A stretch of DNA of 64,000 nt from Opitutia bacterium (lineage in GTDB: Bacteria; Verrucomicrobiota; Verrucomicrobiia; Opitutales; Opitutaceae), in the NCBI GenBank assembly GCA_016187925.1, contig JACPIS010000001.1, positions 62,001-126,000 on the forward strand, read 5' to 3'. Under the pieces are notes generated by a model. The model was not told where the DNA came from and did no database searches. It saw nothing but the letters and a program-made list of their open reading frames with translations. The translations under genes were made by a program, and so were the position numbers. This document shows, piece after piece, positions 1 through 64,000 of the stretch; within the stretch, counting starts at the first letter, position 1, and every line of letters begins with the position of its first letter.

Positions 1-843
1 CTCGAATCCGTCCGGTCCCCACGTGGCGCGGGCGCCGAGGCCGACGATCCACTGCGTCTTGGAGTTGAGAGTGATTTTCCTGGGCACGAACCACAGCAGG
101 CTGGGGCGCACGGTGAAGATATTTTGCGCATCGCGCCCGATCAGGGCGGTCGTCGTGTAGGTGGATTCGAGCGTCCACTTGACCTGGCCGAGGTCGTAGA
201 TGCCGCCGGTGGTGAGCGAGAGCGAATCGCTGCGCGGGGTGTTGGCGCCGACACTGCCGTGCACAAAGGAGGTCTCGACGAGGTCCGCGCTCAAGCCGCC
301 GAACAGCGTGACCTTGGGGTGGGCGGACAGGCGGTGCTCGACGACCGTGTAGGGAATGTAGTGGTTGCGTCCGTCGGTCAGGTCGGCGGGCGGCGAGCCG
401 ACGGGGTAATCGACATTGAAGCCGATGCTCGTCTTGTAGTCGGTCCGCGGCCAGTCGGGGAAAAGATATTTCACGCCGCCGTGCAGCTGGCCGATGCCGT
501 AGACGTGGTCGTCGCCGCCGCTCTTCAGGCCATGCGTGCCGTAGGTGGAGGCCTCGACATTGAAGCCCAGCCGGTCGTCGACCGCCCACGTCACGCCGAC
601 GGGGACGCGCAGATAGTGGCGGTGCAGCAGGTCGCCGAAGCGGGGGTTGATGTGCAGGCTGAACGTGCCCGGTGGGTCGAGGCGTGGCAGCTCCACGTCG
701 AAGATGCCGCGGATGCGCGTGAACAGTGTGGCCGGCGTGGCGACGTGCTTGATCTCGGTCTTCTCGGTCGGAACGGTGGTCTGGGCGGATGCGGCCGTTG
801 CCAGGACAAGGGCGGCGAGAAGAAAAAGGAGACGGGGCGGCAT
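1..843 (-). CDS. outer-membrane beta-barrel-type protein, C-terminus beyond window
   Basis: The reading frame starts at an ATG at 843 and stays open to the first base of the window, so about 281 residues are visible and the C-terminus is missing. The first 21 residues form a classic Sec signal peptide (MPPR, a hydrophobic Leu/Ala run, then ASAQ). The rest is a series of short alternating segments rich in Tyr, Val, Gly and Arg, such as LGFNVEAST and YKTSIGFNVDYP, typical of antiparallel beta strands of an outer-membrane barrel. No specific family was recognised, so transport or structural function is open. It begins 11 bases after the NusG paralogue stop and is probably the last gene seen of the Nif3-AroQ-NusG run. 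The 124-1020 plus-strand frame over it is a shadow. Confidence 0.75.
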   Translation of the reverse strand, partial: MPPRLLFLLAALVLATAASAQTTVPTEKTEIKHVATPATLFTRIRGIFDVELPRLDPPGTFSLHINPRFGDLLHRHYLRVPVGVTWAVDDRLGFNVEASTYGTHGLKSGGDDHVYGIGQLHGGVKYLFPDWPRTDYKTSIGFNVDYPVGSPPADLTDGRNHYIPYTVVEHRLSAHPKVTLFGGLSADLVETSFVHGSVGANTPRSDSLSLTTGGIYDLGQVKWTLESTYTTTALIGRDAQNIFTVRPSLLWFVPRKITLNSKTQWIVGLGARATWGPDGFE

Positions 844-853
844 CGTGTGTGGG

Positions 854-1366
854 TCAGGGCAGCGGCTGCAGGGATTCGAGCGGCAGGCGCACCAGCAGGC
901 CCTGCTGCAGCACGTCGACAGACACGACGATTCCCCTCGGGTTCGCCGGATCGTCGACAAAACCTTCCAGCCCGTGCAGCGGTCCGCCGGAGACGCGCAC
1001 GCGCGTGCCCTTGCGGATGAGCGGGTGGAGCGCCGCCTCGTAGCCGGAGGCACACACGGCCTTCACGTCGCCCAATTGGGCAAGGAAGATGCTCTCGTTT
1101 TCGACCATCAGCGAGCGCACGAGCAGGTCCTGCTGGTAGATGCGGGTCTTTTTCTCCGGCGTGATCTGCGCGAAGACGTACCCGGGGAACAGCGGCTTGG
1201 TGAAAACCTTCTTCTGCGTGCCGTAGCGGCGGACGCTCTCGATCAGCGCGAGGTAGTGGTCGAACTTCTCGCGCACGAGCAGGTCGGCGAACTTCTTTTC
1301 GCAACGCGGCTTGGTATGGCAGACGAACCAGCGCGGCCCGTCGAAATCGGGGAGGTGCTGGGCCAT
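854..1366 (-). CDS. NusG-family transcription elongation factor (NusG paralogue, RfaH/LoaP-like)
   Basis: The 170-residue protein has the two NusG domains. The NGN domain spans about residues 10-110, opening with WFVCHTKPRCEKKFADLL and containing the FPGYVFAQI strand. A C-terminal KOW domain spans about 118-165, with RKGTRVRVSGGPLHGLEGFV. NusG proteins bind the RNA polymerase clamp and modulate pausing or termination. The essential nusG normally sits in the secE-nusG-rplK cluster; this copy sits between aroQ and an outer-membrane protein gene, so I infer a specialised paralogue of the RfaH/LoaP kind acting on a particular operon. It starts one base after the aroQ stop, so it is cotranscribed. 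Whether the downstream membrane protein operon is its target is unknown. Confidence 0.88.
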   Translation of the reverse strand: MAQHLPDFDGPRWFVCHTKPRCEKKFADLLVREKFDHYLALIESVRRYGTQKKVFTKPLFPGYVFAQITPEKKTRIYQQDLLVRSLMVENESIFLAQLGDVKAVCASGYEAALHPLIRKGTRVRVSGGPLHGLEGFVDDPANPRGIVVSVDVLQQGLLVRLPLESLQPLP

Positions 1367-1367
1367 G

Positions 1368-1889
1368 TCAACCGCGGGTCGGGACTCGCAAGGCGCGCGG
1401 CGCGGGTAGGGCGGAGCGGCCCGCTCCGCCGCGGCGCACCGGGCCGGTGCGCCCTGCCTCGGTCACGAGCAGGCGCAGCGCTTCGATGTAGCCCGGGAAA
1501 CCTTGGCCGCTGATCAGGGCGACGCATGCGGCGGCCGTGTACGAGTGGCGGCGGAATTTCTCGCGCTTCCTGATGTCCGAGATGTGCACCTCGACGGCCG
1601 GCAGCGGGGCGACGCTCTTCAGCGCATCGTGCAGCGCGATGCTCGTGTGCGTGTAGGCGCCGAAGTTGACGATGTAGCCCGCGATGCCCGCGTCGGCCAG
1701 AGCATGGATGCGGTCGATCAGCGCACCCTCGTGGCTGGACTGGAAGAACACGACGCCGACGCCGAGCCGCCGCGCTTCGGCGCGGATGAGTTTTTCGAGG
1801 TCCTTGAGCGTGGCCGTGCCGTAGATGTGCGGCTCGCGTTTGCCGAGGCGGTTGAGATTCGGGCCGTGGAGGATGGCGAATTTTTTCAC
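1368..1889 (-). CDS. aroQ: type II 3-dehydroquinate dehydratase with unusual C-terminal tail
   Basis: AroQ converts 3-dehydroquinate to 3-dehydroshikimate in the cytoplasmic shikimate pathway. Family motifs are clear: GPNLNRLGKREPHIYG (residues 9-24, with the lid Arg and catalytic Tyr), FQSSHEG (49-55), NFGAYTHTSIAL (75-86), VEVHISDI and the RRHSYTAA segment with the catalytic His near 115. The start is a GTG, followed directly by the strongly conserved N-terminus. The family usually ends near residue 145-150. Here about 27 extra residues rich in Arg, Gly, Ala and Pro follow, and residues 146-160 are encoded by two perfect palindromes at 1410-1453. The tail therefore looks like a read-through of inserted repeat DNA. 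The gene lies 19 bases after the Nif3 gene. Confidence 0.93.
   Translation of the reverse strand: MKKFAILHGPNLNRLGKREPHIYGTATLKDLEKLIRAEARRLGVGVVFFQSSHEGALIDRIHALADAGIAGYIVNFGAYTHTSIALHDALKSVAPLPAVEVHISDIRKREKFRRHSYTAAACVALISGQGFPGYIEALRLLVTEAGRTGPVRRGGAGRSALPAPRALRVPTRG
1410..1453. repeat. two tandem 21-base perfect palindromes inside the 3' end of aroQ
   Basis: Bases 1410-1430 (GGCGGAGCGG, centre C, CCGCTCCGCC) and 1433-1453 (GGCGCACCGG, centre G, CCGGTGCGCC) are each perfect palindromes with 10-base arms and a single-base centre, separated by two bases. They share one architecture but differ in arm sequence. Such hairpins are normal in intergenic repeats; here they lie in frame in the last part of aroQ and encode the low-complexity tail. 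Confidence 0.85.
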
Positions 1890-1908
1890 AGGGAAAGAGG
1901 GGCGGGTA

Positions 1909-2661
1909 TCAGAGCGGGTTCTCGGTTTCGATGAACACCCAAGGCAGGCGGAATTTCCGGGCCAGCTCGGCGGCCAGCGCCTTCACGCCGAGAGTCTCGG
2001 TGGCGTAATGGCCGCACAGGAAAACGTTCAGGTGGTGCTCCTGCGCGTAGTTGAACCACTCCTCGCGCACCTCGCCCGTGATGAGCGTGTCGATGCCGGT
2101 GGCGGGCAGCGCGGCGATGGCGCTGTTGCCCGAGCCGGTGCAGAACGCGACCTGCTTCGGCTGCGCGGAACCGAACTCGAGGGCGGTGACGCGCGGATAG
2201 AGTTCCTCCAGCCGGTTGCGCAGCTGGGAGCGCTTGTATTTCGACGGCGCGGTCCAGCCGATGAATTCGTCGTCGCGCGGCAGGAAACGACCCTTGGGCT
2301 TCAAGCCGAGCTGACGGGCAAGCAGGGCGTTGTTGCCCAGCTCCGCATGGGCATCGAGCGGCAGATGGGAGGAGTAGACGGCGCAATTGCCGCGGATGAG
2401 CGCGGCATGGCGCTCGTAGGCCGGGCCGGTGATCGGCTGCGCGCCGCCCCAGAACAGCCCGTGGTGCACGATGAGAAAATCCACGCCGCATTCGACCGCC
2501 TGCGCGAACGGCACCAGGCCCGCGTCGACCGCCGCGCCGATCTTCGTGACGCGCCCGTCGTTGGCGACCTGCAGGCCGTTGAGCGCGCCCGGGTAGTCCT
2601 GGAACGCGGAGCGCCGGGTGCGTTTGTCGCAGTAGTCGACGAGATGCTGGAGCAAAGCCAT
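1909..2661 (-). CDS. Nif3-like dinuclear metal centre protein (GTP cyclohydrolase 1 type 2 homologue)
   Basis: The 250-residue protein matches the Nif3/YbgI family of toroidal hexamers with a two-metal site in each subunit. The N-terminal half carries NGLQV (28-32) and the metal-binding IVHHGLFWGG (64-73), then SSHLPLDAH. The C-terminal half carries TGEVREEW and LCGHYATET, supplying the other metal ligands. The short bacterial form without the PII-like insert is present. Its molecular role is still unsettled in the family, although proposals include metal storage and hydrolase activity. It is the first gene of the minus-strand run leading into aroQ, and diverges from the dCMP deaminase gene. 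Confidence 0.9.
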   Translation of the reverse strand: MALLQHLVDYCDKRTRRSAFQDYPGALNGLQVANDGRVTKIGAAVDAGLVPFAQAVECGVDFLIVHHGLFWGGAQPITGPAYERHAALIRGNCAVYSSHLPLDAHAELGNNALLARQLGLKPKGRFLPRDDEFIGWTAPSKYKRSQLRNRLEELYPRVTALEFGSAQPKQVAFCTGSGNSAIAALPATGIDTLITGEVREEWFNYAQEHHLNVFLCGHYATETLGVKALAAELARKFRLPWVFIETENPL

Positions 2662-2744
2662 GGGCGCAGGTTGAGGGCCGGGCCCGCCGCGTGCAAGTCG
2701 CAGGTTCCACTTGCCACGCCGCCACGGTTCCCCAGCGTGAAGGC

Positions 2745-3221
2745 ATGGACGAGGCGAGAAAGAATCCCATCGACGTCATTGCGCAGGCCACCGACGCGTT
2801 TTCGCACCGCCCCAGCTGGGACGAGTATTTCATGGCCACGGCCAAGCTCATCGCCTCGCGCTCCAACTGCGAGCGGCTGAACGTCGGCTGCGTCATCGTC
2901 AGCGCGGGCGACCGCCGCAACCGCCTCGTCGCGGCCGGCTACAACGGCTTCCTGCCCGGCACGCCCCACGCCTCCCGCGTGCGCGACGGCCACGAGCAGG
3001 CGACCGTCCACGCCGAGCAGAACGCCATCGCCGATGCCGCCCGCCGCGGCTCGAGCGTCGACGGCTGCACGGCTTACGTGACCCATTTCCCGTGCATCAA
3101 TTGCGCCAAGATCCTCGCGGCGTCGGGCATTTCCGTCATCAAGTACCACGAGGACTACGCCAACGATCCGCTGGTCGCGCCGATCCTGAAGGACGCCGGC
3201 GTGACCATCATGCAACTGTAG
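2745..3221 (+). CDS. deoxycytidylate (dCMP) deaminase
   Basis: A zinc-dependent cytidine-deaminase-fold enzyme that converts dCMP to dUMP, feeding thymidylate synthesis. The zinc site is complete: His89-Ala-Glu91 in VHAEQN and PCINC with Cys117 and Cys120. RPSWDEYFMATAKLIASRSNC near the N-terminus and the NVGCVIV and GYNGF segments are typical of ComEB/dCMP deaminases. I chose the ATG at 2745 (158 residues) because the GAAGG just upstream can serve as ribosome binding site, and the earlier in-frame start at 2691 would add 18 unconserved residues overlapping the divergent promoter region. Confidence 0.93.
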   Translation: MDEARKNPIDVIAQATDAFSHRPSWDEYFMATAKLIASRSNCERLNVGCVIVSAGDRRNRLVAAGYNGFLPGTPHASRVRDGHEQATVHAEQNAIADAARRGSSVDGCTAYVTHFPCINCAKILAASGISVIKYHEDYANDPLVAPILKDAGVTIMQL

Positions 3222-3245
3222 CGCACGGACGCGGTCCCAGCCCTG

Positions 3246-3803
3246 ATGAAGGAGCGCGGTAAAACCAGAAAGACGCTCGCCGGCCAGCTCCTGCTGGCCC
3301 ATCCGACGTTGCGCGACGAAAACTTCCGCCGTGCGGTCATCCTGATGTCGGCCCACGACGCCGACGGCGCGATGGGCGTGGTGCTCAACCGGCCGTTGGG
3401 CCGGCCGCTGGGGGAGGTCAGCCCGGATTTCGCGCTGACGCCGCTGGCCGAGCTGCCGGTCTATCGCGGCGGGCCGGTCGAGACCGGCAAGCTCATCCTC
3501 GTCTCCTGGCAGATGAACGAGCAGGCGGGCGAGCTGCAGCTGAACTTCGGCCTCGAGCCGGAACGGGCGTTCGAGCTGTTCCGGACACCGGGGGTCACCT
3601 TGCGGGCGTTCATGGGATATTCCGGCTGGGGCAAGGGGCAGCTCGAAAACGAGCTGCGTCATAATACCTGGTTCACGGCGCCGCTGGAGCTCTACAACCT
3701 CGGGGCCGCCGACGGCCCGGCCCTCTGGCGGATGGTCCTCGGCTCGCTCGATCCCGAGTTGAAATTATTTGCCGACGAGCCCGAGGATCCGAGCCGGAAT
3801 TGA
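3246..3803 (+). CDS. YqgE/AlgH family protein (DUF179)
   Basis: The 185-residue protein has the YqgE/AlgH fold signatures: GQLLLAHPTLRDENFRRAVIL at residues 12-32, the GAMGVVLNRP motif near 41-50, YRGGPV, and FMGYSGWGKGQLENEL near 122-137. Members are found across bacteria, and the biochemical role is unknown, although AlgH was first reported as a regulator of alginate synthesis in Pseudomonas. It follows the dCMP deaminase by 24 bases and may share its transcript. Confidence 0.92.
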   Translation: MKERGKTRKTLAGQLLLAHPTLRDENFRRAVILMSAHDADGAMGVVLNRPLGRPLGEVSPDFALTPLAELPVYRGGPVETGKLILVSWQMNEQAGELQLNFGLEPERAFELFRTPGVTLRAFMGYSGWGKGQLENELRHNTWFTAPLELYNLGAADGPALWRMVLGSLDPELKLFADEPEDPSRN

Positions 3804-3880
3804 GCGACGGGGTGGGGCGGAAAATTGTCTCCGTTGGGGGAATCGGCCGAAATGCGCCTGTGACGCATGAATAATATTCA

Positions 3881-3897
3881 TTGGCATCGGCCCTGCT
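3881..3897 (+). promoter_or_regulatory. candidate sigma-54 (RpoN) -24/-12 promoter for amt-glnK
   Basis: TTGGCATCGGCCCTGCT contains GG (3883-3884) and GC (3895-3896) separated by exactly ten bases, the invariant spacing of sigma-54 promoters, and matches most of the YTGGCACG-N4-TTGCW consensus. The predicted start of transcription is near 3907, upstream of the ATG at 3933. A palindrome, TGAATA-A-TATTCA (3868-3880), and an ATGCG/CGCAT pair (3852-3868) lie directly upstream. Nitrogen control by NtrC and RpoN is the classic regulation of amt-glnK operons, which makes the match more credible. Confidence 0.5.
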
Positions 3898-3932
3898 GTT
3901 GCTGGGAGCTCATTCCCACACCCGTACTACCC

Positions 3933-5279
3933 ATGAAGATCCCCTGCAGAGTCCGCGGACTGGCTGTCTTGGCCGCCTGTCTCGCCCTTCCCAACGCCAT
4001 CCTGGCCCAGACTGCCGCTCTTCCCGCCACTCCGGTGGTGGATTCCGGCATCACGGCCTGGATGCTGGTCTCTACCACGCTCGTGCTCCTGATGGTGCCC
4101 GGGCTGGCCATCTTCTACGGCGGCTTGGTCCGGACCAAGAACGTGCTTGGGACGATGATGCACTCGTTCTCCGCCATGGCGGTGGTCGGTGTCATCTGGG
4201 CGGTGGTCGGCTACGCGCTGAGCTTCGGTCCCAACGTGCTCGGCGGCTTCATCGGCTGGAACAAGAGCTACTTCATGCTGCGCGGGCTGGATGAGTCGAT
4301 CCTGCCCGCCGGCGTCCCGGAATACGTGTTCGCCATGTTTCAGGGCAAGTTCGCCATCATCACGCCGGCGCTGATCGCCGGCGCCGTGGCCGAGCGGGTG
4401 AGTTTCAAGGGCTGGATCGCCTTCATCGCGCTCTGGGTTCTCTTTGTTTATGCGCCGCTCTGCCACTGGGTCTGGGCGAGCGACGGCTACTTCTTCAACC
4501 TCGGCGCGAAGGGCGCCATCGACTTCGCCGGCGGCACGGTCGTGCACATTTCGTCCGGCATCAGCGGTCTCGTACTCGCGCTCTTTCTCGGCCGCCGCTG
4601 GGGCTACCCCAAGCTCGCCACCTCGCCCAACAACCTGACCATGGTCCTGCTCGGCGCCGGTCTGCTCTGGGTCGGTTGGTTCGGCTTCAACGCCGGTTCG
4701 GCCATCGCCTCCAACCTCGACACCGCGCGCGCCCTCACCGTCACGCAGGTGGCCGCCGCCACCGGCGCGCTGACCTGGATGGTGATCGAAGGCTTCATCC
4801 ACGGCCGGGCCACGAGCCTCGGTCTCGCTTCGGGTATTCTCGCGGGCCTCGTCGCCATCACGCCGGCCGCCGGCGTCGTCGGCGTGCCCGGCGCCATCGC
4901 CCTGGGCGTCATCGCCGCCATCGGCTGCTACGGCATGATTTCCGTGAAGAACAAGTTCGGCTACGACGACTCGCTCGATGCGTTCGGCGTGCACGGCACG
5001 GGCGGCATCATCGGGGCCATCGGCCTGGTGTTCTTCATCCGCGATTCCTGGTGGGCCGACGCCGGCACCAAGATCGCGGGGTGGGGCATCCTCAACCAGC
5101 TCAAGGTGCAGCTGACGGCCGTCGGGGCGACCATCGCGTTCGCGGCGGTCATGACCCTGCTGCTCGGTTACCTCGTTGAAAAGACCGTCGGCTTCCGCCT
5201 CAATGAGATCGACGAGAAGAGCGGCATGGACCACGTGCTGCACGGCGAACGCGGCTACGGCCTGAACAACCTCAACTGA
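3933..5279 (+). CDS. amt: ammonium transporter (Amt family)
   Basis: An inner-membrane ammonium channel of 448 residues with the 11 hydrophobic helices of the Amt/Mep/Rh family. Visible signatures are VPGLAIFYGGLVRTKNVL, the AGGTVVHISSGISG segment bearing the first pore histidine, and DAFGVHGTGGIIG bearing the second. A cleavable signal peptide (MKIPCRVRGL, then a hydrophobic run ending ILAQ) precedes the mature protein, as in many Gram-negative Amt proteins. The ATG at 3933 is preferred over an in-frame ATG at 3867 because the signal peptide begins there and the earlier start would lie upstream of the candidate sigma-54 promoter. It is paired with glnK seven bases downstream, whose product should gate it. 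Confidence 0.95.
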   Translation: MKIPCRVRGLAVLAACLALPNAILAQTAALPATPVVDSGITAWMLVSTTLVLLMVPGLAIFYGGLVRTKNVLGTMMHSFSAMAVVGVIWAVVGYALSFGPNVLGGFIGWNKSYFMLRGLDESILPAGVPEYVFAMFQGKFAIITPALIAGAVAERVSFKGWIAFIALWVLFVYAPLCHWVWASDGYFFNLGAKGAIDFAGGTVVHISSGISGLVLALFLGRRWGYPKLATSPNNLTMVLLGAGLLWVGWFGFNAGSAIASNLDTARALTVTQVAAATGALTWMVIEGFIHGRATSLGLASGILAGLVAITPAAGVVGVPGAIALGVIAAIGCYGMISVKNKFGYDDSLDAFGVHGTGGIIGAIGLVFFIRDSWWADAGTKIAGWGILNQLKVQLTAVGATIAFAAVMTLLLGYLVEKTVGFRLNEIDEKSGMDHVLHGERGYGLNNLN

Positions 5280-5286
5280 TCCTCCC

Positions 5287-5631
5287 ATGAAGCTTATTAC
5301 TGCCATCATTCGCGAAGAGAAGCTCGACGAGGTGCGCCAGGCCCTCATCGACGCCGAGATCGAGCGCATCACCGTCACCCGCGTCAGCGGTCACGGTCAG
5401 CAGCAGGAGATCGAGGTCCACCGCGGCATCAAGATCATCCCGAACCTGATCCCGCGCGTCCAGATCGTCATCGCCTGCAACGAGGCCTTTGAGGACATCA
5501 CCGTCAACGCCATCCTCAAGACCGCCAAGACCGGCGAGCACGGCGAGGTCGGCGACGGCAAGATATTCATCCAGGACCTCAAGGAGTGCATCCGCATCCG
5601 CACGGGCGAGCGCGGCGGGCAGGCCATCTGA
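5287..5631 (+). CDS. glnK: P-II nitrogen regulatory protein lacking the T-loop tyrosine
   Basis: A 114-residue P-II signal protein that binds ATP/ADP and 2-oxoglutarate and should plug the adjacent Amt channel. The fold is clear: MKLITAIIREEKLDEV, the B-loop region TGEHGEVGDGKIFI and the C-terminal RIRTGERGGQAI. The T-loop (about residues 36-54) is atypical. GHGQQQEIEVHRGIKIIP is one residue shorter than Escherichia coli GlnB/GlnK, and His and Ile stand where Tyr46 and Tyr51 would be. The uridylylation or adenylylation site is therefore absent, and so is the Ser49 phosphorylated in cyanobacteria. Gln39 near the ligand site is kept. The amt-glnK order is the reverse of glnK-amtB in enterobacteria. 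Confidence 0.94.
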   Translation: MKLITAIIREEKLDEVRQALIDAEIERITVTRVSGHGQQQEIEVHRGIKIIPNLIPRVQIVIACNEAFEDITVNAILKTAKTGEHGEVGDGKIFIQDLKECIRIRTGERGGQAI

Positions 5632-5661
5632 TCGCGCGGCACGCGCCCGGTTAGCCCTTGC

Positions 5662-5697
5662 CGGGTCGGAGGTTGAACCCTCCGGCCCGTTTCTTTG
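5662..5697 (+). terminator. intrinsic terminator after glnK
   Basis: CGGGTCGGAGG (5662-5672) pairs with CCTCCGGCCCG (5679-5689) through 11 pairs with one T-G wobble and a TTGAAC loop, followed by a T-rich stretch. It lies 30 bases after the glnK stop. Confidence 0.75.
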
Positions 5698-5754
5698 CGT
5701 CATGGCGTGAGTCCGGCCGTCGCCGGGCATGGTCCCTGCTTTGAGGCGGGTGCT

Positions 5755-7065
5755 ATGCGTTTACCCTGTTTGCTGGCCGAAACGACGGCGGGCGCGGTTC
5801 CTCCCGCTCTGCTGCTGCCCTTCGTCGTGCTCCTGCTGCTCATCGCGGTGGTGCCGCTCGGACCCGATTGGCTTAAGCATTGGTGGGAGAAGTTCTATCC
5901 GTTCGTGGCCGTCGGACTGGGATTGATCCCCTCGCTGTATTATCTTTTTCGCATCCCGGCTGGGCATGTCGGAGTCACGCATACTCTGCTCGAGTATCTG
6001 TCGTTCATCTGCCTCATCGGCGCGCTCTTTGTCACCGCGGGCGGCATCCATATCCGCGTCAAGGGCGATGGCACGCCGTTCAACAACACGGTGTTTCTCG
6101 CGCTCGGGGCCGTTGTGGCCAACCTCATCGGCACCACCGGTGCCTCGATGCTGATGATCCGGCCGTGGATCCGGATGAACCACTACCGGTTCGGGCCGCA
6201 CCATGTCGTTTTCTTCATCTTCATTGTTTCGAATTGTGGCGGGGCACTCACGCCGATCGGCGATCCGCCGCTGTTCCTTGGCTATCTCAGTGGCGTGCCC
6301 TTCTTCTGGTTGTTCAGCCACGCCCTTCTGCCGTGGGTGACATGCAATACCCTCATCCTGGTGGTGTTCTATTTCTTCGACCGTTGGAACTACGCCGTGG
6401 TTGACTCCAGCCTGCCGCCGGAGAGCGGGCTCTCGCGTACGTGGGAGTTCGACGGCCTGCGCAACATCGTCTTCCTGCTCTTCATTATCGGCGCGGTCTT
6501 CCTGCCTGACCGGTTTTTCCTGCGCGAACTTGTCATGGTCGGTGCCGCGGCGCTGTCTTACCTGACGACGCCCGCCAGCATCCGTGAGGCGAACAACTTC
6601 AGCTTTGCCCCCGTCAAGGAGGTCGCGTGGCTCTTCATCGGCATCTTCCTGACGATGCGCCCCGCGCTGGACTATCTCGCCCTGCACGGCCAGCAGTTGG
6701 GTTTCGATCACCCGTTGCATTTCTATTTTGCGACCGGCTCGCTTTCCGCGGTGCTGGACAACGCGCCCACGTACATGAATTTCCTAAATCTGGCCCAGAC
6801 GAGCCTGCTGCCGGCCGGTGATGCCGTCGGTCCGCAGGGCGTGGCCAGTCTGCTGGCGCACCATCCGTCCTTCATCGTGACCGTCAGTCTCGGGGCAGTC
6901 TTCTTCGGGGCGATGACCTACATTGGCAACGGCCCCAACTTCATGGTCAAGAGCATCGCCGAGAACGCCGGCGTGCAGGCCCCGTCGTTCTTCGGCTACA
7001 TCCTGCGCTACAGCCTGCCCGTCCTGCTGCCCATCCTGATGCTGGTCGGGTGGATGTTCACCTGA
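5755..7065 (+). CDS. sodium:proton antiporter-like membrane protein (CitMHS/NhaD-type ion transporter)
   Basis: A polytopic protein of about 436 residues with at least ten hydrophobic segments. It belongs to the ion-transporter superfamily, as shown by GTTGASMLMIRPWIRMN, SNCGGALTPIGDPPLFLGYLSGVPFFW and, in the second repeat, NAPTYMNF and AMTYIGNGPNFMVK. The paired re-entrant NxGGxLTPIGDP and TYIGNGPN motifs are typical of this fold. Similar proteins are usually annotated as sodium:proton antiporters or putative citrate transporters; the substrate cannot be decided from sequence. The ATG at 5755 is chosen because 5695 would begin inside the terminator tail. It probably has its own promoter. 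Confidence 0.82.
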   Translation: MRLPCLLAETTAGAVPPALLLPFVVLLLLIAVVPLGPDWLKHWWEKFYPFVAVGLGLIPSLYYLFRIPAGHVGVTHTLLEYLSFICLIGALFVTAGGIHIRVKGDGTPFNNTVFLALGAVVANLIGTTGASMLMIRPWIRMNHYRFGPHHVVFFIFIVSNCGGALTPIGDPPLFLGYLSGVPFFWLFSHALLPWVTCNTLILVVFYFFDRWNYAVVDSSLPPESGLSRTWEFDGLRNIVFLLFIIGAVFLPDRFFLRELVMVGAAALSYLTTPASIREANNFSFAPVKEVAWLFIGIFLTMRPALDYLALHGQQLGFDHPLHFYFATGSLSAVLDNAPTYMNFLNLAQTSLLPAGDAVGPQGVASLLAHHPSFIVTVSLGAVFFGAMTYIGNGPNFMVKSIAENAGVQAPSFFGYILRYSLPVLLPILMLVGWMFT

Positions 7066-7127
7066 GCTGCGCGAGCCTCCGGGCGGGTGAAGGCAGGTCG
7101 TAGCCGCTTCGGCGGGCGTGATTTGGG

Positions 7128-7158
7128 TGCGAACCGGTCCGGTTGCATCTTTTCCTTT
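7128..7158 (+). terminator. probable intrinsic terminator after the antiporter gene
   Basis: TGCGAACC (7128-7135) pairs with GGTTGCA (7141-7147) with one bulged G and a short GGTCC loop, followed by TCTTTTCCTTT. The same stretch supplies TTGACA (7157-7162), a possible -35 for rpmJ, although no convincing -10 follows. Confidence 0.55.
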
Positions 7159-7195
7159 GACACTGCCGCGGCCGGCTCTCTTCTTTCGTGCCTTT

Positions 7196-7321
7196 ATGAA
7201 AGTCGTTTCCTCCATCAAATCCGCGAAGATGCGCCACCCCGACTGCCAGGTCGTCCGCCGCAAGGGCCGCATCTACGTCATCAACAAGACCGACCCGCGC
7301 TACAAGGCGCGCCAGGGCTGA
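7196..7321 (+). CDS. rpmJ: ribosomal protein L36, zinc-free (YkgO-type)
   Basis: A 41-residue L36 of the large ribosomal subunit. It is the form lacking the zinc-ribbon cysteines: [20 protein letters not shown] has only one Cys, where zinc-binding L36 has a CxxC pair and further metal ligands. It closely resembles the YkgO-type paralogue. The ATG at 7196 begins the conserved [11 protein letters not shown]. It is followed 19 bases later by the zinc-free L31, the same pairing as E. coli ykgO-ykgM, although the order here is L36 then L31. In other bacteria this pair is often repressed by Zur; no recognisable Zur box was seen here. Confidence 0.95.
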
Positions 7322-7340
7322 TCCACACTTTTTGCCCGCC

Positions 7341-7598
7341 ATGAAAGCCGAAGTCCATCCCTCTCTGAACAACGTTTGCTTCCTCGATATCGGAACCGGC
7401 AAGCGTTTCCTCACCAAGTCCACCATGAAGTCCGCCCGCACCGAGACGATCGACGGTCAGGAATACTTCGTGGTCGTGCGCGACGTCACGATGGATTCGC
7501 ATCCCGCCTACACCGGCGAGAAGCGTCTGGTCGACACCGCCGGCCGCGTCGAGAAGTTCACCTCGAAGTTCAAGCGCGGCACCGCCAAGGCCAAGTAA
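7341..7598 (+). CDS. rpmE2: ribosomal protein L31 type B (zinc-free)
   Basis: An 85-residue L31 type B. MKAEVHPSLNNVCFLDIGTGKRFLTKSTMKSARTE is the typical N-terminus. VVRDVTMDSHPAYTGEKRLVDTAGRVEKFTSKF shows the type B C-terminal half, with no CxxC zinc knuckle. I take the ATG at 7341, where conservation starts, and not the in-frame ATG nine bases earlier. In zinc-limited cells type B L31 replaces the zinc-binding form in other species. A strong terminator follows, so rpmJ-rpmE2 is a two-gene unit. Confidence 0.96.
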   Translation: MKAEVHPSLNNVCFLDIGTGKRFLTKSTMKSARTETIDGQEYFVVVRDVTMDSHPAYTGEKRLVDTAGRVEKFTSKFKRGTAKAK

Positions 7599-7623
7599 GC
7601 CGGCCGCGTCAGCGACTTTCCTC

Positions 7624-7650
7624 AGCCCTCCCGAAACGGAGGGCTTTTTT
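7624..7650 (+). terminator. intrinsic terminator after rpmE2
   Basis: AGCCCTCC (7624-7631) pairs perfectly with GGAGGGCT (7638-7645) around a CGAAAC loop and runs into six T residues, a textbook factor-independent terminator. Confidence 0.9.
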
Positions 7651-7727
7651 GTTGGCCGGAGGGAAGCCTGGGGCGCCGGAATGGATCAAACATTGAATCC
7701 CGTGTCTGAAGGTTCAAAGGTCACGCC

Positions 7728-9458
7728 ATGCTTTCCGATCTCGCGCCCCAATTGATCCAGCGTATTCCGGCCCGGGTGCGGCCGGTGGTGGTGACCGTGA
7801 TTCTCGGACTCGCAGCCGGCTTTGCGGCGGTGCTCTTTCAACTCTCGATCCACGCCGTCTACCGGTACGGACTGGAAGCGCTGACGCATGCCTCCCGCCT
7901 GGCATTTCTCCTCGGCAGTTTCTTCGTCGTGGCGGCGACCTCGGCCGTGTCCGGCTGGTTGCTGACGCGTTTCAGTCCCGAGGCGGCAGGCAGCGGGATA
8001 CCGCAGCTCAAGCTGGCTTTCTGGAAGGATTTTGGAGTGGTGCCATGGCGCGTCGTGTGGGTGAAGTTTCTCGGCGGCACCTTGAGTGTCGGCGGCGGGG
8101 CGAGTCTGGGCCGCGAGGGCCCGTCGGTGCAGCTCGCGGGTGGGCTCGCATCTCACCTCGCGGGATTCCTCGGCACGGCGAAGAACGAGCGGCGCACCGC
8201 CGCGGCCGCCGGCGCCGCCGCGGGATTGGCCGCGGCCTTCAATACTCCGATTGCCGCCGTGACCTTCGTGCTCGAGGAGATCATCGGCGACCTCAACAGC
8301 CGGATGCTCGGCAGCGTCCTCCTCGCCGCAGTGCTGGGGGCATTGGTGGCCCACGGAGTGCTCGGAGCGCAACCGGCGTTTGCCCTGCACGGGCAGGGAG
8401 CGCCCCAATGGACCGGTTATGCGCTCACGCCGTTGGTGGCGGCGCTGGCCGCAGTGGCCGGCTGCTGGTTTCAACGCTTTTCGCTGGGGATCAGGTCGGC
8501 GAACAAGCGGCCGCACCGGTTGCCGGCTTGGAGCCGCGTCATGCTGGGCGGCATCGGAGTTTGGGCCATCGGCGCGACCGTTTTTGTGACGACCGGGCAT
8601 GCGGGGGTGTTCAGCCTCGGCTACGAGGATCTCTCCCTCGCGCTCGACGGCAGGTTGCTCTGGCACATTGCCGCCCTGCTGTTGGTGGCCAAACTCGCGG
8701 CGACGGCGTTGTGCTACGGCTTGGGCGGCTGCGGCGGTATTTTTGCCCCGACATTGTTTTTCGGCACCATGGTGGGTGCGGCGATCGCGGGCGTATTCGG
8801 ATTGGTCTATCCGCTCGGCCGGGCCGACCAGGTGGCCTTGGCCGTCGTGGGCATGTGCGCCTGCCTGGGGGCCGTGGTGCGCGCGCCTGTGACGGGCATT
8901 CTCATCGTGTTCGAGATGACGCACGAATTCGCCCTGGTGCCAGTCCTGATGATTGGCGCGTTGGTCAGCCAACTCATCAGCCGGAAAATGCTGCGGCAGA
9001 ATTTTTATGAGGAGGCCTTGGCGCAGGACGGGCATCACATAGAGAGCATCGCCCCGCCGCGCGATCTTCGGTCGTGGATGGAGTTGCCGGCGGCGCGCGT
9101 AGCCAATTTCTCGCCGGTCGTCGCAAGCGATCTCTCTTCGGAGGCACAGGCCGAACTGCTCGCGCAGCAGTCGTTTGAGCGCTTCCCAGTTGTGCAGGGT
9201 GGTCGGCTGGTGGGCGTGCTGACCCGACGCGAATCCAAGGCCGCCCAAGCCGCGCAGCGCACTCCGGAGCTTGAGTCGGCCAAGGTCTGTCGGCCTCACA
9301 CTTCCCTGCGCGAGATTTCCGACCTGATCCTCGCTTCGCCGAGCGGACTGTTGATTCTGCAGGATGCCGAGGGACCGGAGGGACGGGTGATGGGGGTTAT
9401 CACCATGCACGATTTGCTCCGGGCGCAAAAATCCTTCACCGAAGGGCAGCTCGGGTGA
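7728..9458 (+). CDS. CLC-family chloride/proton exchanger with C-terminal CBS domains
   Basis: The 576-residue protein has a CLC membrane domain (residues 15-430) and a cytoplasmic CBS pair (about 450-570). Anion-site motifs are intact: GSGIPQ (88-93), GREGP (128-132) with gating Glu130, and GGCGGIFAP (333-341). FNTPIAAVTFVLEE keeps the paired glutamates at 183-184, where the proton glutamate of E. coli ClcA (Glu203) lies. This favours a Cl-/H+ exchanger over a channel. CBS domains usually sense adenine nucleotides. Three small overlapping genes follow from 9509 and may share the transcript. Confidence 0.93.
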   Translation: MLSDLAPQLIQRIPARVRPVVVTVILGLAAGFAAVLFQLSIHAVYRYGLEALTHASRLAFLLGSFFVVAATSAVSGWLLTRFSPEAAGSGIPQLKLAFWKDFGVVPWRVVWVKFLGGTLSVGGGASLGREGPSVQLAGGLASHLAGFLGTAKNERRTAAAAGAAAGLAAAFNTPIAAVTFVLEEIIGDLNSRMLGSVLLAAVLGALVAHGVLGAQPAFALHGQGAPQWTGYALTPLVAALAAVAGCWFQRFSLGIRSANKRPHRLPAWSRVMLGGIGVWAIGATVFVTTGHAGVFSLGYEDLSLALDGRLLWHIAALLLVAKLAATALCYGLGGCGGIFAPTLFFGTMVGAAIAGVFGLVYPLGRADQVALAVVGMCACLGAVVRAPVTGILIVFEMTHEFALVPVLMIGALVSQLISRKMLRQNFYEEALAQDGHHIESIAPPRDLRSWMELPAARVANFSPVVASDLSSEAQAELLAQQSFERFPVVQGGRLVGVLTRRESKAAQAAQRTPELESAKVCRPHTSLREISDLILASPSGLLILQDAEGPEGRVMGVITMHDLLRAQKSFTEGQLG

Positions 9459-9508
9459 GTTGTGGAAGTCGGGTTTGCATTCCCGGCAAATCAGCACTTT
9501 TTGATCTC

Positions 9509-9601
9509 ATGCCTTCGCACCTTCATTCCCAATACACCAATATCGTTCTGAAGATCCTGTTGACCTTCGGCGTGGGACTGGCGCTGGCGGCGCTGCTATG
9601 A
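9509..9601 (+). CDS. small single-span membrane peptide (30 residues), coupled to the next gene
   Basis: A 30-codon frame from an ATG at 9509 to a TGA that overlaps the next start codon in ATGA (9598-9601). The peptide has a polar N-terminus (MPSHLHSQYTN) and one hydrophobic helix (IVLKILLTFGVGLALAALL), so it would sit in the membrane. No clear ribosome binding site was found. Support comes from its exact 4-base junction with the following gene, which repeats at the next junction. It could also be a leader peptide serving only to couple translation. Not a recognised family. Confidence 0.45.
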   Translation: MPSHLHSQYTNIVLKILLTFGVGLALAALL

Positions 9602-9957
9602 GACGATACCGGTATGCCGCTGATCCGCTCTGCGTGCTTGCTGGTGCAGGCTACGCGATCAATCGCTGGTTGATTCCGTTGTCCCTCAAGGGAGTGTTCT
9701 TGCGCGGACATTTTGCCGACGCCCTGTTGATTCCTGCGGCTCTGCCTCCGTGGCTGTGGGTCCAGCGAAAAACAGGCCTGCGCCATACGGATGCCGTCCC
9801 CGGTTGGACGGAAATCGCGTGGCATCTGATCATCTGGTCGATTGCCGCCGAAGCCGTGGCCCCGTTTCTCTTTGCTCGGGCCACCGGTGATGTCTGGGAT
9901 GTGGTGAGCTATGCGGCGGGCGCGGTGGTGGCGGGTCTTTATTGGCAACGTCAATGA
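9598..9957 (+). CDS. small integral membrane protein, unrecognised family
   Basis: A 119-residue protein with about four hydrophobic segments and a conserved-looking middle (RGHFADALLIP, PPWLWVQRKTGLR, WHLIIWSIAAEAVAP). The topology resembles small VanZ-like membrane proteins, but I cannot assign it. It overlaps the 30-residue peptide gene upstream and the methyltransferase gene downstream by ATGA junctions, so translation of the three is coupled. Local G+C is a little lower than in the flanks, which may reflect a different history. Confidence 0.7.
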   Translation: MRRYRYAADPLCVLAGAGYAINRWLIPLSLKGVFLRGHFADALLIPAALPPWLWVQRKTGLRHTDAVPGWTEIAWHLIIWSIAAEAVAPFLFARATGDVWDVVSYAAGAVVAGLYWQRQ

Positions 9958-10586
9958 GTTTTGAGCACATCGCTCCGCATTACGACTGGATGGAGCGGCT
10001 GTTGGCTGGCGAACGTCTGCAACACATGCGCGAGGCTTGGTTGGAGAAGCTGAAAGGCTGCCGCCGCATTCTTAGTGTAGGGGAGGGGCATGGTCGCTTT
10101 GCCGCCGCCTGCACGGCCCGATTTCCAGAAGCAGAGCTGACTTGCCTTGATGCCAGCCCGCGGATGTTGGCGCAGGCTCGTCAACGTACACTTCGCCCCG
10201 GGGAAAATTGTCGCTGGGTGGAGGCCGATATTTTGGAGTGGATACAGGTGGAACGCTACGACGCTATCGTCACCTGCTTTTCGCTTGATTGCTTTTCGCC
10301 CGGACAGCTCGCCGCCGTGGTGGCGAAGCTTGCCTCTTGCGCAACGGATGAGGCCTGCTGGCTGGTGGCCGATTTTGCCGTGCCCGCCGATGGCGCCGCC
10401 CGGTGGCGGGCTCAGCTGGTGCATGCGCTGATGTATGGTTTCTTTCGGATAGTCACTGGTCTTCCTGCCCGGCGGCTCACCCCGCCGGACGAATTGCTCC
10501 GAGCCCAGGGCTTCTCGCTTTGCGGACGGAGAGTGACCGAATGGGGACTGCTTCAGTCGGATTGGTGGCGACGCACAGGGCGCTGA
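9954..10586 (+). CDS. class I SAM-dependent methyltransferase
   Basis: A 210-residue Rossmann-fold methyltransferase. Motif I is ILSVGEGHGRFAAA, followed by LTCLDASPRMLAQA (acidic loop binding the ribose of SAM), WVEADILEW, and YDAIVTCFSLDCF at motif IV. The C-terminal part (LVHALMYGFFRIVTGLPARRLTPP) resembles UbiE-like and small-molecule methyltransferases. The substrate is unknown. I choose the ATG at 9954, which overlaps the preceding stop in ATGA, over one four codons earlier. Its coupling to two small membrane proteins suggests a membrane-associated or lipid-like substrate, as an inference. Confidence 0.85.
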   Translation: MSFEHIAPHYDWMERLLAGERLQHMREAWLEKLKGCRRILSVGEGHGRFAAACTARFPEAELTCLDASPRMLAQARQRTLRPGENCRWVEADILEWIQVERYDAIVTCFSLDCFSPGQLAAVVAKLASCATDEACWLVADFAVPADGAARWRAQLVHALMYGFFRIVTGLPARRLTPPDELLRAQGFSLCGRRVTEWGLLQSDWWRRTGR

Positions 10587-10845
10587 TTTTTCGTGCAGAG
10601 AAACTGGCGTAGAATAATTCTCCGCCCTCGAAGATTTCTCTTGGCATGCCGTCCGGAGAGGACTTCCGTAGCAACGGGGTCGCTCACGTTTCGACGCCCC
10701 CGTGTTTCGTCTCGTTGCACCTGAGAACAAAATCGTGAGCGGCGTCAACTGCCCCGGACTCTCCGGGGCACCGCGGTCACGGCCGCGTCAACGCTCACCG
10801 CCACCGCCCGCGACTCAGCGCGCGGAGGCAAAACCCAAGAACATC
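10587..10845. promoter_or_regulatory. structured leader region ahead of the sugar operon
   Basis: This 259-base gap has no gene. It holds TAGAAT (10610-10615), a plausible -10 without a good -35, and several possible helices: GGGGTCG (10676-10682) with CGACGCCCC (10692-10700); GCTCACG (10682-10688) with CGTGAGC (10734-10740), which competes or pseudoknots with the first; and a perfect nine-pair hairpin TGCCCCGGA-CTC-TCCGGGGCA (10750-10770). GCGTCAAC occurs twice (10742, 10785). No known riboswitch class was recognised. Confidence 0.4.
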
Positions 10846-12183
10846 ATGTCTATTGTGCTCCCTGAGTCCGCGCTCCCGCGCATCGGGATGGTTTCCACCC
10901 ACGGCTATGTCGCCGCGGAACCGCCGCTCGGCGCCGCCGACACCGGCGGCCAGGTGGTCTATGTGCTCGAGCTGGCCAAAAAACTCGCCCAGCTCGGCTT
11001 CGAAATCGACATCTGGACCCGCCGCTTCGAGGACCAGCCGGAAATGGATGTCGTCAACGACCGCGTCCGCGTCCTGCGGGCGCCCTGTGGCGGCCGCAAC
11101 TTCATCGACAAGGAATACCTCGCCCGCCACCTCGGCGAGTGGGCGGAGAACGTCCTGCGCTTCATCCAGAAGCAGGGGCTCAAATACCAGTTCCTGAACA
11201 GCCACTATTGGGACGCCGGTTGCGCCACCGTCCGCCTCGCCGAGGCGCTCGACGTGCCCCACGTCCACACGCCGCATTCGCTCGGCCTCTGGAAAAAGCA
11301 GCTGATGGAGCGCGACTACCCGGAGGACGCCGTCAACTTCGAGCAGAAATACAACTTCGCCGAGCGCATCCGGCAGGAAACCCACCTCTACCGCACTTGC
11401 GAGGAAGTCATCGCCACCACACCGCCGCAGGTCGACATGATCGTGAACGACTACGGCGCGTCCGCCGAGCAGGTGCACATGATCCCGCCCGGCTACGACG
11501 ACAACCGCTTCTATCCGGTCAGTGCCGCCACCCGGAACACCATCCGGCAGCGCCTCGGCTTCGAGGGCAAGGTCGTGCTCGCCATCGGCCGGCTCGCCCG
11601 CAACAAGGGCTACGACCTGCTCATCGACGCCTTCACCCTCGCGGCTTCGCGTCTGCCCGATGCCGTACTTTACCTCGCGGTCGGCGGCACGTCGCTCAAC
11701 CCCGCCGAGCAAAAAATCCTCGACGACCTCAAGGCCCAGGCCGCCGCGCTCGGACTGGGCGAGCGGGTGCGGTTCGGCGGATTCGTCGCCGACGCCGATC
11801 TGGCCGACTATTACCGGGCGGCCGATGTCTTCGTGCTCAGCAGCCGCTACGAGCCCTTCGGCATGACCGCCATCGAGGCGATGGCCTGCGGCACGCCCAC
11901 GGTGGTCACCACCCACGGCGGGCTGTACCGGGCGCTCACTTTCGGGCGGCACGCGCTCTACGCCGATGCGTTCGACAAGGAGGATCTCGGCATCTCCATC
12001 GTCAAGGTGCTGCGGCATCCGCGCCTCTCGAACCGCCTCGCCCGCATGGGCGCACACAAGGCCCGCAGCCTCTTCACCTGGACGGGCATCGCGCAGCAAC
12101 TCATCAGCCTCATCGAGGAGCGCGCCACTGCGCTGGCCTTCACCGACAACGAGTGGGACGAACCCTGGAACGACGGAGACTGA
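10846..12183 (+). CDS. GT4 glycosyltransferase, sucrose- or mannosylfructose-phosphate synthase type
   Basis: The 445-residue protein resembles sucrose-phosphate synthase and mannosylfructose-phosphate synthase, which join a sugar from UDP-glucose or GDP-mannose to fructose 6-phosphate. It has STHGYVAAEPPLGAADTGGQVVYVLELAK near the N-terminus (glycine-rich acceptor loop), NSHYWDAG, HTPHSLG, the AIGRLARNKGYDLL donor-binding strand, and the EPFGMTAIEAMACGTP E-x7-E motif. The ATG at 10846 starts the conserved region. The next gene encodes a sugar phosphatase, which completes a synthase-phosphatase pair. The STHGY start resembles what I recall of the Agrobacterium mannosylfructose enzyme, so either product is possible. 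Confidence 0.87.
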   Translation: MSIVLPESALPRIGMVSTHGYVAAEPPLGAADTGGQVVYVLELAKKLAQLGFEIDIWTRRFEDQPEMDVVNDRVRVLRAPCGGRNFIDKEYLARHLGEWAENVLRFIQKQGLKYQFLNSHYWDAGCATVRLAEALDVPHVHTPHSLGLWKKQLMERDYPEDAVNFEQKYNFAERIRQETHLYRTCEEVIATTPPQVDMIVNDYGASAEQVHMIPPGYDDNRFYPVSAATRNTIRQRLGFEGKVVLAIGRLARNKGYDLLIDAFTLAASRLPDAVLYLAVGGTSLNPAEQKILDDLKAQAAALGLGERVRFGGFVADADLADYYRAADVFVLSSRYEPFGMTAIEAMACGTPTVVTTHGGLYRALTFGRHALYADAFDKEDLGISIVKVLRHPRLSNRLARMGAHKARSLFTWTGIAQQLISLIEERATALAFTDNEWDEPWNDGD

Positions 12184-12184
12184 T

Positions 12185-14278
12185 ATGAGCGCGCCCGCCG
12201 CCATCCGGCTCTTCAGCACCGATCTCGACGGCACGTTGCTCGGCAATCCCGAGTCGACGCGCCGCTTCAAGGCCGCGTGGGAGTCGCTTTCGTCCGAGGC
12301 CCGGCCGCTGCTCGTGTACAACAGTGGCCGGCTGGTGGACGACCTCCGGCGCTTCATCGACGACGGCATCCTGCCCGAGGGCGATTACTGGATCGGCGGC
12401 GTCGGCACCCAGATTTTCGACGTGCGCGCCCGCCGCATGATGACGGAGTTCCACTCCCATCTGGGCGAGGGCTGGGATGCGGCGAAGGTGCGCGAGCTCG
12501 TCGGCCGTTTCCCGGGCGTCCAGCCCCAACCGGACGAGTTCCAGCACGAGTTCAAGTCCAGCTGGTTCCTCGACCGCGCCCCGCGTTCGGCCATCCGCGC
12601 CCTGCAGCAGCAGCTCCAGGCCGCGGGCCTCGCGGTCAATGTGGTCTACTCCAGCTCGCGCGATCTCGATGTGCTGCCGCGGCACGCCACGAAGGGCGGA
12701 GCCCTCCAGTGGCTGGCGGAGCGTCTCGGGTTGTCGCTCGAGACGGTGCTCGTCGCCGGCGACACCGGCAACGACGCCAGCATGTTCCGCCTGTCCGGCA
12801 TCCGCGGCATCATCGTGGAGAACGCCCAGCCGGAGCTCTACGAGGCAACGGTCGACATTCCCATCTACGGTTCGCGGCAGATCCTCGCCGACGGCGTCCT
12901 CGACGGTCTCTGCCATCACGGCGTGCTGTGCGTGCTGCCCCGCAAGGAGGAATCCCGGCTCACGCGCGCCGACATGACGCCGAGTTTCCAGATGCTCTTC
13001 AGCGGCACGCGGCTGGGGTCGCTCAGCGAGGCCGAGCGGGAATTCCTGCGCACCGCCCATGCGAAGGCCCTGGAGGTCCTGCGGAAAACCATCACGCCGC
13101 TCGGCTTTGCCGCCTGTTCCCCGACGGACAATGTCGTCACCGGCACCGACGCCAACTATCGCAGCGTCTGGGCCCGCGATGGCGCCATCACGGTCTGGAG
13201 CACGCTGCACATCGACGATGCGGAGATTCGCGCGGCGCAGGCCGCCACGCTCGAGACTCTGCTCAACGCCACCGCCCCCAACGGCCAGATCCCCGCCAAC
13301 GTCCGCATCGACGACGGCCGGCCCGACTACTCCGGTGTCGGCAACATCGCCTCCATCGACAGCGGCCTGTGGGTCGTCATCGCCCTCTACAATTACGCCA
13401 ACCGCACGGGCGACCTCTCGCTGCTTTACCGGCACGCCGACCGGCTCCAGTCCGTCATGAACTGGCTCAGCGCGCACGACGCCAACAACGACGGCCTGCT
13501 CGAGATCCCCGAGGCCGGCGACTGGACCGACCTTTTCGGGCGCAGTTACAACGTGCTCTACGACGAGGTGCTCTGGTACCGCGCCAACGTCTGCTACGGC
13601 CGCATCCTCGAACTCACCGGCCGCTTCGAGCGCGCCGCCGACTACCTGCGCTGGTCGCAGAAGATCCGCGGCCGTCTGCTCGAATCATTCTGGCCCAGCA
13701 CCGCGCCCGTCACCGAGGCACGGCCGCACCGGTTCGCCGACCGGCAGTTCGCCCTCGGTGACACCCAATACCTCCTCGCCGAGATCACGCCCTTCGCCTT
13801 CAACTGGCGCTGCGACACCTACGGCAACATCCTCGCGTTCCTCATGAACCTGCTCGATGTCGAGCGTGCGCGGACCGCCTTCCGCTTCATGTGGGGCGTG
13901 GGCGTCAACCAGCCCTGGCCCATCGCGAACCTGTATCCCGTCGTGCAATCCGGCGATCCCGACTGGCGCGCCTACTACACGGTCAACCTGCTCAACCTGC
14001 CGCACCATTACCACAACGGCGGCATCTGGCCTTTCATCGGCGGCCTGTGGGTGCGCTTCATCCACCGGCTCGGTTTCCACGAGGTCGCCTGCCGCGAGCT
14101 CGTGCGCCTGGCCCAGCTGAACCAGCTCGGGCGCGACGGCGAATGGGAGTTCAACGAGTGGGCGCACGGCGCCACCGGCCGCCCGATGGGCAAGGCCCGC
14201 CAAGCCTGGTCCGCCGCCACCTTCCTCCACGCTTGCCACGAACTGGACGCCAGCCCGCAAGCGCCGGCGGAAGGCTGA
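12185..14278 (+). CDS. fusion of HAD-IIB sugar phosphatase (sucrose-phosphatase type) with GH100-like glycosidase
   Basis: One 697-residue frame encodes two enzymes. Residues 1-245 form a HAD-IIB phosphatase of the sucrose-6-phosphatase type: DLDGT (13-17), the YNSGR motif (45-49), Lys170 and GDTGND (192-197). Residues about 275-690 form an (alpha/alpha)6 glycosidase resembling GH100 neutral invertases and debranching-type enzymes: VWARDGA (328-334), IDSGLW (391-396), GDWTDL (445-450) and, near the end, a WAHGATG-GKARQAWSAATF segment. Asp392 in the DSGLW motif is a candidate catalytic residue. The protein could make and hydrolyse the same disaccharide. The gene starts one base after the synthase stop codon. 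The reading frame is continuous, with no sign of a frameshift joining two genes. Confidence 0.85.
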   Translation: MSAPAAIRLFSTDLDGTLLGNPESTRRFKAAWESLSSEARPLLVYNSGRLVDDLRRFIDDGILPEGDYWIGGVGTQIFDVRARRMMTEFHSHLGEGWDAAKVRELVGRFPGVQPQPDEFQHEFKSSWFLDRAPRSAIRALQQQLQAAGLAVNVVYSSSRDLDVLPRHATKGGALQWLAERLGLSLETVLVAGDTGNDASMFRLSGIRGIIVENAQPELYEATVDIPIYGSRQILADGVLDGLCHHGVLCVLPRKEESRLTRADMTPSFQMLFSGTRLGSLSEAEREFLRTAHAKALEVLRKTITPLGFAACSPTDNVVTGTDANYRSVWARDGAITVWSTLHIDDAEIRAAQAATLETLLNATAPNGQIPANVRIDDGRPDYSGVGNIASIDSGLWVVIALYNYANRTGDLSLLYRHADRLQSVMNWLSAHDANNDGLLEIPEAGDWTDLFGRSYNVLYDEVLWYRANVCYGRILELTGRFERAADYLRWSQKIRGRLLESFWPSTAPVTEARPHRFADRQFALGDTQYLLAEITPFAFNWRCDTYGNILAFLMNLLDVERARTAFRFMWGVGVNQPWPIANLYPVVQSGDPDWRAYYTVNLLNLPHHYHNGGIWPFIGGLWVRFIHRLGFHEVACRELVRLAQLNQLGRDGEWEFNEWAHGATGRPMGKARQAWSAATFLHACHELDASPQAPAEG

Positions 14279-14289
14279 GCCGTTCGCCC

Positions 14290-15162
14290 ATGAGTGGAGC
14301 CGGCCCGCGGGTCATCTGTTTCGGTGAGATACTCTGGGATATTCTCCCGGCGGGGCTCTTCCCCGGCGGGGCGCCCTTGAACGTGGCCTATCATCTGCGG
14401 CAACTCGGACTGACCCCGTATCTCGTTTCGGCGGTGGGATGCGATCTGCTCGGCGACGAGTTGTTGCGCCGCATACGGGGTTGGGGCATGGATACCGATG
14501 GAATAGCCCGGCATCCTGCCCGCTCCACCGGTTACGTGCGGGCGTTGCTGGGCGCGGGCGGGGACGCCCGCTACGAGATCGCGACCGGTGTCGCCTGGGA
14601 CGAGATCACCCTCGGGGAGCACACGGTGCGGCAGACCCAGCAGGCCGCGGCCCTCGTGTTTGGTTCGCTGGCGTTACGCACCCCGGCCAATCGCGCCGTG
14701 CTCGCGTGCGTGCTCGCGGCCCTGCCGGAAGGTGCGTGGCGCGTGTTCGACGTGAATCTGCGCCCCCCGTACGACGACCTCGGCTTGGTGCGCGAGCTGG
14801 CGGCGCAGGCCACATTGTTGAAGATGAATTCCGCCGAGGCGGCGCGCCTTGGCGTGGCGACGGGAGATGAGCTTTGTGCCCGGCATCTCGCAGAGCAGAC
14901 CGGCTGTCCCACCGTCTGCGTGACCGCTGGAGCCCGTGGCGCCGGCCTGCTGCAGGCTGGCCGCTGGTACTGGGAACCCGCACGGCCTGTCGCGGTTGTC
15001 GACACGGTCGGAGCCGGGGATGCATTCTTGGCGGCGTTGCTCGCCAGCCAACTGGCCGGGGCGGCGCCGGAGCGCGCGCTCGCCCGGGCCTGTCGCTTGG
15101 GGGCATTTGTGGCCGGCTGTGCCGGTGCCACGCCCGTGCACCCCGCGGCGATGGCGGACTAG
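14290..15162 (+). CDS. PfkB-family sugar kinase, probable fructokinase
   Basis: A 290-residue PfkB/ribokinase-fold kinase. Residues include CFGEILWDILP, the FPGGAPLNVAYHLRQLG substrate motif (the first PfkB signature), and DTVGAGDAFLAALLASQL with the catalytic Asp in GAGD and the anion hole. Phosphorylation of fructose to fructose 6-phosphate is the natural role here, because a disaccharide hydrolase upstream would release fructose and the synthase needs fructose 6-phosphate. It lies 11 bases after the fusion gene, so the three genes form one operon that could run a closed cycle. Other hexose acceptors are possible. Confidence 0.88.
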   Translation: MSGAGPRVICFGEILWDILPAGLFPGGAPLNVAYHLRQLGLTPYLVSAVGCDLLGDELLRRIRGWGMDTDGIARHPARSTGYVRALLGAGGDARYEIATGVAWDEITLGEHTVRQTQQAAALVFGSLALRTPANRAVLACVLAALPEGAWRVFDVNLRPPYDDLGLVRELAAQATLLKMNSAEAARLGVATGDELCARHLAEQTGCPTVCVTAGARGAGLLQAGRWYWEPARPVAVVDTVGAGDAFLAALLASQLAGAAPERALARACRLGAFVAGCAGATPVHPAAMAD

Positions 15163-15199
15163 GGGCCTACTTCGAGGGACTGACGCGCCGCCATTTCCT

Positions 15200-15228
15200 T
15201 TACGCCATGCACGCTAGCTGTGTAGAAT
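15200..15228 (+). promoter_or_regulatory. weak candidate promoter for the GNAT-nitrilase gene
   Basis: TAGAAT (15223-15228) fits a -10 box and TTACGC (15200-15205) is a poor -35 at 17 bases. The gap between the operon end and the next gene is only 85 bases, so read-through from the sugar operon is equally possible. Confidence 0.25.
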
Positions 15229-15247
15229 CGCGCCGCTCCATCCGGCC

Positions 15248-16852
15248 ATGACCAAACCAGCTTTCCCCGTTGTCGTCCGTCAGGCCTCCCGGGCCGATGT
15301 GCCTGGCCTGCTCGAACTCAATCGGGTGGCGTATCCGCAGATGGCCTCGGAAAATGTCGTTTGGGGAGAGAGCCATCTGCTCAGTCATCTCCGCGTTTTC
15401 CCGCACGGTCAGCTGGTCGCGGAGCACGAGGGCAGGGTGGTGGGGGCGGCCTCCACCCTTATCGTCGATCTCGGGCGCAATCCGCTGCGTCAACATACGT
15501 GGTCGGGCATCACCGACAGCGGCTACTTCACCAATCACGATCCGGCGGCGGATACGCTGTATGGCGCCGATGTCTATGTGCACCCCGAGGCCCGCGGGCA
15601 GGGCGTCGGCGCGGCACTCTACGAGGCCCGCCGCCAGCTCTGCCGGCGTCTGAACAAGCGTCGCATCCTCGCCGGCGGCCGTCTGTGGGGATATCACGAC
15701 TTTGCCGACCGGATGTCCCCGGAGGAATACGCACAGCGCGCCGTGGACGGAGAGATCCGGGATCTTGTGCTCAGCTTCCAGCTCCGCGAGGGGTTCGCCC
15801 TCCGCAAGGTCATGCCTCACTATCTGCGCGACCCGCGCAGCCATAACTACGCCAGCCTCATCGAGTGGCTCAATCCGGACTATCGCCCGGCGCCCGCCGG
15901 GCCGCGCAAGGTCCGCCTCGCCTGTGTGCAACACAAGATGCGCAAGGTTTCCTCCTTCGAGGATTTCGCCCGGCAGGTGGCCTACTTCGTCGATGTGGCG
16001 GCAGACTACCAGGCCGACTTCGTCCTCTTGCCCGAGCTCTTTTCGGTGCAGTTGCTCTCCCATCTGCAGGCCCGCACGCCCAAGGAAGGCATTCTCCAGC
16101 TGGCCGAGTATGGCGACAAGTTCATCGAGACCATGCGGCAGCTCGCGCTGAAATACGGTCTCACGCTTATCGCCGGCAGCCATCCCGTGCGCGAGGGCGA
16201 GCGTCTGCTCAACCGCTGCCACATCTGCCTGCCTGGCGGACAGGTCTTCGCCCAGGACAAACTGCATATCACGCCCAACGAGCGCCGCTGGTGGGGGATC
16301 AACGGCGGTCGCCAGCTCTCCGCCATTGAGACCCCCAAGGCCAAGATCGGCGTGCTCATCTGCTACGACGTGGAGTTTCCCGAGGCGGCCCGGCACCTGG
16401 CCGACGAGGGCGCCGAGATCATCTTCGTGCCTTTCTGCACCGACAACCGCCAAGGCTACCTGCGCGTGCGTTATTGTGCGCAGGCCCGGGCCATCGAGAA
16501 CCAGGTCTATGTCGCCCTCGCGGGCAACGTCGGCAATCTGCCCGATGTCGCCAACATGGACATCCAATACAGCCAGGCCGCCGTGCTCACGCCCTCCGAC
16601 ATGGCCTTTGCCCGCGATGGCGTGGCGGCCGAGGCCGACTCCAGCGAGGAAACCCTCCTGATCTGTGACCTCGACCTCGACGCGCTGCATCATTCTCGCA
16701 ACGAGGGCACGGTGACGCCGCGCCTCGACCGTCGCCCCGATCTCTTCAAGATCGTCTCCACCTTGGCCGCCCCGGGCGCCCCGTCCTCTCCCGGTGACGG
16801 GCCACTGGGCGACCAGCCGGCCGCGCCCGTGGGTGAGCCCACGGCCTCCTGA
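15248..16852 (+). CDS. bifunctional GNAT acetyltransferase-like / carbon-nitrogen hydrolase (nitrilase) protein
   Basis: A 534-residue two-domain protein of a known fusion family (Bacillus YhcX-like). Residues 8-215 form a GNAT fold, with the acetyl-CoA loop in VHPEARGQGVGAALYEARR. Residues 225-500 form a nitrilase/amidase domain with the complete Glu-Lys-Cys triad: Glu in FVLLPELFS, Lys in AQDKLHITPNE and Cys in VLICYDVEFPE. The substrate of this family is not established. A Pro/Ala/Gly-rich C-terminal tail of about 30 residues is probably disordered. It separates the sugar operon from the K+ uptake genes and ends 14 bases before the next gene. Confidence 0.93.
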   Translation: MTKPAFPVVVRQASRADVPGLLELNRVAYPQMASENVVWGESHLLSHLRVFPHGQLVAEHEGRVVGAASTLIVDLGRNPLRQHTWSGITDSGYFTNHDPAADTLYGADVYVHPEARGQGVGAALYEARRQLCRRLNKRRILAGGRLWGYHDFADRMSPEEYAQRAVDGEIRDLVLSFQLREGFALRKVMPHYLRDPRSHNYASLIEWLNPDYRPAPAGPRKVRLACVQHKMRKVSSFEDFARQVAYFVDVAADYQADFVLLPELFSVQLLSHLQARTPKEGILQLAEYGDKFIETMRQLALKYGLTLIAGSHPVREGERLLNRCHICLPGGQVFAQDKLHITPNERRWWGINGGRQLSAIETPKAKIGVLICYDVEFPEAARHLADEGAEIIFVPFCTDNRQGYLRVRYCAQARAIENQVYVALAGNVGNLPDVANMDIQYSQAAVLTPSDMAFARDGVAAEADSSEETLLICDLDLDALHHSRNEGTVTPRLDRRPDLFKIVSTLAAPGAPSSPGDGPLGDQPAAPVGEPTAS

Positions 16853-16866
16853 ACACGCCGGTGCCC

Positions 16867-18318
16867 ATGTCTCCGGAATCCCGTTTGCCCTCGCGGCTCC
16901 AGCTGCCCCGCATTCCATTCTCTGATGTCAAATGGTTGTCGGCCTTCCAGCCGCAGCGCAGCGATCCAGATCTGCGCTCCGTGCCCTTGGGGTTTCTCGC
17001 GTTCATCGCCCTGGGTGGCGCACTGCTTCTGACGCCCTGGGCGTGCGCGCCGGGACACGCGCTGGCGGTGATCGATGCCTTCTTCCTGTCGGCCTCAGCC
17101 GTCTGCGTCACCGGTCTGGCCCCGGTCAACATCTCCGAGACGCTCAGCGGCTTCGGTCACGGGGTCATTCTGCTCCTCCTCCAACTTGGAGGCCTCGGCA
17201 TCGTCACGGCGAGCCTGGCGCTCGTCATGCTCGGGGGGAAGCGGCTTTCCCTGGCGCACGAGGGGGCGGTCGCTGCGACCATCGGCCGGTTGCAGCGCGC
17301 CACCCCCGCGGAGCTTTTTCGCTACAGTTGCCTGATGGTCGCGCTCTGCGAGAGTGCCGGTGCGGCCAGCCTGTATTGGCGCTTGCAGGCGCTCAACCCG
17401 GCGGCGGACCCACTCACGCTTGTCTGGCAGGCGGTGTTTCATGCGGTCAGTGGATTCTGCAATGCCGGATTTTCGATTTTCCCCGAAGGTCTCGTCGCGT
17501 GGCGCGGGGACCCGGTGCTGCTCGGTATCATCGACCTGCTCGTCATCGCGGGCGGCATCGGTCTGCTTTCCCTCATCAATCTCCGTTACTATTACTTCTG
17601 GCGGCGCGATCCCCGGCGTCGCGGCCGCATGGCGCTGCAGACCAAGCTGGCCGCCGGCGTCACGCTCCTGCTGATCGGCGCCGGCACCGGCGTCACGCTT
17701 CTCTTCGAGTGGAATCATGCCTTTTCCGACGAGGCCGTGGCGCAGAAATTCTCTTGGGCGGTATTCCATTCCGTGATGTGCCGCACGGCGGGCTTCAATG
17801 TCGTCGACCCGGGGCAGATGCACCCGGCCACCTTGCTTTCCGGTATGGTGCTGATGTTCGTCGGTGGCTCGCCCGGATCGATGGCCGGTGGCATCAAGAC
17901 GGTCACGTTGGCCGTGCTCTATTGCGCGGCCCGGGCTGCACTCCTGCGGCAGGAGACGGTCGAGATGCTGGGCCGGCGCATCTCCCCGCGGGCTGTCGGC
18001 ATCGCACTCATGCTCGCCATGCTGGCGCTCGCCACGGTTCTGCTCGGCATCGGGTGCCTCATGCTGACGGAATTGGGTGAGCCGGCCGCCGCCGTCACCG
18101 GGGGCTGGCTGGGGTTGATGTTTGAGGCGTTCTCCGCCTTCGGCACCACGGGGCTCAGCACGGGTGTCACGTCGTTGCTCACGCTCAGCGGCAAGCTCGT
18201 CGTCATGGCGCTCATGTTCCTTGGCCGTGTCGGACCGCTCGTGCTTGCGGTTTATCTGGCGCGCCCCGTCCGCCCCTGGCACATTCGTCCACCCGAGGAG
18301 GAAGTTGCCCTCGGCTGA
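16867..18318 (+). CDS. ktrB: TrkH/KtrB-type potassium (or Na+-dependent K+) transporter subunit
   Basis: The 483-residue inner-membrane protein has four membrane-pore-membrane repeats. Filter segments are visible as SAVCVTGLAPVN, HAVSGFCNAGFS, SVMCRTAGFNVVD and SAFGTTGLSTGV, each with the key Gly. The size lies between KtrB and TrkH. The adjacent regulator has a single RCK module, which favours a Ktr-like system. I use the ATG at 16867; a GTG at 16861 in the same frame would add two residues. The regulatory RCK subunit gene follows 13 bases after its stop. Confidence 0.93.
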   Translation: MSPESRLPSRLQLPRIPFSDVKWLSAFQPQRSDPDLRSVPLGFLAFIALGGALLLTPWACAPGHALAVIDAFFLSASAVCVTGLAPVNISETLSGFGHGVILLLLQLGGLGIVTASLALVMLGGKRLSLAHEGAVAATIGRLQRATPAELFRYSCLMVALCESAGAASLYWRLQALNPAADPLTLVWQAVFHAVSGFCNAGFSIFPEGLVAWRGDPVLLGIIDLLVIAGGIGLLSLINLRYYYFWRRDPRRRGRMALQTKLAAGVTLLLIGAGTGVTLLFEWNHAFSDEAVAQKFSWAVFHSVMCRTAGFNVVDPGQMHPATLLSGMVLMFVGGSPGSMAGGIKTVTLAVLYCAARAALLRQETVEMLGRRISPRAVGIALMLAMLALATVLLGIGCLMLTELGEPAAAVTGGWLGLMFEAFSAFGTTGLSTGVTSLLTLSGKLVVMALMFLGRVGPLVLAVYLARPVRPWHIRPPEEEVALG

Positions 18319-18331
18319 ACCGTTTTTCCCT

Positions 18332-19006
18332 ATGCCTAAACGCATCTTCATCCTCGGCGGCGGCCGCTTCGGCGTGCATCTCGCCACCCGACTCTGTGAA
18401 TTCGGCTGCGAGGTCGTCATTGCCGACGCCGACGCGGAGCGCGTCAAGGACCTCTCCGCCGACGGCTTCCATGCCATCGAGATGGACGCCAATGACGAGA
18501 CCGCGCTCAAGGATTCCGGCGCGCTCACCGCCGATGTCACCGTGGTCGCCATCGGCGAGAACATGCAGGCCAGCATCCTCGCCACCCTGCTGCTCAAGCA
18601 GTACCAGGCCCGTCGCGTGGTTTCCCGCGCCCTCGACGCCAAGCACGCCCAGGTGCTCGAGCGCCTCGGCGCCGACGAGGTCATCCTGCCTGTGCGCGAC
18701 ATGGCCTATCGTCTCGCCGAGCGTTTGCGGGAGGGCGCACAGGGAGAACGCCAGCCCCTTGTCGGGGCCTTTCTGCTCGCCGAGATCCCGCTGGGCGCAC
18801 GGCTTGCGGGCCAAGGTTTCGATGCAGCCCGCCTGCGGGAGGATTTTGAGGTCAACGCCGTGTTGCTCAAGCAGGCCGAGGGCGACCGCGCGGTGGTGCA
18901 CGAGCCCTCTCCCGGGATCATTTTCAGCGAGGGCGACATACTCTGGCTGATCGGCACTCGAGAGCACCTGCATCGTTTCGAGCGCCAGTGTGGCCGCGGG
19001 CAGTAG
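18332..19006 (+). CDS. ktrA: RCK-domain K+ uptake regulator (KtrA/TrkA type)
   Basis: A 224-residue cytoplasmic protein with one RCK_N domain (ILGGGRFGVHLATRL, a GxGxxG-type nucleotide site, with acidic DADAERV at the end of strand two) and one RCK_C domain (about 145-220). Single-module size is typical of KtrA, which gates KtrB as an octameric ring on binding ATP/ADP or NAD(H). RVVSRALDAKHAQVLERLGADEVILP is characteristic. The gene ends nine bases before a convergent antiporter gene. Confidence 0.94.
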   Translation: MPKRIFILGGGRFGVHLATRLCEFGCEVVIADADAERVKDLSADGFHAIEMDANDETALKDSGALTADVTVVAIGENMQASILATLLLKQYQARRVVSRALDAKHAQVLERLGADEVILPVRDMAYRLAERLREGAQGERQPLVGAFLLAEIPLGARLAGQGFDAARLREDFEVNAVLLKQAEGDRAVVHEPSPGIIFSEGDILWLIGTREHLHRFERQCGRGQ

Positions 19007-19015
19007 CGGAGTGAC

Positions 19016-20146
19016 TCAGCTCGTGGTCGGGGGGCGCCGTTCCGTTTGGGCCGGCAAGGCCACCAGCGCGATCAGCGTCAGGGCCAGGCCCGTGAGCAGC
19101 AGCCACGCGACCACCTCCGGCGCCGCGCCGGCCTTGAGCAGCGAACTCGCGGCCAGTGCGATCATGGTGAAATTGGGGCAGAGCAGCAGCCAGGCGTTCG
19201 CGTCGCCTCCGAGCCGCGCGAACCGGGCGTGCAGCAGGGAGCGGAACGCGATCAACAGCGCCGCCGCCACTACGGCCAGCAGCGCCACGTGGGAAAACAG
19301 CGCGCCGAGCGGCACCAGCGTGCCGAGGGCGAGAAAGAACAGCGGGATGAGGAACCGCCGGCTGATCGGGGCCAGGTATTCCTCCAGGGTCTTGTCGTCG
19401 TGCCGCACGTGGCTGGAGAACAGACCGAGGAAGAACGCGGTCTTCGGTCCGGCGAGTCCCAGGCGCTCGCCCGCGGCGCAGGCGACGAGCACGAGCACCG
19501 CCACCAGGTGCAGCCGCCAGTGCGTGGCCTGCTCGAGCACCCGCTGGAGCAGCCGCGCCAGCGGCACGGCCACGCGGCTGCAGGCGTAGATGACCACCGC
19601 CATGCCGGCCAGCTTCAGGCCGATCAGCCAGCTGGCGCCCGAGCCGAGCGCGGTCGTCTCGACCGCGAGGAGCAGCACAGCCAGCACTTCCAGCAGCACC
19701 ATGACCTGCAGGGCGAAGGGGCGCGCCGCTCCGCCGAGTCCGGGGTAGTTCTTCCAGGCCGTGTGGGCCATGCCGACCGCGCAGGCGCTGATGGCCGCCG
19801 CCGCGATGAAGGCCTCGTGCCAGGACAAGCCGGCCAGCCGCGCCAGCGCCAGCATCACCGGATACTGCGGCAGCACCCAGCGCAGCACATAGAGTCCCGG
19901 TCCGCGCAATTCGCGGCCGGGGGGCAGTTCGATCTCGAGGCCGACCTCGAAGAGCAGCAGCACGAAGCCGATTTGCCCCGCCTCCTGCAGCAGCGTGCCC
20001 ACCTCGGGCCGCAGCAGCGGTCCGACCAGCAGCCCGACGCACACGAACGCCGGGTAGGCCAGCGCCGGCCGGCCGAGCCACGCGCAGGCATCGGGCACGG
20101 TCATGGCGAGAAGGAGGAGGACGACGAGTAGCTCGATGCTGGTCAT
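19016..20146 (-). CDS. Kef/CPA2-type monovalent cation:proton antiporter (membrane domain only)
   Basis: About 376 residues with 11-12 hydrophobic helices and the CPA2 layout: ELLVVLLLLAMTVPDACAWLGRPALAYPAFVCVGLLVGP, LLFEVGLEIE, and LFFLALGTLV in the second half. No C-terminal RCK/TrkA_N domain is present, so it is shorter than KefB/KefC. I choose the ATG at 20146 (MTSIELL) because the 20 residues before it are not hydrophobic or conserved in style. It is convergent with ktrA. Function as K+ or Na+ efflux is an inference from family and context. Confidence 0.83.
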   Translation of the reverse strand: MTSIELLVVLLLLAMTVPDACAWLGRPALAYPAFVCVGLLVGPLLRPEVGTLLQEAGQIGFVLLLFEVGLEIELPPGRELRGPGLYVLRWVLPQYPVMLALARLAGLSWHEAFIAAAAISACAVGMAHTAWKNYPGLGGAARPFALQVMVLLEVLAVLLLAVETTALGSGASWLIGLKLAGMAVVIYACSRVAVPLARLLQRVLEQATHWRLHLVAVLVLVACAAGERLGLAGPKTAFFLGLFSSHVRHDDKTLEEYLAPISRRFLIPLFFLALGTLVPLGALFSHVALLAVVAAALLIAFRSLLHARFARLGGDANAWLLLCPNFTMIALAASSLLKAGAAPEVVAWLLLTGLALTLIALVALPAQTERRPPTTS

Positions 20147-20366
20147 GGCGGCGGGCAACCAGATGCCTTTGCCGGAGGCATGGCAAGGTCGGGAGCACAT
20201 GAGCACGGCAAAAAATGCGGATCCTGCGCCCGGCGGTTAGGCGTGCGCGGGCTGTGGTCATCTGCTAAGGCTCTGCGAAGAAAAACAGCCGACGCTGGTC
20301 CGGTGCTTCCTGCCGTTGCTATTCATTCCCCTGCCTTTCACCCGAAAACTAACCGAGAGGAACACT

Positions 20367-20852
20367 ATGAAAGTACGATCTATTTTCCCGCGCCGGTCGA
20401 TGGCGGTGGGCTCGGTGCTGATTGCGACGGACTTTTCCCGGCTGGCGGCCGCCGCCGTGACCTACACCAGCCGGTTGCTGCCCAGCGGGGCCCGATTGCA
20501 TTTGCTCAATGTACAGCATCCCCAGGCGCTCTCGCCTGCCGATTATCGGGTCGGGCCGTGGTCGCCCGCCGCTCGGGCTGAGCATCGGCGGCATCTCGCG
20601 GACTGCCAGCGCCGGCTGGACCAACTGGCGGCCCGCCTGACCCGGGCCCATGGATTCCGGGTCAGTGCCGCGGTAATGGTCGACTGGCAGGTAGCTCCTG
20701 CCATTTGCGCGACGGCCCGGCGAAAGCGGGCTGCACTCATCGCCGTGGGCTCGCATGGCAATACGGGCCTGAAGTCGGTTTTCTTGGGCTCGGTCGCCCA
20801 AGGCGTGCTAAACTGTGCCGACCGACCGGTTCTCGTCGTCCGCCATCGCTAG
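20367..20852 (+). CDS. universal stress protein (UspA family)
   Basis: A 161-residue UspA-fold protein with a near-canonical ATP-binding signature: VGSHGNTGLKSVFLGSVAQGVL, matching G-2x-G-9x-G-S. The N-terminal VLIATDFS strand and final RPVLVVRHR strand are also typical. A GAGAGG ribosome binding site stands eight bases before the ATG at 20367, which decides the start over an in-frame ATG at 20316. It lies between two cation transporter genes; Usp proteins often serve such transporters. Confidence 0.9.
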   Translation: MKVRSIFPRRSMAVGSVLIATDFSRLAAAAVTYTSRLLPSGARLHLLNVQHPQALSPADYRVGPWSPAARAEHRRHLADCQRRLDQLAARLTRAHGFRVSAAVMVDWQVAPAICATARRKRAALIAVGSHGNTGLKSVFLGSVAQGVLNCADRPVLVVRHR

Positions 20853-20861
20853 TCTGCCTCC

Positions 20862-21785
20862 ATGCTCCAAGACATGCTCATTCTCCTCGCCGGACTGGCC
20901 TGCGCCGCCGCGGGCGGCCATTTCTTCCTGCACGGCGCCGTCGGGCTCGCGCGGGCGTGGCGGTTGTCGGCAGCCATGATCGGTGCGACCGTCGCGGCGT
21001 TTTCCACTTCCAGTCCCGAACTGGCCGTGGCGATCGGCTCCGCCCTCGCGGGCACGCCGGAAATCTCACTCGGGGATGCCCTGGGCAGCAATGTGGTGAA
21101 CGTGGCGCTGATCCTCGGTGGCGCGCTGCTGTTCGGTGCGATCCGCTGCGCCACCGAGTCGGTCCAGCGCGATCTCGGGGCGGCGGTGGCCGCGCCGGTG
21201 TTGCTGGCCTTGCTGGCGCTGGACGGCACGATTTCGCGGCTCGACGGCCTCGTTTTGCTCGGGGCGTTTTCCCTCTGGCTGGCGCTCATGGTGCAGACGG
21301 TCCGGCGGCAGCGTGCACAAATGCCGGCGGAGCCGCACGCGCAGCCGTGGGACGCGGCCGGGCGGGTGACCCTCGGGCTGGTCCTGCTCGTTTCCTCGTC
21401 CTGGTTGATCGTGGGCGGGGCGCAGGGCATCGCCCGGAGCCTGGGATGGTCGTCCTTTCTCGTGGGGGCCCTGATCGTGGCCCTCGGCACGTCGACGCCG
21501 GAAATCGTCACCACGCTGTTCGCCCGCTGGCATGGCCATGACGACATCGGGCTGGGCACCATCCTCGGCAGCAATGTCTTCAATCTCCTGTTCATCGTCG
21601 CGGTGGCCGCGTTGATTCGGCCCGTGCGGGTGGTGGGCCAAGGTCCTTGGCAAACTCTGGCCGCGGGACTGCTGGTCGTCCTGCTCGTCCTCCCGGGAAG
21701 CTCTGGCGTGCTGGCGCGTTGGCGGGGCCTGCCGCTGCTTGCGTGTTATGGCGTCTATCTGCTCGTGACCACGACCTGGCGGTGA
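20862..21785 (+). CDS. calcium/sodium antiporter (CaCA family, YrbG-like)
   Basis: The 307-residue inner-membrane protein has two inverted repeats of five helices. The alpha-repeat signatures are present: FSTSSPELAVAIGSALAGTPEISLGDALGSNVVNVALILG in the first half and LGTSTPEIVTTLFARWHGHDDIGLGTILGSNVFNLLFI in the second. Acidic residues in each SPE/TPE motif coordinate cations. It starts nine bases after the usp stop, so the two are cotranscribed. Confidence 0.94.
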   Translation: MLQDMLILLAGLACAAAGGHFFLHGAVGLARAWRLSAAMIGATVAAFSTSSPELAVAIGSALAGTPEISLGDALGSNVVNVALILGGALLFGAIRCATESVQRDLGAAVAAPVLLALLALDGTISRLDGLVLLGAFSLWLALMVQTVRRQRAQMPAEPHAQPWDAAGRVTLGLVLLVSSSWLIVGGAQGIARSLGWSSFLVGALIVALGTSTPEIVTTLFARWHGHDDIGLGTILGSNVFNLLFIVAVAALIRPVRVVGQGPWQTLAAGLLVVLLVLPGSSGVLARWRGLPLLACYGVYLLVTTTWR

Positions 21786-21864
21786 ATTGCTGCGTCCAGT
21801 CGGCGGCGGTTTTCGCCGCAGAAAAAGATAGGCAGCGGGCGGTTCTGTGGTTTTCGTGGGAAGC

Positions 21865-22515
21865 GTGACCCAGTCCTCCGCCAAACTCATCTGCTTCGAC
21901 TGCGACGCCACCCTCAGCGGCATCGAAGGCGTCGACGAACTCGCGCGCCTGCGCGGCCCGGCCGTGCTGGCGGAGATCGAGGCCATGACCACCGCCGCGA
22001 TGGACGGACGCATCCCGCTCGAGCAGGTCTTCGGCCGGCGGCTCGAGATCATCCGCCCGGGGCGCGCCGAAACCGAGGCGGTGGGACGGCTCTACATCGA
22101 GCGCATCGAGCCGACGGCGCGCGCCACCGTCGCCGCACTCAAGGCCGCGGGCTGGACGCCCGTCATCGTCAGCGCCGGTTACACCCAGGCCATCGCGCCG
22201 CTGGCGGAGCATCTCGGCATCGGGCGCATCGAGGCCGTGCGCCTGGACTTCGATGCCGCGGGCAACTACTCGGGCTACGACACCGCGCATCCGGCGACGC
22301 GCCGCGGCGGCAAGCCCGAGATCGTGGCGGCACTGCGGCGCGAACTGCGGCCGGTGCGCACCGTGGCCGTGGGCGACGGCGTGAGCGACCTCGAGACGAA
22401 GCCGGTGGTCGACCTCTTCGTCGGCTTCGGCCGGTATGCCGACCGGGCCAAGGTGCGCGAGGGCGCGCATCAATTCATCCGTCAACTCAGCGATCTCGTG
22501 CCTCTCCTGCAATGA
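21865..22515 (+). CDS. HAD-family phosphatase, phosphoserine phosphatase-like
   Basis: About 216 residues. The HAD motif I is CFDCDATLSGIEGVDELA (DxDxT nucleophile, with Ala in the usual Gly/Ser place), motif II is VIVSAGY, and motifs III/IV are KPEIVAAL and VGDGVSDLETK. The substrate loop resembles SerB-type phosphoserine phosphatases. No ATG exists near the start; GTG codons occur at 21847, 21856 and 21865, and I prefer the last because it directly precedes the conserved region. The stop overlaps the next start codon in ATGA (22512-22515), coupling this enzyme to an ion transporter, an unusual partner. Confidence 0.82.
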   Translation: MTQSSAKLICFDCDATLSGIEGVDELARLRGPAVLAEIEAMTTAAMDGRIPLEQVFGRRLEIIRPGRAETEAVGRLYIERIEPTARATVAALKAAGWTPVIVSAGYTQAIAPLAEHLGIGRIEAVRLDFDAAGNYSGYDTAHPATRRGGKPEIVAALRRELRPVRTVAVGDGVSDLETKPVVDLFVGFGRYADRAKVREGAHQFIRQLSDLVPLLQ

Positions 22516-24023
22516 ACGCGTTCCGTCGACTCTGTCGCTTGCTGCTGCCGGTGCTGCTGCTCGGCGCTCCGGCGGTGCTGTGGGCGGCGGCTCCGCTGGC
22601 GCCCACCGAGGCGTTTCCCCGCGAGGTTTCCACGTATGCCGACCCGGCCGGCGCCGGCGTGTGGGACGTGTTGCGCGCGCGCGCCTCGGCCGAGCCGTTC
22701 AATCTCGTGGTGACGGGCATCTTCGCGCTCGCGGTGCTGCACACTTTCTTGACCTCCCGCATCCGGCACTGGGCGCATGTCACCGAGGAGCGGCATCGGG
22801 CCAGGCTGAAATTGCACCCGCGTCCGGCCGATCAGGCCGAAGGGAGCGAGCCGGAGGAGGTGAGCTTTGGCGGACAGATGCTGCATTTTCTCGGCGAAGT
22901 GGAGGCGGTCTTCGGCATCTGGGCTGTGGCGCTCGGCGTTGTGATCGTTTGGGACAAGGGCCTCGGTACGGCGATCCGTTACCTCGGCGAAACGGTCAAT
23001 TACACCGAGGCGGTCTTCGTCGTCATCATCATGACGCTGGCTTCGACGCGACCCGTGCTGCGGCTCGCGGAGCAAGGCCTGCGGGTGGTGGCTTCGCTGG
23101 GCGGCGGCCGGCCGTGGGCGTGGTGGCTCACGCTGCTGACCGTCGCGCCGCTGCTCGGCTCCTTCATCACGGAGCCGGCGGCCATGACCATCGCGGCACT
23201 GCTGCTCGGCAAGCAGTTCTACTCGCTCAAGCCCGGTCTGCGGTTGAAGTATGCGACGCTCGGCCTGCTCTTCGTCAACGTCTCCATCGGCGGCACGCTG
23301 ACGCATTTCGCGGCGCCACCCGTGCTCATGGTCGCCGCGGCCTGGCAATGGGACCTGGCGTACATGTTCACCCATTTCGGCTGGCATGCGATCCTGGGCC
23401 TCGTGCTGTCGAACGCGGTTTATTTTCTGATTTTCCGCCGGGAGCTGCTGGCGCTCCAGACGATGCCCCTCCGCGCTGACCCGGCGGAGGAGCCGGTGCC
23501 GGTCTGGGTCACGGCCACGCATCTGGTGTTCGTGGGTCTGACGGTGTGGATGGCGCATTATCCGGCGATCTTCATCGGCGCCTTCCTGTTCTACCTCGCG
23601 TTCGCCCAGGCCACGGCGCACCACCAGAGTAAACTCGACCTGCGCGGCCCGATGCTCGTGGGATTTTTTCTGGCCGGGCTGGTCGTGCACGGCGGCCTGC
23701 AGGCGTGGTGGATCGAGCCCGTGCTCAGCCGGCTGGGCGAGGTGCCGCTCTTTGCCGGCGCGACGATCCTGACGGCCTTCAACGACAACGCGCTCGTCAC
23801 CTATCTCGCCACGCTGGTGCCCGGCCTCGGCGACAATCTGAAGTATGCGGTCGTGGCGGGGGCGGTGACCGGTGGCGGTCTGACCGTCATCGCCAACGCC
23901 CCGAATCCCGCCGGCCAGTCCATCTTGCAGCGCTATTTTCCCGAGGGCATCTCGCCGCTCGGGCTTTTCCTCGGCGCGCTGATTCCGACGCTGCTCGCGT
24001 CGGCCTGCTTCATGGTGTTCTGA
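22512..24023 (+). CDS. putative Na+/H+ antiporter (Na_H_antiport_2-type membrane protein)
   Basis: A 503-residue polytopic protein. Residues 1-27 look like a signal sequence or first helix, followed by a short periplasmic stretch and about twelve helices. VNVSIGGTLTHFAAPPVLMVA and, near the C-terminus, GGGLTVIANAPNPAGQSIL are the paired re-entrant-loop motifs of this putative antiporter family within the ion-transporter superfamily. LLGSFITEPAAMTIAALLLG and FNDNALVTYLATLVPG carry further conserved polar residues in helices. It is translationally coupled to the HAD phosphatase gene and ends 14 bases before a convergent gene. Confidence 0.85.
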   Translation: MNAFRRLCRLLLPVLLLGAPAVLWAAAPLAPTEAFPREVSTYADPAGAGVWDVLRARASAEPFNLVVTGIFALAVLHTFLTSRIRHWAHVTEERHRARLKLHPRPADQAEGSEPEEVSFGGQMLHFLGEVEAVFGIWAVALGVVIVWDKGLGTAIRYLGETVNYTEAVFVVIIMTLASTRPVLRLAEQGLRVVASLGGGRPWAWWLTLLTVAPLLGSFITEPAAMTIAALLLGKQFYSLKPGLRLKYATLGLLFVNVSIGGTLTHFAAPPVLMVAAAWQWDLAYMFTHFGWHAILGLVLSNAVYFLIFRRELLALQTMPLRADPAEEPVPVWVTATHLVFVGLTVWMAHYPAIFIGAFLFYLAFAQATAHHQSKLDLRGPMLVGFFLAGLVVHGGLQAWWIEPVLSRLGEVPLFAGATILTAFNDNALVTYLATLVPGLGDNLKYAVVAGAVTGGGLTVIANAPNPAGQSILQRYFPEGISPLGLFLGALIPTLLASACFMVF

Positions 24024-24036
24024 GCCGCCGTCCGTT

Positions 24037-25599
24037 TCAGGGCCGGCGCACGGGCTGGCCGGGGCGCTCGCCGGTGAGGGCGCCGTTGCGGATGACCGGC
24101 ACGCCGTTGACGATCACGTTGCTGAAGCCGGTCGCATAGTGGTGCGGGTCGTCGTAGGTCGAGGGATCGTTGACCGTGGCGGGATCGAAAATCACGAGAT
24201 CGGCGACGTAGCCGGTTTTCAGTTCGCCGCGCTGCGCGAGGTGGAAGGTCCGTGCCGGCAGCGAGGTCATCCGGCGCACGGCCTCCTCCAGCGTCAGCAG
24301 CCGCAGGTCGCGGACGTAGTGGCCGAGGACGCGGGCGTTGTTGCCGTAGCCGCGCGGGTGGGGCACGGCCTCGCCGAATTTCCGCGGGCCGGAGTCGGAC
24401 GCGATCATGGTGGCGGGATGCTGCAGGAACTTCTGCAGGTCGGCCTCGCTCATGCCGTGAAACACGGCTTGGGCGCCGCCGCGGGCCTCGACATCGAGGA
24501 TGGTCTCGATCTGGTCGTCGATGGTCGCGGCACCGCGCAACAGCTGGGCCGCCTCCGGCACGGTCTTCCCGTTCAGGCGCGGGTCGGGTTTGAAATTGGC
24601 GATGACGGCGAAGCTGAAGTCCGGCCGCCGGTTTTTTTGCAGCGATTGCTTCATGTCGTCGACGATGCGCTTCTTCCAGACCGGGTCGGCGAGCCGCTCG
24701 CGGAAGCGCTCGGTGCCGCCCTCGCGCGCGTCGTTGAGGATCTGCGCGCCGAGGCTGGTGCTGGAGGCGGTGTAGACGTACTGGTCCTCGCTGATGGCCA
24801 GACCCTCGGCGCGGGCGTGGTCGAGGTAGGCGAGGATGTCGGCGGCCTGCCCCCAGGCGGCGGGCCCGGCGAGCTTGAGGTGGGAGACGTGGGCCCGGGT
24901 TTTCGCCTCGTGGGCAATGCGGACAACCTCGTCGAGCGCCTCGCGGATGCGGTAATTTTCATAGCGCATGTGGCTGGTGTAGATGCCGCCCCGCGCGGCG
25001 GAGGCGCGAGCGAGTTCGATGAGTTCTTCGGTTCGCGCGAAAGAGCCCGGCAGGTAGATGAGCCCGGTGCTGAGCCCGAGGGCGCCGTCCTGCATGGCCC
25101 GGTCGACCAGCCGGCGCATTTCCGCCAGCTCGGCCGCGGTCGGCGGGCGGGCGAAGCTGCCGCCCATGACTTGGAAACGCACGGTGTTGTGGCCGATGAG
25201 CGAGGCGACATTCACGGCCACTTTGGTCTTGGTCAGCTCGGCGAAGAACTCCCCCATGTCGAGGCGCGACGTGCCGCAGTTGCCGGTGATGATCGTGGTC
25301 ACGCCCATGCGGATGAAGTTTTCCGCGTTCGGCAGCTCGGCGATGTCCTCCGAATGCGTGTGCACGTCGATGAAGCCCGGGGCGAGCACGCGGCCTGCGG
25401 CGTCGATCTCCGTCCGGCCGCGGCCCTCGAACTGCCCAATGGCCGCGATATGGCCGTCGCGCACGGCGAGATCGCCCGTCTCCGCCGGATGTCCGTCCCC
25501 GTCGATCAACCGGGCGTGCCGGATGACCAGATCGTATTCCTCGGCCGCAGCGGAGAGATTGAACAACGCGAGGCTGAGCAGAATGGCGGACAGGCGCAT
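24037..25599 (-). CDS. exported D-aminoacylase / N-acyl-D-amino-acid deacylase-type amidohydrolase
   Basis: The 520-residue protein has a Sec signal (first 19 residues, ending SAAAE) and the amidohydrolase superfamily barrel. Metal ligands are visible: GFIDVHTH (His80, His82), GNCG with Cys108, YTSHMR and HVSHLK for further histidines, and ASDSGPR with the catalytic Asp. The NCG cysteine ligand is typical of D-aminoacylases, which hydrolyse N-acyl-D-amino acids. A periplasmic role in recycling D-amino-acid derivatives or small peptides is inferred. It lies downstream of gdhA but behind a strong terminator, so it needs its own promoter. Confidence 0.9.
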   Translation of the reverse strand: MRLSAILLSLALFNLSAAAEEYDLVIRHARLIDGDGHPAETGDLAVRDGHIAAIGQFEGRGRTEIDAAGRVLAPGFIDVHTHSEDIAELPNAENFIRMGVTTIITGNCGTSRLDMGEFFAELTKTKVAVNVASLIGHNTVRFQVMGGSFARPPTAAELAEMRRLVDRAMQDGALGLSTGLIYLPGSFARTEELIELARASAARGGIYTSHMRYENYRIREALDEVVRIAHEAKTRAHVSHLKLAGPAAWGQAADILAYLDHARAEGLAISEDQYVYTASSTSLGAQILNDAREGGTERFRERLADPVWKKRIVDDMKQSLQKNRRPDFSFAVIANFKPDPRLNGKTVPEAAQLLRGAATIDDQIETILDVEARGGAQAVFHGMSEADLQKFLQHPATMIASDSGPRKFGEAVPHPRGYGNNARVLGHYVRDLRLLTLEEAVRRMTSLPARTFHLAQRGELKTGYVADLVIFDPATVNDPSTYDDPHHYATGFSNVIVNGVPVIRNGALTGERPGQPVRRP

Positions 25600-25630
25600 G
25601 CCGCAACGTGGCCGCGAAGCGCCCGGCGGG

Positions 25631-25671
25631 AAACAAAAAAGCAGCGCGAGACCGTAACAGTCTCGCGCTGC
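25631..25671 (-). terminator. intrinsic terminator after gdhA
   Basis: Read on the minus strand, GCAGCGCGAGA and TCTCGCGCTGC form a perfect 11-pair stem (25641-25651 with 25661-25671) followed by TTTTTTGTTT (25640-25631). It ends the glutamate dehydrogenase transcript just before the deacylase gene. Confidence 0.92.
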
Positions 25672-25692
25672 GAAAGGGACCGGAGCGACGGT

Positions 25693-26961
25693 TTACGGGA
25701 AGAGGCCGCGCTTGGCCTTGGCCTCGGCGACCCGGGAGATGCCGAGCACGAGGGCCGCGGTGCGGCGCGAGCACTTGTGCTTGGCCTTGGTCGCATCGAC
25801 GGAGGCTTTGGCCTTGGCGAGCATCTTGTGGAGTTTTTCAAAAACCTCCTCCTTCGACCAGTAGTAGGCCGACTGGTTCTGCAGCCACTCGAAGTACGAG
25901 ACGATGACGCCGCCGGAGTTGCAGAGCACATCCGGGATGAGCTCGATGTCGCCGCGTTGCGCGAGGATCTGGTCGGCCTCGTTGGTCGTCGGGCCGTTGG
26001 CGCCCTCGGCGAGCAGGCGGCACTTGAGTTTGCCGGCGTTCTTCTCGGTGATAACGCGCTCGAGCGCGGCGGGAATGAGGACGGTACAGGGCAGCTCGAT
26101 CAGTTGTTCGTTGGTGAGGGACTCGCCGCCCTTGTAACCTTGGAGCGACTTGTTGGCGGCGATGTAGGCGAGCGCGTCCTTCAGATCGATGCCCTTCGGG
26201 TTGCTGATGCCGCCGGTGAAGTCCGAGATGCCCACGATCTTCGCGCCCCACGCGGCGAGGGCGAGGGCGGTTTCGCTGCCGACGTTGCCGAAGCCTTGGA
26301 TGACGACGGTGGTGTCGGCGGCCTTGATGCCCATGTCGGTGAGGTAGGCCTTGGTGAACCAGGCTACGCCTTCGCCGGTGGCCTCGCGGCGGCCGAGTGA
26401 GCCGCCGAGCGCGACGGGCTTGCCGGTGATGACGCCCGGGTCGAAGTGGCCGACGTGGTTGGAATAGGTGTCCATCATCCAGGCCATGACCTGCTCGTTG
26501 GTGCCGACGTCGGGCGCGGGGATGTCGAGGTTGGGGCCGATGAACGTGGCGATCTCCTGCATGTAGCGGCGGGAGAGGCGTTCGAGTTCACCGGTGGACA
26601 TGTCGCGGGCGTTGACGACCACGCCGCCCTTGGCGCCGCCGAACGGCAGGCCGACGAGCGAGCATTTCCAGCTCATCCACATGGCGAGCGCGGCGACCTC
26701 GCCGAGCGTCACGTCGTGGTGGAAGCGGATGCCGCCTTTGGCGGGACCGGTCGAGATGTTGTGCTGCACCCGGTAGCCCTCGAAGGTCTCGATCTTACCG
26801 CTGTCCATGCGGACGGGCAGGTTGACCGTGAGGCAGCGGCGCGGCTGCTTGGTGCGCTCGCGGACGCCGGCTTCCATGCCGAGGATGTCCGCGGCGGCGT
26901 CGAACTGGGTGCAGGCTTGCCGGAAGACCGGCGAGTCGTAGATGGAGTGGTGAAGAGGCAT
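25693..26961 (-). CDS. gdhA: glutamate dehydrogenase
   Basis: A 422-residue GluDH of the hexameric class, linking 2-oxoglutarate plus ammonium to glutamate with NAD(P)H. The substrate domain has GPAKGGIRFH, LPFGGAKGGV with the catalytic Lys region, and DIPAPDVGT. The Rossmann domain has VIQGFGNVGSETA followed by ISDFTGG. An Asp after strand beta-2 hints at NAD preference, but this is weak evidence. With amt-glnK at 3.9 kb it gives a second nitrogen-assimilation function in the window. It is divergent from a membrane-protein gene across a 151-base gap. Confidence 0.95.
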   Translation of the reverse strand: MPLHHSIYDSPVFRQACTQFDAAADILGMEAGVRERTKQPRRCLTVNLPVRMDSGKIETFEGYRVQHNISTGPAKGGIRFHHDVTLGEVAALAMWMSWKCSLVGLPFGGAKGGVVVNARDMSTGELERLSRRYMQEIATFIGPNLDIPAPDVGTNEQVMAWMMDTYSNHVGHFDPGVITGKPVALGGSLGRREATGEGVAWFTKAYLTDMGIKAADTTVVIQGFGNVGSETALALAAWGAKIVGISDFTGGISNPKGIDLKDALAYIAANKSLQGYKGGESLTNEQLIELPCTVLIPAALERVITEKNAGKLKCRLLAEGANGPTTNEADQILAQRGDIELIPDVLCNSGGVIVSYFEWLQNQSAYYWSKEEVFEKLHKMLAKAKASVDATKAKHKCSRRTAALVLGISRVAEAKAKRGLFP

Positions 26962-27112
26962 AAGAGCAACGATCTTGGGCGAAGGCCCGGGGTTTGTTTG
27001 CCGGCGAAATTGCCCGATGTGTCATACTTTAGCAATTGGCTTCCGATTGGGCGGACCCTTGCATGAAACCAACTTATCCGAAAAGAAGTCGGAATGATTT
27101 CTCCGCCTTAAA

Positions 27113-28510
27113 ATGAGATTCCTCTCGTGGTTGCTCCAAAAGCTCACCTTTGCCGTGCTGCTGGCCGGTCTTGGGCTGACGGCTTTCGGCCTTTGGGTCT
27201 TCCTGCGGGACAACCTCGATTTCGACCTGCGGCGCAGCGAACTCGTCCGCGCCCTGACGGGCGAGTCCCGGCGCATCGACGCGGCGATGGCCGACGTGGA
27301 GGCCCGCATGACGGCCATGCGCACCGAGTACGCGGCTCTGGAGGAGCGCGCCAAGCAGGCCGCCCGGGTCGCGCACGAGGTCGAGTCGCAGTCCGGCGGA
27401 CTCAGCCGGCTGACCGGCGACGGCGCCCAGCTCCGCGAGAACGACGAACGTCTCGCCCGCCTGCGGCAGATGGAGTCCGACGCGAAGACCCGTCTGACCG
27501 AACTGCACGAGCAGTTGACCCGCGCCCAATGGGAGAAGGATGGCCTCGGCATCGCGCAGGGCCGGATGAAGGCCCAGCTCAAGCAGGCCGAGGAGCAGAA
27601 ATCGAGGATCCTGCATTACGCCCGCGAGGCGTGGGACAAATACGGCTGGCACGTCCTGGTGCTGGTCGGCCTGTATTTTCTCGGCCCGCCGCTGGGCCGC
27701 GTGGGGCTTTATTATGGTTTCGCGCCCTTTGTCTCCCGGCGTTCGCCCGTGGTCATCGGCGCGGCGGCGACGGCCCAGCCCGAGGTGACCGTCAGCCGCG
27801 CCTCGGTCGACGTGGCGCTCCATCCGGGCGACACGCTCTGGGTGCGGGAAAAATTCCTGCAAGCCTCGGACGAGGGCCTGACGAAGCGCACGCGCCTGCT
27901 GCTCGACTGGCGGATGCCCTTCGCGAGCATCGCCGCCGGGCTCACCGAACTCATCGAGATGCGCAACGGGGCGGCGGCCGCCGAGTATCGCGCCACGTTT
28001 TCCAGCCAGGAGAACGCGCAGACCGAGGTCGCAGTCATCGCTTTGCCCGCGGGCTCCTCGATGGTGGTGCGGCCGAGTTTTTTGGCCGGACTGATCGGGG
28101 AGGGCGGCCGGCGCGTCGCGGTCCGGCGGCACTGGCGGCTGCTCACGATGCAATCCTGGGTGACGGGCCAGTTCCGCTATTTCGAATTCGTCGGCCCGTG
28201 CCGGCTGCTCATCGCCGGCAGTCGCGGCGTGCGGGCCGAGGTGCTGGCGCCGCGCGGCGGCAATCCCACGCCGGCGCGGCGCACCAACCAGGACTCGACC
28301 ATCGGCTTCACCCCGGGGCTGGCCTACCGGCCGGTGCGCGCCGAGACGCTCTGGACCTACGTGCGCGGGCAGAATCCGCTCTTCGACGACCTGTTTGCCG
28401 GCACGGGCGTGTTCCTCTGCCAGGAAGTATCCGCTCCGGGCGACGCCGCGCAGAGCCGCAAGTTTTGGGCTGGCCTCTGGAGCGGCCTGTTGCGCATCTT
28501 TGGCTTGTGA
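27113..28510 (+). CDS. conserved-looking membrane protein with long coiled coil, function unknown
   Basis: A 465-residue protein. A first membrane helix spans about residues 9-31, followed by a periplasmic or cytoplasmic coiled coil of about 130 residues (heptads rich in Glu, Arg, Leu: AAMADVEARMTAMRTEYAAL and onward). A second helix lies near 178-200 (WHVLVLVGLYFLGPPLG), followed by a 260-residue beta-rich C-terminal domain with HPGDTLWVRE, PAGSSMVVRPSFLAGL and FEFVGPCRLLIAGSRG. The last domain faintly recalls AIM24-like beta proteins, which I do not claim. Divergent from gdhA and 38 bases upstream of uvrB. Confidence 0.8.
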   Translation: MRFLSWLLQKLTFAVLLAGLGLTAFGLWVFLRDNLDFDLRRSELVRALTGESRRIDAAMADVEARMTAMRTEYAALEERAKQAARVAHEVESQSGGLSRLTGDGAQLRENDERLARLRQMESDAKTRLTELHEQLTRAQWEKDGLGIAQGRMKAQLKQAEEQKSRILHYAREAWDKYGWHVLVLVGLYFLGPPLGRVGLYYGFAPFVSRRSPVVIGAAATAQPEVTVSRASVDVALHPGDTLWVREKFLQASDEGLTKRTRLLLDWRMPFASIAAGLTELIEMRNGAAAAEYRATFSSQENAQTEVAVIALPAGSSMVVRPSFLAGLIGEGGRRVAVRRHWRLLTMQSWVTGQFRYFEFVGPCRLLIAGSRGVRAEVLAPRGGNPTPARRTNQDSTIGFTPGLAYRPVRAETLWTYVRGQNPLFDDLFAGTGVFLCQEVSAPGDAAQSRKFWAGLWSGLLRIFGL

Positions 28511-28548
28511 GCGGTTGCGGGCGCGCCGACTCTGGCTAGCCGTAAACC

Positions 28549-30558
28549 ATGTTCAAGCTGCGCGCAGACTACCAGCCGACCGGCGACCAGCCGCAGGCGA
28601 TCGAGACGCTCGTCCGGTCGCTGCGCGCGGGCAACCGCTGCCAGACGCTCCTCGGTGTGACCGGCTCGGGCAAGACGTTCACGATGGCCAACGTCATCGC
28701 GCAGCTCGACCGGCCGACGCTCATCATCTCGCACAACAAGACCCTCGCCGCGCAGCTCTACTCGGAGTTCAAGAATTTCTTCCCGGAGAACGCTGTCGAG
28801 TACTTCGTCAGCTACTACGACTACTACCAGCCCGAGGCCTACGTGCCGTCGAGCGACACCTTCATCGAGAAGGATTCGTCGATCAACGAGGAGATCGAGC
28901 GCCTGCGCATCTCGACGACCAGCTCGCTCGTCAGCCGGCGCGACGTGATCGTGGTGGCGAGCGTGTCGTGCATCTACGGCCTCGGTTCGCCCGATGACTT
29001 CGCGGCCATGCGCATCCAGATCCGGCGCGGCGACAGTTTCGGCCGCAACCGCCTGCTCGAGCGGCTGGTCGACAATCTCTACGAGCGGAACGACTACGAA
29101 CCGAAGCGCGGCAGCTTCCGCGTGCGCGGCGATGTGGTCGACGTCATGCCCGCTTACCTTGAGCACGGCCTGCGCGTGGAGTTCTTCGGCGACGACATCG
29201 AGGCGCTGACGGAGTTCGACCCCACGAGCGGGAAGGTCCTGCGCAAGATCGAGCAGTTCGATCTCTACCCGGCCAACCAATACGTCACCACCAAGGGCAA
29301 GCTCGACGGCGCTATCGCCGGCGTCAAGGCCGAGCTGGAGCAGCGCGTGGCATTCTTCGAGTCGCAGCAGAAATACCTCGAGGCGCAGCGCATTCGCATG
29401 CGCACGAGCTACGATCTGGAGATGCTGCAGGAGATGGGTTTTTGCAGCGGCATCGAGAACTACTCGCTGCACCTCACGGGCCGGAAGCCCGGCGACCGGC
29501 CGTTCTGCCTGATCGACTTTTTCCCGAAGGATTTCCTGCTGATGGTCGACGAGAGCCATGTGACCATCCCGCAGGTCGGCGGCATGTACAACGGCGACAT
29601 CGCCCGCAAATCGACGCTGGTGAACTTCGGTTTCCGGCTGCCCTCGGCGCTCGACAATCGGCCGCAGAGCTTCGCGGAGTTCGAGCGGGTCACGGGCCAG
29701 ACGCTCTACGTCTCGGCCACGCCGGCGAAGTTCGAACTGGGCCGCTCAACGGTCATCGCCGAGCAGGTCATCCGCCCGACCGGGCTGCTTGATCCGGAGA
29801 TCACCCTCCGGCCGACCAAAGGGCAGGTCGAAAATCTCATCGGTGAAATCCGCGCCGCGGTGGAGCAGGGGGAGCGCGTGCTCGTCACCACGCTGACCAA
29901 GCGCCTGTCCGAGGACATCACCAGCTACCTGCGCGAGGCGAAGGTGCGGGTCGAATACCTGCACTCCGACATCGATGCGCTCGAGCGCGTCGAGATCCTG
30001 CGCAACCTCCGGCAGGGCAACTTCGATGTGCTCGTCGGCATCAACCTCCTGCGCGAGGGCCTCGATCTGCCCGAGGTGGCGCTGGTCGCCATCCTCGACG
30101 CCGACAAGGAGGGTTTTCTGCGCAGCGAGACGAGCCTCCTGCAGACCGCCGGCCGCGCGGCCCGCCACGAGAAGGGACGCGTCATCTTCTACGCCGATGT
30201 TCTCACCGAATCCATCCGGCGCACGATGGAGGAGACGAAGCGCCGCCGGGAAAAACAGATGGCCTACAACGCCGAGCACGGCATCACCCCGCGTGGCGTG
30301 AAACGCGCTGCGCAGGCGAGCCTGCATGTCTACGACGGCACCGGGCGCGACGCCAACGCCGCGGTGGTGGCCGAGAGCGGTGACGATGTCGCCACGGTCA
30401 TCGCCGAGTTGGAGGAGGAGATGCAGGAGGCGTCGGACAAGCTCGAATTCGAGCGTGCCGCGCTGCTGCGTGACCAGATCAACACGCTGAAGGGCGGCGG
30501 TGGCCGCGCGACCAAGCCAGTCGCTTATACGCGGACCAAAGGCAACAAGCGGCGTTGA
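28549..30558 (+). CDS. uvrB: excinuclease ABC subunit B
   Basis: UvrB, 669 residues, verifies DNA damage in nucleotide excision repair and loads UvrC. Visible elements are Walker A GVTGSGKTF, the damage-probing beta hairpin YYDYYQPEAYVPSSDTFIEKD, the DESH Walker B helicase box, helicase motif VI region QTAGRAARH, and the C-terminal UvrC-binding UVR motif (IAELEEEMQEASDKLEFERAA). Length and domain order are standard. It is convergent with a hypothetical gene 30 bases downstream. Confidence 0.98.
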   Translation: MFKLRADYQPTGDQPQAIETLVRSLRAGNRCQTLLGVTGSGKTFTMANVIAQLDRPTLIISHNKTLAAQLYSEFKNFFPENAVEYFVSYYDYYQPEAYVPSSDTFIEKDSSINEEIERLRISTTSSLVSRRDVIVVASVSCIYGLGSPDDFAAMRIQIRRGDSFGRNRLLERLVDNLYERNDYEPKRGSFRVRGDVVDVMPAYLEHGLRVEFFGDDIEALTEFDPTSGKVLRKIEQFDLYPANQYVTTKGKLDGAIAGVKAELEQRVAFFESQQKYLEAQRIRMRTSYDLEMLQEMGFCSGIENYSLHLTGRKPGDRPFCLIDFFPKDFLLMVDESHVTIPQVGGMYNGDIARKSTLVNFGFRLPSALDNRPQSFAEFERVTGQTLYVSATPAKFELGRSTVIAEQVIRPTGLLDPEITLRPTKGQVENLIGEIRAAVEQGERVLVTTLTKRLSEDITSYLREAKVRVEYLHSDIDALERVEILRNLRQGNFDVLVGINLLREGLDLPEVALVAILDADKEGFLRSETSLLQTAGRAARHEKGRVIFYADVLTESIRRTMEETKRRREKQMAYNAEHGITPRGVKRAAQASLHVYDGTGRDANAAVVAESGDDVATVIAELEEEMQEASDKLEFERAALLRDQINTLKGGGGRATKPVAYTRTKGNKRR

Positions 30559-30588
30559 GCGGGTTCACCCGCGGGCAGACGGCCGGGA

Positions 30589-31248
30589 TCACTCCGCCAG
30601 CCGGCACTCGTTCATCACGCGCAGCCAGATCTCGCGCAGGTCGAACAGGCGGGGCTGGGCGTATTCGCGGTAGCGGCCGAGCAGGGTGGCGTCGGAGAAC
30701 TCCGCGTGGCTGAGACGGGCGAGGGAGTCATTGAGCTCGCGGAGGCCGCGCTTGAAGAAGCAGATGGCCAGCGTGTAGTCGCCGAGGTCGAGCGCCTGCA
30801 CGGCCTGCAGCGCGTTCTCGCGCCCACGGTAGAGCGAGCCCTGGAAGCTCAGGCCGACGGCGGGGTTGATGCGTTGGGCGTGCGCGGCGATGCGCTCCCA
30901 GTTGGCCAGCAGGCCGGCGTAAAGCGCCTTGGTGGCGATGTAGACGGGATTGCGGTGCAGCGTGTAAGGCTCCCACTCGGTCTCGAAATTCGCGTCCATC
31001 GCGTCGGGTGTGTCCAGCTCGGCTGCCGGCTCGTCTTCCACCGGCGCCTCCATCTCCCAACCCATGCGGCGGGCGACCTCGTCGATGCGGTCGGCCGCGT
31101 GGCCGAGCTGGTCGTAATACCGGAGATAGTCGCGCACGGCTTCCTCGTGCTCGGCCAGATATTTTTCCCAGTCGGTCTCGGTCCACGAAAGCTCGCGGCG
31201 CTCTTCTCCGTCGCTCTCGAACAAACCGTCGGAATCTTGGTTGGTCAT
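30589..31248 (-). CDS. hypothetical acidic helical protein
   Basis: A 219-residue soluble protein with a very acidic N-terminus (residues 1-35) and a predicted all-helical body. The first helices run to about residue 65, an acidic linker follows (APVEDEPAAELDTPDAMDANFETE), and the C-terminal 125 residues are helical repeats that could be TPR-like or four-helix (NPVYIATKALYAGLLANWERI, LGDYTLAICFFKRGLRELNDSLARL). No family recognised. It is divergent from the acylphosphatase gene and convergent with uvrB. Confidence 0.75.
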   Translation of the reverse strand: MTNQDSDGLFESDGEERRELSWTETDWEKYLAEHEEAVRDYLRYYDQLGHAADRIDEVARRMGWEMEAPVEDEPAAELDTPDAMDANFETEWEPYTLHRNPVYIATKALYAGLLANWERIAAHAQRINPAVGLSFQGSLYRGRENALQAVQALDLGDYTLAICFFKRGLRELNDSLARLSHAEFSDATLLGRYREYAQPRLFDLREIWLRVMNECRLAE

Positions 31249-31374
31249 TTAAGGGATTAAGCGGTGACGCTGTGGCGGGAGTGTGCGTGGGTCCGGCCGG
31301 TGTGCAAATAAAATTCCGGACCGGGGGGCGCAGGTTGGGATTGAAGCCCGCCGCCGGGTGGCTTTCATCGCGTC

Positions 31375-31659
31375 ATGTCCGCGAAGATCGAGGTGCATCA
31401 CGAAACCGTGTACTTCTCCGGCCGGGTGCAAGGCGTGGGTTTCCGCTATCAGACCTTGCAGGTGGCGAGGGAGTTCGAAGTCGCCGGCTTCGTGTGCAAC
31501 CTCCCCGACGGACGCGTCCAGCTGGAGGCGGAGGGCGGGGCGGAGGAGGTGGAGGCTTTCATTCAGGCCGTCGCGGAACGGATGACCGGCTTCATCCGCA
31601 AAACCGAGCGCAGTGCCACCCGGCACTCCGCCCAACACCAAGGTTTTATGATCAGATGA
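31375..31659 (+). CDS. acyP: acylphosphatase
   Basis: A 94-residue acylphosphatase that hydrolyses carboxyl-phosphate bonds. VYFSGRVQGVGFRYQTLQVA holds the phosphate-binding loop with catalytic Arg and GVGFR, and VCNLPDGRVQLEAEG matches the second signature with the catalytic Asn. The last 15 residues are less typical. Its stop overlaps the next gene in ATGA (31656-31659), making it the first gene of an acylphosphatase, ABC ATPase, permease, TPR-like operon. The functional link to an ABC system is not obvious. Confidence 0.93.
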   Translation: MSAKIEVHHETVYFSGRVQGVGFRYQTLQVAREFEVAGFVCNLPDGRVQLEAEGGAEEVEAFIQAVAERMTGFIRKTERSATRHSAQHQGFMIR

Positions 31660-32366
31660 ACCTGACCTCTCCGCCAGCGCTTCGGGCCGAGTCGCTGGTC
31701 AAGGAGTTCAGCACCGACTGGCGCGGTCACCGCTGGCGGGCAGTGGATGGGGTGAGCTTCGCCGTACCGCGAGGCGCCGTATGTGGCATTGTTGGTCCCA
31801 ACGGTTCGGGCAAGAGCACGACGCTGAAACTGCTGGCCGGCGTCACGCGTCCCACGGCCGGAAGCTGCCACGTGGCGGGACGCATCGGTTACCTGCCGGA
31901 GTCCCCGGGCTTTCCGGATTATCTGACCGGTCGCGGGCTGCTCGCGCAACTGGCGGCGCTGGCCGGCCTGGACGCGGCGCGGAGCGCAAGGGCGGTGGCC
32001 GGTGTCCTCGAATCGACCGGACTCACGGACGCGGCGGACCGGCCGATTCGCGAATACTCCAAGGGCATGCGCCAGCGCATCGGCCTCGCGCAGGCCCTGT
32101 TGGACGAGCCCGAGATTCTGCTGCTCGACGAGCCGGCCTCCGGCCTCGACCCGCGGGCGCTCGAGCAATTCGGAGCGCTGATCCGACGCTTGCGCGCCAC
32201 CGGTTGCACCATCGTGCTGTCGGCGCATTTTCTGCCGAAGGTGGAGGAGTTGTGCGACCAAGTCATCCTGCTCGAACAGGGGCGGATGATCTACGCGGGC
32301 AACTCGGCGGCGGTGCAGAGCGCGGGCGGATTGCACCGGCTTTATCTGGAAAGGATCGGCGCATGA
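31656..32366 (+). CDS. ABC transporter ATP-binding protein (exporter type, Na+/multidrug-like)
   Basis: A 236-residue nucleotide-binding subunit: Walker A GPNGSGKST, signature YSKGMRQRIG, Walker B ILLLDEPASGLDPRA and the switch His in VLSAHFLPKVEEL. SAHFLPKVEE and the overall length place it in the ABC-2-type family (CcmA, NatA, gliding GldA-like). The upstream junction with acyP is ATGA, and the downstream permease start overlaps its stop in ATGA (32363-32366), so the three are translationally coupled. Confidence 0.93.
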   Translation: MNLTSPPALRAESLVKEFSTDWRGHRWRAVDGVSFAVPRGAVCGIVGPNGSGKSTTLKLLAGVTRPTAGSCHVAGRIGYLPESPGFPDYLTGRGLLAQLAALAGLDAARSARAVAGVLESTGLTDAADRPIREYSKGMRQRIGLAQALLDEPEILLLDEPASGLDPRALEQFGALIRRLRATGCTIVLSAHFLPKVEELCDQVILLEQGRMIYAGNSAAVQSAGGLHRLYLERIGA

Positions 32367-33115
32367 CCCGGGCCGTCCGACCGCGGCGGATCTGGGTGCT
32401 CTTGCAGGGCGCGTTGCGCGAGGCGGCGCATCTGCGGCTGGCGTGGGTGCTGGGTCTGGTCGCCGGCGCCTTCGCCGCCGGGGGCGGCGTGCTGCTGGAG
32501 TTGAACTTCGGCGCGGAGGAGCCGAGGTTCATCGCCGACTACGCGCGGGGCACGCTGCATCTGTGGGGCACCGCGCTCGCCGTGCTGCTGGGCGGCTCGC
32601 TCTACTTCGGCGCCTTGGACCGGCGGACGCTGCCGCTGCTCCTCGTGCGCGGCGTGGTCCGCGCCGAGTGGCTGCTGGCCGTGCTGCTCGCGGTCTGGGT
32701 GGCGCTGATGTGGCTGACCCTGGCCGTCGCCGCGTCGCTCTGGGCTGCGTTGCTCTGGCGCGGACAGTCGGTGGCGCTGTCGGATGTGCTGCAGGCGCTG
32801 GGGCCGGGGTATCTGCAGCTTTGCCTCGTCGCGGTCATGACGCTGGCGATGTGCGCCGTCAGCCGGCAGTTGCTGCTGGCGGCGGCGCTGGCCCTCGGGC
32901 TGACTCTCGCGGCGCAACTGGCGCCGATCGTCGACTGGGCGCGGCTGCACGGCGGCGGCACGGCGCGGGCGGGCTGGGCGCTGCTCGGCGCGCTTGTGCC
33001 GGATTTCGATTACCTGGAAACCGCGCCTCCGTTGTGCGCCCTCCTGAACGCGGCCGGTTACAGCGTGCTCTATTTCGCCGGGGCCGTCCTGGCCTTTTCC
33101 CGCCGTGAGCTCTGA
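32363..33115 (+). CDS. ABC-2-type membrane permease
   Basis: A 250-residue protein with six hydrophobic segments and a short Arg-rich N-terminus. It is the membrane partner of the preceding ATPase by position and overlap. The loop between helices 1 and 2 carries FGAEEPRFIADYARGTLHLWGTALAVL, and LFGALDRRTLPLLLVRGVVRAEWLLA-type segments resemble ABC-2 exporters. Transported substrate unknown. Its end overlaps the next gene by 11 bases. Confidence 0.8.
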   Translation: MTRAVRPRRIWVLLQGALREAAHLRLAWVLGLVAGAFAAGGGVLLELNFGAEEPRFIADYARGTLHLWGTALAVLLGGSLYFGALDRRTLPLLLVRGVVRAEWLLAVLLAVWVALMWLTLAVAASLWAALLWRGQSVALSDVLQALGPGYLQLCLVAVMTLAMCAVSRQLLLAAALALGLTLAAQLAPIVDWARLHGGGTARAGWALLGALVPDFDYLETAPPLCALLNAAGYSVLYFAGAVLAFSRREL

Positions 33116-33686
33116 CCGCCTTCTGCGCACAGGCTTCGTCGTCCTCGGGGTGGCCGGCGGTCTGATGCTGGTGCAGCTGGGCCGGGCCGTGGAGAACGCC
33201 GCGCCGGGGCGGCCCGGCCCGGCCGGGTTGTCCCAACTCGCCGGGGGCTACGCGCCGCTCGTCGCGGACTGGCTTTGGTTGCGGGCGAATCTCGCTTGGG
33301 AGCGGCGCGATGCGCCGGAAACGCGTCGTCTGATTCGCCGCACCGTTGCCACGGATCCGCAGAGCGCGTACTTCTGGCTGAACGGCGCCCGCATGCTGGC
33401 CTACGACCTGCCGGCGTGGCGGCGCGACACCGAACCGGATGCGCCGGCGGCTTTGCAACAACGCTGGCGGCTGACCGGGGCCGACGAGGCGATCGCGTTT
33501 CTCGAGCGCGGTCTTGCCTGGCATGCGGACTCGGCGGCGCTCTATCTCGAGCTGGCCAACATCAGCCTTTACGTGGCCGAGGACAGGCATCGCGCCGCCG
33601 ATTATTACCGGCAGGCGGCGGGCCGTCCGGATGCGCCGCCCTACGCGGCCAGGCTGGCTGAGTCGTTGCGGACCGGCGCCCACTGA
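33105..33686 (+). CDS. membrane-anchored TPR-like protein
   Basis: A 193-residue protein from a GTG start inside the end of the permease gene. One hydrophobic helix (residues 8-25) anchors it, followed by helical repeats: ADWLWLRANLAWERRDAPETRRLIRRTVATDPQSAYFWLNGARML and ALYLELANISLYVAEDRHRAADYYRQAAG have TPR spacing. It is the fourth gene of the acyP-ABC operon and could scaffold the transporter. No family name can be given. Confidence 0.75.
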   Translation: MSSDRLLRTGFVVLGVAGGLMLVQLGRAVENAAPGRPGPAGLSQLAGGYAPLVADWLWLRANLAWERRDAPETRRLIRRTVATDPQSAYFWLNGARMLAYDLPAWRRDTEPDAPAALQQRWRLTGADEAIAFLERGLAWHADSAALYLELANISLYVAEDRHRAADYYRQAAGRPDAPPYAARLAESLRTGAH

Positions 33687-33782
33687 GAAGCCTTTGACAA
33701 GGCCGCTGCGCTGGACTGGATAGGCGGCGTTTCCGCATGCAAAAAAGTCGGCATACCTGTCGGGTCGCGTCGTTCTGACCGC

Positions 33783-34670
33783 ATGGCCTCGTCCGTCCAA
33801 CACTGGCTGGAGGCTGCGCGCCCCAAGACGCTGCCGGCGGCGATCATCCCCGTGATGGTCGGCACGGCGCTGGCCGCTGCGCACCACTCGGTCGATTACG
33901 CGAAGGCGGCGGTCTGCCTCGTCTTCGCGCTGCTCGTCCAGATCGGCACCAACTTCGCCAACGACTACTTCGACTTCGTGCAGGGCGCCGACACGCCCGC
34001 GCGGGTCGGCCCGCGGCGCGCCGTGGCGGCGGGACTCATCGCGCCGCGCACGATGCTCGTGGCGACGGGGCTCGTGCTCGCGGCGGCGTTCGCCGTCGGG
34101 CTGCTGCTCGTGCGCGAGGGTGGCTGGGGTCTGCTGCCGGTCGGTGTCATCAGCATCGTCTGCGCGATCGCCTACACCGGCGGACCATTCCCGCTCGGCT
34201 ACAACGGACTCGGCGATCTCTTCGTCTTCATTTTCTTCGGCCTCGTGGCGGTGTGCGCGACCTTCTATGTGCAGACGGGGACGATCCTGCCGGACGCGGT
34301 GTCGTGCGCCGCGGCAGTCGGCCTGCTTGCGGCAAACATTCTCGTCGCGAACAATTATCGCGACGCGGAGACCGATGCCCGCGTGGGCAAGAGGACGCTC
34401 GTCGTCCGCTTCGGCAGAAAGTTTGCCGTCTGGCAATACGGACTCTCGAATCTCGTGGCCTTGCTCTGTCCCCCGGCGCTCATGCTGACCGGCGGCTATG
34501 CGTGGCCGGTGCTGCTGCCGCTCTTGCTGACGCCGCTCGCGGTGACGCAGACACACCGACTGGCGACCTCGTGCGAGCCGCAGGAGCAGATCGCGCTGCT
34601 CGGGGCGACGGCGCGATTCCTCGCGCTGTTTGGGGTGTTGCTCAGCGTGGGCTTGGTTTGGGGCCGGTAG
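33783..34670 (+). CDS. menA: 1,4-dihydroxy-2-naphthoate polyprenyltransferase
   Basis: A 295-residue UbiA-superfamily membrane enzyme that prenylates dihydroxynaphthoate in menaquinone synthesis. The first Asp-rich motif is GTNFANDYFDFVQGAD and the second is ANNYRDAETDARVGKRT, with NNYRDxxxD as in MenA. Nine hydrophobic segments are visible. It begins with the family-typical WLEAARPKTLPAAIIPV. It implies that menaquinone is a respiratory quinone here. No other men genes are in the window. Confidence 0.95.
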   Translation: MASSVQHWLEAARPKTLPAAIIPVMVGTALAAAHHSVDYAKAAVCLVFALLVQIGTNFANDYFDFVQGADTPARVGPRRAVAAGLIAPRTMLVATGLVLAAAFAVGLLLVREGGWGLLPVGVISIVCAIAYTGGPFPLGYNGLGDLFVFIFFGLVAVCATFYVQTGTILPDAVSCAAAVGLLAANILVANNYRDAETDARVGKRTLVVRFGRKFAVWQYGLSNLVALLCPPALMLTGGYAWPVLLPLLLTPLAVTQTHRLATSCEPQEQIALLGATARFLALFGVLLSVGLVWGR

Positions 34671-34679
34671 TCCAAGAGA

Positions 34680-34702
34680 CCCGTCGGGAGACGGGCCCTC
34701 CA
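34680..34702 (-). repeat. variable-stem hairpin repeat, copy 1
   Basis: On the minus strand this reads TGGAGGGCCCGTC then TCCCGACGGG: a constant TGGAGGG entry, then a stem (CCCGTC with GACGGG) and a TCCC loop. The same constant parts with different, internally complementary stems occur at 39025-39049 and 39221-39247. Confidence 0.7.
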
Positions 34703-34718
34703 GGAAGGCCAACAAAGA

Positions 34719-34739
34719 GGCGGGGTCAGCGACCCCGCC
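34719..34739. repeat. perfect nine-pair palindrome between menA and trxA
   Basis: GGCGGGGTC (34719-34727) pairs with GACCCCGCC (34731-34739) around AGC. No T tract follows on the plus strand, so it is a weak terminator candidate for menA and more likely part of the repeat cluster in this gap. Confidence 0.7.
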
Positions 34740-34742
34740 CAC

Positions 34743-34771
34743 AAAAAAAGCGGCGCTCACAGAGCGCCGCT
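34743..34771 (-). terminator. intrinsic terminator after trxA
   Basis: On the minus strand AGCGGCGCT and AGCGCCGCT (34763-34771 and 34749-34757) form a nine-pair stem with a five-base loop, followed by seven T residues. Confidence 0.9.
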
Positions 34772-34794
34772 AAAGTCTAAAGACGGTCTCCCGC

Positions 34795-35118
34795 TCAGAT
34801 CTTGCCGGCGAGCTTCGCCTTGAGCGTGGCCTTGTCCATCATGCCGACGAACTGGTCGGCGACGGCGCCGCCCTTGAAGAGCAGCATGGTCGGGATGGCA
34901 CGGACGCCGAACTGCGCGGCGAGGTCGCCGTTGTCGTCGACGTTGACCTTGGCGATCTGGAGCTTGCCCTGCAGTTCGCCGGCGAGCTCGTCGAGGATCG
35001 GGGCGATGGCCTTGCAGGGACCGCACCACGGGGCCCAGAAGTCGACGAGGACGGGCGTGGCACCGCTGATGGTGTTCTTAAAGTTGTTGGAATCGAGTTG
35101 GAGGATGTTGGCGGACAT
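34795..35118 (-). CDS. trxA: thioredoxin
   Basis: A 107-residue cytoplasmic thioredoxin with the active site WCGPC (residues 31-35) in VDFWAPWCGPCK, the cis-Pro region IPTMLLFKGG and typical length. The ATG at 35118 begins the conserved domain; upstream in-frame starts would add 29 non-homologous residues. It reduces protein disulfides with thioredoxin reductase, which is not in this window. It is the last gene of the scpA-orf88-trxA run. Confidence 0.96.
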   Translation of the reverse strand: MSANILQLDSNNFKNTISGATPVLVDFWAPWCGPCKAIAPILDELAGELQGKLQIAKVNVDDNGDLAAQFGVRAIPTMLLFKGGAVADQFVGMMDKATLKAKLAGKI

Positions 35119-35164
35119 GTTGGCGGGAGTTAAAGCGGGTCGGACGGAAAAGGCAAACCGGCGT

Positions 35165-35431
35165 TCAGCGCGGGGTGGATTGGTGGATGATCTCGGCCAG
35201 CTCATGCGGCTCGACGGTGTGCAGGTGCTTGCGGCGGGTTTTCAGGGTCTCGAAGGTCTTGACTACGGTCTCCGTCATACGGCCGTGGGTCTCCTCGGAG
35301 CCGCCTACGATGGTGAACTGCTCGGCGGTGGTGATGCGCTTGTGGCCGTCGGCGTTGTCGAGACCGAGCCCCAGCAGGTGGGCCTTGGCCTTGGCGGGAG
35401 TGCGGCGGCGCGACGGTGACTTCTTTTTCAT
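35165..35431 (-). CDS. small basic protein, unknown
   Basis: An 88-residue protein with a highly basic start (MKKKSPSRRRTPAKAKAHLLG), followed by GLDNADGHKRITTAEQFTIVGGSEETHGRMTETVVKTFETL and a C-terminal helix (EPHELAEIIHQS). The IVGGSEETHGRMTE segment looks conserved in style but matches no family I know. Its start overlaps the scpA stop in ATGA (35428-35431 on the minus strand), so it is coupled to scpA and is a real gene. Confidence 0.72.
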   Translation of the reverse strand: MKKKSPSRRRTPAKAKAHLLGLGLDNADGHKRITTAEQFTIVGGSEETHGRMTETVVKTFETLKTRRKHLHTVEPHELAEIIHQSTPR

Positions 35432-36210
35432 GTGGCGTCGGGCACCGTGTCCGGGTTGGCCGGGGTTTCAAGCGGGTTTTCCTCCACCGCCGTGCAATGG
35501 ATGTCGTCGAACGCCTCGTTCTGGTCGAGCGTCAGCTTCTTGAGGCGGGTCAGCTCCAGCAGGGCGAGGAACGTCGCCACGAGCCGGCGGAGCGAGACCT
35601 TGGTGTCGAAGAGGCTGGAGAACGTGAAGGTGGACCGCGATTTGAGGCGTTCGAGGATGTATTCCATCTGGTCGGCGACGGTGACCTGCTCGGCGTGGAT
35701 GTTGCCGACGACGAGCTTCTCGGCGAGACGGCGGAGGACGATGTTGAAGTTGTTCCAGAGTTCGATGCGGTCCGCGTGCTTGAGCGGCCGCTCCGAGGCG
35801 GGCGCGAACGCCGAGGCCGGGCGGGGAAGCATGTTCTGCGCGTCATAGGCCATCTGGCCCAGCCGCCCCGAGGCCTCCTTGAACTTCTTGTACTGCACCA
35901 GCTGGTGGACGAGTTCCCAGCGCGGGTCGAGTTCCTCCTCGTCGGCGTTCGGGTCGATGGCCTGCTGGTGCTTGGGCAGGAGCATCCGGCTTTTGATCTC
36001 CATCAGCGTCGCCGCCATGACGAAGAACTCGCCCGCGACCTCGAGCTGCATGTCCTTCATCGCGTAGATGACTTCGAGGTATTGCTTCGTCACCGACTCG
36101 ATCGGGATGTCGTAGATGTCGAGCTCGCTCTTGCGGATGAGGAAGAGCAACAGGTCCAACGGACCCTCGAACACGGGAAGTTTGATGCGATAATCGGCTT
36201 CGGCGACCAC
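35428..36210 (-). CDS. scpA: segregation and condensation protein A
   Basis: A 260-residue kleisin that bridges SMC heads together with ScpB in chromosome condensation. The N-terminus YRIKLPVFEGPLDLLLFLIRKSELDIYDIPIESVTKQYLE is the ScpA signature, and VAGEFFVMAATLMEIKSRMLLP follows. The C-terminal winged-helix part is LFDTKVSLRRLVATFLALLELTRLKKLTLDQNEAFDDI. No scpB is adjacent. The tail ENPLETPANPDTVPDAT is presumably disordered. Confidence 0.95.
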   Translation of the reverse strand: MVAEADYRIKLPVFEGPLDLLLFLIRKSELDIYDIPIESVTKQYLEVIYAMKDMQLEVAGEFFVMAATLMEIKSRMLLPKHQQAIDPNADEEELDPRWELVHQLVQYKKFKEASGRLGQMAYDAQNMLPRPASAFAPASERPLKHADRIELWNNFNIVLRRLAEKLVVGNIHAEQVTVADQMEYILERLKSRSTFTFSSLFDTKVSLRRLVATFLALLELTRLKKLTLDQNEAFDDIHCTAVEENPLETPANPDTVPDAT

Positions 36211-36267
36211 GGCGCCAGTCGAGGGGGCCGCCGCGCGCCGCGCAACCGGAAAAACGCCGGGAGCAGT

Positions 36268-36780
36268 CTACCGGGCGCCCAACTCGGCGCGCAGCCAGGC
36301 GGACTGGCGCTCAAGTGTGGTGACGTCGATGGCGCCTTCCTCGGGAATGGGCCATTCGAAGGTTGCGAGATGTTCGTTCAGCCGGGAAAGCGACACCAGC
36401 GGGCGGCTGTTGTCGCGCTCGATCTGCTCGCGCCGGGCGAGGATTTCGGCCGTCGTGGGCCGCAGGAGCAGAAGCTTGGCCTCGAGACCCGCAGCTTGGG
36501 CGGCCGCGCGAAAACGATTACGCAACCAGCGATAGCAAAGCGTGTCGTCCACCACCGCGGACTTGCCCGCGGTGCCCAGCTCCCGCAAGTCCGCCAGCTG
36601 CTGTTCCAGTGTTTCGGCCCAAACGGATTCAGGCAGTCCCTCACCGCCAAACGGCAGCCCGCGCCGCACATTGATCGCATCGGCCGAACTGACGACCGCA
36701 CCCAGACTCGACACAATTTGCCGGCCCAGCGAAGATTTGCCCGCCAATGATGGCCCGCAGAGGAGGTAGGCTGATGGCAT
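36268..36780 (-). CDS. P-loop kinase (AAA_33/zeta-toxin-like), substrate unknown
   Basis: The 170-residue protein has a Walker A LLCGPSLAGKSSLGRQI near the N-terminus, VVSSADAINVRRGLP as an Asp-containing acceptor loop, VVDDTLCYRWLRNRF as Walker B-like, and a lid Arg region (RPTTAEILARREQIERDNSRP). These features are shared by small-molecule or tRNA-processing kinases of the AAA_33 group and zeta toxins. No antitoxin is next to it, so a housekeeping kinase is more likely. It is divergent from the MFS gene. Confidence 0.82.
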   Translation of the reverse strand: MPSAYLLCGPSLAGKSSLGRQIVSSLGAVVSSADAINVRRGLPFGGEGLPESVWAETLEQQLADLRELGTAGKSAVVDDTLCYRWLRNRFRAAAQAAGLEAKLLLLRPTTAEILARREQIERDNSRPLVSLSRLNEHLATFEWPIPEEGAIDVTTLERQSAWLRAELGAR

Positions 36781-36935
36781 GGGGGAAGAAGAGCTTTACT
36801 CCGGCGCTTTGGGCAAGCGAAACGACAGGATGGTGCGCTTGGCGCACAGGCGGATGATGGGTTTCCGGTCTGATTGATGATCCGGGACTCGCCGGTTGAC
36901 GGCGGCGGGGGACTCGGGCTTATCCGAGGGCGGTC

Positions 36936-38159
36936 TTGAACATTGTGGCTCCCAGCTCCCATTCCCTGGCGCGCGTCTATTGGACGGCGTTCGTGGGACT
37001 GTTCTTCGACTACTACGACCTGTATCTCTTCATCTATCTGGAGAAGACGCTGGCGGCGCAGTTTGCGCTGGGTGCGGCGGCGAGCAACTGGCTGCAGTTT
37101 GCGGGACTGGCGGGCGTGGGCGTGGGGGCGCTGGTGTTCGGCTACTTCGCCGACCGGTTCGGCCGCGGGCGGCTGATGCTGGTGGTGTTCGCGGTGTACG
37201 CGGCGGGCATCGCGGGGATCAGCGTGGCGTGGAGTTACGAGAGTCTGCTGGCGTTTCGCTTGTTGGCGTCGCTGGCACTCGGGGCGGAGTGGGGCATCAG
37301 CCACACGTATCTGGCGGAGCGGGTCGAAGGCGCGCGGCGCTACCGGCTGGCGGCGTTGCTGCAGTTCTCGCTGCTCGGCGGCCTGCTCGCGGCGATGGCG
37401 GCGCGGTTTGCACTGCCGGTGCTGGGCTGGCGCTGGCTGTTCGCGCTGTCGATTGTGCCGGTCGCCGCGTTGTCGCTCGTGCGCTGGCGGGCGTTGATGA
37501 ATGCTGATGTTGAGGAGGGCATGTCTGCCGACGAAGCGCGGGCGCTCGGGCAAGCGTCGCTCCGAGTGTCGCAAGCAAGTTCGCTCCTCCAGGTGATGCG
37601 GCGCAGCGGCTGGGCGTTTCTGCTCTGCTTCGCATTGGCGAGTCTGACGATCGCGAGCGGCACGATGAATGTTTTCTACGCGAAGGAGCTGCCGCAGTCG
37701 CCGCTCTACACGGTGCTGTTCTGGGGCGCGGTGGCGCCGGGCATGCTCGGCGGGGCGTGGCTGGTGCGTCGCTTCGGCGTAGGGCGCGCGCTGGTCGTCT
37801 ACGGCGTGGCACTCACGGGGCTCACGCTCGCGTGCAGGAGCAGCGCGTGGAGCGGACGGCAGCTGGCGTTCGCGCTGGGATTGCCGCTGCTGAATGGCAT
37901 TCCGTTCGGCTTGATGGGCGCGTTCTTCAACGAGGTTTTCGCAGACTACCGCACGATGCTTTCCGGGGCGGCTTACAATCTCGGTCGCATCGCGGCGGGC
38001 GCGGCGCCGTGGGCGGTCGGCGCTTTGGGGCTGCGGGTCGGCGACAACTATCTCCTGTTCACCGCGATTCTGGCGGGGTTCGTCGTAGTGCTCGGGGTGG
38101 CAATCAGTCGCGCGAAAGGCCGTTTTTCAGAGGGAAAGCACCTATTGAATGTGCGTTGA
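36936..38159 (+). CDS. MFS transporter (sugar/acid:H+ symporter type)
   Basis: A 407-residue protein with 12 hydrophobic helices. The MFS motif between helices 2 and 3 is FGYFADRFGRGRLMLV (GxxxDRxGRR type), and LALGAEWGISHTYLAERV lies in helix 4. The N-terminal WTAFVGLFFDYYDLYLFIYL resembles AAHS/metabolite:H+ symporters. The start is probably the TTG at 36936, five bases after a GAGGG; the next candidate is a GTG at 36945. No ATG exists near. Substrate unknown. Confidence 0.83.
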   Translation: MNIVAPSSHSLARVYWTAFVGLFFDYYDLYLFIYLEKTLAAQFALGAAASNWLQFAGLAGVGVGALVFGYFADRFGRGRLMLVVFAVYAAGIAGISVAWSYESLLAFRLLASLALGAEWGISHTYLAERVEGARRYRLAALLQFSLLGGLLAAMAARFALPVLGWRWLFALSIVPVAALSLVRWRALMNADVEEGMSADEARALGQASLRVSQASSLLQVMRRSGWAFLLCFALASLTIASGTMNVFYAKELPQSPLYTVLFWGAVAPGMLGGAWLVRRFGVGRALVVYGVALTGLTLACRSSAWSGRQLAFALGLPLLNGIPFGLMGAFFNEVFADYRTMLSGAAYNLGRIAAGAAPWAVGALGLRVGDNYLLFTAILAGFVVVLGVAISRAKGRFSEGKHLLNVR

Positions 38160-38172
38160 ACCGGAGTATACT
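38145..38172 (+). promoter_or_regulatory. candidate sigma-70-type promoter for the TonB-domain protein gene
   Basis: TTGAAT (38145-38150), 16 bases, then TATACT (38167-38172). The -10 lies inside a near palindrome (CCGGAGTATACTTCCGG, 38161-38177). Transcription would start near 38179, just before the ATG at 38194. Confidence 0.5.
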
Positions 38173-38193
38173 TCCGGCAACCCCAACCTAGCC

Positions 38194-38910
38194 ATGAAAC
38201 GGTTCAACCTGCTCCCGTGGGTAACCTGGCTGATCTGCGCTGCCGCCGTGATGCTGCAAGCCGGCGTGAATGACTCGACCGTAGCCGCGTTGAAACTCGT
38301 GAAGTTCGTGCCGCCCGAGTTTCCCGCGCAACTGCGCCTCGAAGGCATTCCCGTCGGTGAAGTGACACTCGCGGTCGGACGCGACGCCGCCGGCAACCCC
38401 ACCGATATCCTCCCCATCGAGGCCACACATCCTGCGATGGCTGACGCGGCAGTCGCCGCTGTCCAACAATGGCGCTTCGAGCCGATGGATGCGGCCGGCC
38501 TGTTCAACCGCGCGCCCGTGCTCCTGCGGGTGAGTTTCAGCTACGAAGGCGTGATCTTCGTGTTCTCCAACCTCGCCTACGACACGGCGCGGCAGGAGCG
38601 GCGCGACCGCCCGATGACCGTGCGCCACGCCGCCGCGCTGCCCGCGCCGCCCAAGCCGGTCAGCCAGCCCATGCCGGACTATCCCAAGACGCTCGCCAAC
38701 CAGAGCCTTGAGGGCGAGGCGCGCGTGACGTTCTACATCGACGCCGAGGGGCACGTCCGGCTGCCGCGCGTGCTGGAAGCATCGACGCCGGAATTCGGCG
38801 AGGCGGCGGTGCTGGCCGTCGCCAACTGGCGCTACGAGACGCCGCGCGTGCGCGGCGAGCCGGTCGTCGTGACCGACCAGTGGTCGTTCCAGTTCAAGAA
38901 GAACAATTGA
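38194..38910 (+). CDS. exported protein with two TonB C-terminal-type domains
   Basis: A 238-residue protein with a signal peptide or anchor (MKRFNLLPWVTWLICAAAVML). It then has two repeats of the TonB C-terminal fold: residues about 40-105 (PPEFPAQLRLEGIPVGEVTLAVGRDAAG and VAAVQQWRFEP) and about 165-235 (MPDYPKTLANQSLEGEARVTFYIDAEGH and VLAVANWRYETP). The YPxxLxxxxxxGxVxVxFxID pattern and final WxFxP strands are diagnostic. It lacks the proline-rich spacer of classic TonB. Tandem TonB_C domains without a TonB helix occur in periplasmic proteins of unknown role. Own promoter and terminator. Confidence 0.85.
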   Translation: MKRFNLLPWVTWLICAAAVMLQAGVNDSTVAALKLVKFVPPEFPAQLRLEGIPVGEVTLAVGRDAAGNPTDILPIEATHPAMADAAVAAVQQWRFEPMDAAGLFNRAPVLLRVSFSYEGVIFVFSNLAYDTARQERRDRPMTVRHAAALPAPPKPVSQPMPDYPKTLANQSLEGEARVTFYIDAEGHVRLPRVLEASTPEFGEAAVLAVANWRYETPRVRGEPVVVTDQWSFQFKKNN

Positions 38911-38932
38911 GACGAGATTCTACGGGCTAAAC

Positions 38933-38973
38933 GGGCCGCTCTGTGGGTTAGCAGGGCGGCCCACTTCTTTTTT
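38933..38973 (+). terminator. probable intrinsic terminator after the TonB-domain gene
   Basis: GGGCCGC (38933-38939) pairs with GCGGCCC (38956-38962) across a 16-base loop, followed by TTCTTTTTT. The long loop lowers confidence. Confidence 0.6.
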
Positions 38974-39024
38974 GCGCGAGGCGCGCAGGTACAACCGCGC
39001 AGGACCTGCGTCCTCGTGGGCCGC

Positions 39025-39049
39025 GGCTCGCGGGGACGCGAGCCCTCCA
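39025..39049 (-). repeat. variable-stem hairpin repeat, copy 2
   Basis: On the minus strand TGGAGGG is followed by GCTCGCG, TCCC and CGCGAGC. The stem GCTCGCG/CGCGAGC differs from copies 1 and 3, yet the constant entry and TCCC loop are kept. Confidence 0.75.
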
Positions 39050-39070
39050 GTGTAGCGGCCGGCGTGGCCG

Positions 39071-39169
39071 TGGATTCTTCGCTGGGCTCCGAATGACGTG
39101 CAAACGAAGGAGGTAGGAAAGGGCGGCACGCGCTCCCTGTCTGCCATTCTGAACGAAGTGAAGAATCCA
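39071..39169. repeat. pair of outward-facing arms of the TGTCAT repeat family
   Basis: Bases 39071-39097 (from TGGATTCTTCGC to GAATGAC) match a right arm and 39142-39169 (from TGCCATTCTGAACG to GAATCCA) match a left arm of the repeat seen at 49417 and 55795. Here they are in the reverse order, pointing away from each other across 44 bases, as if from two partly deleted copies. Confidence 0.7.
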
Positions 39170-39220
39170 GCGCCAAGATTGCGGTCGGAAGGCGCGGGCG
39201 TGCCCGTGGCCTGTGCGTTA

Positions 39221-39247
39221 TGGAGGGCCTGCGTCCCCGCAGGCCGC
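39221..39247 (+). repeat. variable-stem hairpin repeat, copy 3
   Basis: TGGAGGG is followed by CCTGCG, TCCC and CGCAGG. Same design as copies 1 and 2, with a third stem sequence. The rest of the 38911-39253 gap holds only repeat debris and no gene. Confidence 0.75.
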
Positions 39248-39253
39248 GCCTGC

Positions 39254-40948
39254 CTACACGCGGAAGATCGCGCCGAGTTTCTTGCCGAGCAGGATGGTCA
39301 TGCCGGCGATGGTGATGCCGAGGAAGGCCATCGCCCAGACGCCGAGGGCCGAGGCGATGAACTTGCCGTCGCCGAGCAGCTGGAAGAGTTCGTAGATGGC
39401 CTTCGTGATCGGGTAATAGAGCTGCTTCTGCGCGAGTACGAGCGAGTCTGAGACCTCGAGCATCGCGAAGGAGAACGCCAGCAGGCCGCCGGCGATGAGG
39501 TTGGCGAGGATGAGCGGGATGGTGACCTTGAAGGTGGCCTTGAGCGGCGGGCAGCCGAGGTTTTGCGCGGCTTCCTCGAGCGTTTCGCTCGTCTGCTGGA
39601 ACCCCGCGGCGGCACTGCGCACGACATAGGGCAGGCGGCGCACCGAGTAGGCGATGATGAGCAGGATGGTCGGGTTCTGCGTGGGATTGAGGAACGAAAA
39701 GAATTTTCCGTCCTGGCTCATGGCGAGATACCCGAAGGCCAGCACGAGGCCCGGCACGGCCAGCGGCAGCATGGCGAGGAAGTCGAGGATCTGGCGGCCC
39801 GCGACCTTCGAGCGGACGATGACGTAGGCGAGGGCAATGCCGAGGATCACGTCGATGATGGTGGAGATGCTCGCGTACTTGAGGCTGTTGGCGATGGCCG
39901 GCACGGTGAGGTCGTGGCCGAGCGCGAGCTTGAAGTTGTCGAGGGTGAAATGCTGCGGGATGACGGTGCGGTACCAGTCGTCGGAGAAGGCCACGAGCAC
40001 GACGCCGAGGTGCGGGAGGATGGCGACGAAGGTGATGCCGGCGAACAGCGCGGTGCAGAGCCAGGCGCGGCCGCGCGGGAGGGCCTGCGCACCGCCGGCG
40101 GAAGTGGCCTTGGCCATCATCGCGTAGCTCTGGCGGCCGAAGAGACCCTTGCCCACGGCGTAGAACAACACGGAGCTGACCAGCATCACGGCCACGAGCG
40201 CGTAGGGGAACGGGTTGCCGCCGATGTCCTTTAATCCGTAGAAAATCTGCACGGACGTCACGCGCGCGTAGTCGAAGATCAGCGCGACGCCGAGGTCGGT
40301 GAACGCCCAGATGAAGACGATGGTGCCGCCCGCGAAGAGGCCCGGCTTGATGAGCGGCAGGGTGATCTTGAAGAAGCGCCGCAGGCCCACGCAGCCGAGG
40401 TTGGCGGCGGCCTCCTCCATGGCGGGGTCGATGTTGGCGAGGGCCGCGACGGCGTTCAGGTAGATGATGGGGTAGAGGCTGAAGGCGTTGACGAGCGCGA
40501 TGCCGAGGAACTGGTTCGCACCCAGCCAGTCGAACGTCCAACCCTCCGGCCGCAGGCCTAAGTGGATGAGCAGGCTGTTGAGCGCGCCGTATTGTCCGAG
40601 CATCTGCTTGATGCCGATGGCGCCGACGAAGGGCGGCAGGATCATCGGCACGAGGATCAGCGAGCCGAGGAGGTTTTTGCCCGGGTAGATGAACCGGTCC
40701 GAAAGGAACGCCAGCGGCAGCGCGATGAGCAGCGCGAACACCGTGGTCGTCAGCGCCAGGAGGAAGGAGTTGGCCAGGCCGGCGAGATAAATGGGGTCCG
40801 TCAGCAGCGCGCCGAGGTAGGCGAAGGTGAGCTTGCCGTCGGCATCCACGAAGCCGCCTTTCAGGATCTGCAGGATCGGCCAGAGGAAGAACGCCGCGAA
40901 GAACAGCAGGGTGAAGAGGAAGACGAGGCGCGCGAAATTCTTCGACAT
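39254..40948 (-). CDS. fused two-domain ABC permease, ferric-iron (FbpB) type, orphan
   Basis: A 564-residue inner-membrane protein with about 12 helices, made of two tandem permease domains. Each has an EAA loop: MEEAAANLGCVGLRRFFKITLPLI near residue 170-195 and LEEAAQNLGCPPLKATFKVTIPLI near 455-480. This duplicated form is typical of FbpB/SfuB ferric-iron permeases. No gene for an ATP-binding or substrate-binding subunit is beside it; upstream lies the divergent mntH. The partners must be elsewhere. Iron as substrate is a family-based inference, and putrescine-type permeases are usually single domains. Confidence 0.88.
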   Translation of the reverse strand: MSKNFARLVFLFTLLFFAAFFLWPILQILKGGFVDADGKLTFAYLGALLTDPIYLAGLANSFLLALTTTVFALLIALPLAFLSDRFIYPGKNLLGSLILVPMILPPFVGAIGIKQMLGQYGALNSLLIHLGLRPEGWTFDWLGANQFLGIALVNAFSLYPIIYLNAVAALANIDPAMEEAAANLGCVGLRRFFKITLPLIKPGLFAGGTIVFIWAFTDLGVALIFDYARVTSVQIFYGLKDIGGNPFPYALVAVMLVSSVLFYAVGKGLFGRQSYAMMAKATSAGGAQALPRGRAWLCTALFAGITFVAILPHLGVVLVAFSDDWYRTVIPQHFTLDNFKLALGHDLTVPAIANSLKYASISTIIDVILGIALAYVIVRSKVAGRQILDFLAMLPLAVPGLVLAFGYLAMSQDGKFFSFLNPTQNPTILLIIAYSVRRLPYVVRSAAAGFQQTSETLEEAAQNLGCPPLKATFKVTIPLILANLIAGGLLAFSFAMLEVSDSLVLAQKQLYYPITKAIYELFQLLGDGKFIASALGVWAMAFLGITIAGMTILLGKKLGAIFRV

Positions 40949-41028
40949 CCGCGGCAGTGTGCGTGGGGCCCCGCGATCAAGACAAGACGGAACTCGGCGG
41001 CGCCGCGGATTAGAGTGATGGCATAAAA

Positions 41029-41047
41029 TTAGGTAAGACTAAATATA
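41029..41047 (+). promoter_or_regulatory. candidate DtxR/MntR-family operator upstream of mntH
   Basis: TTAGGTAAGACTAAATATA agrees with the DtxR/IdeR-type consensus half sites (TTAGGTTAG / CTAACCTAA) at about 13 of 19 positions. It lies in an AT-rich stretch unlike its surroundings, 43 bases before the mntH start. Manganese transporters are often repressed through such sites. Confidence 0.4.
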
Positions 41048-41089
41048 TCTTGATTTCCTGATTCCGGCCGCTTCCCTCTGTCTCGCTGC

Positions 41090-42457
41090 ATGCCCGATCT
41101 CCGTCCCACACCGCCCCTCGCTCCCGCCGCCGATTCCGGCTGGCGGCATGCGCGTGTGGCGCCGAGCCTGCCGGAGGTGCACCGCAGCGTCGTGGTGCCA
41201 ACCAACGCCGGGTTCTGGCGCAAGGTCTTCGCGTTCGCCGGACCGGGTTTCATGGTGGCGGTGGGCTACATGGACCCGGGCAACTGGGCCACGGACCTGG
41301 CGGGTGGGGCGAAGTTCGGCTACACGCTGCTGTTCGCCATCATGATTTCCAACCTGATGGCGATCCTGCTGCAGCACCTGTGCGTGAAGCTCGGCATCGC
41401 GACCGGCCGCGATCTCGCGCAGGCCTGCCGCGACCATTACTCGCGGCCGACGGTCTGGTTCCTGTGGATCCTGTGCGAGCTGGCCATCGCGGCGTGCGAC
41501 CTCGCCGAGGTCGTGGGCTCGGCCATCGGCCTGCAGCTGCTTTTCGGCATTCCACTCGTGTGGGGCTGCCTCATCACCGCGGCGGACGTGATGTTCGTGT
41601 TGCTGCTCCAGCACCGCGGTTTCCGCTACCTCGAGGCCGTCGTCATCACGCTCATCCTCACCATCGGCACCTGCTTCGCCGTGGAGCTCTGGGTGGCGAA
41701 ACCGAGCCTGCTCGGCGTGCTCGGCGGATTCGCGCCGAGTCCAGAGATTCTCCGCAACTCCGAGATGCTCTACGTCGCCATCGGCATCCTCGGCGCGACC
41801 GTGATGCCGCACAACCTCTACCTGCATTCCTCCATCGTGCAGACCCGCAAATACGAGCAGACGGCCGGCGGCCGGCGCGAGGCCATCAAGTTCGCGACCA
41901 TCGACTCGACGTTCGCGCTGATGTTCGCGCTCTTCATCAACGGCGCGATCCTCGTGCTCGCCGCCGCGGCGTTCCACCGCACGGGCCATCAGGACGTGGC
42001 CGAGATCCAGGGTGCGTTCCACCTGCTCGACGGCGTGCTCGGCGTGACGTTTGCCAGCGTGCTGTTTGCCGTGGCGCTGCTTGCCTCCGGCCAGAACTCC
42101 ACGCTCACCGGCACGCTGGCCGGCCAGATCGTGATGGAGGGTTTTCTCAACATCCGCCTGCGTCCGTGGCTGCGGCGGCTCATCACCCGCGCCATCGCGA
42201 TCGTGCCGGCGGTGGTGATCATCGGCATCTACGGCGAGGACAAGTCCACCGAGCTGCTCGTGGCCAGCCAGGTCTGCCTCAGCATGCAGCTCGGCTTCGC
42301 CTGCTGGCCGCTCATGCGTTTCACGGGCGAAAAGGCCAAGATGGGCGAGTTCGTGAATCCTTGGTGGATCAAGCTGCTCGGCTGGAGCGCCACCTTGCTA
42401 ATCATCGGTCTCAATGTGAAGCTGCTGCTCGACATCGCCGGCCTCACCGGCTCCTGA
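41090..42457 (+). CDS. mntH: Nramp-family divalent metal transporter (Mn2+/H+ symporter)
   Basis: The 455-residue protein has 11 hydrophobic helices. The helix-1 metal motif is [15 protein letters not shown] (DPGNW), and the helix-6 motif is [16 protein letters not shown] (MPH). Other family marks are [14 protein letters not shown] and [22 protein letters not shown] longer polar N-terminus of about 45 residues precedes helix 1. A Usp gene follows two bases after the stop, an Nramp-Usp pairing that suggests nucleotide-sensed control. Divergent from the iron-type permease. Confidence 0.95.
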
Positions 42458-42459
42458 CC

Positions 42460-42882
42460 ATGTACCGCAAGATTCTCGTCGCCCTCGAAAACGGCCGCGC
42501 CGACGCGACCCTGCTGCCGCATGCCGCCACGCTGGCGAAGACGGTCGGGGCCGAGCTGCTGCTCCTGCACGTGGCCGACGGCTGGGCGGCGCGCAATTTC
42601 GAGCAGCTGAAGCTGGCCGAGTCGGAGGAAATGCGGGCTGACCGCGACTACCTGGAGCAGACTGCGTCCGGGTTGCGCCAGCAGGACTTGAAAGTCGAGA
42701 CGCTGCTCGCGCTGGGCAATCCGCCGGCCGAAATCGTCAAGATCGCGGTCTCATCCGGCTGCGACCTCATCGCCCTGGCCTCGCACGGCCACAAGCTCAT
42801 CGGCGACCTGATTCACGGCAGCACCATCGACAAGGTGCGGCACGAGACACGGGTGCCGTTGCTCGTGGTCCGCGCGGAGTGA
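42460..42882 (+). CDS. universal stress protein paired with MntH
   Basis: A 140-residue UspA-fold protein: YRKILVALENGRADATLLPHAATLAK at the N-terminus, LALASHGHKLIGDLIHGSTIDKVRHETRVPLLVVR at the C-terminus. The ATP signature GxHGx8-9G(S/T) is partly kept (SHGHKLIGDLIHGST), so it may still bind ATP. The ATG at 42460 lies two bases after the mntH stop, so the two are cotranscribed and probably coupled. Confidence 0.9.
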   Translation: MYRKILVALENGRADATLLPHAATLAKTVGAELLLLHVADGWAARNFEQLKLAESEEMRADRDYLEQTASGLRQQDLKVETLLALGNPPAEIVKIAVSSGCDLIALASHGHKLIGDLIHGSTIDKVRHETRVPLLVVRAE

Positions 42883-42929
42883 GCCGGGCGGGGCAGGGCG
42901 GCGCGTTCCCGCCGAGCCGCCGTCTCGGC

Positions 42930-44339
42930 TCAGGGCTTGAACTCGAAGCCCCAGGTGCGCTTGGCGTAGCCGTAGGTGACGGGCTTTACGCTGCCGAGCT
43001 GCTTGAGCGAGTCGTCCGCCAGGTACTTCGCCTCGAACGCTGCGACGTCGCGCTCGTAGTCGGCGAGCAGGCGGGCCTTCACGTCCGGTTGCACGAAGGA
43101 GTAGGCGAGGCTGTTGCGGCCGAGCTCGACGAGTTCATCCCACGACAGGTTGAACGTCGTGACGGCGGTGTAGTACTCGTCCGTCATGTTCGAGTCCCAC
43201 ATGCCGCGGTCGTCGGTGTTGAGGCACACGGGCACGCCGGTGCGCAGGTATTCGGGGAAGGGATGCTTCGTGAGGTCGGGCGTGTATTCGAGCAGGCGGT
43301 TGGAGATGAGGTTGATCTCGACGAGTACGCGCTTCGAATTCTGCAGCAGCAGCAGCGTGTCGGAATCCTTGATGAGGTTCACGCCGTGCCCGATGCGCGT
43401 CGCGCCGAGCAGCAGGGTGTCGCGGATGTGCGAGTCGGGTCCATCCATCTCGCCGGCGTGGATCGAGAGGGCGAGGGGATGGCGGCGGCGCAGTTCGCGG
43501 TATTTGTCGAGGAAGCGCAGCGGGTAACCGTGGCCGTTTTCCTCGATGCCGGCCATGTTCAGCGCGACCCAGAGATCGCGGTGCGCGTCGACGAAGGCGT
43601 AGAGGTCGGCGAGCCGCTGCTCGGCGTTCGGGACGAAGCGCAGCACGGTGACTTGGAAGCGGGGCGTCACGCCGCTCTCGCGGGCATCGGGTTGCGCGAG
43701 GCGCGTCTTGAAGAAGCGCACCGATTCGTCCTCGGGAATCGCATTGCCGTCGTTGTCAACGTAGCCCGTGCCGCCCATCTGCGTCTCGAGGTAGCGCAGA
43801 CCCTCGGCGCCGTAGGCGCGCATCGTGTCGACGAGGACGTTTGCGACGACGTGGATGTTTTCGTGCAGCTGGCCGGTGCGCGGCCAGATCCAGGTGAAGA
43901 ACTCGTCGCGGCCTTCGCCGGGCCGGTCGAGCCGCATGGAGTCCAGCCAGCCCTGTTTCTGCTCGGGCGTGAGCGCGTCGAGGCGGACGTAGTCGGCCTT
44001 GTCCGCCGGCGCGAGCTGTTCGTAGGCGTAGCGGCGGATGGTGCGGTAAAGCACGAGGGCCACGCCGGTGTCGGCGGGCGCGGAGAACTTCACGCGCGTG
44101 TAGAAGACATCGCCGCCGTTGCGCGCCGGGTCGATCGCGGCGGCGTACCACCACTCGGAGCGGATGGCGCCGCCGAGGTGGTTGTGGAGGTCGCCGCCCT
44201 TGGGCAGCGCATAGAGGAACGTGTACAGTTCGGCCGGCGCGGCGGTTCGCTTGATGGCCTCGAATCGCTCGGTGAAACTCTTCGCTCCGGCGGCGGCGGT
44301 GAGGCAGAGGGCAAGCAGCAGTAAAGTCAGGCGTCGCAT
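42930..44339 (-). CDS. secreted adenosine deaminase (ADA/ADGF-type)
   Basis: A 469-residue metal-dependent deaminase with a Sec signal (MRRLTLLLLALCLTAAAGA). Zinc and catalytic motifs are GGDLHNHLGGA (first two His), LSIHAGE (His and catalytic Glu), TRIGHG (His) and CLNTDDRGM (catalytic Asp). The N-terminal extension and export resemble ADGF/CECR1-type enzymes and not the shorter cytoplasmic Add. The likely role is deamination of extracellular adenosine for purine salvage. It is divergent from a TIM-barrel amidohydrolase gene. Confidence 0.9.
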   Translation of the reverse strand: MRRLTLLLLALCLTAAAGAKSFTERFEAIKRTAAPAELYTFLYALPKGGDLHNHLGGAIRSEWWYAAAIDPARNGGDVFYTRVKFSAPADTGVALVLYRTIRRYAYEQLAPADKADYVRLDALTPEQKQGWLDSMRLDRPGEGRDEFFTWIWPRTGQLHENIHVVANVLVDTMRAYGAEGLRYLETQMGGTGYVDNDGNAIPEDESVRFFKTRLAQPDARESGVTPRFQVTVLRFVPNAEQRLADLYAFVDAHRDLWVALNMAGIEENGHGYPLRFLDKYRELRRRHPLALSIHAGEMDGPDSHIRDTLLLGATRIGHGVNLIKDSDTLLLLQNSKRVLVEINLISNRLLEYTPDLTKHPFPEYLRTGVPVCLNTDDRGMWDSNMTDEYYTAVTTFNLSWDELVELGRNSLAYSFVQPDVKARLLADYERDVAAFEAKYLADDSLKQLGSVKPVTYGYAKRTWGFEFKP

Positions 44340-44446
44340 GGAGGAAAGAACTCGCCCGGTCGCCGGTCTGGCAATCCCAAATCTCCGCGTCCCGGTCTTT
44401 AGCCTTCTCTGTGCGGGTCGGTCCCGGTAGAAGACGCCGGTCGCCC

Positions 44447-45322
44447 ATGAAAGTCATCGACGCTCACGTGCATCTTTATCCTCCCGAAGTCGGGCGTGAT
44501 CCGACCGCATGGGCCGCGGCGAGGCGCGAGCCGCATTGGGCGACGCTCTGCGCGCGGCGCCGCCGCGACGGTCTGCCCGTCCAGCTTTTCCCCACCGTGG
44601 ACGAGCTGCTGCGCGACATGGATGCGGCCGGCGTGGAGCAATCGGTCTTGCTCGGCTGGTATTGGGAAAATCCCGCGACGTGCGTCTGGCAGAACCGTTT
44701 CTATGCCGAGTGCGTGCGCGCCCATCCCGACCGCCTCGCCGCGTTCGCGACCGTGCATCCCGCGGCCGGGCCGGCCGCGCTCGACGAGATCCGGCGCGCG
44801 CGCGGCGACGGTCTCATCGGCCTCGGCGAACTCTCGCCGCACTCCCAAGGTGTGCCGCTCGATGACCCGAGTTGGCTGGCGATCCTGCACTTGGCCGGTG
44901 AACTCAAACTGCCGGTCAACCTGCACGTCACGGATCCGCAATCCCGCCGCTATCCGGGCTGGGTCGAGACGCCGCTGTGCGACTTCGTCAGCCTGGCGAA
45001 GGAATTTCCGGCGACGACCTTCATTCTCGCGCACTGGGGCGGCGGGCTGGCGTTCGATGCGGAGGATCGCGCGCTGCAGAATGTCTATTACGACACCGCC
45101 GCCTCGCCGCTGCTCTACGACGATGAAGTCTGGTCCCGCGCCGTGGGGACGATTGGCGCCGGGCGGATTCTCTTCGGCTCGGATAATCCGCTGCGCCTCT
45201 ATCCGAAGACGGACGCGGGCACCGGCATGGCCGCCTTTGTGCGCGAGCTGCACCACGCGATCTCGGGCGAGGCGCGGGAAGAAATCGGCGCCGGCAACGC
45301 CCGGCGTCTGCTGCGGCTTTAG
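44447..45322 (+). CDS. amidohydrolase family protein (ACMSD/amidohydrolase_2 type)
   Basis: A 291-residue TIM-barrel metal-dependent hydrolase. VIDAHVHLYPPEVG carries the HxH metal pair, GLGELSPHSQG the middle strand, NLHVTD a metal His, FILAHWGGG another and LFGSDNPLRLYP the C-terminal Asp. This is the amidohydrolase_2 (2-amino-3-carboxymuconate semialdehyde decarboxylase-like) group. The substrate is unknown. The ATG at 44447 starts the first barrel strand. It converges with an amidase gene one base away. Confidence 0.9.
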   Translation: MKVIDAHVHLYPPEVGRDPTAWAAARREPHWATLCARRRRDGLPVQLFPTVDELLRDMDAAGVEQSVLLGWYWENPATCVWQNRFYAECVRAHPDRLAAFATVHPAAGPAALDEIRRARGDGLIGLGELSPHSQGVPLDDPSWLAILHLAGELKLPVNLHVTDPQSRRYPGWVETPLCDFVSLAKEFPATTFILAHWGGGLAFDAEDRALQNVYYDTAASPLLYDDEVWSRAVGTIGAGRILFGSDNPLRLYPKTDAGTGMAAFVRELHHAISGEAREEIGAGNARRLLRL

Positions 45323-45323
45323 C

Positions 45324-46610
45324 TCAGGCGCACTGGCGCAGGATCCATTCGACCGCCGGTGCCGTGGCCGACGGCAGAATCACCTGCACCCCGGCCGTCA
45401 ATCCGGAGGGGAGCGGCACGGGAATCGTCAGGCACGGCAACCCTCCGAGGCTCGCCGGCGCGGTGAGCCGGATGATGGCTTGGCGCGCAGCGGGGGTGCA
45501 TTCTGCTTTGCGCAATGCCGGGAACGGCGCACACGGCAGCGCGAGAAAATCGTACGCCTTAAAAAACTCCCGCCAGCTCGCGCGCACCGTTGCCAGCGTG
45601 GCGCGGGCCGCGGCGATTTTTTCCGGCGGCAGCCGGCCTGCGTCGGTGAAGCGCTGCCAGATGACGGGATCGTAATGCTCGTGGTAGGGCGCGAGCCAGT
45701 CGCGGTGGACTGCGTGCGCCTCGCTCATGCCGATGACGAGGTAGGCATCGACGGAATCCTTCCACGCTTCCAGCAGCGTCGCGCGCGTGGCTTCGTCGGC
45801 GGGTGCGCTCCAGTTCCGTGCGACAGCCTCGCAGGCGGCGTCGACTTCCGGGTTCATGCCGGGCAACAGCGCGTGTCCCGGGATATAGCAGCCGCGGAGT
45901 TCGCGCGCCGCCGTGTCCGGCGTGCCGACGATCGCGCGCAAGACGGTTCGCAAATCCACCGCGCTCGCGGTGAACCAGCCGGCGGTGTCCATCGTCTGCG
46001 AAAGCGGGAAGGCGTCGCGGATGAGGTCGTCGCCGGGCGTGAGCCGGAATCCGAACAAGCCGCAAAACGCCGCCGGAATGCGCACCGAGCCGCCCGTATC
46101 GGTGCCGATGGCGAGCGGGGTGACGCCCGCGGCGACGAGCGAGGCCGAGCCGCTGCTCGAACCTCCGGCGAGCCGGTCGGGAAAACGCGGGTGCGGGCAG
46201 TCGCCGTAGTGGGGATTCTCACCGGTCAGGCCGGACGCGAACTCGACCATGTGCGTCTTGCCCGCGAGCGCGGCCCCGCGTTCGCGCAGCAGTTTGACCA
46301 CGGCGCTGTCGCCCGGCGTCGGTCTCACCCGGGTGAGAAAGGTGGATCCCGCCAGCGTCGGCAGACCGGCGGCGTCAAACAGGTCCTTCAACAAATACGG
46401 CACGCCACGCAGCGGAGCGCCGGCGGGCGCCGCGGCCAGGTCGCCGGCGATCTCGGCCTCGCTGCGCAGGTGCGCGAGCGCGGCCGCGCGCAACTTGCCC
46501 GGCAATGCGGCCACGCGCCGGTGGATTTCCCGCGCGGCATCGCCGGGCGACAGGGCCTGCCACGCCGCGAGGGGCAAAGGGGCTGGCGTTTTGGAGCCGT
46601 TTGTGTCCAT
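45324..46610 (-). CDS. amidase signature family hydrolase
   Basis: A 428-residue amidase with the Ser-cisSer-Lys triad: Lys in VPYLLKDLFD, the glycine-serine stretch GGSSSGSASLVAAGV, and GTDTGGSVRIPAAFCGLFGFRLT with the nucleophilic and cis serines. It hydrolyses amides; substrate not predictable, as GatA, allophanate hydrolase and general amidases share these motifs. No GatB or GatC gene is nearby, so it is unlikely to be GatA. It is divergent from the ABC importer genes by 12 bases, suggesting a shared regulatory region and possibly a nitrogen-containing substrate. Confidence 0.92.
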   Translation of the reverse strand: MDTNGSKTPAPLPLAAWQALSPGDAAREIHRRVAALPGKLRAAALAHLRSEAEIAGDLAAAPAGAPLRGVPYLLKDLFDAAGLPTLAGSTFLTRVRPTPGDSAVVKLLRERGAALAGKTHMVEFASGLTGENPHYGDCPHPRFPDRLAGGSSSGSASLVAAGVTPLAIGTDTGGSVRIPAAFCGLFGFRLTPGDDLIRDAFPLSQTMDTAGWFTASAVDLRTVLRAIVGTPDTAARELRGCYIPGHALLPGMNPEVDAACEAVARNWSAPADEATRATLLEAWKDSVDAYLVIGMSEAHAVHRDWLAPYHEHYDPVIWQRFTDAGRLPPEKIAAARATLATVRASWREFFKAYDFLALPCAPFPALRKAECTPAARQAIIRLTAPASLGGLPCLTIPVPLPSGLTAGVQVILPSATAPAVEWILRQCA

Positions 46611-46622
46611 TGAAAAGGCCTT

Positions 46623-47399
46623 ATGGCGGCCTCCGGACCCATCGTCAAATGCCGTGCGCTGAGCAAACGCTACGGCGACGGCCCGCTCGTGCTGGATGGC
46701 ATCGGCCTAGAGGTGCGGCCGGGAGACTTCGTCAGCCTCATCGGACCGAGCGGCTGCGGGAAATCGACCCTGTTGAAACTCGTCTCGGGGCTCAGTCCGG
46801 TGACGTCCGGCGAACTCCAGGTCGCCGGCACGGTGCCGGAGAAGGCGCGCGACCGGCAGGCGTTTATTTTTCAGGAGGCGACGCTGCTGCCGTGGCTGAC
46901 GGCGCAGCGCAACGTCGAGCTGCCGTTGCGGCTGCGCGGCGTCGCGCCCGCCGAGCGCGCGACGCGGGCGGCGGAGCTGCTCGGCCGGGTGCGGCTGGCG
47001 CACGCGGCGGCGATGTTTCCCCGCCAGCTCTCGGGCGGCATGAAGATGCGGGTGTCGATCGCGCGGGCCCTCGCGCTCTCGCCGGAACTGCTGCTGCTCG
47101 ACGAGCCCTTCGGCGCGCTCGACGAGATGACGCGTCAGCACCTGAACGAGGAGCTGCTGGCGCTGCGCGAACGGTCGCCCTTCACGGCGCTGTTCGTCAC
47201 GCACTCGGTGAGCGAGGCGGTTTTCCTTTCCAACCGGATCTTCGTGATGGCGGCGAACCCGGGGCGCATCCACGCCGAGATCGCGGTGGATTTCGCCTAT
47301 CCCCGCGCACCGCAGTTGCGGGACGAGGCCGTTTTTTATGCCAAGGTCGCCGAGGTGGCGCGGCTGTTGCACGCGGTGGAAGGGAGCATCCTCGTATGA
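46623..47399 (+). CDS. ABC transporter ATP-binding protein, NitT/TauT type
   Basis: A 258-residue nucleotide-binding subunit: Walker A GPSGCGKST, Q-loop FIFQEATLLPWLT, signature LSGGMKMRVSIARAL, Walker B LLLLDEPFGALDEMTR and switch THSVSEAVFLSNRIFVM. The LPW after the Q-loop and SVSEAVFLSNRI are typical of nitrate/sulfonate/thiamine-precursor importers (TauB/SsuB/ThiZ). Its stop overlaps the permease start in ATGA (47396-47399). Confidence 0.94.
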   Translation: MAASGPIVKCRALSKRYGDGPLVLDGIGLEVRPGDFVSLIGPSGCGKSTLLKLVSGLSPVTSGELQVAGTVPEKARDRQAFIFQEATLLPWLTAQRNVELPLRLRGVAPAERATRAAELLGRVRLAHAAAMFPRQLSGGMKMRVSIARALALSPELLLLDEPFGALDEMTRQHLNEELLALRERSPFTALFVTHSVSEAVFLSNRIFVMAANPGRIHAEIAVDFAYPRAPQLRDEAVFYAKVAEVARLLHAVEGSILV

Positions 47400-48184
47400 A
47401 ACCGGCGGTCAGACTCTGGGTTCTGCCGGCGCTCACCGGGCTGGGCCTCATCGGCCTGTGGTATTTCACCCGCTATGGCGTGGGCGTGAGCGAGTGGCTC
47501 CTGCCGACCCCGGGGGAGATTTTGCGCGCGGCGTGGACCGAGCGGGTGCGGCTGCTGGTGGCGGCGGGCAACACCGCGCTCGGCGCGCTGGGCGGGTTTG
47601 CGGCGGCGGCCGGAGTGGGACTGTTCATGGCGCTCGTCGTCGGCGGCTCGCGCTCGCTGCGGGCCAGCCTTTACCCGTGGCTGCTCATGCTGCAGATGAC
47701 GCCCGTGATCGTGCTGACGCCGATCGTCGTCCTCTGGGTCGGCCCGGGCCTGCCGGGCATCATCACGGTGACGTTTCTGATCAGCTTTTTCCCCATCGTG
47801 GTGAACACGACGCAAGGACTTCTCTCGGCCGACGCCAACATGGTCGACCTTTTCCGCATGGGCAATGCCACGCGCCTGCAGGAGGTGCTGCTGCTGCGTG
47901 TGCCGGCGGCGATGCCGTACTATCTCGCGGGCCTGCGCATCGCGGCGACGCTCGCGCCGATCGGCGCGATCTTCGGCGAATACCTCGTGGGCAACTCCGC
48001 GGGCAGGGGCGGCGGGTTGGGCTTCCTAGTCTACGTCTACAACACCCAGATCCGCATCCCGGCGCTGTTCGCCACGGCATTGACCAGTTGTCTGCTGGGC
48101 TTCATCTTCGTGGCCGCTGTCTCGTGGTTGAATTGGGCCGCACTGCACCAGTGGCACGATTCCTTCGAGCGCAAGGACCGCTAA
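47396..48184 (+). CDS. ABC transporter permease, NitT/TauT type
   Basis: A 262-residue inner-membrane permease with six helices and the EAA loop ADANMVDLFRMGNATRLQEVLLLRVPAAMPY. The N-terminal WLLPTPGEILRAAW is typical of SsuC/TauC/ThiX permeases. Translationally coupled to the ATPase gene upstream and followed one base later by the binding-protein gene. Confidence 0.93.
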   Translation: MKPAVRLWVLPALTGLGLIGLWYFTRYGVGVSEWLLPTPGEILRAAWTERVRLLVAAGNTALGALGGFAAAAGVGLFMALVVGGSRSLRASLYPWLLMLQMTPVIVLTPIVVLWVGPGLPGIITVTFLISFFPIVVNTTQGLLSADANMVDLFRMGNATRLQEVLLLRVPAAMPYYLAGLRIAATLAPIGAIFGEYLVGNSAGRGGGLGFLVYVYNTQIRIPALFATALTSCLLGFIFVAAVSWLNWAALHQWHDSFERKDR

Positions 48185-48185
48185 C

Positions 48186-49226
48186 ATGAACCTTTCCCGT
48201 CACCTCCGCCTGTCACTCCTCCTGCTCGCCGTCATGGCGCTCCTCACCGGTTGCGGCCGGAAGGCGTACGCGCCGGCCGGGGCGGGCAAGCCCGCGCTCG
48301 TGAAGGTGCGCTTCCAGACCGACTGGTTTCCCGAGCCCGAGCACGGCGGTTACTACCAGGCGCTCGCCAAGGGCTACTACGCCGAGGAAGGCCTCGACGT
48401 GGAAATCGTGCCCGGCGGCCCCAACGCCCAGGTGCTGGCCACGGTCGCGACCGGCCGCGCCGATCTCGGCATGACCAATGGCGACGATCTCATCGTCGCC
48501 GTCGCGCGCGGCCTGCCGCTCAAGATGGTGGCCGCCGAGATGCAGCGCGACGCGCAGGGCATCCTTTTCCACTCTGCCAATCCGATCCGCGAGCTGCGCG
48601 ACCTCGGCGGCAAGACCATCATGGCCGGCACCGGCTCCGTCTGGCTGCAGCTCGTGCAGAAGGAATACGGCATCAAGTTCAACATCATGCCGCTCGTCGG
48701 CGACCTGGCGCGGTTCATGAACGATCCGACGCTGGTGCAGCAGTGCTTCGTGACCAACGAACCATATTTCGCCCGCCAGCGCGGCGCGCAGGTCGGCGCG
48801 CTGCTCATCGCGCACCCGGGCTACGAGCCGTACCGGGCCATTTTCACCAGCGACGCGTACATGGGGAAAAACTGGATGATCGTCCGCAAGTTCGTCCACG
48901 CCACGCTCCGCGGCTGGACCGATTACCTGACTGGCGACCCGACGCCCGGCAACCAGCTCCTCCTCAAGCTGCGCCCGGACCTCACGCCAGAGTTTCTCGC
49001 CTACAGCATCCAGGCGATGAAGGACTACGAGCTCGTGCTCGGCGACCCCAAGCGCGACGAGCGCATGGGCCAGCTGACGCCGAAGCGCATCGAGACCCAG
49101 ATCAAGCGCCTGCAGGACATCGGCGTGCTGGAAAAGCCCATCACGCTGAAGGACGTCGCCACGTTCGAATTCCTCCCCGACGAAGCCTGGCCCGGCGGCC
49201 TGAAGCGGATGCTGCAGACGTATTGA
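48186..49226 (+). CDS. ABC transporter substrate-binding lipoprotein (NMT1/ThiY-like)
   Basis: A 346-residue lipoprotein: the signal ends in the lipobox LLTGC, so Cys23 would be acylated. The mature part has the periplasmic-binding fold of the SsuA/NMT1 group: VRFQTDWFPEPEHGGYYQALAKGYYAEEGLDVEIVPGG, then ATGRADLGMTNGDDLIVAVARGLPLK. The HGGYYQAxxKGYYxEEGL pattern resembles ThiY and pyrimidine-precursor binding proteins. The ligand could be a pyrimidine or riboflavin precursor, or another nitrogen compound; the neighbouring amidase and amidohydrolase fit this, as an inference. Confidence 0.92.
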   Translation: MNLSRHLRLSLLLLAVMALLTGCGRKAYAPAGAGKPALVKVRFQTDWFPEPEHGGYYQALAKGYYAEEGLDVEIVPGGPNAQVLATVATGRADLGMTNGDDLIVAVARGLPLKMVAAEMQRDAQGILFHSANPIRELRDLGGKTIMAGTGSVWLQLVQKEYGIKFNIMPLVGDLARFMNDPTLVQQCFVTNEPYFARQRGAQVGALLIAHPGYEPYRAIFTSDAYMGKNWMIVRKFVHATLRGWTDYLTGDPTPGNQLLLKLRPDLTPEFLAYSIQAMKDYELVLGDPKRDERMGQLTPKRIETQIKRLQDIGVLEKPITLKDVATFEFLPDEAWPGGLKRMLQTY

Positions 49227-49416
49227 ACCGGCAAGTCGCGGCGACAGTCCGACGAGTCGCGCAAGGCATTCATCCCGCTGGGAGCCGGGTTTGTCTGAAA
49301 CCCATTGCGCCCCGATAGCTGCGGGCCTACTTGGCGATGAAGATCAGGAACCGCCGCTTACCCATGGAAAACTTCCACAGCCGTCCCACAAGAACTCGTT
49401 TCGGTCCTCTTTTGCA

Positions 49417-49504
49417 TGTCATCCTGAGCGAAGCGAAGGATCCACGTGCTCGGGCGCGATGCAGGATTCGCACGCGTGGATTCTTCGCTGCGCTCAGAAT
49501 GACA
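49417..49504. repeat. 88-base inverted repeat of the TGTCAT family next to the alpha/beta hydrolase gene
   Basis: The left arm runs from TGTCATCCTGAGCG to GGATCCACGTG and the right arm, reverse complemented, from TGTCATTCTGAGCG to GAATCCACGCG. The arms of about 32 bases match with a few differences and would fold into one long hairpin. I recognise this motif as a widespread intergenic repeat in bacteria, from memory. It sits directly before the truncated-looking start of the hydrolase gene. The rest of 49227-49514 has no gene. Confidence 0.85.
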
Positions 49505-49514
49505 GGATACGAAG

Positions 49515-50402
49515 TTGGTGCTTCTCGTCTCCAGCGCGGTCGCAGCGGCCTTAACCGCTCAGACCGTCGACCGGGCAATCAATGACGGCCGGCTGACGGT
49601 CAGTGACGGAACGCAGATCCACTATCTCGAGTCGGGGCAAGCGAGTGCGGCCCCCGCGCTGGTGCTGATTCCCGGCTGGACGCTGCCCGCTTGGCTTTGG
49701 CGGCAGCAAATAAGCCGGTTCTCACAGGACAGGCTCGTGCTTGCCGTCGACTCGCGCTCACAAGGAGAGTCATCGCAGACCGTCTCCGGCAATACTCCGG
49801 AGCGCCGTGCCACCGATTTGAACGAACTGATGAAGGACAGGCGGATCGATCGCTTCGTGATCGTCGGCTGGTCGCAGGGAGTGCAGGACGTGGCTGCCTA
49901 TATCCGCCAGTTCGGCACCGATTCCCTGGCTGGCGTGGTGCTGGTCGACAGTCCGGTTGCCGCCGGTCCGGCGGAACTCGAGTTGCATCCGGAATTCGGC
50001 AAGGCGGTATTATCGGGCCTGTCGGTGTACGTCAGGCATCCGGCGGAATATTCGGAAGGAATGGTGCGTTCCCTTTTCAGCAGACCCCATCCGGAACTGG
50101 ATCTGGACCGTCTCGTCCGGGATGCGCGCGGGACGCCGCCGCAAACCGGCGTGACCATGCTGTTGATGGACATCTTTGGCGCGGATCGGCGTGACGCCCT
50201 GCAGCGCATCAATCGGCCGACATTGGTTGTGGCCGCGTCGAGTTCGCCGCTGCTGCAGGCGCAGAAGGACATGGCGGCAACGATCGCCGGATCGCGCCTG
50301 GTGGTGCTGGAAGGGGCCGGGCACGCGCTGTTCATCGATCAGCCCGAGCAGTTCAACGAAGCGCTCGCCCAGCTGCTGGCCACTGCTGTCGCCGTCCATT
50401 GA
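49515..50402 (+). CDS. exported alpha/beta hydrolase with start region disturbed by a repeat
   Basis: About 295 residues with the alpha/beta-hydrolase fold: nucleophile elbow VIVGWSQGVQD, oxyanion region VLIPGWTLPAW, a catalytic Asp before PTLVVAAS and His in GAGHALFID. The N-terminus MVLLVSSAVAAALTAQT is a signal peptide without its positively charged start. The frame has no ATG or GTG there that fits: a TTG at 49515 is the best start, a Lys codon stands just before it, and a stop at 49500 lies inside the adjacent repeat. The original start codon was probably lost to the repeat. The gene may be poorly expressed or dead. Confidence 0.72.
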   Translation: MVLLVSSAVAAALTAQTVDRAINDGRLTVSDGTQIHYLESGQASAAPALVLIPGWTLPAWLWRQQISRFSQDRLVLAVDSRSQGESSQTVSGNTPERRATDLNELMKDRRIDRFVIVGWSQGVQDVAAYIRQFGTDSLAGVVLVDSPVAAGPAELELHPEFGKAVLSGLSVYVRHPAEYSEGMVRSLFSRPHPELDLDRLVRDARGTPPQTGVTMLLMDIFGADRRDALQRINRPTLVVAASSSPLLQAQKDMAATIAGSRLVVLEGAGHALFIDQPEQFNEALAQLLATAVAVH

Positions 50403-50446
50403 CGCCCGGTGCCGGCTGACCCTGGCCACAGCGCGCTGACGCGCCC

Positions 50447-51745
50447 TCAGAGCTTCTTGAGCAGGACCTTCGAGTTGCGGCCGCTGTCGTCGTAGGCCTT
50501 GAGGCGGGACTCGGGCAGCGCTTCCTTGTCGGCCTCGGTGAAGCCGCAGACGGAAGTGAAGAAGGTGTAGGCCTGCGTCGAGAGGGCGAGGGCGGTGGTG
50601 GCGCCGCGCTCCTTGGCGACCATGCAGGCGTAGTCGACCATCTTCTTGCCGATGCCGCGGTGGTGGTAGAACGGCATGACGTAGAGCGAGCCGACCTCGG
50701 CGAAGCCGGGCTTCTCGGCGTAGAGGTTGAGCGAGACGCAGGCGATGAGGTTCTCGTCGATCTCGAAGACGTAGAACTGCTCGATGTTCTTCTCGATGGC
50801 CTGCTGGGTGCGGAAGAGCAGCTCCTCGCGCTTCACGGCGGAGCGGGTGAGGTTGTAGATGGCGCGCACGTCACGCTTCGTGGCCTGGCGGATCTGCTGG
50901 TATTCGTTGCCGTGGATGAGCGTGCCGACGCCCTCGTTGGAGAAAATCTCCGTGAGCAGGCCGTCGATCTGGCGGCCGTCGAGCAAGTGGACGCGCGGCG
51001 TGCCGGTCTCGATGGCCTTGATGGCGTGCGCGGCCTTGCTGCGCATCGGCTCGTTGATGGCGTCGGGCTTGTTCGTCAGCACGTCGCGGAGCGCGTCGAC
51101 GGAGATCTGCTGCTGGAACTTGCCGCCGATCTCGAGGCCGGCGTGCGGCGTGAAGAAGATGATCTTGGAGGCGTGCAGGGACTCGGCCAGCTCGGCGGCG
51201 AGCAGGTCGGAGTTGACGCGCAGGGGCCGGCCGTCGCGGTCGAACGCGATGGGGTTGACCACCGGGACGACGCCGGAGGCGATGAGCTGGAGCAGGAAAT
51301 CGCGGTCGATGCGGTCGACGCGGCCGGTGAACTGGTGGTCGATGCCGCGCAGGATGCCGAGCGGGGCGGACCGGACGGCGTTGGTCAGCGCGGCCTTCAG
51401 GTTGTTCTGCGTGAGGTCCTCGATGACGAGGTGCGTCACGCGGCCGGCGGCGCGGATGGCGAGGTCGAGCGTGGTGGCGTCGGTCACGCCGGTGCCGATG
51501 GCGTCGGTGAGCGGAACCTTGCGGCTCTCCGCAAGCTCTTCGAGCTGGCGGCCGATGCCGTGGACGATGACGACCTTGATGCCGAGCGAGCGCAGGACGG
51601 CGACATCGAGCAGGATGTTGCCGAAATTCTCGTCGGCGACCACGGCGCCATCGATGGCCAGGATGAAAATCTGGTCATGGTAGCGCGGCACGTACTTGAG
51701 GATGCCGCGCAGGTCGGTGGGTTTGATTTCGGCGCCGTTGGACAT
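50447..51745 (-). CDS. argA: amino-acid N-acetyltransferase (N-acetylglutamate synthase)
   Basis: A 432-residue ArgA with an amino-acid-kinase domain (about 20-280; VVIVHGIGRQLEEL and VPVVNPIAFDRDG) that binds arginine for feedback, and a GNAT domain (about 290-425; EVGSLYVMPFYHHRGIGKKMVDYACMVAKERGA). It makes N-acetylglutamate, the first step of arginine synthesis. Like other ArgA proteins, it has lost the kinase catalytic residues. No arg gene is adjacent. Confidence 0.94.
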   Translation of the reverse strand: MSNGAEIKPTDLRGILKYVPRYHDQIFILAIDGAVVADENFGNILLDVAVLRSLGIKVVIVHGIGRQLEELAESRKVPLTDAIGTGVTDATTLDLAIRAAGRVTHLVIEDLTQNNLKAALTNAVRSAPLGILRGIDHQFTGRVDRIDRDFLLQLIASGVVPVVNPIAFDRDGRPLRVNSDLLAAELAESLHASKIIFFTPHAGLEIGGKFQQQISVDALRDVLTNKPDAINEPMRSKAAHAIKAIETGTPRVHLLDGRQIDGLLTEIFSNEGVGTLIHGNEYQQIRQATKRDVRAIYNLTRSAVKREELLFRTQQAIEKNIEQFYVFEIDENLIACVSLNLYAEKPGFAEVGSLYVMPFYHHRGIGKKMVDYACMVAKERGATTALALSTQAYTFFTSVCGFTEADKEALPESRLKAYDDSGRNSKVLLKKL

Positions 51746-51820
51746 GAAAGGAATTCGTTAATCGGGCATTGCGCCCCGCTCGTCAATCGCGAGTTGCGGC
51801 CGGCGGCCGGGCCAACGGCG

Positions 51821-52402
51821 TCAGCGGACGGTGACGGTCCACTGCGCGGCGGGGCCGCGGGCGACGAGGCGCACGGTGTAGCGGCCGGGCGGGAGCGCCT
51901 GTGTGGAGAAGCTCACGGAGTAGTTCGCGTCGTCCCAGCGGCTGAGCAGATTCTTGCCCGGCAGGTGCTCGCTGCTCGGCACGAGCACGATTTCCTGGCC
52001 GCGGCGATACAGCTCGATGTTGCCGAGCTGGTATTGGAGATCGGGCACACTGGCGGTGAAGTATGCGGTGTAGCTCTCGCCGCGGGTCACGTCGGTCGGG
52101 GCGGTGACGCGATCGATACTGGCGAGCAACGCCGGTTTTTCGGCGAAGCAGGCGTCGAGGTCCGGCCCGAGCCCGTTCGCTCCGCGCTGAATGGTGGCAG
52201 CCAGAGTCGGTCCGGGTTTCTCGACCGGGCGGCGCGAGTCGATGGGAATTTTCTGCCAGCCGGCCTCCCGCAGCTTGGCGGTGGTGAAGCGGTTGGCCAT
52301 GTCCTCGTAAGGACGGTTGGCGCGACCCGGTTTGCGGAAGTAGAGGTTGACGACGGTGTAGCCGACGATGAAGGCCGCGACGGCCAGCACGACCCATTTC
52401 AT
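51821..52402 (-). CDS. hypothetical membrane-anchored beta protein
   Basis: A 193-residue protein with one N-terminal helix (residues 3-22, WVVLAVAAFIVGYTVVNLYF), a basic Arg-rich linker, and a beta-rich C-terminal domain (DRVTAPTDVTRGESYTAYFTASVPDLQYQLGNIELYRRGQEIVLV and LPPGRYTVRLVARGPAAQWTVTV), which looks like an immunoglobulin-like fold. No family recognised. It diverges from proS, 103 bases away. Confidence 0.75.
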   Translation of the reverse strand: MKWVVLAVAAFIVGYTVVNLYFRKPGRANRPYEDMANRFTTAKLREAGWQKIPIDSRRPVEKPGPTLAATIQRGANGLGPDLDACFAEKPALLASIDRVTAPTDVTRGESYTAYFTASVPDLQYQLGNIELYRRGQEIVLVPSSEHLPGKNLLSRWDDANYSVSFSTQALPPGRYTVRLVARGPAAQWTVTVR

Positions 52403-52504
52403 GGGCCAGGGCTTGGGCGCGGCGGTAGTTATCCGCGCGGGGCGGTTTTTGTGGCAAATACAATTGCGCCGCCGCGGGGGAGTTGTTCATTTGCCGGACT
52501 CAAC

Positions 52505-54166
52505 ATGAAGTATTGGTCGCAGACTTTCATCCCCACGCTCAAGGAGAGCCCGGCGGACGCCGAGATCGCCTCGCACAAACTGCTGCTGCGCGCCGGCCTG
52601 GTGCGCAAGCTCGGCGCCGGTTTCTACACCTACATGCCGGCGGGCCTGCGCGCGCTGCGCAAGATCATGGACATCTGCCGCGAGGAGATGGACCGCGAGG
52701 GCGCCACGGAGCTGGCCATGCCGCACGTGCATCCGGTGGAGAACTGGCAGGACGGTCCGCGCTGGGCCGCCGCGCGCGAGATCATGTATCGCGTCGACCA
52801 CGCCGGCGCCGGCAAGAATTTTTATCAGATCACGACGAAGTTCCGGAACGAAATCCGCCCGCGCTACGGCCTGATGCGCGCCCGCGAGTTCATCATGAAG
52901 GACGCCTACAGCTTCGACGCGACCGACGACGCCGCGATCGAGAGCTACAACAAGATGAAGCGCGCCTACACGGCGTTCTTCACCCGCTGCGGCCTCAAGA
53001 CGATCTCCGTCGAGGCCGACACCGGCGTGATGGGCGGCAGTTTTTCGCACGAGTTCATGGTGCCGGCGCCGATCGGCGACGACGACGTGGTGTATTGCGA
53101 CGCCAGCGGCTACGCGGCCAACCGCGAGAAGGCCACCAGCGGCATCATCCCGGCCGACCTGAAGGATGCCGCGCCCGCGGGTTCCGTCGAGGAATTCCCG
53201 ACGCCCGGCATCGTGACGATCGCCGCCCTCGAGGCCGCGCCCTACCACGTATCGGCGGATAAACAGTTCAAGACCCTCGTGTTCATGGGCGACGGCAAGC
53301 CCTTCCTCGTCATCGTGCGCGGTTGCGACGATGTCGAGGAGGCGAAGCTCGGCTCGCTCGGCTTCCAGCTCTGGCGCGCCGCCACGCCCGAGGAGATCGA
53401 GCCCGTCATGGGTGCCAAGCCCGGCAGCCTCGGCGCGGTCAAGGGCACGATCAAGAACCCCGGCGCGCTCGCCGGCATCTTCGCCGACCACGCCGTCCGC
53501 CTCGTCGGCAACGGCACGACCGGCGCCAACAAGGACGGCTTCCACCTGCGCCACGTCAATGTCGGGCGCGACCTCGCCATTACGCAGTTCGGCGACTTCC
53601 GCCGCGTGCACGCGGGCGAGCCCTGCCCGAAGTGCGGCCAGCCGCTCAAGATCGACCGCGCCATCGAGGTCGGTCACGTCTTCAAGCTCGGCACGAAATA
53701 CTCCGAGAAGTTCGGCGCCGCCTACACCGACGACAAGAAACAGTCGCACCTCATGGTCATGGGCTGCTACGGCATCGGTATCAGCCGCACGCTGCAGGCC
53801 GTCATCGAGCAGTCCAACGACGCCGACGGCATCATCTGGCCGTGGAATGTCGCCCCGTGGCAGGTGCTCGTCGTCAATCTCGACCCGCAGGACGCCGCCG
53901 CGACCGACGTGGCCAAGAAGCTCGCCGCCGCCGCCGAGGCGGCCGGCGCCGACGTGCTCGTCGACGACCGCGCGGAGCGTCCGGGGGTGAAGTTCAAGGA
54001 CGCCGACCTCGTCGGCCTGCCGCTGCGTCTCACGGTCGGCGGCAAGGGCCTCAAGGAAGGCATCATCGAACTCAAGTGGCGTACGAGCAAGGACGTCACC
54101 AAGGTACCGCTGCCCGATGCCGAGAAGATCGTCGGCGACGCCGTGCGCGCCGCCGCCAAGGCGTGA
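52505..54166 (+). CDS. proS: prolyl-tRNA synthetase, bacterial type with editing domain
   Basis: ProRS, about 553 residues, class II. MKYWSQTFIPTLKESPADAEIASHKLLLRAGLVRKLGAGFYTYMPAGLRALRKI is the bacterial ProRS start, motif 2 is FRNEIRPRYGLMRAREFIMKDAYSF, and motif 3 is GCYGIGISRTLQAVIEQ. An insertion of about 180 residues between motifs 2 and 3 is the bacterial INS editing domain. A C-terminal anticodon-binding domain follows. The ATG at 52505 starts the conserved region. A much longer upstream extension of the same frame is an artefact over argA. Confidence 0.97.
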   Translation: MKYWSQTFIPTLKESPADAEIASHKLLLRAGLVRKLGAGFYTYMPAGLRALRKIMDICREEMDREGATELAMPHVHPVENWQDGPRWAAAREIMYRVDHAGAGKNFYQITTKFRNEIRPRYGLMRAREFIMKDAYSFDATDDAAIESYNKMKRAYTAFFTRCGLKTISVEADTGVMGGSFSHEFMVPAPIGDDDVVYCDASGYAANREKATSGIIPADLKDAAPAGSVEEFPTPGIVTIAALEAAPYHVSADKQFKTLVFMGDGKPFLVIVRGCDDVEEAKLGSLGFQLWRAATPEEIEPVMGAKPGSLGAVKGTIKNPGALAGIFADHAVRLVGNGTTGANKDGFHLRHVNVGRDLAITQFGDFRRVHAGEPCPKCGQPLKIDRAIEVGHVFKLGTKYSEKFGAAYTDDKKQSHLMVMGCYGIGISRTLQAVIEQSNDADGIIWPWNVAPWQVLVVNLDPQDAAATDVAKKLAAAAEAAGADVLVDDRAERPGVKFKDADLVGLPLRLTVGGKGLKEGIIELKWRTSKDVTKVPLPDAEKIVGDAVRAAAKA

Positions 54167-54171
54167 TTTGG

Positions 54172-54246
54172 CATTGCGCGGAGCGACGCGACGAAGCAAT
54201 CCAGCCTAGGGATCGCCACGCCTGCCGATGCAGGCTCACGATGACA
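54172..54246. repeat. half copy of a second repeat family before clpS
   Basis: CATTGCGCGGAGCGACGCGA followed by CGAAGCAATCCAG (54172-54204) matches the left arm of a common bacterial repeat that I know as beginning CATTGCGAGGAGCGAAG. The expected inverted right arm is missing; after a short GC-rich stretch only the terminal CACGATGACA remains, just before clpS. Confidence 0.65.
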
Positions 54247-54251
54247 AACCC

Positions 54252-54557
54252 ATGATTGTAGTCCAAACCGATCCACGCTTCTCGCCGGCCCCGGCGGTCG
54301 CGACGCAGCAGCAGCAGGCGCCGGCCTGGCGCGTGGTCGTGCTGAACGACCCGGTGAATCTCATGTCGTATGTCGTCATGGTGTTCAAAAAAGTCTTCGG
54401 CTACGACGAGTCGCGGGCCCGCCGCCACATGCTGGAGGTGCACGAGCAGGGCCGCTCGGTCGTCTGGACCGGCGAGCGCGAGCGCGCCGAGGCCTACGTC
54501 TTCACGCTGCAGCAATGGCACCTGACCGCGGTGCTCGAGGCCAATGAAGCGCGTTGA
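54252..54557 (+). CDS. clpS: ClpS adaptor protein
   Basis: ClpS delivers N-end-rule substrates to ClpAP. The 101-residue product has WRVVVLNDPVNLMSYVVMVFKKVFGYDESRARRHMLEVHEQGRSVVWTGERERAEAY, including the ND-P and the HEQG segments of the binding pocket. The N-terminal 25 residues are the usual flexible tail. I take the ATG at 54252 because the one at 54228 falls within the repeat. The next gene overlaps it by 14 bases. Confidence 0.94.
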   Translation: MIVVQTDPRFSPAPAVATQQQQAPAWRVVVLNDPVNLMSYVVMVFKKVFGYDESRARRHMLEVHEQGRSVVWTGERERAEAYVFTLQQWHLTAVLEANEAR

Positions 54558-55005
54558 GGTGAAGCTCAACCTCGATGCCGTCGCGCCGCTGCTCGACGTC
54601 ATCAAGGCCACGGCCGACGAGCTCGCGCCGCGTCTGGCTATCGACGCGCAGGCGCCGGAGCACGATGCGGAGTTCGCCGCCGAGTGGAAACGCGAACTGC
54701 TCCAAGGGCAGGGTGGCGACATCGGCGTGCTGCTCGCAATGTTCGACAGCGATTTCTTCATCACCGGTGTCATCGCGTTCGACCCGACCAACTGCGAACC
54801 GATCCTGCGCGCCTGTTCGGCCCTGCGCTTGCGCCTGCGCGAGGCGCACCTGAAACCGCTTGGTGACGAGAGTCTGGAAAGCGGCGAGGTGCCGCTCGAC
54901 GAGATGCCCGAGCCGCAGCGCCGGGCGTTCGCCGCCTACGTCTTTCTCGCGACGTTGCAGGAAGTGCTCGTGCAGCACCTCGACCCGACGATCCTCGAAG
55001 GGTGA
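54544..55005 (+). CDS. DUF2017-like partner of ClpS
   Basis: A 153-residue soluble protein. It starts 14 bases before the clpS stop. The segments EFAAEWKRELLQG, DPTNCEPILRACSALRLRLREAHL and the C-terminal AYVFLATLQEVLVQHLDP resemble the DUF2017 family, which in actinobacteria is also encoded next to clpS. This resemblance is from memory and is an inference. Its position suggests a role with ClpS in protein quality control. Outside actinobacteria this link is little described. Confidence 0.7.
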   Translation: MKRVEVKLNLDAVAPLLDVIKATADELAPRLAIDAQAPEHDAEFAAEWKRELLQGQGGDIGVLLAMFDSDFFITGVIAFDPTNCEPILRACSALRLRLREAHLKPLGDESLESGEVPLDEMPEPQRRAFAAYVFLATLQEVLVQHLDPTILEG

Positions 55006-55045
55006 GGGAGGCAGGTTTGGGGCTGCTCACCATTTCCTTGAAAAT

Positions 55046-55114
55046 GTGGGAGGGGCTTTGCGCCCCGACGCGAAATTGTTGTCGGGCGCAGTCGGGGCGC
55101 AAAGCCCCTCCCAC
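55046..55114. repeat. REP-like inverted repeat with 24-base perfect arms
   Basis: GTGGGAGGGGCTTTGCGC (start of the left arm, 55046-55069) is exactly complementary over 24 bases to the right arm (55091-55114), with a 21-base spacer that itself repeats part of the arm (GTCGGGCGCA). It resembles repetitive extragenic palindromes (REP) of other bacteria. It lies between the DUF2017-like gene and the 6S RNA promoter. Confidence 0.88.
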
Positions 55115-55182
55115 TTTTGGGGGACGAATCCATGAGTACCCTTGGGTTCTCGGCCGGCAGGGTTTTACGTCAGTCTTCGCAT

Positions 55183-55210
55183 TTGACGGACGGGGGGCAG
55201 GGGGTAGCGT
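55183..55210 (+). promoter_or_regulatory. probable promoter of the 6S RNA gene
   Basis: TTGACG (55183-55188) and TAGCGT (55205-55210) are 16 bases apart. Transcription would begin near 55217, which is where the closing stem of the RNA starts. The agreement between the two supports both calls. Confidence 0.5.
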
Positions 55211-55216
55211 CTCGGG

Positions 55217-55405
55217 CGACACTCTGCAGTGTTCGAGGTGCTTCGAATTCGCTCTTTGCCTTTGATACCATTTGGGAGCCGCCAAGCGGCGCGTCGATGC
55301 CAGGCCGTAAACCGGAAGGCAGAAGCGCGCCAGGTGGCGCCCACCTTAACCTAGAAGGTTTTGGAGCCACAGTAGGCGCACGGCACAGGTGGAGTGTCAT
55401 TTTCC
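55217..55405 (+). ncRNA. ssrS: 6S RNA (candidate)
   Basis: About 189 bases in a gap without a gene have the layout of 6S RNA, which binds housekeeping RNA polymerase and mimics an open promoter. GACACTC (55218-55224) pairs with GAGTGTC (55392-55398) to close the molecule, with an inner GTG/CAC extension. After it comes TGTTCG, as in E. coli 6S. On the 3' side, CACCTTAACC, a small hairpin and CACAGTAGGCGCACGGCA align with the E. coli CACCTTGAACC and CAGCCTGCGGCGGCA segments. A long imperfect helix with a GCCGC-CAA-GCGGC terminal hairpin fills the middle. Size equals that of E. coli 6S (184). An SRP RNA was considered and rejected. Confidence 0.72.
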
Positions 55406-55431
55406 CTTTCTCAACCCCAACAACCACGCCC

Positions 55432-55782
55432 ATGGAACGACTGCCCTATTATCAACTGCTGCACATTCTCTCGCTGATTGTGCTGACCGCGCACACCTTC
55501 ATGGCCTTGGCCAACCCGGCGCCGGAGAACCGCAAGCGGACCATGATGATCACGGGCATCGCCGCCCTGCTGATGTTTGGGAGCGGCTTCGGCATGCTGT
55601 CGTTGAACAAGATTCCTTTCGCGACCGGCTGGGTGCTCGTGAAGCTCGTCTGCTGGTTCGGCTTGGCCTCGCTGGCCGGAGTCGCGTATCGCAAGGTGGA
55701 ACTGCGTGGCGTGCTGAGCACGGTGGCGCTGGTCCTCATCGCGGTCGCGATTTTCATGGTATATTTCCGTCCGTCGTTCTGA
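55432..55782 (+). CDS. small four-helix integral membrane protein
   Basis: A 116-residue protein with four hydrophobic helices: LLHILSLIVLTAHTFMALA, MMITGIAALLMFGSGFGML, TGWVLVKLVCWFGLASLAGVAY and LSTVALVLIAVAIFMVYF, with an Arg/Lys-rich first loop. Topology recalls SirB-like membrane proteins, but I cannot confirm the family. The ATG at 55432 is chosen because the earlier in-frame start would run through the 6S RNA region. His in the first helix could bind a cofactor, as a guess. Confidence 0.75.
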   Translation: MERLPYYQLLHILSLIVLTAHTFMALANPAPENRKRTMMITGIAALLMFGSGFGMLSLNKIPFATGWVLVKLVCWFGLASLAGVAYRKVELRGVLSTVALVLIAVAIFMVYFRPSF

Positions 55783-55794
55783 GACTCCGCGCCG

Positions 55795-55878
55795 TGTCAT
55801 GTTGAGCGGAGCGAAGCATCCAATGGAACCTGGGCGGATTGACCTGCCCTTGGATTCTTCGCGGCGCTCAGAATGACA
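55795..55878. repeat. 84-base inverted repeat of the TGTCAT family overlapping the polymerase start
   Basis: Left arm TGTCATGTTGAGCGGAGCGA, right arm ending GCGCTCAGAATGACA; reverse complemented, the right arm reads TGTCATTCTGAGCGCCGCGA. Same family as 49417-49504. Its last bases AATGACA contain the ATG (55873) that opens the polymerase gene. Confidence 0.85.
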
Positions 55879-58056
55879 AACAACGTCAGCCCGATCCTTT
55901 GCGGCCTCTGGCTGGATGACCACGGGAAGGCGCATGTCTCGGTGGCGACACCGGACGGCGGACGCATTGAGCGCGAGGAGGATTTCCGGCCCTTCGCGTG
56001 GCTGGGCGAGGAGATCGGCGGGGAAGGCATCACGCTGGAGCGCCTGAAGGGCGAGGGCACCTACGGCTGGCTGGCCCACGCGGACACGCTGGCGAATTTC
56101 GAAGACTGGTTCAAAAGCGCCCGCGAAGGCGCGCCGGTCGACATCCTGAAGCCCTACGAGAGCCAGTGGCTCCTGCAGCGACGCGAGCGGCTGTTCAACG
56201 AAATGCATTTTTCGGATCTGCGCCGCTGCCAGCTCGACATCGAGGTCGGCGCGGCGGAGGCCGGCGCCTTTCCCGATGCGAAGAACGAGCATGACCGCGT
56301 GCTGGCCATCGGCCTGCTCTGTGGCGCGCGGCGCGAGCTGCTTGTGCTGGAAGAGGAGAGCGACGCGGGCGAGAAGCGGCTGCTGCTCCGGTTCAACGAC
56401 CTGCTGCGCGAGATCGACCCCGACGTCGTCGAGGGACACAACCTGTTCAAGTTCGACCTCGATTACCTGCGGCAGCGCAACAAGCGCTTCAAGGTGCCGT
56501 GCGCGTGGGGGCGTTTCGGGCAGAAGGCGGAGTTTCGCAACAGCCGCATGAAGGTGGCCGAGCGCTGGATCGATTTCCCGCGCTGCGACATGCCCGGCCG
56601 CACGGTGATCGACACCTACCTGCTCGTGCAGCTCTACGACATCACGACGCGCGAGATGACCTCCTACGGCCTCAAGGAGGCGGCGGTCTACTTCGGCGTC
56701 ACGCCGGAGTCGGGTGAGGGCCGCACCTACATCGACGGCGCCGTGATCCAGGAGGAATTCCGGCGCGACCGGGAGAAATTCCTCGCCTACCTCGCCGATG
56801 ACCTACGTGAGACCAGGGGCGTGGCCGACGTGCTGCTGCCGACGTATTTCGAGCAGGCACGGGCGTTCCCGATCCTGCTGCAGGAGGCCGCGCTGCGCGG
56901 CACCGCGGGCAAGATCGATCTGCTTTTCCTCGAGGAATACTACCACGCGCGCGCGGCCTGCCCGGCGCCGGTCGAGATCGCATCGTTCGAGGGCGGTTTC
57001 ACGCGGAGTTTTCAGGAAGGCGTCTTCAAGCACGTGCTGCACTTCGACGTGGCGTCGCTCTATCCGAGCCTGCTGCTCCACATGGGGCGCAACCCGAAGA
57101 GCGACACGCTCGGCGTCTTCATCCCGCTGCTCCGGCAACTGCGCGAGTACCGCCTGAAATACAAGCAGCTCGCCAAGTCCGCGCCGACCGTCGCCGAGCG
57201 CGACGAGGCGCAGGCCCGGCAGGCGACGTTCAAGATCCTCATCAACTCGTTCTACGGCTACCTCGGCTTTTCCGCGGCGCGTTTCGGCGACGGCGAACTG
57301 GCGGCCGAGGTGACGCGCCGCGGGCGCGAACTGTTGCAGGCGCTCATCGACGAATTCCAGAAGCACGGTTGCACGATCCTCGAAGCCGACACGGACGGGA
57401 TTTATCTCTCCTCGGAGAAATTCTACGCACGACCGGAGGAGCTGCTCGCCTTGGTCGCGTCCATCCTGCCCGCGGGCATCGAGCTGGAGTTCGACGGCAG
57501 CTATGACGCGATGTTCTGCTACAAGGCCAAGAACTACGCGCTCGCGGCGAACGGCGAGGTGACGCTGCGCGGCTCGGCGCTCCGCTCGCGCGGCATCGAG
57601 CCTTATCTCAAGCGTCTCAGCGACCAGCTGATCGCGTTTCTGCTCGGCGTCAGTCCGGAGTCTCCCCTGGGAGAGGCCAAGGCGCTGCGCTCCCGGATCA
57701 CTCATCGCGAGGTCGCGGTCACCGATTTGGCCAAGTCCGAGACGCTCAGCCAGAATCCCGAGGCTTACGCCCAATGGGTTGCCGGCGGCGGCAAACCCCG
57801 CCGGGCCGCCGCCGAAGTGGCACTGCAGATGACGCCGCGTCCGCGCATGGGCGAGCGCGTGAGCTATTACATCGGGCCGAAACAGAAGGGCCAGACGAGC
57901 GATTGGCAGCGCGCCCGGCCTTTGGCTGGATTCGACCCGGCCAAAGCGCCCTACGATCCGGGTTATTATTTGGATAAAATCGACGACTGGCTGGAACGGT
58001 ATGGACGTTTCCTGGGACATAGTGCAGAAGAGGGGCAACAAGAGATGTCTCTCTGA
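55873..58056 (+). CDS. family B DNA polymerase (archaeal-like PolB)
   Basis: A 727-residue family B polymerase with a 3'-5' exonuclease. Exo I is LDIEVGA (Asp122, Glu124), Exo II EGHNLFKFDLDYL (Asn190, Asp195), Exo III YLADD (Tyr306, Asp310). Polymerase motif A is DVASLYPSLL (Asp392, SLYPS), motif B KILINSFYGYLG (454-465) and motif C EADTDG (Asp506, Asp508). It is thus complete, and lacks the long N-terminal extension of DinA/PolII; it resembles the compact form of archaea. In bacteria it may serve repair or translesion synthesis. The start codon lies in a repeat and lacks a clear ribosome binding site. The next gene is two bases downstream. Confidence 0.93.
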   Translation: MTNNVSPILCGLWLDDHGKAHVSVATPDGGRIEREEDFRPFAWLGEEIGGEGITLERLKGEGTYGWLAHADTLANFEDWFKSAREGAPVDILKPYESQWLLQRRERLFNEMHFSDLRRCQLDIEVGAAEAGAFPDAKNEHDRVLAIGLLCGARRELLVLEEESDAGEKRLLLRFNDLLREIDPDVVEGHNLFKFDLDYLRQRNKRFKVPCAWGRFGQKAEFRNSRMKVAERWIDFPRCDMPGRTVIDTYLLVQLYDITTREMTSYGLKEAAVYFGVTPESGEGRTYIDGAVIQEEFRRDREKFLAYLADDLRETRGVADVLLPTYFEQARAFPILLQEAALRGTAGKIDLLFLEEYYHARAACPAPVEIASFEGGFTRSFQEGVFKHVLHFDVASLYPSLLLHMGRNPKSDTLGVFIPLLRQLREYRLKYKQLAKSAPTVAERDEAQARQATFKILINSFYGYLGFSAARFGDGELAAEVTRRGRELLQALIDEFQKHGCTILEADTDGIYLSSEKFYARPEELLALVASILPAGIELEFDGSYDAMFCYKAKNYALAANGEVTLRGSALRSRGIEPYLKRLSDQLIAFLLGVSPESPLGEAKALRSRITHREVAVTDLAKSETLSQNPEAYAQWVAGGGKPRRAAAEVALQMTPRPRMGERVSYYIGPKQKGQTSDWQRARPLAGFDPAKAPYDPGYYLDKIDDWLERYGRFLGHSAEEGQQEMSL

Positions 58057-58058
58057 CC

Positions 58059-59537
58059 ATGCGCACCCGCATCTGCTACTGGCTGCTGATCCTCGTCCCC
58101 CTGCTCGTTTACGCCCCGGCGGTCTTCCAGACGTACGGCATGCGGGATGACTATTCGCACATGCGCGAGGCCCGCGAGGAGCCGGGCAAACTGGTCCATT
58201 TCACCGCCTCGCAGGGCCGGCCGCTTTACGGCGCGATGCTCGAGACGACCTACGAACACATGGACTCGGTTGACGATCTCAGCTGGCTGCGGCTGACCTC
58301 CGTTGTGCTGCTCATCGGCTTGGGCATCATCCTCTGGAAGCAACTCGATGCGGCGGGCTGGCCGGAGATCGACGCGGCCGCGTTGGGGCTCGGCGTGACA
58401 TTGTTGCCGGCCGCGCAGATCGGCGTCGGTTGGGCGATCGGCTGGCCGTGGGCGCTTTCCCTGATCCTCGCCGTGGCCGGCTTTGCCGCCGTGGAGACCG
58501 AGTTGGAAAAAGGTGGCATGAAACGCGCCGTGGGAGTCATCGGCGGCATTTTCATCTACGTGCTGGCCTCCCTGATCTATCCTTCAAACGCCCTGTTCGC
58601 CGTCGTGCCGATTGCGGCGTCCGCGCTGACCAAGGAGCGCCGCACCCCGCAGGAGCTGTTCCGCTGGGTGCTGCTCCATGTGGGCGTGCTGATCGGTTCC
58701 CTGATCGTGGCCTACCTGCTGCTGCGCGGCCTGTTCGCCGCGGGAGTCTTTCACGAATCGACCCGGATGCAGCTCGAGACGAATCCGTTCACCAAGCTCC
58801 TCTGGTTCCTCTGGCAACCGCTGCCCAACGCGCTGGCCTTGTTTGCGCTGCGCGACGATTTCCACACGGGCGAGCTTTTTTTCTGGCCGGTCGTGGCCGG
58901 CATCGTGGCGCTCATCATCTGGGTTAGGCGCAGCGAGAAGGTGAAAAGCGATCCCACGACCCTGATGGCTTGGCAGCTCTGTCTCGGCGTGCTGCCGTGG
59001 GCGGCCCACGCCATCAGCCTGCTCGCGGCCGAACATTCCACGGGTTACCGGACGCTCGCGGCCCTGTCCGGTCTTGTCCTGACGGTGGTGATCGTCTCCT
59101 TGCGCCGGTTGCCGCTGGACAAGGGTATCGAGCCTTGGGCGCATTACGGTGGTCTGGCGGCCCTGCTGGCGTTACTGGCCTTCGGGGCGTGGCACAACAC
59201 CCTGTCCCTCATCGCCCGGCCGCAGGGCCGGGAGTGGAGACTGCTCAACGACGCCGTCACCCAGACGCGCTTCAAACCGCAAACGAAGGTCTACATGATC
59301 GAGCTGTCGCTGGACGACCGCTCGACGGATCGCGTGCATCAGGACGAATTTGGTTCGCTGAGCGCCCAAGGGTCTTGGGCACCGCAGGAGATGTTCAAGG
59401 CAGCCATGCGGGAGCGCTTTCCCCGGGGGCTGCCCAACGGTCAGTCGGTCGTGTTCACCCATGGCCAGAAACTGCCGGCCGAGGGCGCCTACGATGTCGT
59501 CATCGACCTGCGCAAGCTGAAGCAGTGGCGCGATTGA
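58059..59537 (+). CDS. polytopic membrane protein, possibly GT-C glycosyltransferase-like
   Basis: A 492-residue protein with 11-12 hydrophobic segments and a soluble C-terminal region of about 110 residues. Residues 28-40 (YGMRDDYSHMREA) hold an Asp pair in the first loop, as in GT-C and GtrII-like glucosyltransferases, and SQGRPLYGAM follows, which is also typical of GtrII-like proteins. This is only weak evidence of function. It begins two bases after the polymerase stop and is convergent with iorB. Confidence 0.7.
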   Translation: MRTRICYWLLILVPLLVYAPAVFQTYGMRDDYSHMREAREEPGKLVHFTASQGRPLYGAMLETTYEHMDSVDDLSWLRLTSVVLLIGLGIILWKQLDAAGWPEIDAAALGLGVTLLPAAQIGVGWAIGWPWALSLILAVAGFAAVETELEKGGMKRAVGVIGGIFIYVLASLIYPSNALFAVVPIAASALTKERRTPQELFRWVLLHVGVLIGSLIVAYLLLRGLFAAGVFHESTRMQLETNPFTKLLWFLWQPLPNALALFALRDDFHTGELFFWPVVAGIVALIIWVRRSEKVKSDPTTLMAWQLCLGVLPWAAHAISLLAAEHSTGYRTLAALSGLVLTVVIVSLRRLPLDKGIEPWAHYGGLAALLALLAFGAWHNTLSLIARPQGREWRLLNDAVTQTRFKPQTKVYMIELSLDDRSTDRVHQDEFGSLSAQGSWAPQEMFKAAMRERFPRGLPNGQSVVFTHGQKLPAEGAYDVVIDLRKLKQWRD

Positions 59538-59547
59538 GCGCCGGCGC

Positions 59548-61755
59548 TCAGCTCCAGCGCAGATCGTTTTTCGTGAGCGGCAGGGTACGGATGCGTTTGC
59601 CGGTGGCGGCGTAGATCGCATTGCACAACGCCGGCGGCAGCGGCGGCAGCGCCGGCTCGCCGAGTCCGGTCGGCGGATTTTTGCTCTGGATGAAATGCAC
59701 GTCCACCTGCGGAGTCTCGTTGATGCGCAGCAGCGGATAAGTGTCGAAGTTGCCCTGCGTCACGCGGCCGTGGTCAATGGTGATCTCCTGCAACCACGCC
59801 GCGCTCAGGCCGTCGATGATGGAGCCCTGCACCTGATGCTCGGCGCCGCTGAGATTCATGATCGGGCCGACATCGGCTGCCGCGGTCACGCGATGGACCT
59901 TCACGCTGCCGTCTTGCGCTACGCTGACTTCCGCGACCTCGGCGACGTAGCCGCGGTGGCTGAAATGAAAGGCGATGCCCTGACCGGTGCCGCGCGGGAG
60001 TTTCTTGCCCCAGCCGGCTTTTTCCGCGGCGAGGCGTAACACGCCCTTCATGCGCGCGGTGTCGTACGGCGGGGCGTTGCGGCCGGAACTCGGCACCTGC
60101 CGGTCGGGGCCGAGCAAGGCGAGGCGGAATTCCAAGGGATCCTTGCCGACGGCGTGCGCCAGCTCGTCGATGAAACTCTGGAAGACGAACGCGAGCGCGT
60201 TGCTGCCGGGCGCCCGCAACGGCCCGGTGGGGATGTTCGTGTTGATGATCGATTGTTCGAGCCGGAAATTCGGCAAAAACCGGCTGGGAAATTCCTCCGG
60301 ACTCATCCGCGCGCTGCTGCCGGGCTCGGCGTCGCTGTTCAGGCCGACGGTGACGAAGTGGTCGTGCCAGGCGACGAGATTGCCGCTCGGGTCGACGCCT
60401 CCCTTGAGGTAGTGCCAGCCCAGCGGACGGTAGAAATCGTGCCGCATATCGTCCTCGCGCGTCCAGGTGAGTTTGATCGGCCCATTGACCCGGAGGGCGA
60501 TGGCCGCGGCCTCCGCGACGTAGTCGTTGCCAAGTCGCCGGCCGAATCCGCCGCCGATGCGGGTGAAGCGCACCTTGATCTTCTCCTTGGGTAATCCCGT
60601 GATCTTGGCCGCGAGGTCCTGGGCGCTGCCCGGAGTCTGCGTCGGTGCGAGAATTTCGAGGCCGCCGTCCTTCGTCGGCCACGCGGTGCAGTTCTGCGGT
60701 TCGAGCGTGGCGTGAGAAATGTACGGATAGAAATACGTCGCCTCCACCTTCGCGGTCGCGCCGGCGAGGGCGGCGCCGGCATCGCCGTCGTTGCGCAACA
60801 CCTTGCCGTCTTTGGCGGCGAGGGCCGCGGACTGGGCGGTGTAGCCTTCGCTGCTCTGGCTGGCGCCGGGGCCTTCCTCCCAAGTGACGCGGAGCTGGCG
60901 CTTCGCGCTCAGCGCGGCCCAGGTCGTGTCGGCGACGATCGCCACGCCTGCCAGCAGGCTGGAGTAGTCGCCCTGGCCGTCGAGAATGAACGCGTCACGC
61001 ACGCCGGGCAGCGCCTTGAGCTGGTCGAGATTGGCACGGACGGCCTTGCCGCCGAAGACCGGACACTTTTCGTAGACGGCGAACTTCATGCCCGGCACGC
61101 GTTGGTCGAGGCCGAAGAGTGGCAGGCCAGTGACGATGGCGGGATTGTCGATGCCGCCCACGCGCGAGCCGAGCAGCTTGAACTCGTCGGGCTCCTTCAA
61201 CTTGACCGTGTTCTCATCAGGCACAGGCAGCGTAGCGGCCTTGCTGGCGACCTCGCCGTAGGTGAGACGGCGTCCGGTCGGACGGTGAATGATCGTGCCG
61301 GCCTCCGCGACGCACTCGTTGGCGGGCACGCCCCAGGTCTGTGCGGCGGCCTCGACGAGCATGGTGCGCGCCACGGCGCCGGCGCGCCGCAGCGTGTCGT
61401 AATTCAGCGGGGTCGACAGGCTGCCGCCGGCGAATTGCGGTCCGAGCTGCGGGTCGAGCGCGGCCTGCTCGATCTTGATCTGGGCGAAATCCACCTCGAG
61501 TTCCTCGGCCACGATCATGGGCAGCGAGGTCTTCACGCCCTGGCCGATCTCGGGGTTCTTGGCGACGATGGTGACGACCCCGTCCGGCGTGATGCGGATG
61601 AACGGATTCGGCGTGAAGGCGCGCGCGGTGTTGTCGAGCGGCTGGGCGGCCGCGGCCTCGGGACCGGTCTTCAGGTAGAAACCGAGGGCGAAACCGCCGC
61701 CGGCCAGCGCGGTGACGCGGATGAATTCGCGCCGGGAGAGGGAAGAGGTGCTCAT
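59548..61755 (-). CDS. iorB: molybdenum hydroxylase large subunit (isoquinoline 1-oxidoreductase beta-type)
   Basis: A 735-residue catalytic subunit of the xanthine oxidase family in the IorB group. [22 protein letters not shown] at the N-terminus is a Tat signal, so the enzyme is exported folded with its cofactor. Cofactor motifs include [39 protein letters not shown] and [17 protein letters not shown], which contains the catalytic Glu. It hydroxylates aldehydes or N-heterocycles; the substrate cannot be named. It is coupled to iorA by an ATGA overlap (61752-61755). No cytochrome partner is visible. Confidence 0.93.
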
Positions 61756-62225
61756 TGGGCCGCTCCTTTCATCGTGCCGGCGGCGTCCTTGATGGCGGCG
61801 CGGATGCGCAGGTAGGTGCCGCAGCGGCAGAGGTTGCCCGCCATCGCGTCGTCGATCTCGCCGTCGGTCGGGTTCGGGTTGTTCCTGAGCAGGGCGGCGG
61901 CCGTCATGATCTGGCCGGCCTGGCAATAGCCGCATTGCGGCACGTCGTGATCGCACCACGCTTTCTGCAGTGGGTGGGCGCCGGTGGGGTCGAGGCCCTC
62001 GATGGTGGTGATGGCCAGTCCGGCCACGGTGGAGACGGGCGCTTGGCAGGAGCGCATCGGCACGCCGTTGAGGTGCACCATGCACGCGCCGCACTGGCCG
62101 ATGCCGCAGCCGTATTTGGTGCCGACGAGTTCGAGGTTGTCGCGCAGGACCCAGAGCAGCGGCGTGTCCGCGGGCACGTCGACCGTGCGGGCCTGCCCAT
62201 TCACTTTCAGAGTGTAGCGGGGCAT
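61752..62225 (-). CDS. iorA: molybdenum hydroxylase iron-sulfur subunit (isoquinoline 1-oxidoreductase alpha-type)
   Basis: A 157-residue electron-transfer subunit with two 2Fe-2S clusters. The plant-type cluster binds through [13 protein letters not shown] and a later Cys (MRSCQAP); the second uses [16 protein letters not shown] and [15 protein letters not shown]. It has no signal peptide and would be exported together with IorB. It lies upstream of iorB and starts near 62225 after a 121-base gap. Confidence 0.96.
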
Positions 62226-62312
62226 AGAAACAGGGTTTCGGAACAGTTATCCATCTTCGGCCGCGGGTCAACGCGCGAGGCGCGCGGTTCGGTCATGAGG
62301 GGTTCGCTGAGC

Positions 62313-62341
62313 AAAACAAAAAGCCCGTCGGGCGACGGACT
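62313..62341 (-). terminator. intrinsic terminator after the DUF5069 gene
   Basis: On the minus strand AGTCCGTCG and CGACGGGCT pair with one mismatch around CC, followed by TTTTTGTTTT. It lies just after the stop at 62347. Confidence 0.8.
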
Positions 62342-62346
62342 TGGAT

Positions 62347-62880
62347 TCAGGACTTGGCGGCCTTGGAGCGTTTCGCAACCCAGTTGATGATGGCGTCGTC
62401 GTCGTGTTCGTGGCGCCAGACGACGGTGAGGAACTCGGCGGGATGGATGTCATGCAGCTTGAAGAAGCGTCGGTCGCCGCCGCAGCTGTACATGAGCGAG
62501 GCGGGCAGCTCGCCGCGGAGCTTGGCCTTGGTCTTCGGAATGATACGCGGCAGCCACTCGATGCCTTTCACGGCGTCGGTCTTGGCGGGCATTTTGGATT
62601 CGTCGAGCACCTTGGTGGAAGGCCTGCCGTGCTGGGCGTTGAGGAAGTAGTCGCGGCGCACGAGTTCGATGGCGAGAGCGCGGTCGTAGCCGGGCTCGCC
62701 GCCGTTGTTGTGGTCCTCGGCGTAGTCGTAGAGATTCTGCGCCGTGAGTCCGTTGGCGGCGAGAAAGGCGAGCTCGCCCGCGGTGAAATAGGTGTCCGCG
62801 CCGGTGCGGCCGGCGGCGTAGAGCTTCACGGCCTTTTCGTACAGTGCGCGGAACTTGTCGGCGAAATCGTAGTGATTCAT
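62347..62880 (-). CDS. DUF5069-type protein
   Basis: A 177-residue soluble protein. The C-terminal half (KGIEWLPRIIPKTKAKLRGELPASLMYSCGGDRRFFKLHDIHPAEFLTVV) matches what I recall of DUF5069: a WLPRxxxKxRxxLxGEL start and a CGxDRRFxK centre. The N-terminal 85 residues are helical (FADKFRALYEKAVKLYAAG and LVRRDYFLNAQHGRPS). Function unknown. It shares direction with the kinase gene upstream, 40 bases away. Confidence 0.78.
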   Translation of the reverse strand: MNHYDFADKFRALYEKAVKLYAAGRTGADTYFTAGELAFLAANGLTAQNLYDYAEDHNNGGEPGYDRALAIELVRRDYFLNAQHGRPSTKVLDESKMPAKTDAVKGIEWLPRIIPKTKAKLRGELPASLMYSCGGDRRFFKLHDIHPAEFLTVVWRHEHDDDAIINWVAKRSKAAKS

Positions 62881-62920
62881 GCGGCCAGCGAAGCCAGACC
62901 GGGCCGAAAGGCAAACGGCG

Positions 62921-64000
62921 CTAGGCTGGCAGCGGCACGCTGGCGCAGAACACGGTGCCCTGCGGCCCGGTGGCCAGGAGCTCCAGTTCGCCGTTGATCT
63001 GGCGCACGAGCAGACGGCTGATGGCCAGGCCGAGACCGGTGCCCCCGGCCCGGCCGCTGACTCCGGGTTCGAACAGGCGGGGGCGCAGCGCCTCGTCGAT
63101 CCCGGTGCCTTCGTCCGCCACCACGAGGCGGATGCCGGCGGATTCTTCGGCGAGCTCCACGCTCACGCGCCGTCCGGGCGCCGTGGCGGCCACGGCGTTG
63201 TGCACCAGGTTGGCGGCGATGAGGCAAAGCAGGCTGCCGCGGTGGCTGTCGAGCGCGCGCTCGAGCCGGCTGGCAACGACCAGCTCGACTCCCTTGGTTT
63301 CGGCCGCGGCGGCGCCGCGGTCCCGGATGATGGCGGCAAGATCGCCGCCGGACAGTTCGTACGTGGCGCCGGTCCGGGCATCGCCGAGCAATCCGACCAC
63401 TTCGGTGATAAGCGACTGCATGCGCTCGGTGTAATGGGCGGCCGAGGCCCAGTCGGCCCGCGCGGGTGCGCCCGCGGAGACGGCGGCGCGCAGGCCGGCC
63501 ACCGAACCCTGCAGGCCGTGGATCAGGTGCGACGTGATCTGGCCGAGCGCCGAGGCCTTGGCGGCGAGGGTGAGCTCGAAATTGGCCCGGGCCAGACGTT
63601 CGTTGCGCTCGGCCACGAGCCGCTGCGCCCGGGCCACGCCCAGATACGCGCCGCTCAGGACGAGCGCGATCAACAGCGTGCCGGCGCCGAGCGTGGCGAG
63701 CGTCTGCCGGTTGAGCCGCTGTTCGATGAGGGCGAGCTCGCCCCCGAGGGCGCGGGCGTCGAGGTAATACTGGACGAACCCGAGCGGTTGCCCGCGCGCG
63801 CGACCTTCCAGCGGCAGCAAGACTTCCAGCACGGGTGCGGTGGCGCCCGGCCGGGTGCCGGTGAAATAGCGGTCGAGGGGAAAGTCCGTGTGGAAGCGGC
63901 TGATCGGATTGCCCGCGAGCAACGCGAGATAGTCGGGCGCGGCGAGTTCGGCGAAGAGCAGTGTGCCGGGCACCGCGCGCGCGAGGTTGCCCTGGGCGTC
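62921..64000 (-). CDS. sensor histidine kinase, N-terminus beyond window
   Basis: The frame is open to the last base of the window, so 360 residues are visible and the N-terminus is missing. An extracytoplasmic sensor part ends in a membrane helix near residues 100-123 of the visible part (LATLGAGTLLIALVLSGAYLGV). A helical region with the likely phospho-acceptor His (ASALGQITSHLIHGLQGSVAGLRAAV) follows, then the ATPase domain: N box IAANLVHNAVAAT, G1 VVADEGTGID, F box RLFEPGVSG and G2 GGTGLGLAIS. The H box is divergent (SHLIHG instead of xHExR). A GTG at 63973 could act as start only if the upstream sensor were absent. No response regulator is visible. Confidence 0.88.
   Translation of the reverse strand, partial: DAQGNLARAVPGTLLFAELAAPDYLALLAGNPISRFHTDFPLDRYFTGTRPGATAPVLEVLLPLEGRARGQPLGFVQYYLDARALGGELALIEQRLNRQTLATLGAGTLLIALVLSGAYLGVARAQRLVAERNERLARANFELTLAAKASALGQITSHLIHGLQGSVAGLRAAVSAGAPARADWASAAHYTERMQSLITEVVGLLGDARTGATYELSGGDLAAIIRDRGAAAAETKGVELVVASRLERALDSHRGSLLCLIAANLVHNAVAATAPGRRVSVELAEESAGIRLVVADEGTGIDEALRPRLFEPGVSGRAGGTGLGLAISRLLVRQINGELELLATGPQGTVFCASVPLPA

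Follow-up and report, generated by a model that had tools for sequence, protein, structure and literature searches.

A predicted module for synthesis and mobilisation of a sucrose-type disaccharide, with a phosphatase fused to a GH100-like glycosidase, in an Opitutaceae bacterium

Described sucrose systems and the three-gene locus

In Synechococcus PCC 7002, the spsA-sppA-frkA-amsA sucrose operon (section 11 of PMC9971976; excerpts of PMC11046441) unites a synthase, a phosphatase, a fructokinase and a sucrose-cleaving enzyme, the last being an amylosucrase (GH13) encoded by its own gene. Plants and cyanobacteria have bidomainal SPS-SPP proteins, in which the phosphatase is joined to another enzyme of its own pathway, one that makes sucrose phosphate (PMC9971976, section 7). 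Structural references for the separate activities are the SPP of Synechocystis (1s2o), which is not fused to a hydrolase, and the GH100 alkaline/neutral invertases InvA (5goo-5gor) and InvB (5z73) of Anabaena and 6ttj of Arabidopsis. A GT4 enzyme and a HAD enzyme also form the mannosylfructose phosphate synthase/phosphatase pair of Agrobacterium, reportedly described by Torres and Salerno in 2007 as making a fructoside; we know of no phosphatase/hydrolase fusion in that system. In Pontiella, an exopolysaccharide cluster contains a gene labelled 'mfpsA', as given in an excerpt of PMC7356697.

In the window, i.e. the whole 64,000-nucleotide stretch that was analyzed, three genes lie tightly packed on the + strand. 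The first (10846..12183, +) encodes P0002, a 445-aa SPS-like GT4 glycosyltransferase (GT) with Pfam GT4 domains. The open reading frame of the second (12185..14278, +) starts 1 base past the GT stop and encodes P0001, a HAD-IIB/GH100-like fusion of 697 aa that is predicted to be bifunctional. The third (14290..15162, +) encodes a PfkB-family sugar kinase (PF00294), probably a fructokinase; its stop codon is at 15160-15162, and its start was assigned as the first in-frame ATG beyond the fusion stop. All three members of the coupled run described by the first-pass annotation were thereby recovered. A search of the region upstream of the operon gave no sigma-70 promoter-like site, a result that carries little weight in this phylum.

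We propose that the locus is a module for the synthesis and mobilisation of an intracellular sucrose-type disaccharide, with a predicted phosphatase and a predicted invertase in one chain; judged from sequence, we give this reading odds of about two in three. In this scheme, P0002 would join glucose (or mannose) of a nucleotide sugar to fructose 6-phosphate. Removal of the phosphate by the HAD domain would release the disaccharide, which the GH100-like domain would cleave to hexose and fructose upon mobilisation, and the kinase would return fructose to fructose 6-phosphate. These enzyme activities, the product and its role, like any regulation between the fusion domains, are inferred. The product is most likely sucrose, which the cell would use either to buffer carbon or as a compatible solute.

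With four parts that match the PCC 7002 operon by family, the module appears to be a variant of the spsA-sppA-frkA-amsA cluster type. It differs in that the predicted cleaving activity is GH100-like and fused to the phosphatase, and in that the synthase falls under the canonical SPS cut-off. Unlike the partner in SPS-SPP proteins, the partner of the phosphatase would break sucrose, and the fusion leads to the prediction that one chain both releases and hydrolyses it. No description of a phosphatase/GH100-like fusion was found in the open-licence papers that could be searched, and the first-pass annotation likewise knew of none; the architecture, which occurs across the phylum and beyond, is apparently undescribed in searchable papers. 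A make-and-break sucrose operon as such was already known from the consulted sections of PMC9971976 and PMC11046441.

The two halves of the fusion protein

Domain search of the 697-residue protein returned S6PP (PF05116) at residues 8-246, followed C-terminally by Glyco_hydro_100 and GDE_C, and the motifs quoted earlier for this protein sit where claimed (DLDGT 13-17, GDTGND 192-197, IDSGLW 391-396 and GDWTDL 445-450). The phosphatase domain comprises residues 1-250 (12185..12934, +). Its S6PP score of 215.5 bits passed the gathering cut-off of 20.3 bits. The HAD motifs, defined in section 7 of PMC9971976 as DxD, S/T, K and a later Asp pair, are intact as D13/D15 (motif I), S47 (motif II), K170 (motif III) and D193/D197. 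Structure comparison with Synechocystis SPP (1s2o) gave Z 29.7 and 3.0 Å over 239 residues at 30% identity, i.e. the HAD-IIB fold and the catalytic motifs are shared. The score on the NCBIfam SPP equivalog TIGR01485 was 149.4 bits versus a cut-off of 183.65. Thus, the phosphatase half is SPP-like but outside the TIGR01485 equivalog. Residues D13, D15, K170, D193, N196 and D197 were all kept in 26 of 29 aligned fusions, including that of the window, and the domain should therefore be a working phosphatase in these proteins. Catalytic residues were lost in three fusions from Anaerolineae, by D15K, K170S and D193S in L071 and by K170I in L073 and L078.

A linker of residues 251-278 (12935..13018, +) separates the two domains; its bounds follow from structure alignment, in which 1s2o covers residues 6-249 and most six-hairpin glycosidases begin at 279 or later. 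The six-hairpin glycosidase (GH) domain extends over residues about 279-697 (13019..14278, +). It matched Glyco_hydro_100 (PF12899) with 58.2 bits (best stretch 527-685; cut-off 23.6, passed). The top structure matches were GH100 invertases, 5goq (Z 37.4, 3.2 Å over 366) and 6ttj (Z 37.4), so that the whole-domain fold is shared, although at an identity of just about 20%; lower GH100 rows (Z 34.7) were on par with other glycosidases (34.2). In the alignment with InvA, the proposed acid D449 (13529-13531, +) and the proposed base E658 (14156-14158, +) pair with an Asp and a Glu that we take to be the catalytic residues of InvA, the D449 pairing falling in a weak 6.8-bit piece. Both residues were invariant in 47 of 47 alignment rows, and the loss of glycosidase catalytic residues, which the first-pass annotation had named as counter-evidence, was not seen. 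A glucan debranching enzyme was considered and rejected because GDE_C scored 39.1 versus 58.2 bits for GH100 and because an archaeal amylo-1,6-glucosidase reached Z 31.4 versus 37.4 for the best GH100 structure. The module also suggests a candidate function for a set of GH100-like domains that lack characterisation.

The three Anaerolineae fusions, which retain a HAD domain in which one or more catalytic residues are lost, prompted the idea that sensing is the main task of the phosphatase domain. Bound sucrose 6-phosphate would control the invertase so that hydrolysis occurs only once synthesis has stopped, and the protein would act as a homeostat. A second SPP-type HAD encoded directly upstream of the K170I fusion of L073 fits this idea, as does the consideration that a fusion of opposed activities makes little sense without coordination. 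The intact residues of the other 26 fusions, the window's among them, argue against it, and we regard it as unlikely. Similarly unlikely is the notion of a bifunctional enzyme in which the final step of making the disaccharide and the initial step of degrading it reside in the same chain and sucrose 6-phosphate in the HAD domain gates the invertase, thereby setting the compatible-solute level. Such a gated fusion would be an analog of PFK-2/FBPase-2 for fructose 2,6-bisphosphate, and the Anaerolineae phosphatase half would then have turned into a pure sensor. If the halves regulate each other, they would provide a compact model of how a futile cycle is avoided or used in solute homeostasis.

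Synthase, kinase and the nature of the disaccharide

The nearest PDB sequence to P0002 was TeSPS (6kih, E 3.5e-48), whereas structure comparison placed MshA (3c4q, Z 39.4) before TeSPS (Z 38.2), with an rmsd of 4.4 for both. P0002 missed the canonical SPS equivalog TIGR02472 (197.2 bits versus a cut-off of 576), and no match above that cut-off was present across the whole source genome. On the MshA profile TIGR03449 it scored 224.3 bits, above its own SPS score and under the cut-off of 462.5. Annotation as MshA was rejected because the score was half of the equivalog cut-off and because P0002 is accompanied by a HAD of the sucrose-phosphatase type and by a kinase resembling fructokinase. From the catalytic-centre residues listed for TeSPS in an excerpt of PMC7264703, 11 were mapped on P0002. 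Q51, H158, R178, R249, E331, P332 and E339 were kept, R105 and L335 were conservatively replaced (K89 and M340), and two positions were changed (A48T and R253N). Related GT4 enzymes may have these residues in common, and the residues do not tell the possible substrates apart. A scan of viral contigs, sensitive to close relatives only, found no relatives of P0002.

The kinase matched PF00294 with 135.1 bits, and its nearest PDB sequence was 2qhp 'Fructokinase' (E 3.2e-39). It stayed below the NCBIfam fructokinase equivalog NF006957 (68.1 bits versus a cut-off of 450) and is a probable fructokinase by sequence. A kinase match was obtained in 17 of 46 fusion loci and not in the other 29; the kinase is no fixed part of the module. 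Of the reading given by the first-pass annotation, the phosphatase/GH100-like architecture, the intact residues in both halves, the link to a fructoside and the logic of a make-and-break set were supported. A continuously running loop is inferred.

Fusions adjoining a canonical-type SPS formed a single clade (100/100; seven rows, six distinct), which was nested in the tree inside the fusions paired with the window-type GT. The synthase partner was exchanged in this one clade and the fusion was retained. The partner SPS passed the TIGR02472 cut-off in L055 (611.1 bits), L059 (612.6) and L149 (597.0), and those of L164-L166 were 57-61% identical to the SPS of L149. The C-terminal HAD part of the SPS matched TIGR02471 from profile position 2 in L149 and from position 28 in L055 and L059, leaving motif I unmatched in the latter two. 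The GH residues tested were unchanged in L055, the sole canonical-SPS row of the GH alignment. Among 12 genomes of the phylum with a canonical SPS, the adjacent gene encoded amylosucrase in five, sucrose phosphorylase in four and the fusion in one, with none of them adjacent in two; in locus L159, a HAD without GH adjoins the canonical SPS. Within the fusion loci covered by this search, amylosucrase and sucrose phosphorylase seeds retrieved just 25%-identical GH13 genes in L078. Because amylosucrase or sucrose phosphorylase lies beside the canonical SPS in 9 of the 12 genomes, we deduced that the fused GH domain holds the place of the sucrose-cleaving enzyme. The partner change is a natural experiment that points to the substrate.

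These data bear on a second alternative, in which the window synthase makes mannosylfructose or another alpha-hexosyl-fructoside, to be hydrolysed by a fused GH domain of alpha-mannosidase-like activity. The position of P0002 outside TIGR02472 is consistent with it, the kinase would suit any fructoside, and the GH domain also matched MGH1-like_GH, of the mannosylglycerate hydrolase type (28.6 bits, cut-off 27), and a GH63 mannosylglycerate hydrolase structure (Z 31.3). GH100 invertases nevertheless outscored mannosylglycerate hydrolase in sequence (58.2 versus 28.6 bits) and in structure (best Z 37.4 versus 31.3), and the adjacency to canonical SPS in the nested clade, with the GH residues of L055 unchanged, speaks against this alternative. 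We consider a non-sucrose fructoside improbable.

Distribution of the fusion and its neighbors

The suggested count of the fusion across genomes gave full-length copies in 17 of the 57 genomes sampled among relatives, the source genome included (G031 and G056 each with one internal stop). Across the phylum, 25 of the 383 genomes sampled have a full-length copy, that of G056 once more with its stop. It is therefore neither a product of chance nor of a single assembly error. The fusion was also present in loci titled as other phyla. The window-type GT, counted at E <= 1e-80, occurred in 23 of the 383 genomes, and each of the 23 had a GH match, fused in 21 and as a separate gene in two; in G056 the GH match lies on a contig other than that of the GT. 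Where at least 1.6 kb of sequence was available to one side of the fusion (50 loci), a GT of either type was present in 47 loci. In L052, L057, L062, L073 and L078 it lies downstream rather than upstream of the fusion, i.e. the association survives changed gene order.

That the hydrolase acts on an imported substrate and only travels with the synthesis operon is very unlikely: a sodium:solute symporter gene in 5 of 44 loci, a standalone relative in a different cluster, for sugar catabolism, and sugar-kinase-like (L083, L089) and permease-like (L091) genes judged by eye would fit, but a search for the symporter did not find it in 39 of the 44, the fusion partner is a synthesis phosphatase, and the hydrolase accompanied the window-type GT without exception.

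Among the 44 GH-bearing loci that have 4 kb or more of sequence on each side, standalone GH loci included, 8 contain an MscS channel gene, a count that is biased upward by seeds taken from the same loci. The source genome had two MscS matches, neither on the contig of the window. These neighbors hint at an osmotic link, no more, and the ion-transport genes that lie close to the operon of the window are a lead rather than evidence.

Two origins of the fusion, one in Anaerolineae and one in the rest, were considered. The two sets stood apart in trees, yet a grouping of all fused HAD domains was not rejected (p-AU 0.314), and separate origins were not adopted. For one of the trees, 21 loci (repeats and further genomes) were dropped by hand; the AU test used 53 of its 88 rows after thinning and removal of the long row L102.

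Unfused HAD, GT and GH genes are neighbors in four actinobacterial loci (L076, L077, L079 and L098), in a Pirellulaceae locus (L069) and in L157 and L158, which come from two genomes of the phylum. GT and HAD without GH were found in L160, the genome of which has the fusion elsewhere, and in L161, from a genome without a GH match. A plasmid of Paracoccus sp. TOH carries a GT (47.9%), an S6PP phosphatase and a protein that weakly matches the GH32 N-domain (24.6 bits versus a cut-off of 22.1). The genes on Paracoccus plasmids are named just 'glycosyltransferase' and 'HAD family hydrolase', and the proposed module would predict sucrose metabolism in bacteria with genes bearing only such names.

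A phosphatase fused to an invertase-like domain

The window carries a GT4 glycosyltransferase gene (P0002, 10846-12183, + strand; assigned from sequence and Pfam), the gene of a 697-residue fusion (P0001, 12185-14278, +), and a PfkB kinase gene (P0003, 14290-15162, +). The coupled three-gene run predicted in the first-pass annotation was borne out: the genes are packed tightly, the fusion beginning 1 base past the glycosyltransferase (GT) stop and the kinase 11 bases past the fusion stop. Domain search with Pfam confirmed the predicted order of HAD-IIB phosphatase followed by GH100/GDE_C. S6PP covered residues 8-246 of the fusion (215.5 bits), and the C-terminal part matched Glyco_hydro_100 (58.2 bits), GDE_C (39.1 bits), and MGH1-like (28.6 bits). 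No description of a phosphatase-invertase fusion was found in searches of the open-licence literature, in agreement with the earlier statement that no described example was known; the individual parts and the make-and-break principle are already known.

The fusion was modeled with AlphaFold2 from an alignment of 47 rows (mean pLDDT 87.2, pTM 0.90). GH100 invertases were the structures closest to the second domain (5goq, Z 37.4, 3.2 A, 366 residues; 6ttj, Z 37.4), and GH100 was also top by E-value in Foldseek. GH100 rows ranged from Z 34.7 to 37.4, other glycosidases at Z 33.9-34.2 tied with the lower of these, and a GH63 mannosylglycerate hydrolase reached Z 31.3. The first domain resembled Synechocystis sucrose-phosphate phosphatase (SPP) 1s2o (30% identity, Z 29.7).

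A check for loss of glycosidase catalytic residues revealed none. D449 and E658 were invariant in the 47 aligned rows, as were R331, D332, D392, W447, H610, and W615, and D446 was conserved in 46 of them. An Asp and a Glu of Anabaena InvA, which we take to be its catalytic pair, align to D449 and E658, the Asp-bearing piece weakly (6.8 bits). Among the 29 rows with a phosphatase domain, D13, D15, K170, D193, N196, and D197 were all intact in 26. The exceptions were three Anaerolineae fusions, in loci L071 (D15K, K170S, D193S), L073, and L078 (K170I in both). These degenerate phosphatase halves are compatible with a sensor role but do not prove it. L073 harbors tandem HADs (2245-5087), with an SPP-type HAD immediately upstream of the fusion, whose own HAD domain has lost the motif III lysine; the extra HAD matched SPP_plant-cyano with 151.8 bits and, like the phosphatase domain of P0001, stayed below the cut-off of that model.

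The synthase, the kinase, and their coupling to the fusion

The nearest PDB sequence to P0002 was sucrose-phosphate synthase (SPS) from T. elongatus (6kih, E 3.5e-48), followed by MshA; by structure, MshA ranked first (Z 39.4) and 6kih second (Z 38.2). P0002 remained below both equivalog cut-offs (197 vs 576 for the SPS model TIGR02472 and 224 vs 462.5 for the MshA model TIGR03449) and is therefore not classed as a canonical SPS. Profile search of the whole genome to which the window belongs found no canonical SPS above cut-off. Of the 11 residues of the TeSPS center described in the part of PMC7264703 used for comparison, seven are conserved in P0002 (Q51, H158, R178, R249, E331, P332, and E339), two are conservatively replaced (R105 by K89, L335 by M340), and two are altered (A48 to T33, R253 to N253). 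Q36, K89, H144, R174, R249, and E336 of P0002 were invariant across 29 rows. The nearest solved relative of P0003 was 2qhp, named "Fructokinase" (E 3.2e-39); P0003 itself scored below the NCBIfam fructokinase cut-off (68.1 vs 450).

Full-length copies of the fusion occurred in 17 of 57 genomes sampled for relatives. The phylum sample of 383 genomes had 29 with a match: 25 held the full-length fusion, and the remaining 4 held GH alone (two), a GH fragment (one), or HAD alone (one). Outside the phylum, it occurred in loci titled Armatimonadetes, Spirochaetales, Saprospiraceae, KSB1, and Anaerolineae, MAG titles that can err. The window-type GT (E <= 1e-80) was present in 23 of the same 383 genomes. 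These 23 are kin and do not represent 23 independent events. All of them possessed the hydrolase: 21 had it as part of the fusion, which in G056 lay on a contig separate from the GT, and G222 and G295 had it as its own gene. Fifty fusion loci extended 1.6 kb or more on one side, and 47 of these had a GT match of either type, in some downstream rather than upstream of the fusion; a kinase match was seen in 17 of the 46 loci with 1.2 kb downstream. Separate, unfused genes for HAD, GT, and GH were neighbors in four loci from actinobacteria, in a Pirellulaceae locus, and in two phylum genomes. GT and HAD occurred without the hydrolase in L160 and L161, and HAD without GH beside canonical SPS in L159; the hydrolase is therefore dispensable in some places.

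Genome G188 contains, besides the fusion, a second operon of symporter, GT, and phosphatase genes without the hydrolase (L160, 2478-6507) and a third GT copy. In the actinobacterial locus L079, a second, distant GT4 gene (5283-6752, -; 26% to P0002) lies beside HAD, GH, and GT. A Deinococcus taeanensis plasmid (L101, 7974-9293) encodes an unfused relative of the GH domain with the annotation GH100. Genes for a GH38-domain protein, aldolases, and sugar kinases share its cluster, and it may have a substrate other than sucrose.

Synthase exchange and sucrose-cleaving neighbors

In a GH tree of 93 rows (83 different), the fusions beside canonical-type SPS formed one clade with 100/100 support (7 rows, 6 distinct), nested inside fusions retaining the window-type GT. 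The fusion has thus been kept beside a synthase family making sucrose 6-phosphate. The SPS neighbors in L055, L059, and L149 exceeded the TIGR02472 cut-off (611.1, 612.6, and 597.0 bits), and those in L164-L166 were 57-61% identical to the L149 protein over nearly full length. These fusion-adjacent SPS proteins have their own C-terminal HAD part. Its family match started at profile position 2 in L149 and only at position 28 in L055 and L059, so that motif I was unmatched in the latter two.

Canonical SPS was found in 12 of 144 phylum genomes. It was adjoined by amylosucrase in five (G093, G102, G121, G143, and G177), by sucrose phosphorylase in four (G059, G089, G133, and G176), and by the fusion in one (G119). 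G086 has an amylosucrase-like stretch (58%) about 4 kb from SPS on the opposite strand, and no sucrose-cleaving neighbor was seen on the 7.3-kb SPS contig of G163. The L153 gene was identified as amylosucrase (E 3.2e-201 vs 3ueq), and the other four were assigned by similarity to it. The L154 and L156 genes scored 656.0 and 631.3 bits with TIGR03852 (cut-off 334.4), the former being closest to sucrose phosphorylase 7qqj. In the fusion loci covered by this comparison, many with short flanks, neither enzyme was found; the only matches were GH13 genes of L078 at 25% identity, one of which is TreS (trehalose synthase, 855 bits against a cut-off of 678). The L078 fusion comes directly after TreS and a further gene of family GH13 (4493-10016).

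Judged from gene neighborhoods, different enzyme families thus fill the same place: GH13 amylosucrase, GH13 sucrose phosphorylase, the GH100-like domain, and perhaps a GH32-like protein. The last is weakly GH32-like and encoded on a plasmid of Paracoccus sp. TOH with an S6PP phosphatase and a GT 48% identical to P0002 (L100, 6668-10260), by sequence an alphaproteobacterial version of the cluster with a different hydrolase type. A Paracoccus yeei plasmid encodes a 677-residue GT4-S6PP fusion followed by a second GT4 gene (L102, 4705-7863), a pair that, as a guess, might build a larger sucrose-based oligosaccharide. L021 (3-3615), from genome G039 of the same taxonomic order, is probably another sps-spp-ams cluster: next to an amylosucrase-like gene with 58% identity to that of L153 lie a distant HAD (28%) and a distant GT (27%). 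The principle of making and breaking sucrose within a single unit is already documented in Synechococcus PCC 7002 (PMC9971976; PMC11046441).

Proposed working and surroundings of the operon

Most likely, GT, HAD, GH, and kinase would act in sequence. The GT would join a nucleotide sugar and fructose 6-phosphate to a disaccharide phosphate, the HAD domain would convert this to the disaccharide (sucrose or mannosylfructose in the case of the window's own synthase), the GH domain would split it into hexose and fructose, and the kinase would return fructose to fructose 6-phosphate, a recovery costing one ATP. The disaccharide pool would serve as a buffer against osmotic or carbon stress. Because a continuous loop would burn one nucleotide sugar per turn, control between the halves of the fusion is expected.

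MscS channel genes were present in 8 of 44 loci, and Pfam assigned CitMHS_2 (5695-7065), TrkH plus TrkA (16861-19006), and a Na+/H+ exchanger (19016-20206) around the window operon. Both observations are weak hints of osmotic physiology. A ClC-type channel gene at 7728-9458 was recognized by reading the sequence. Some Opitutaceae-type loci carry sodium:solute symporter and MscS-type channel genes in or beside the operon (L053, 3772-6150; L036, 6109-7812 and 10999-11586; L032, 6115-7995). In the window, Pfam also recognized two enzyme domains in the single protein encoded at 15248-16852 (+), a GNAT acetyltransferase at the N terminus and a carbon-nitrogen hydrolase (nitrilase) at the C terminus.
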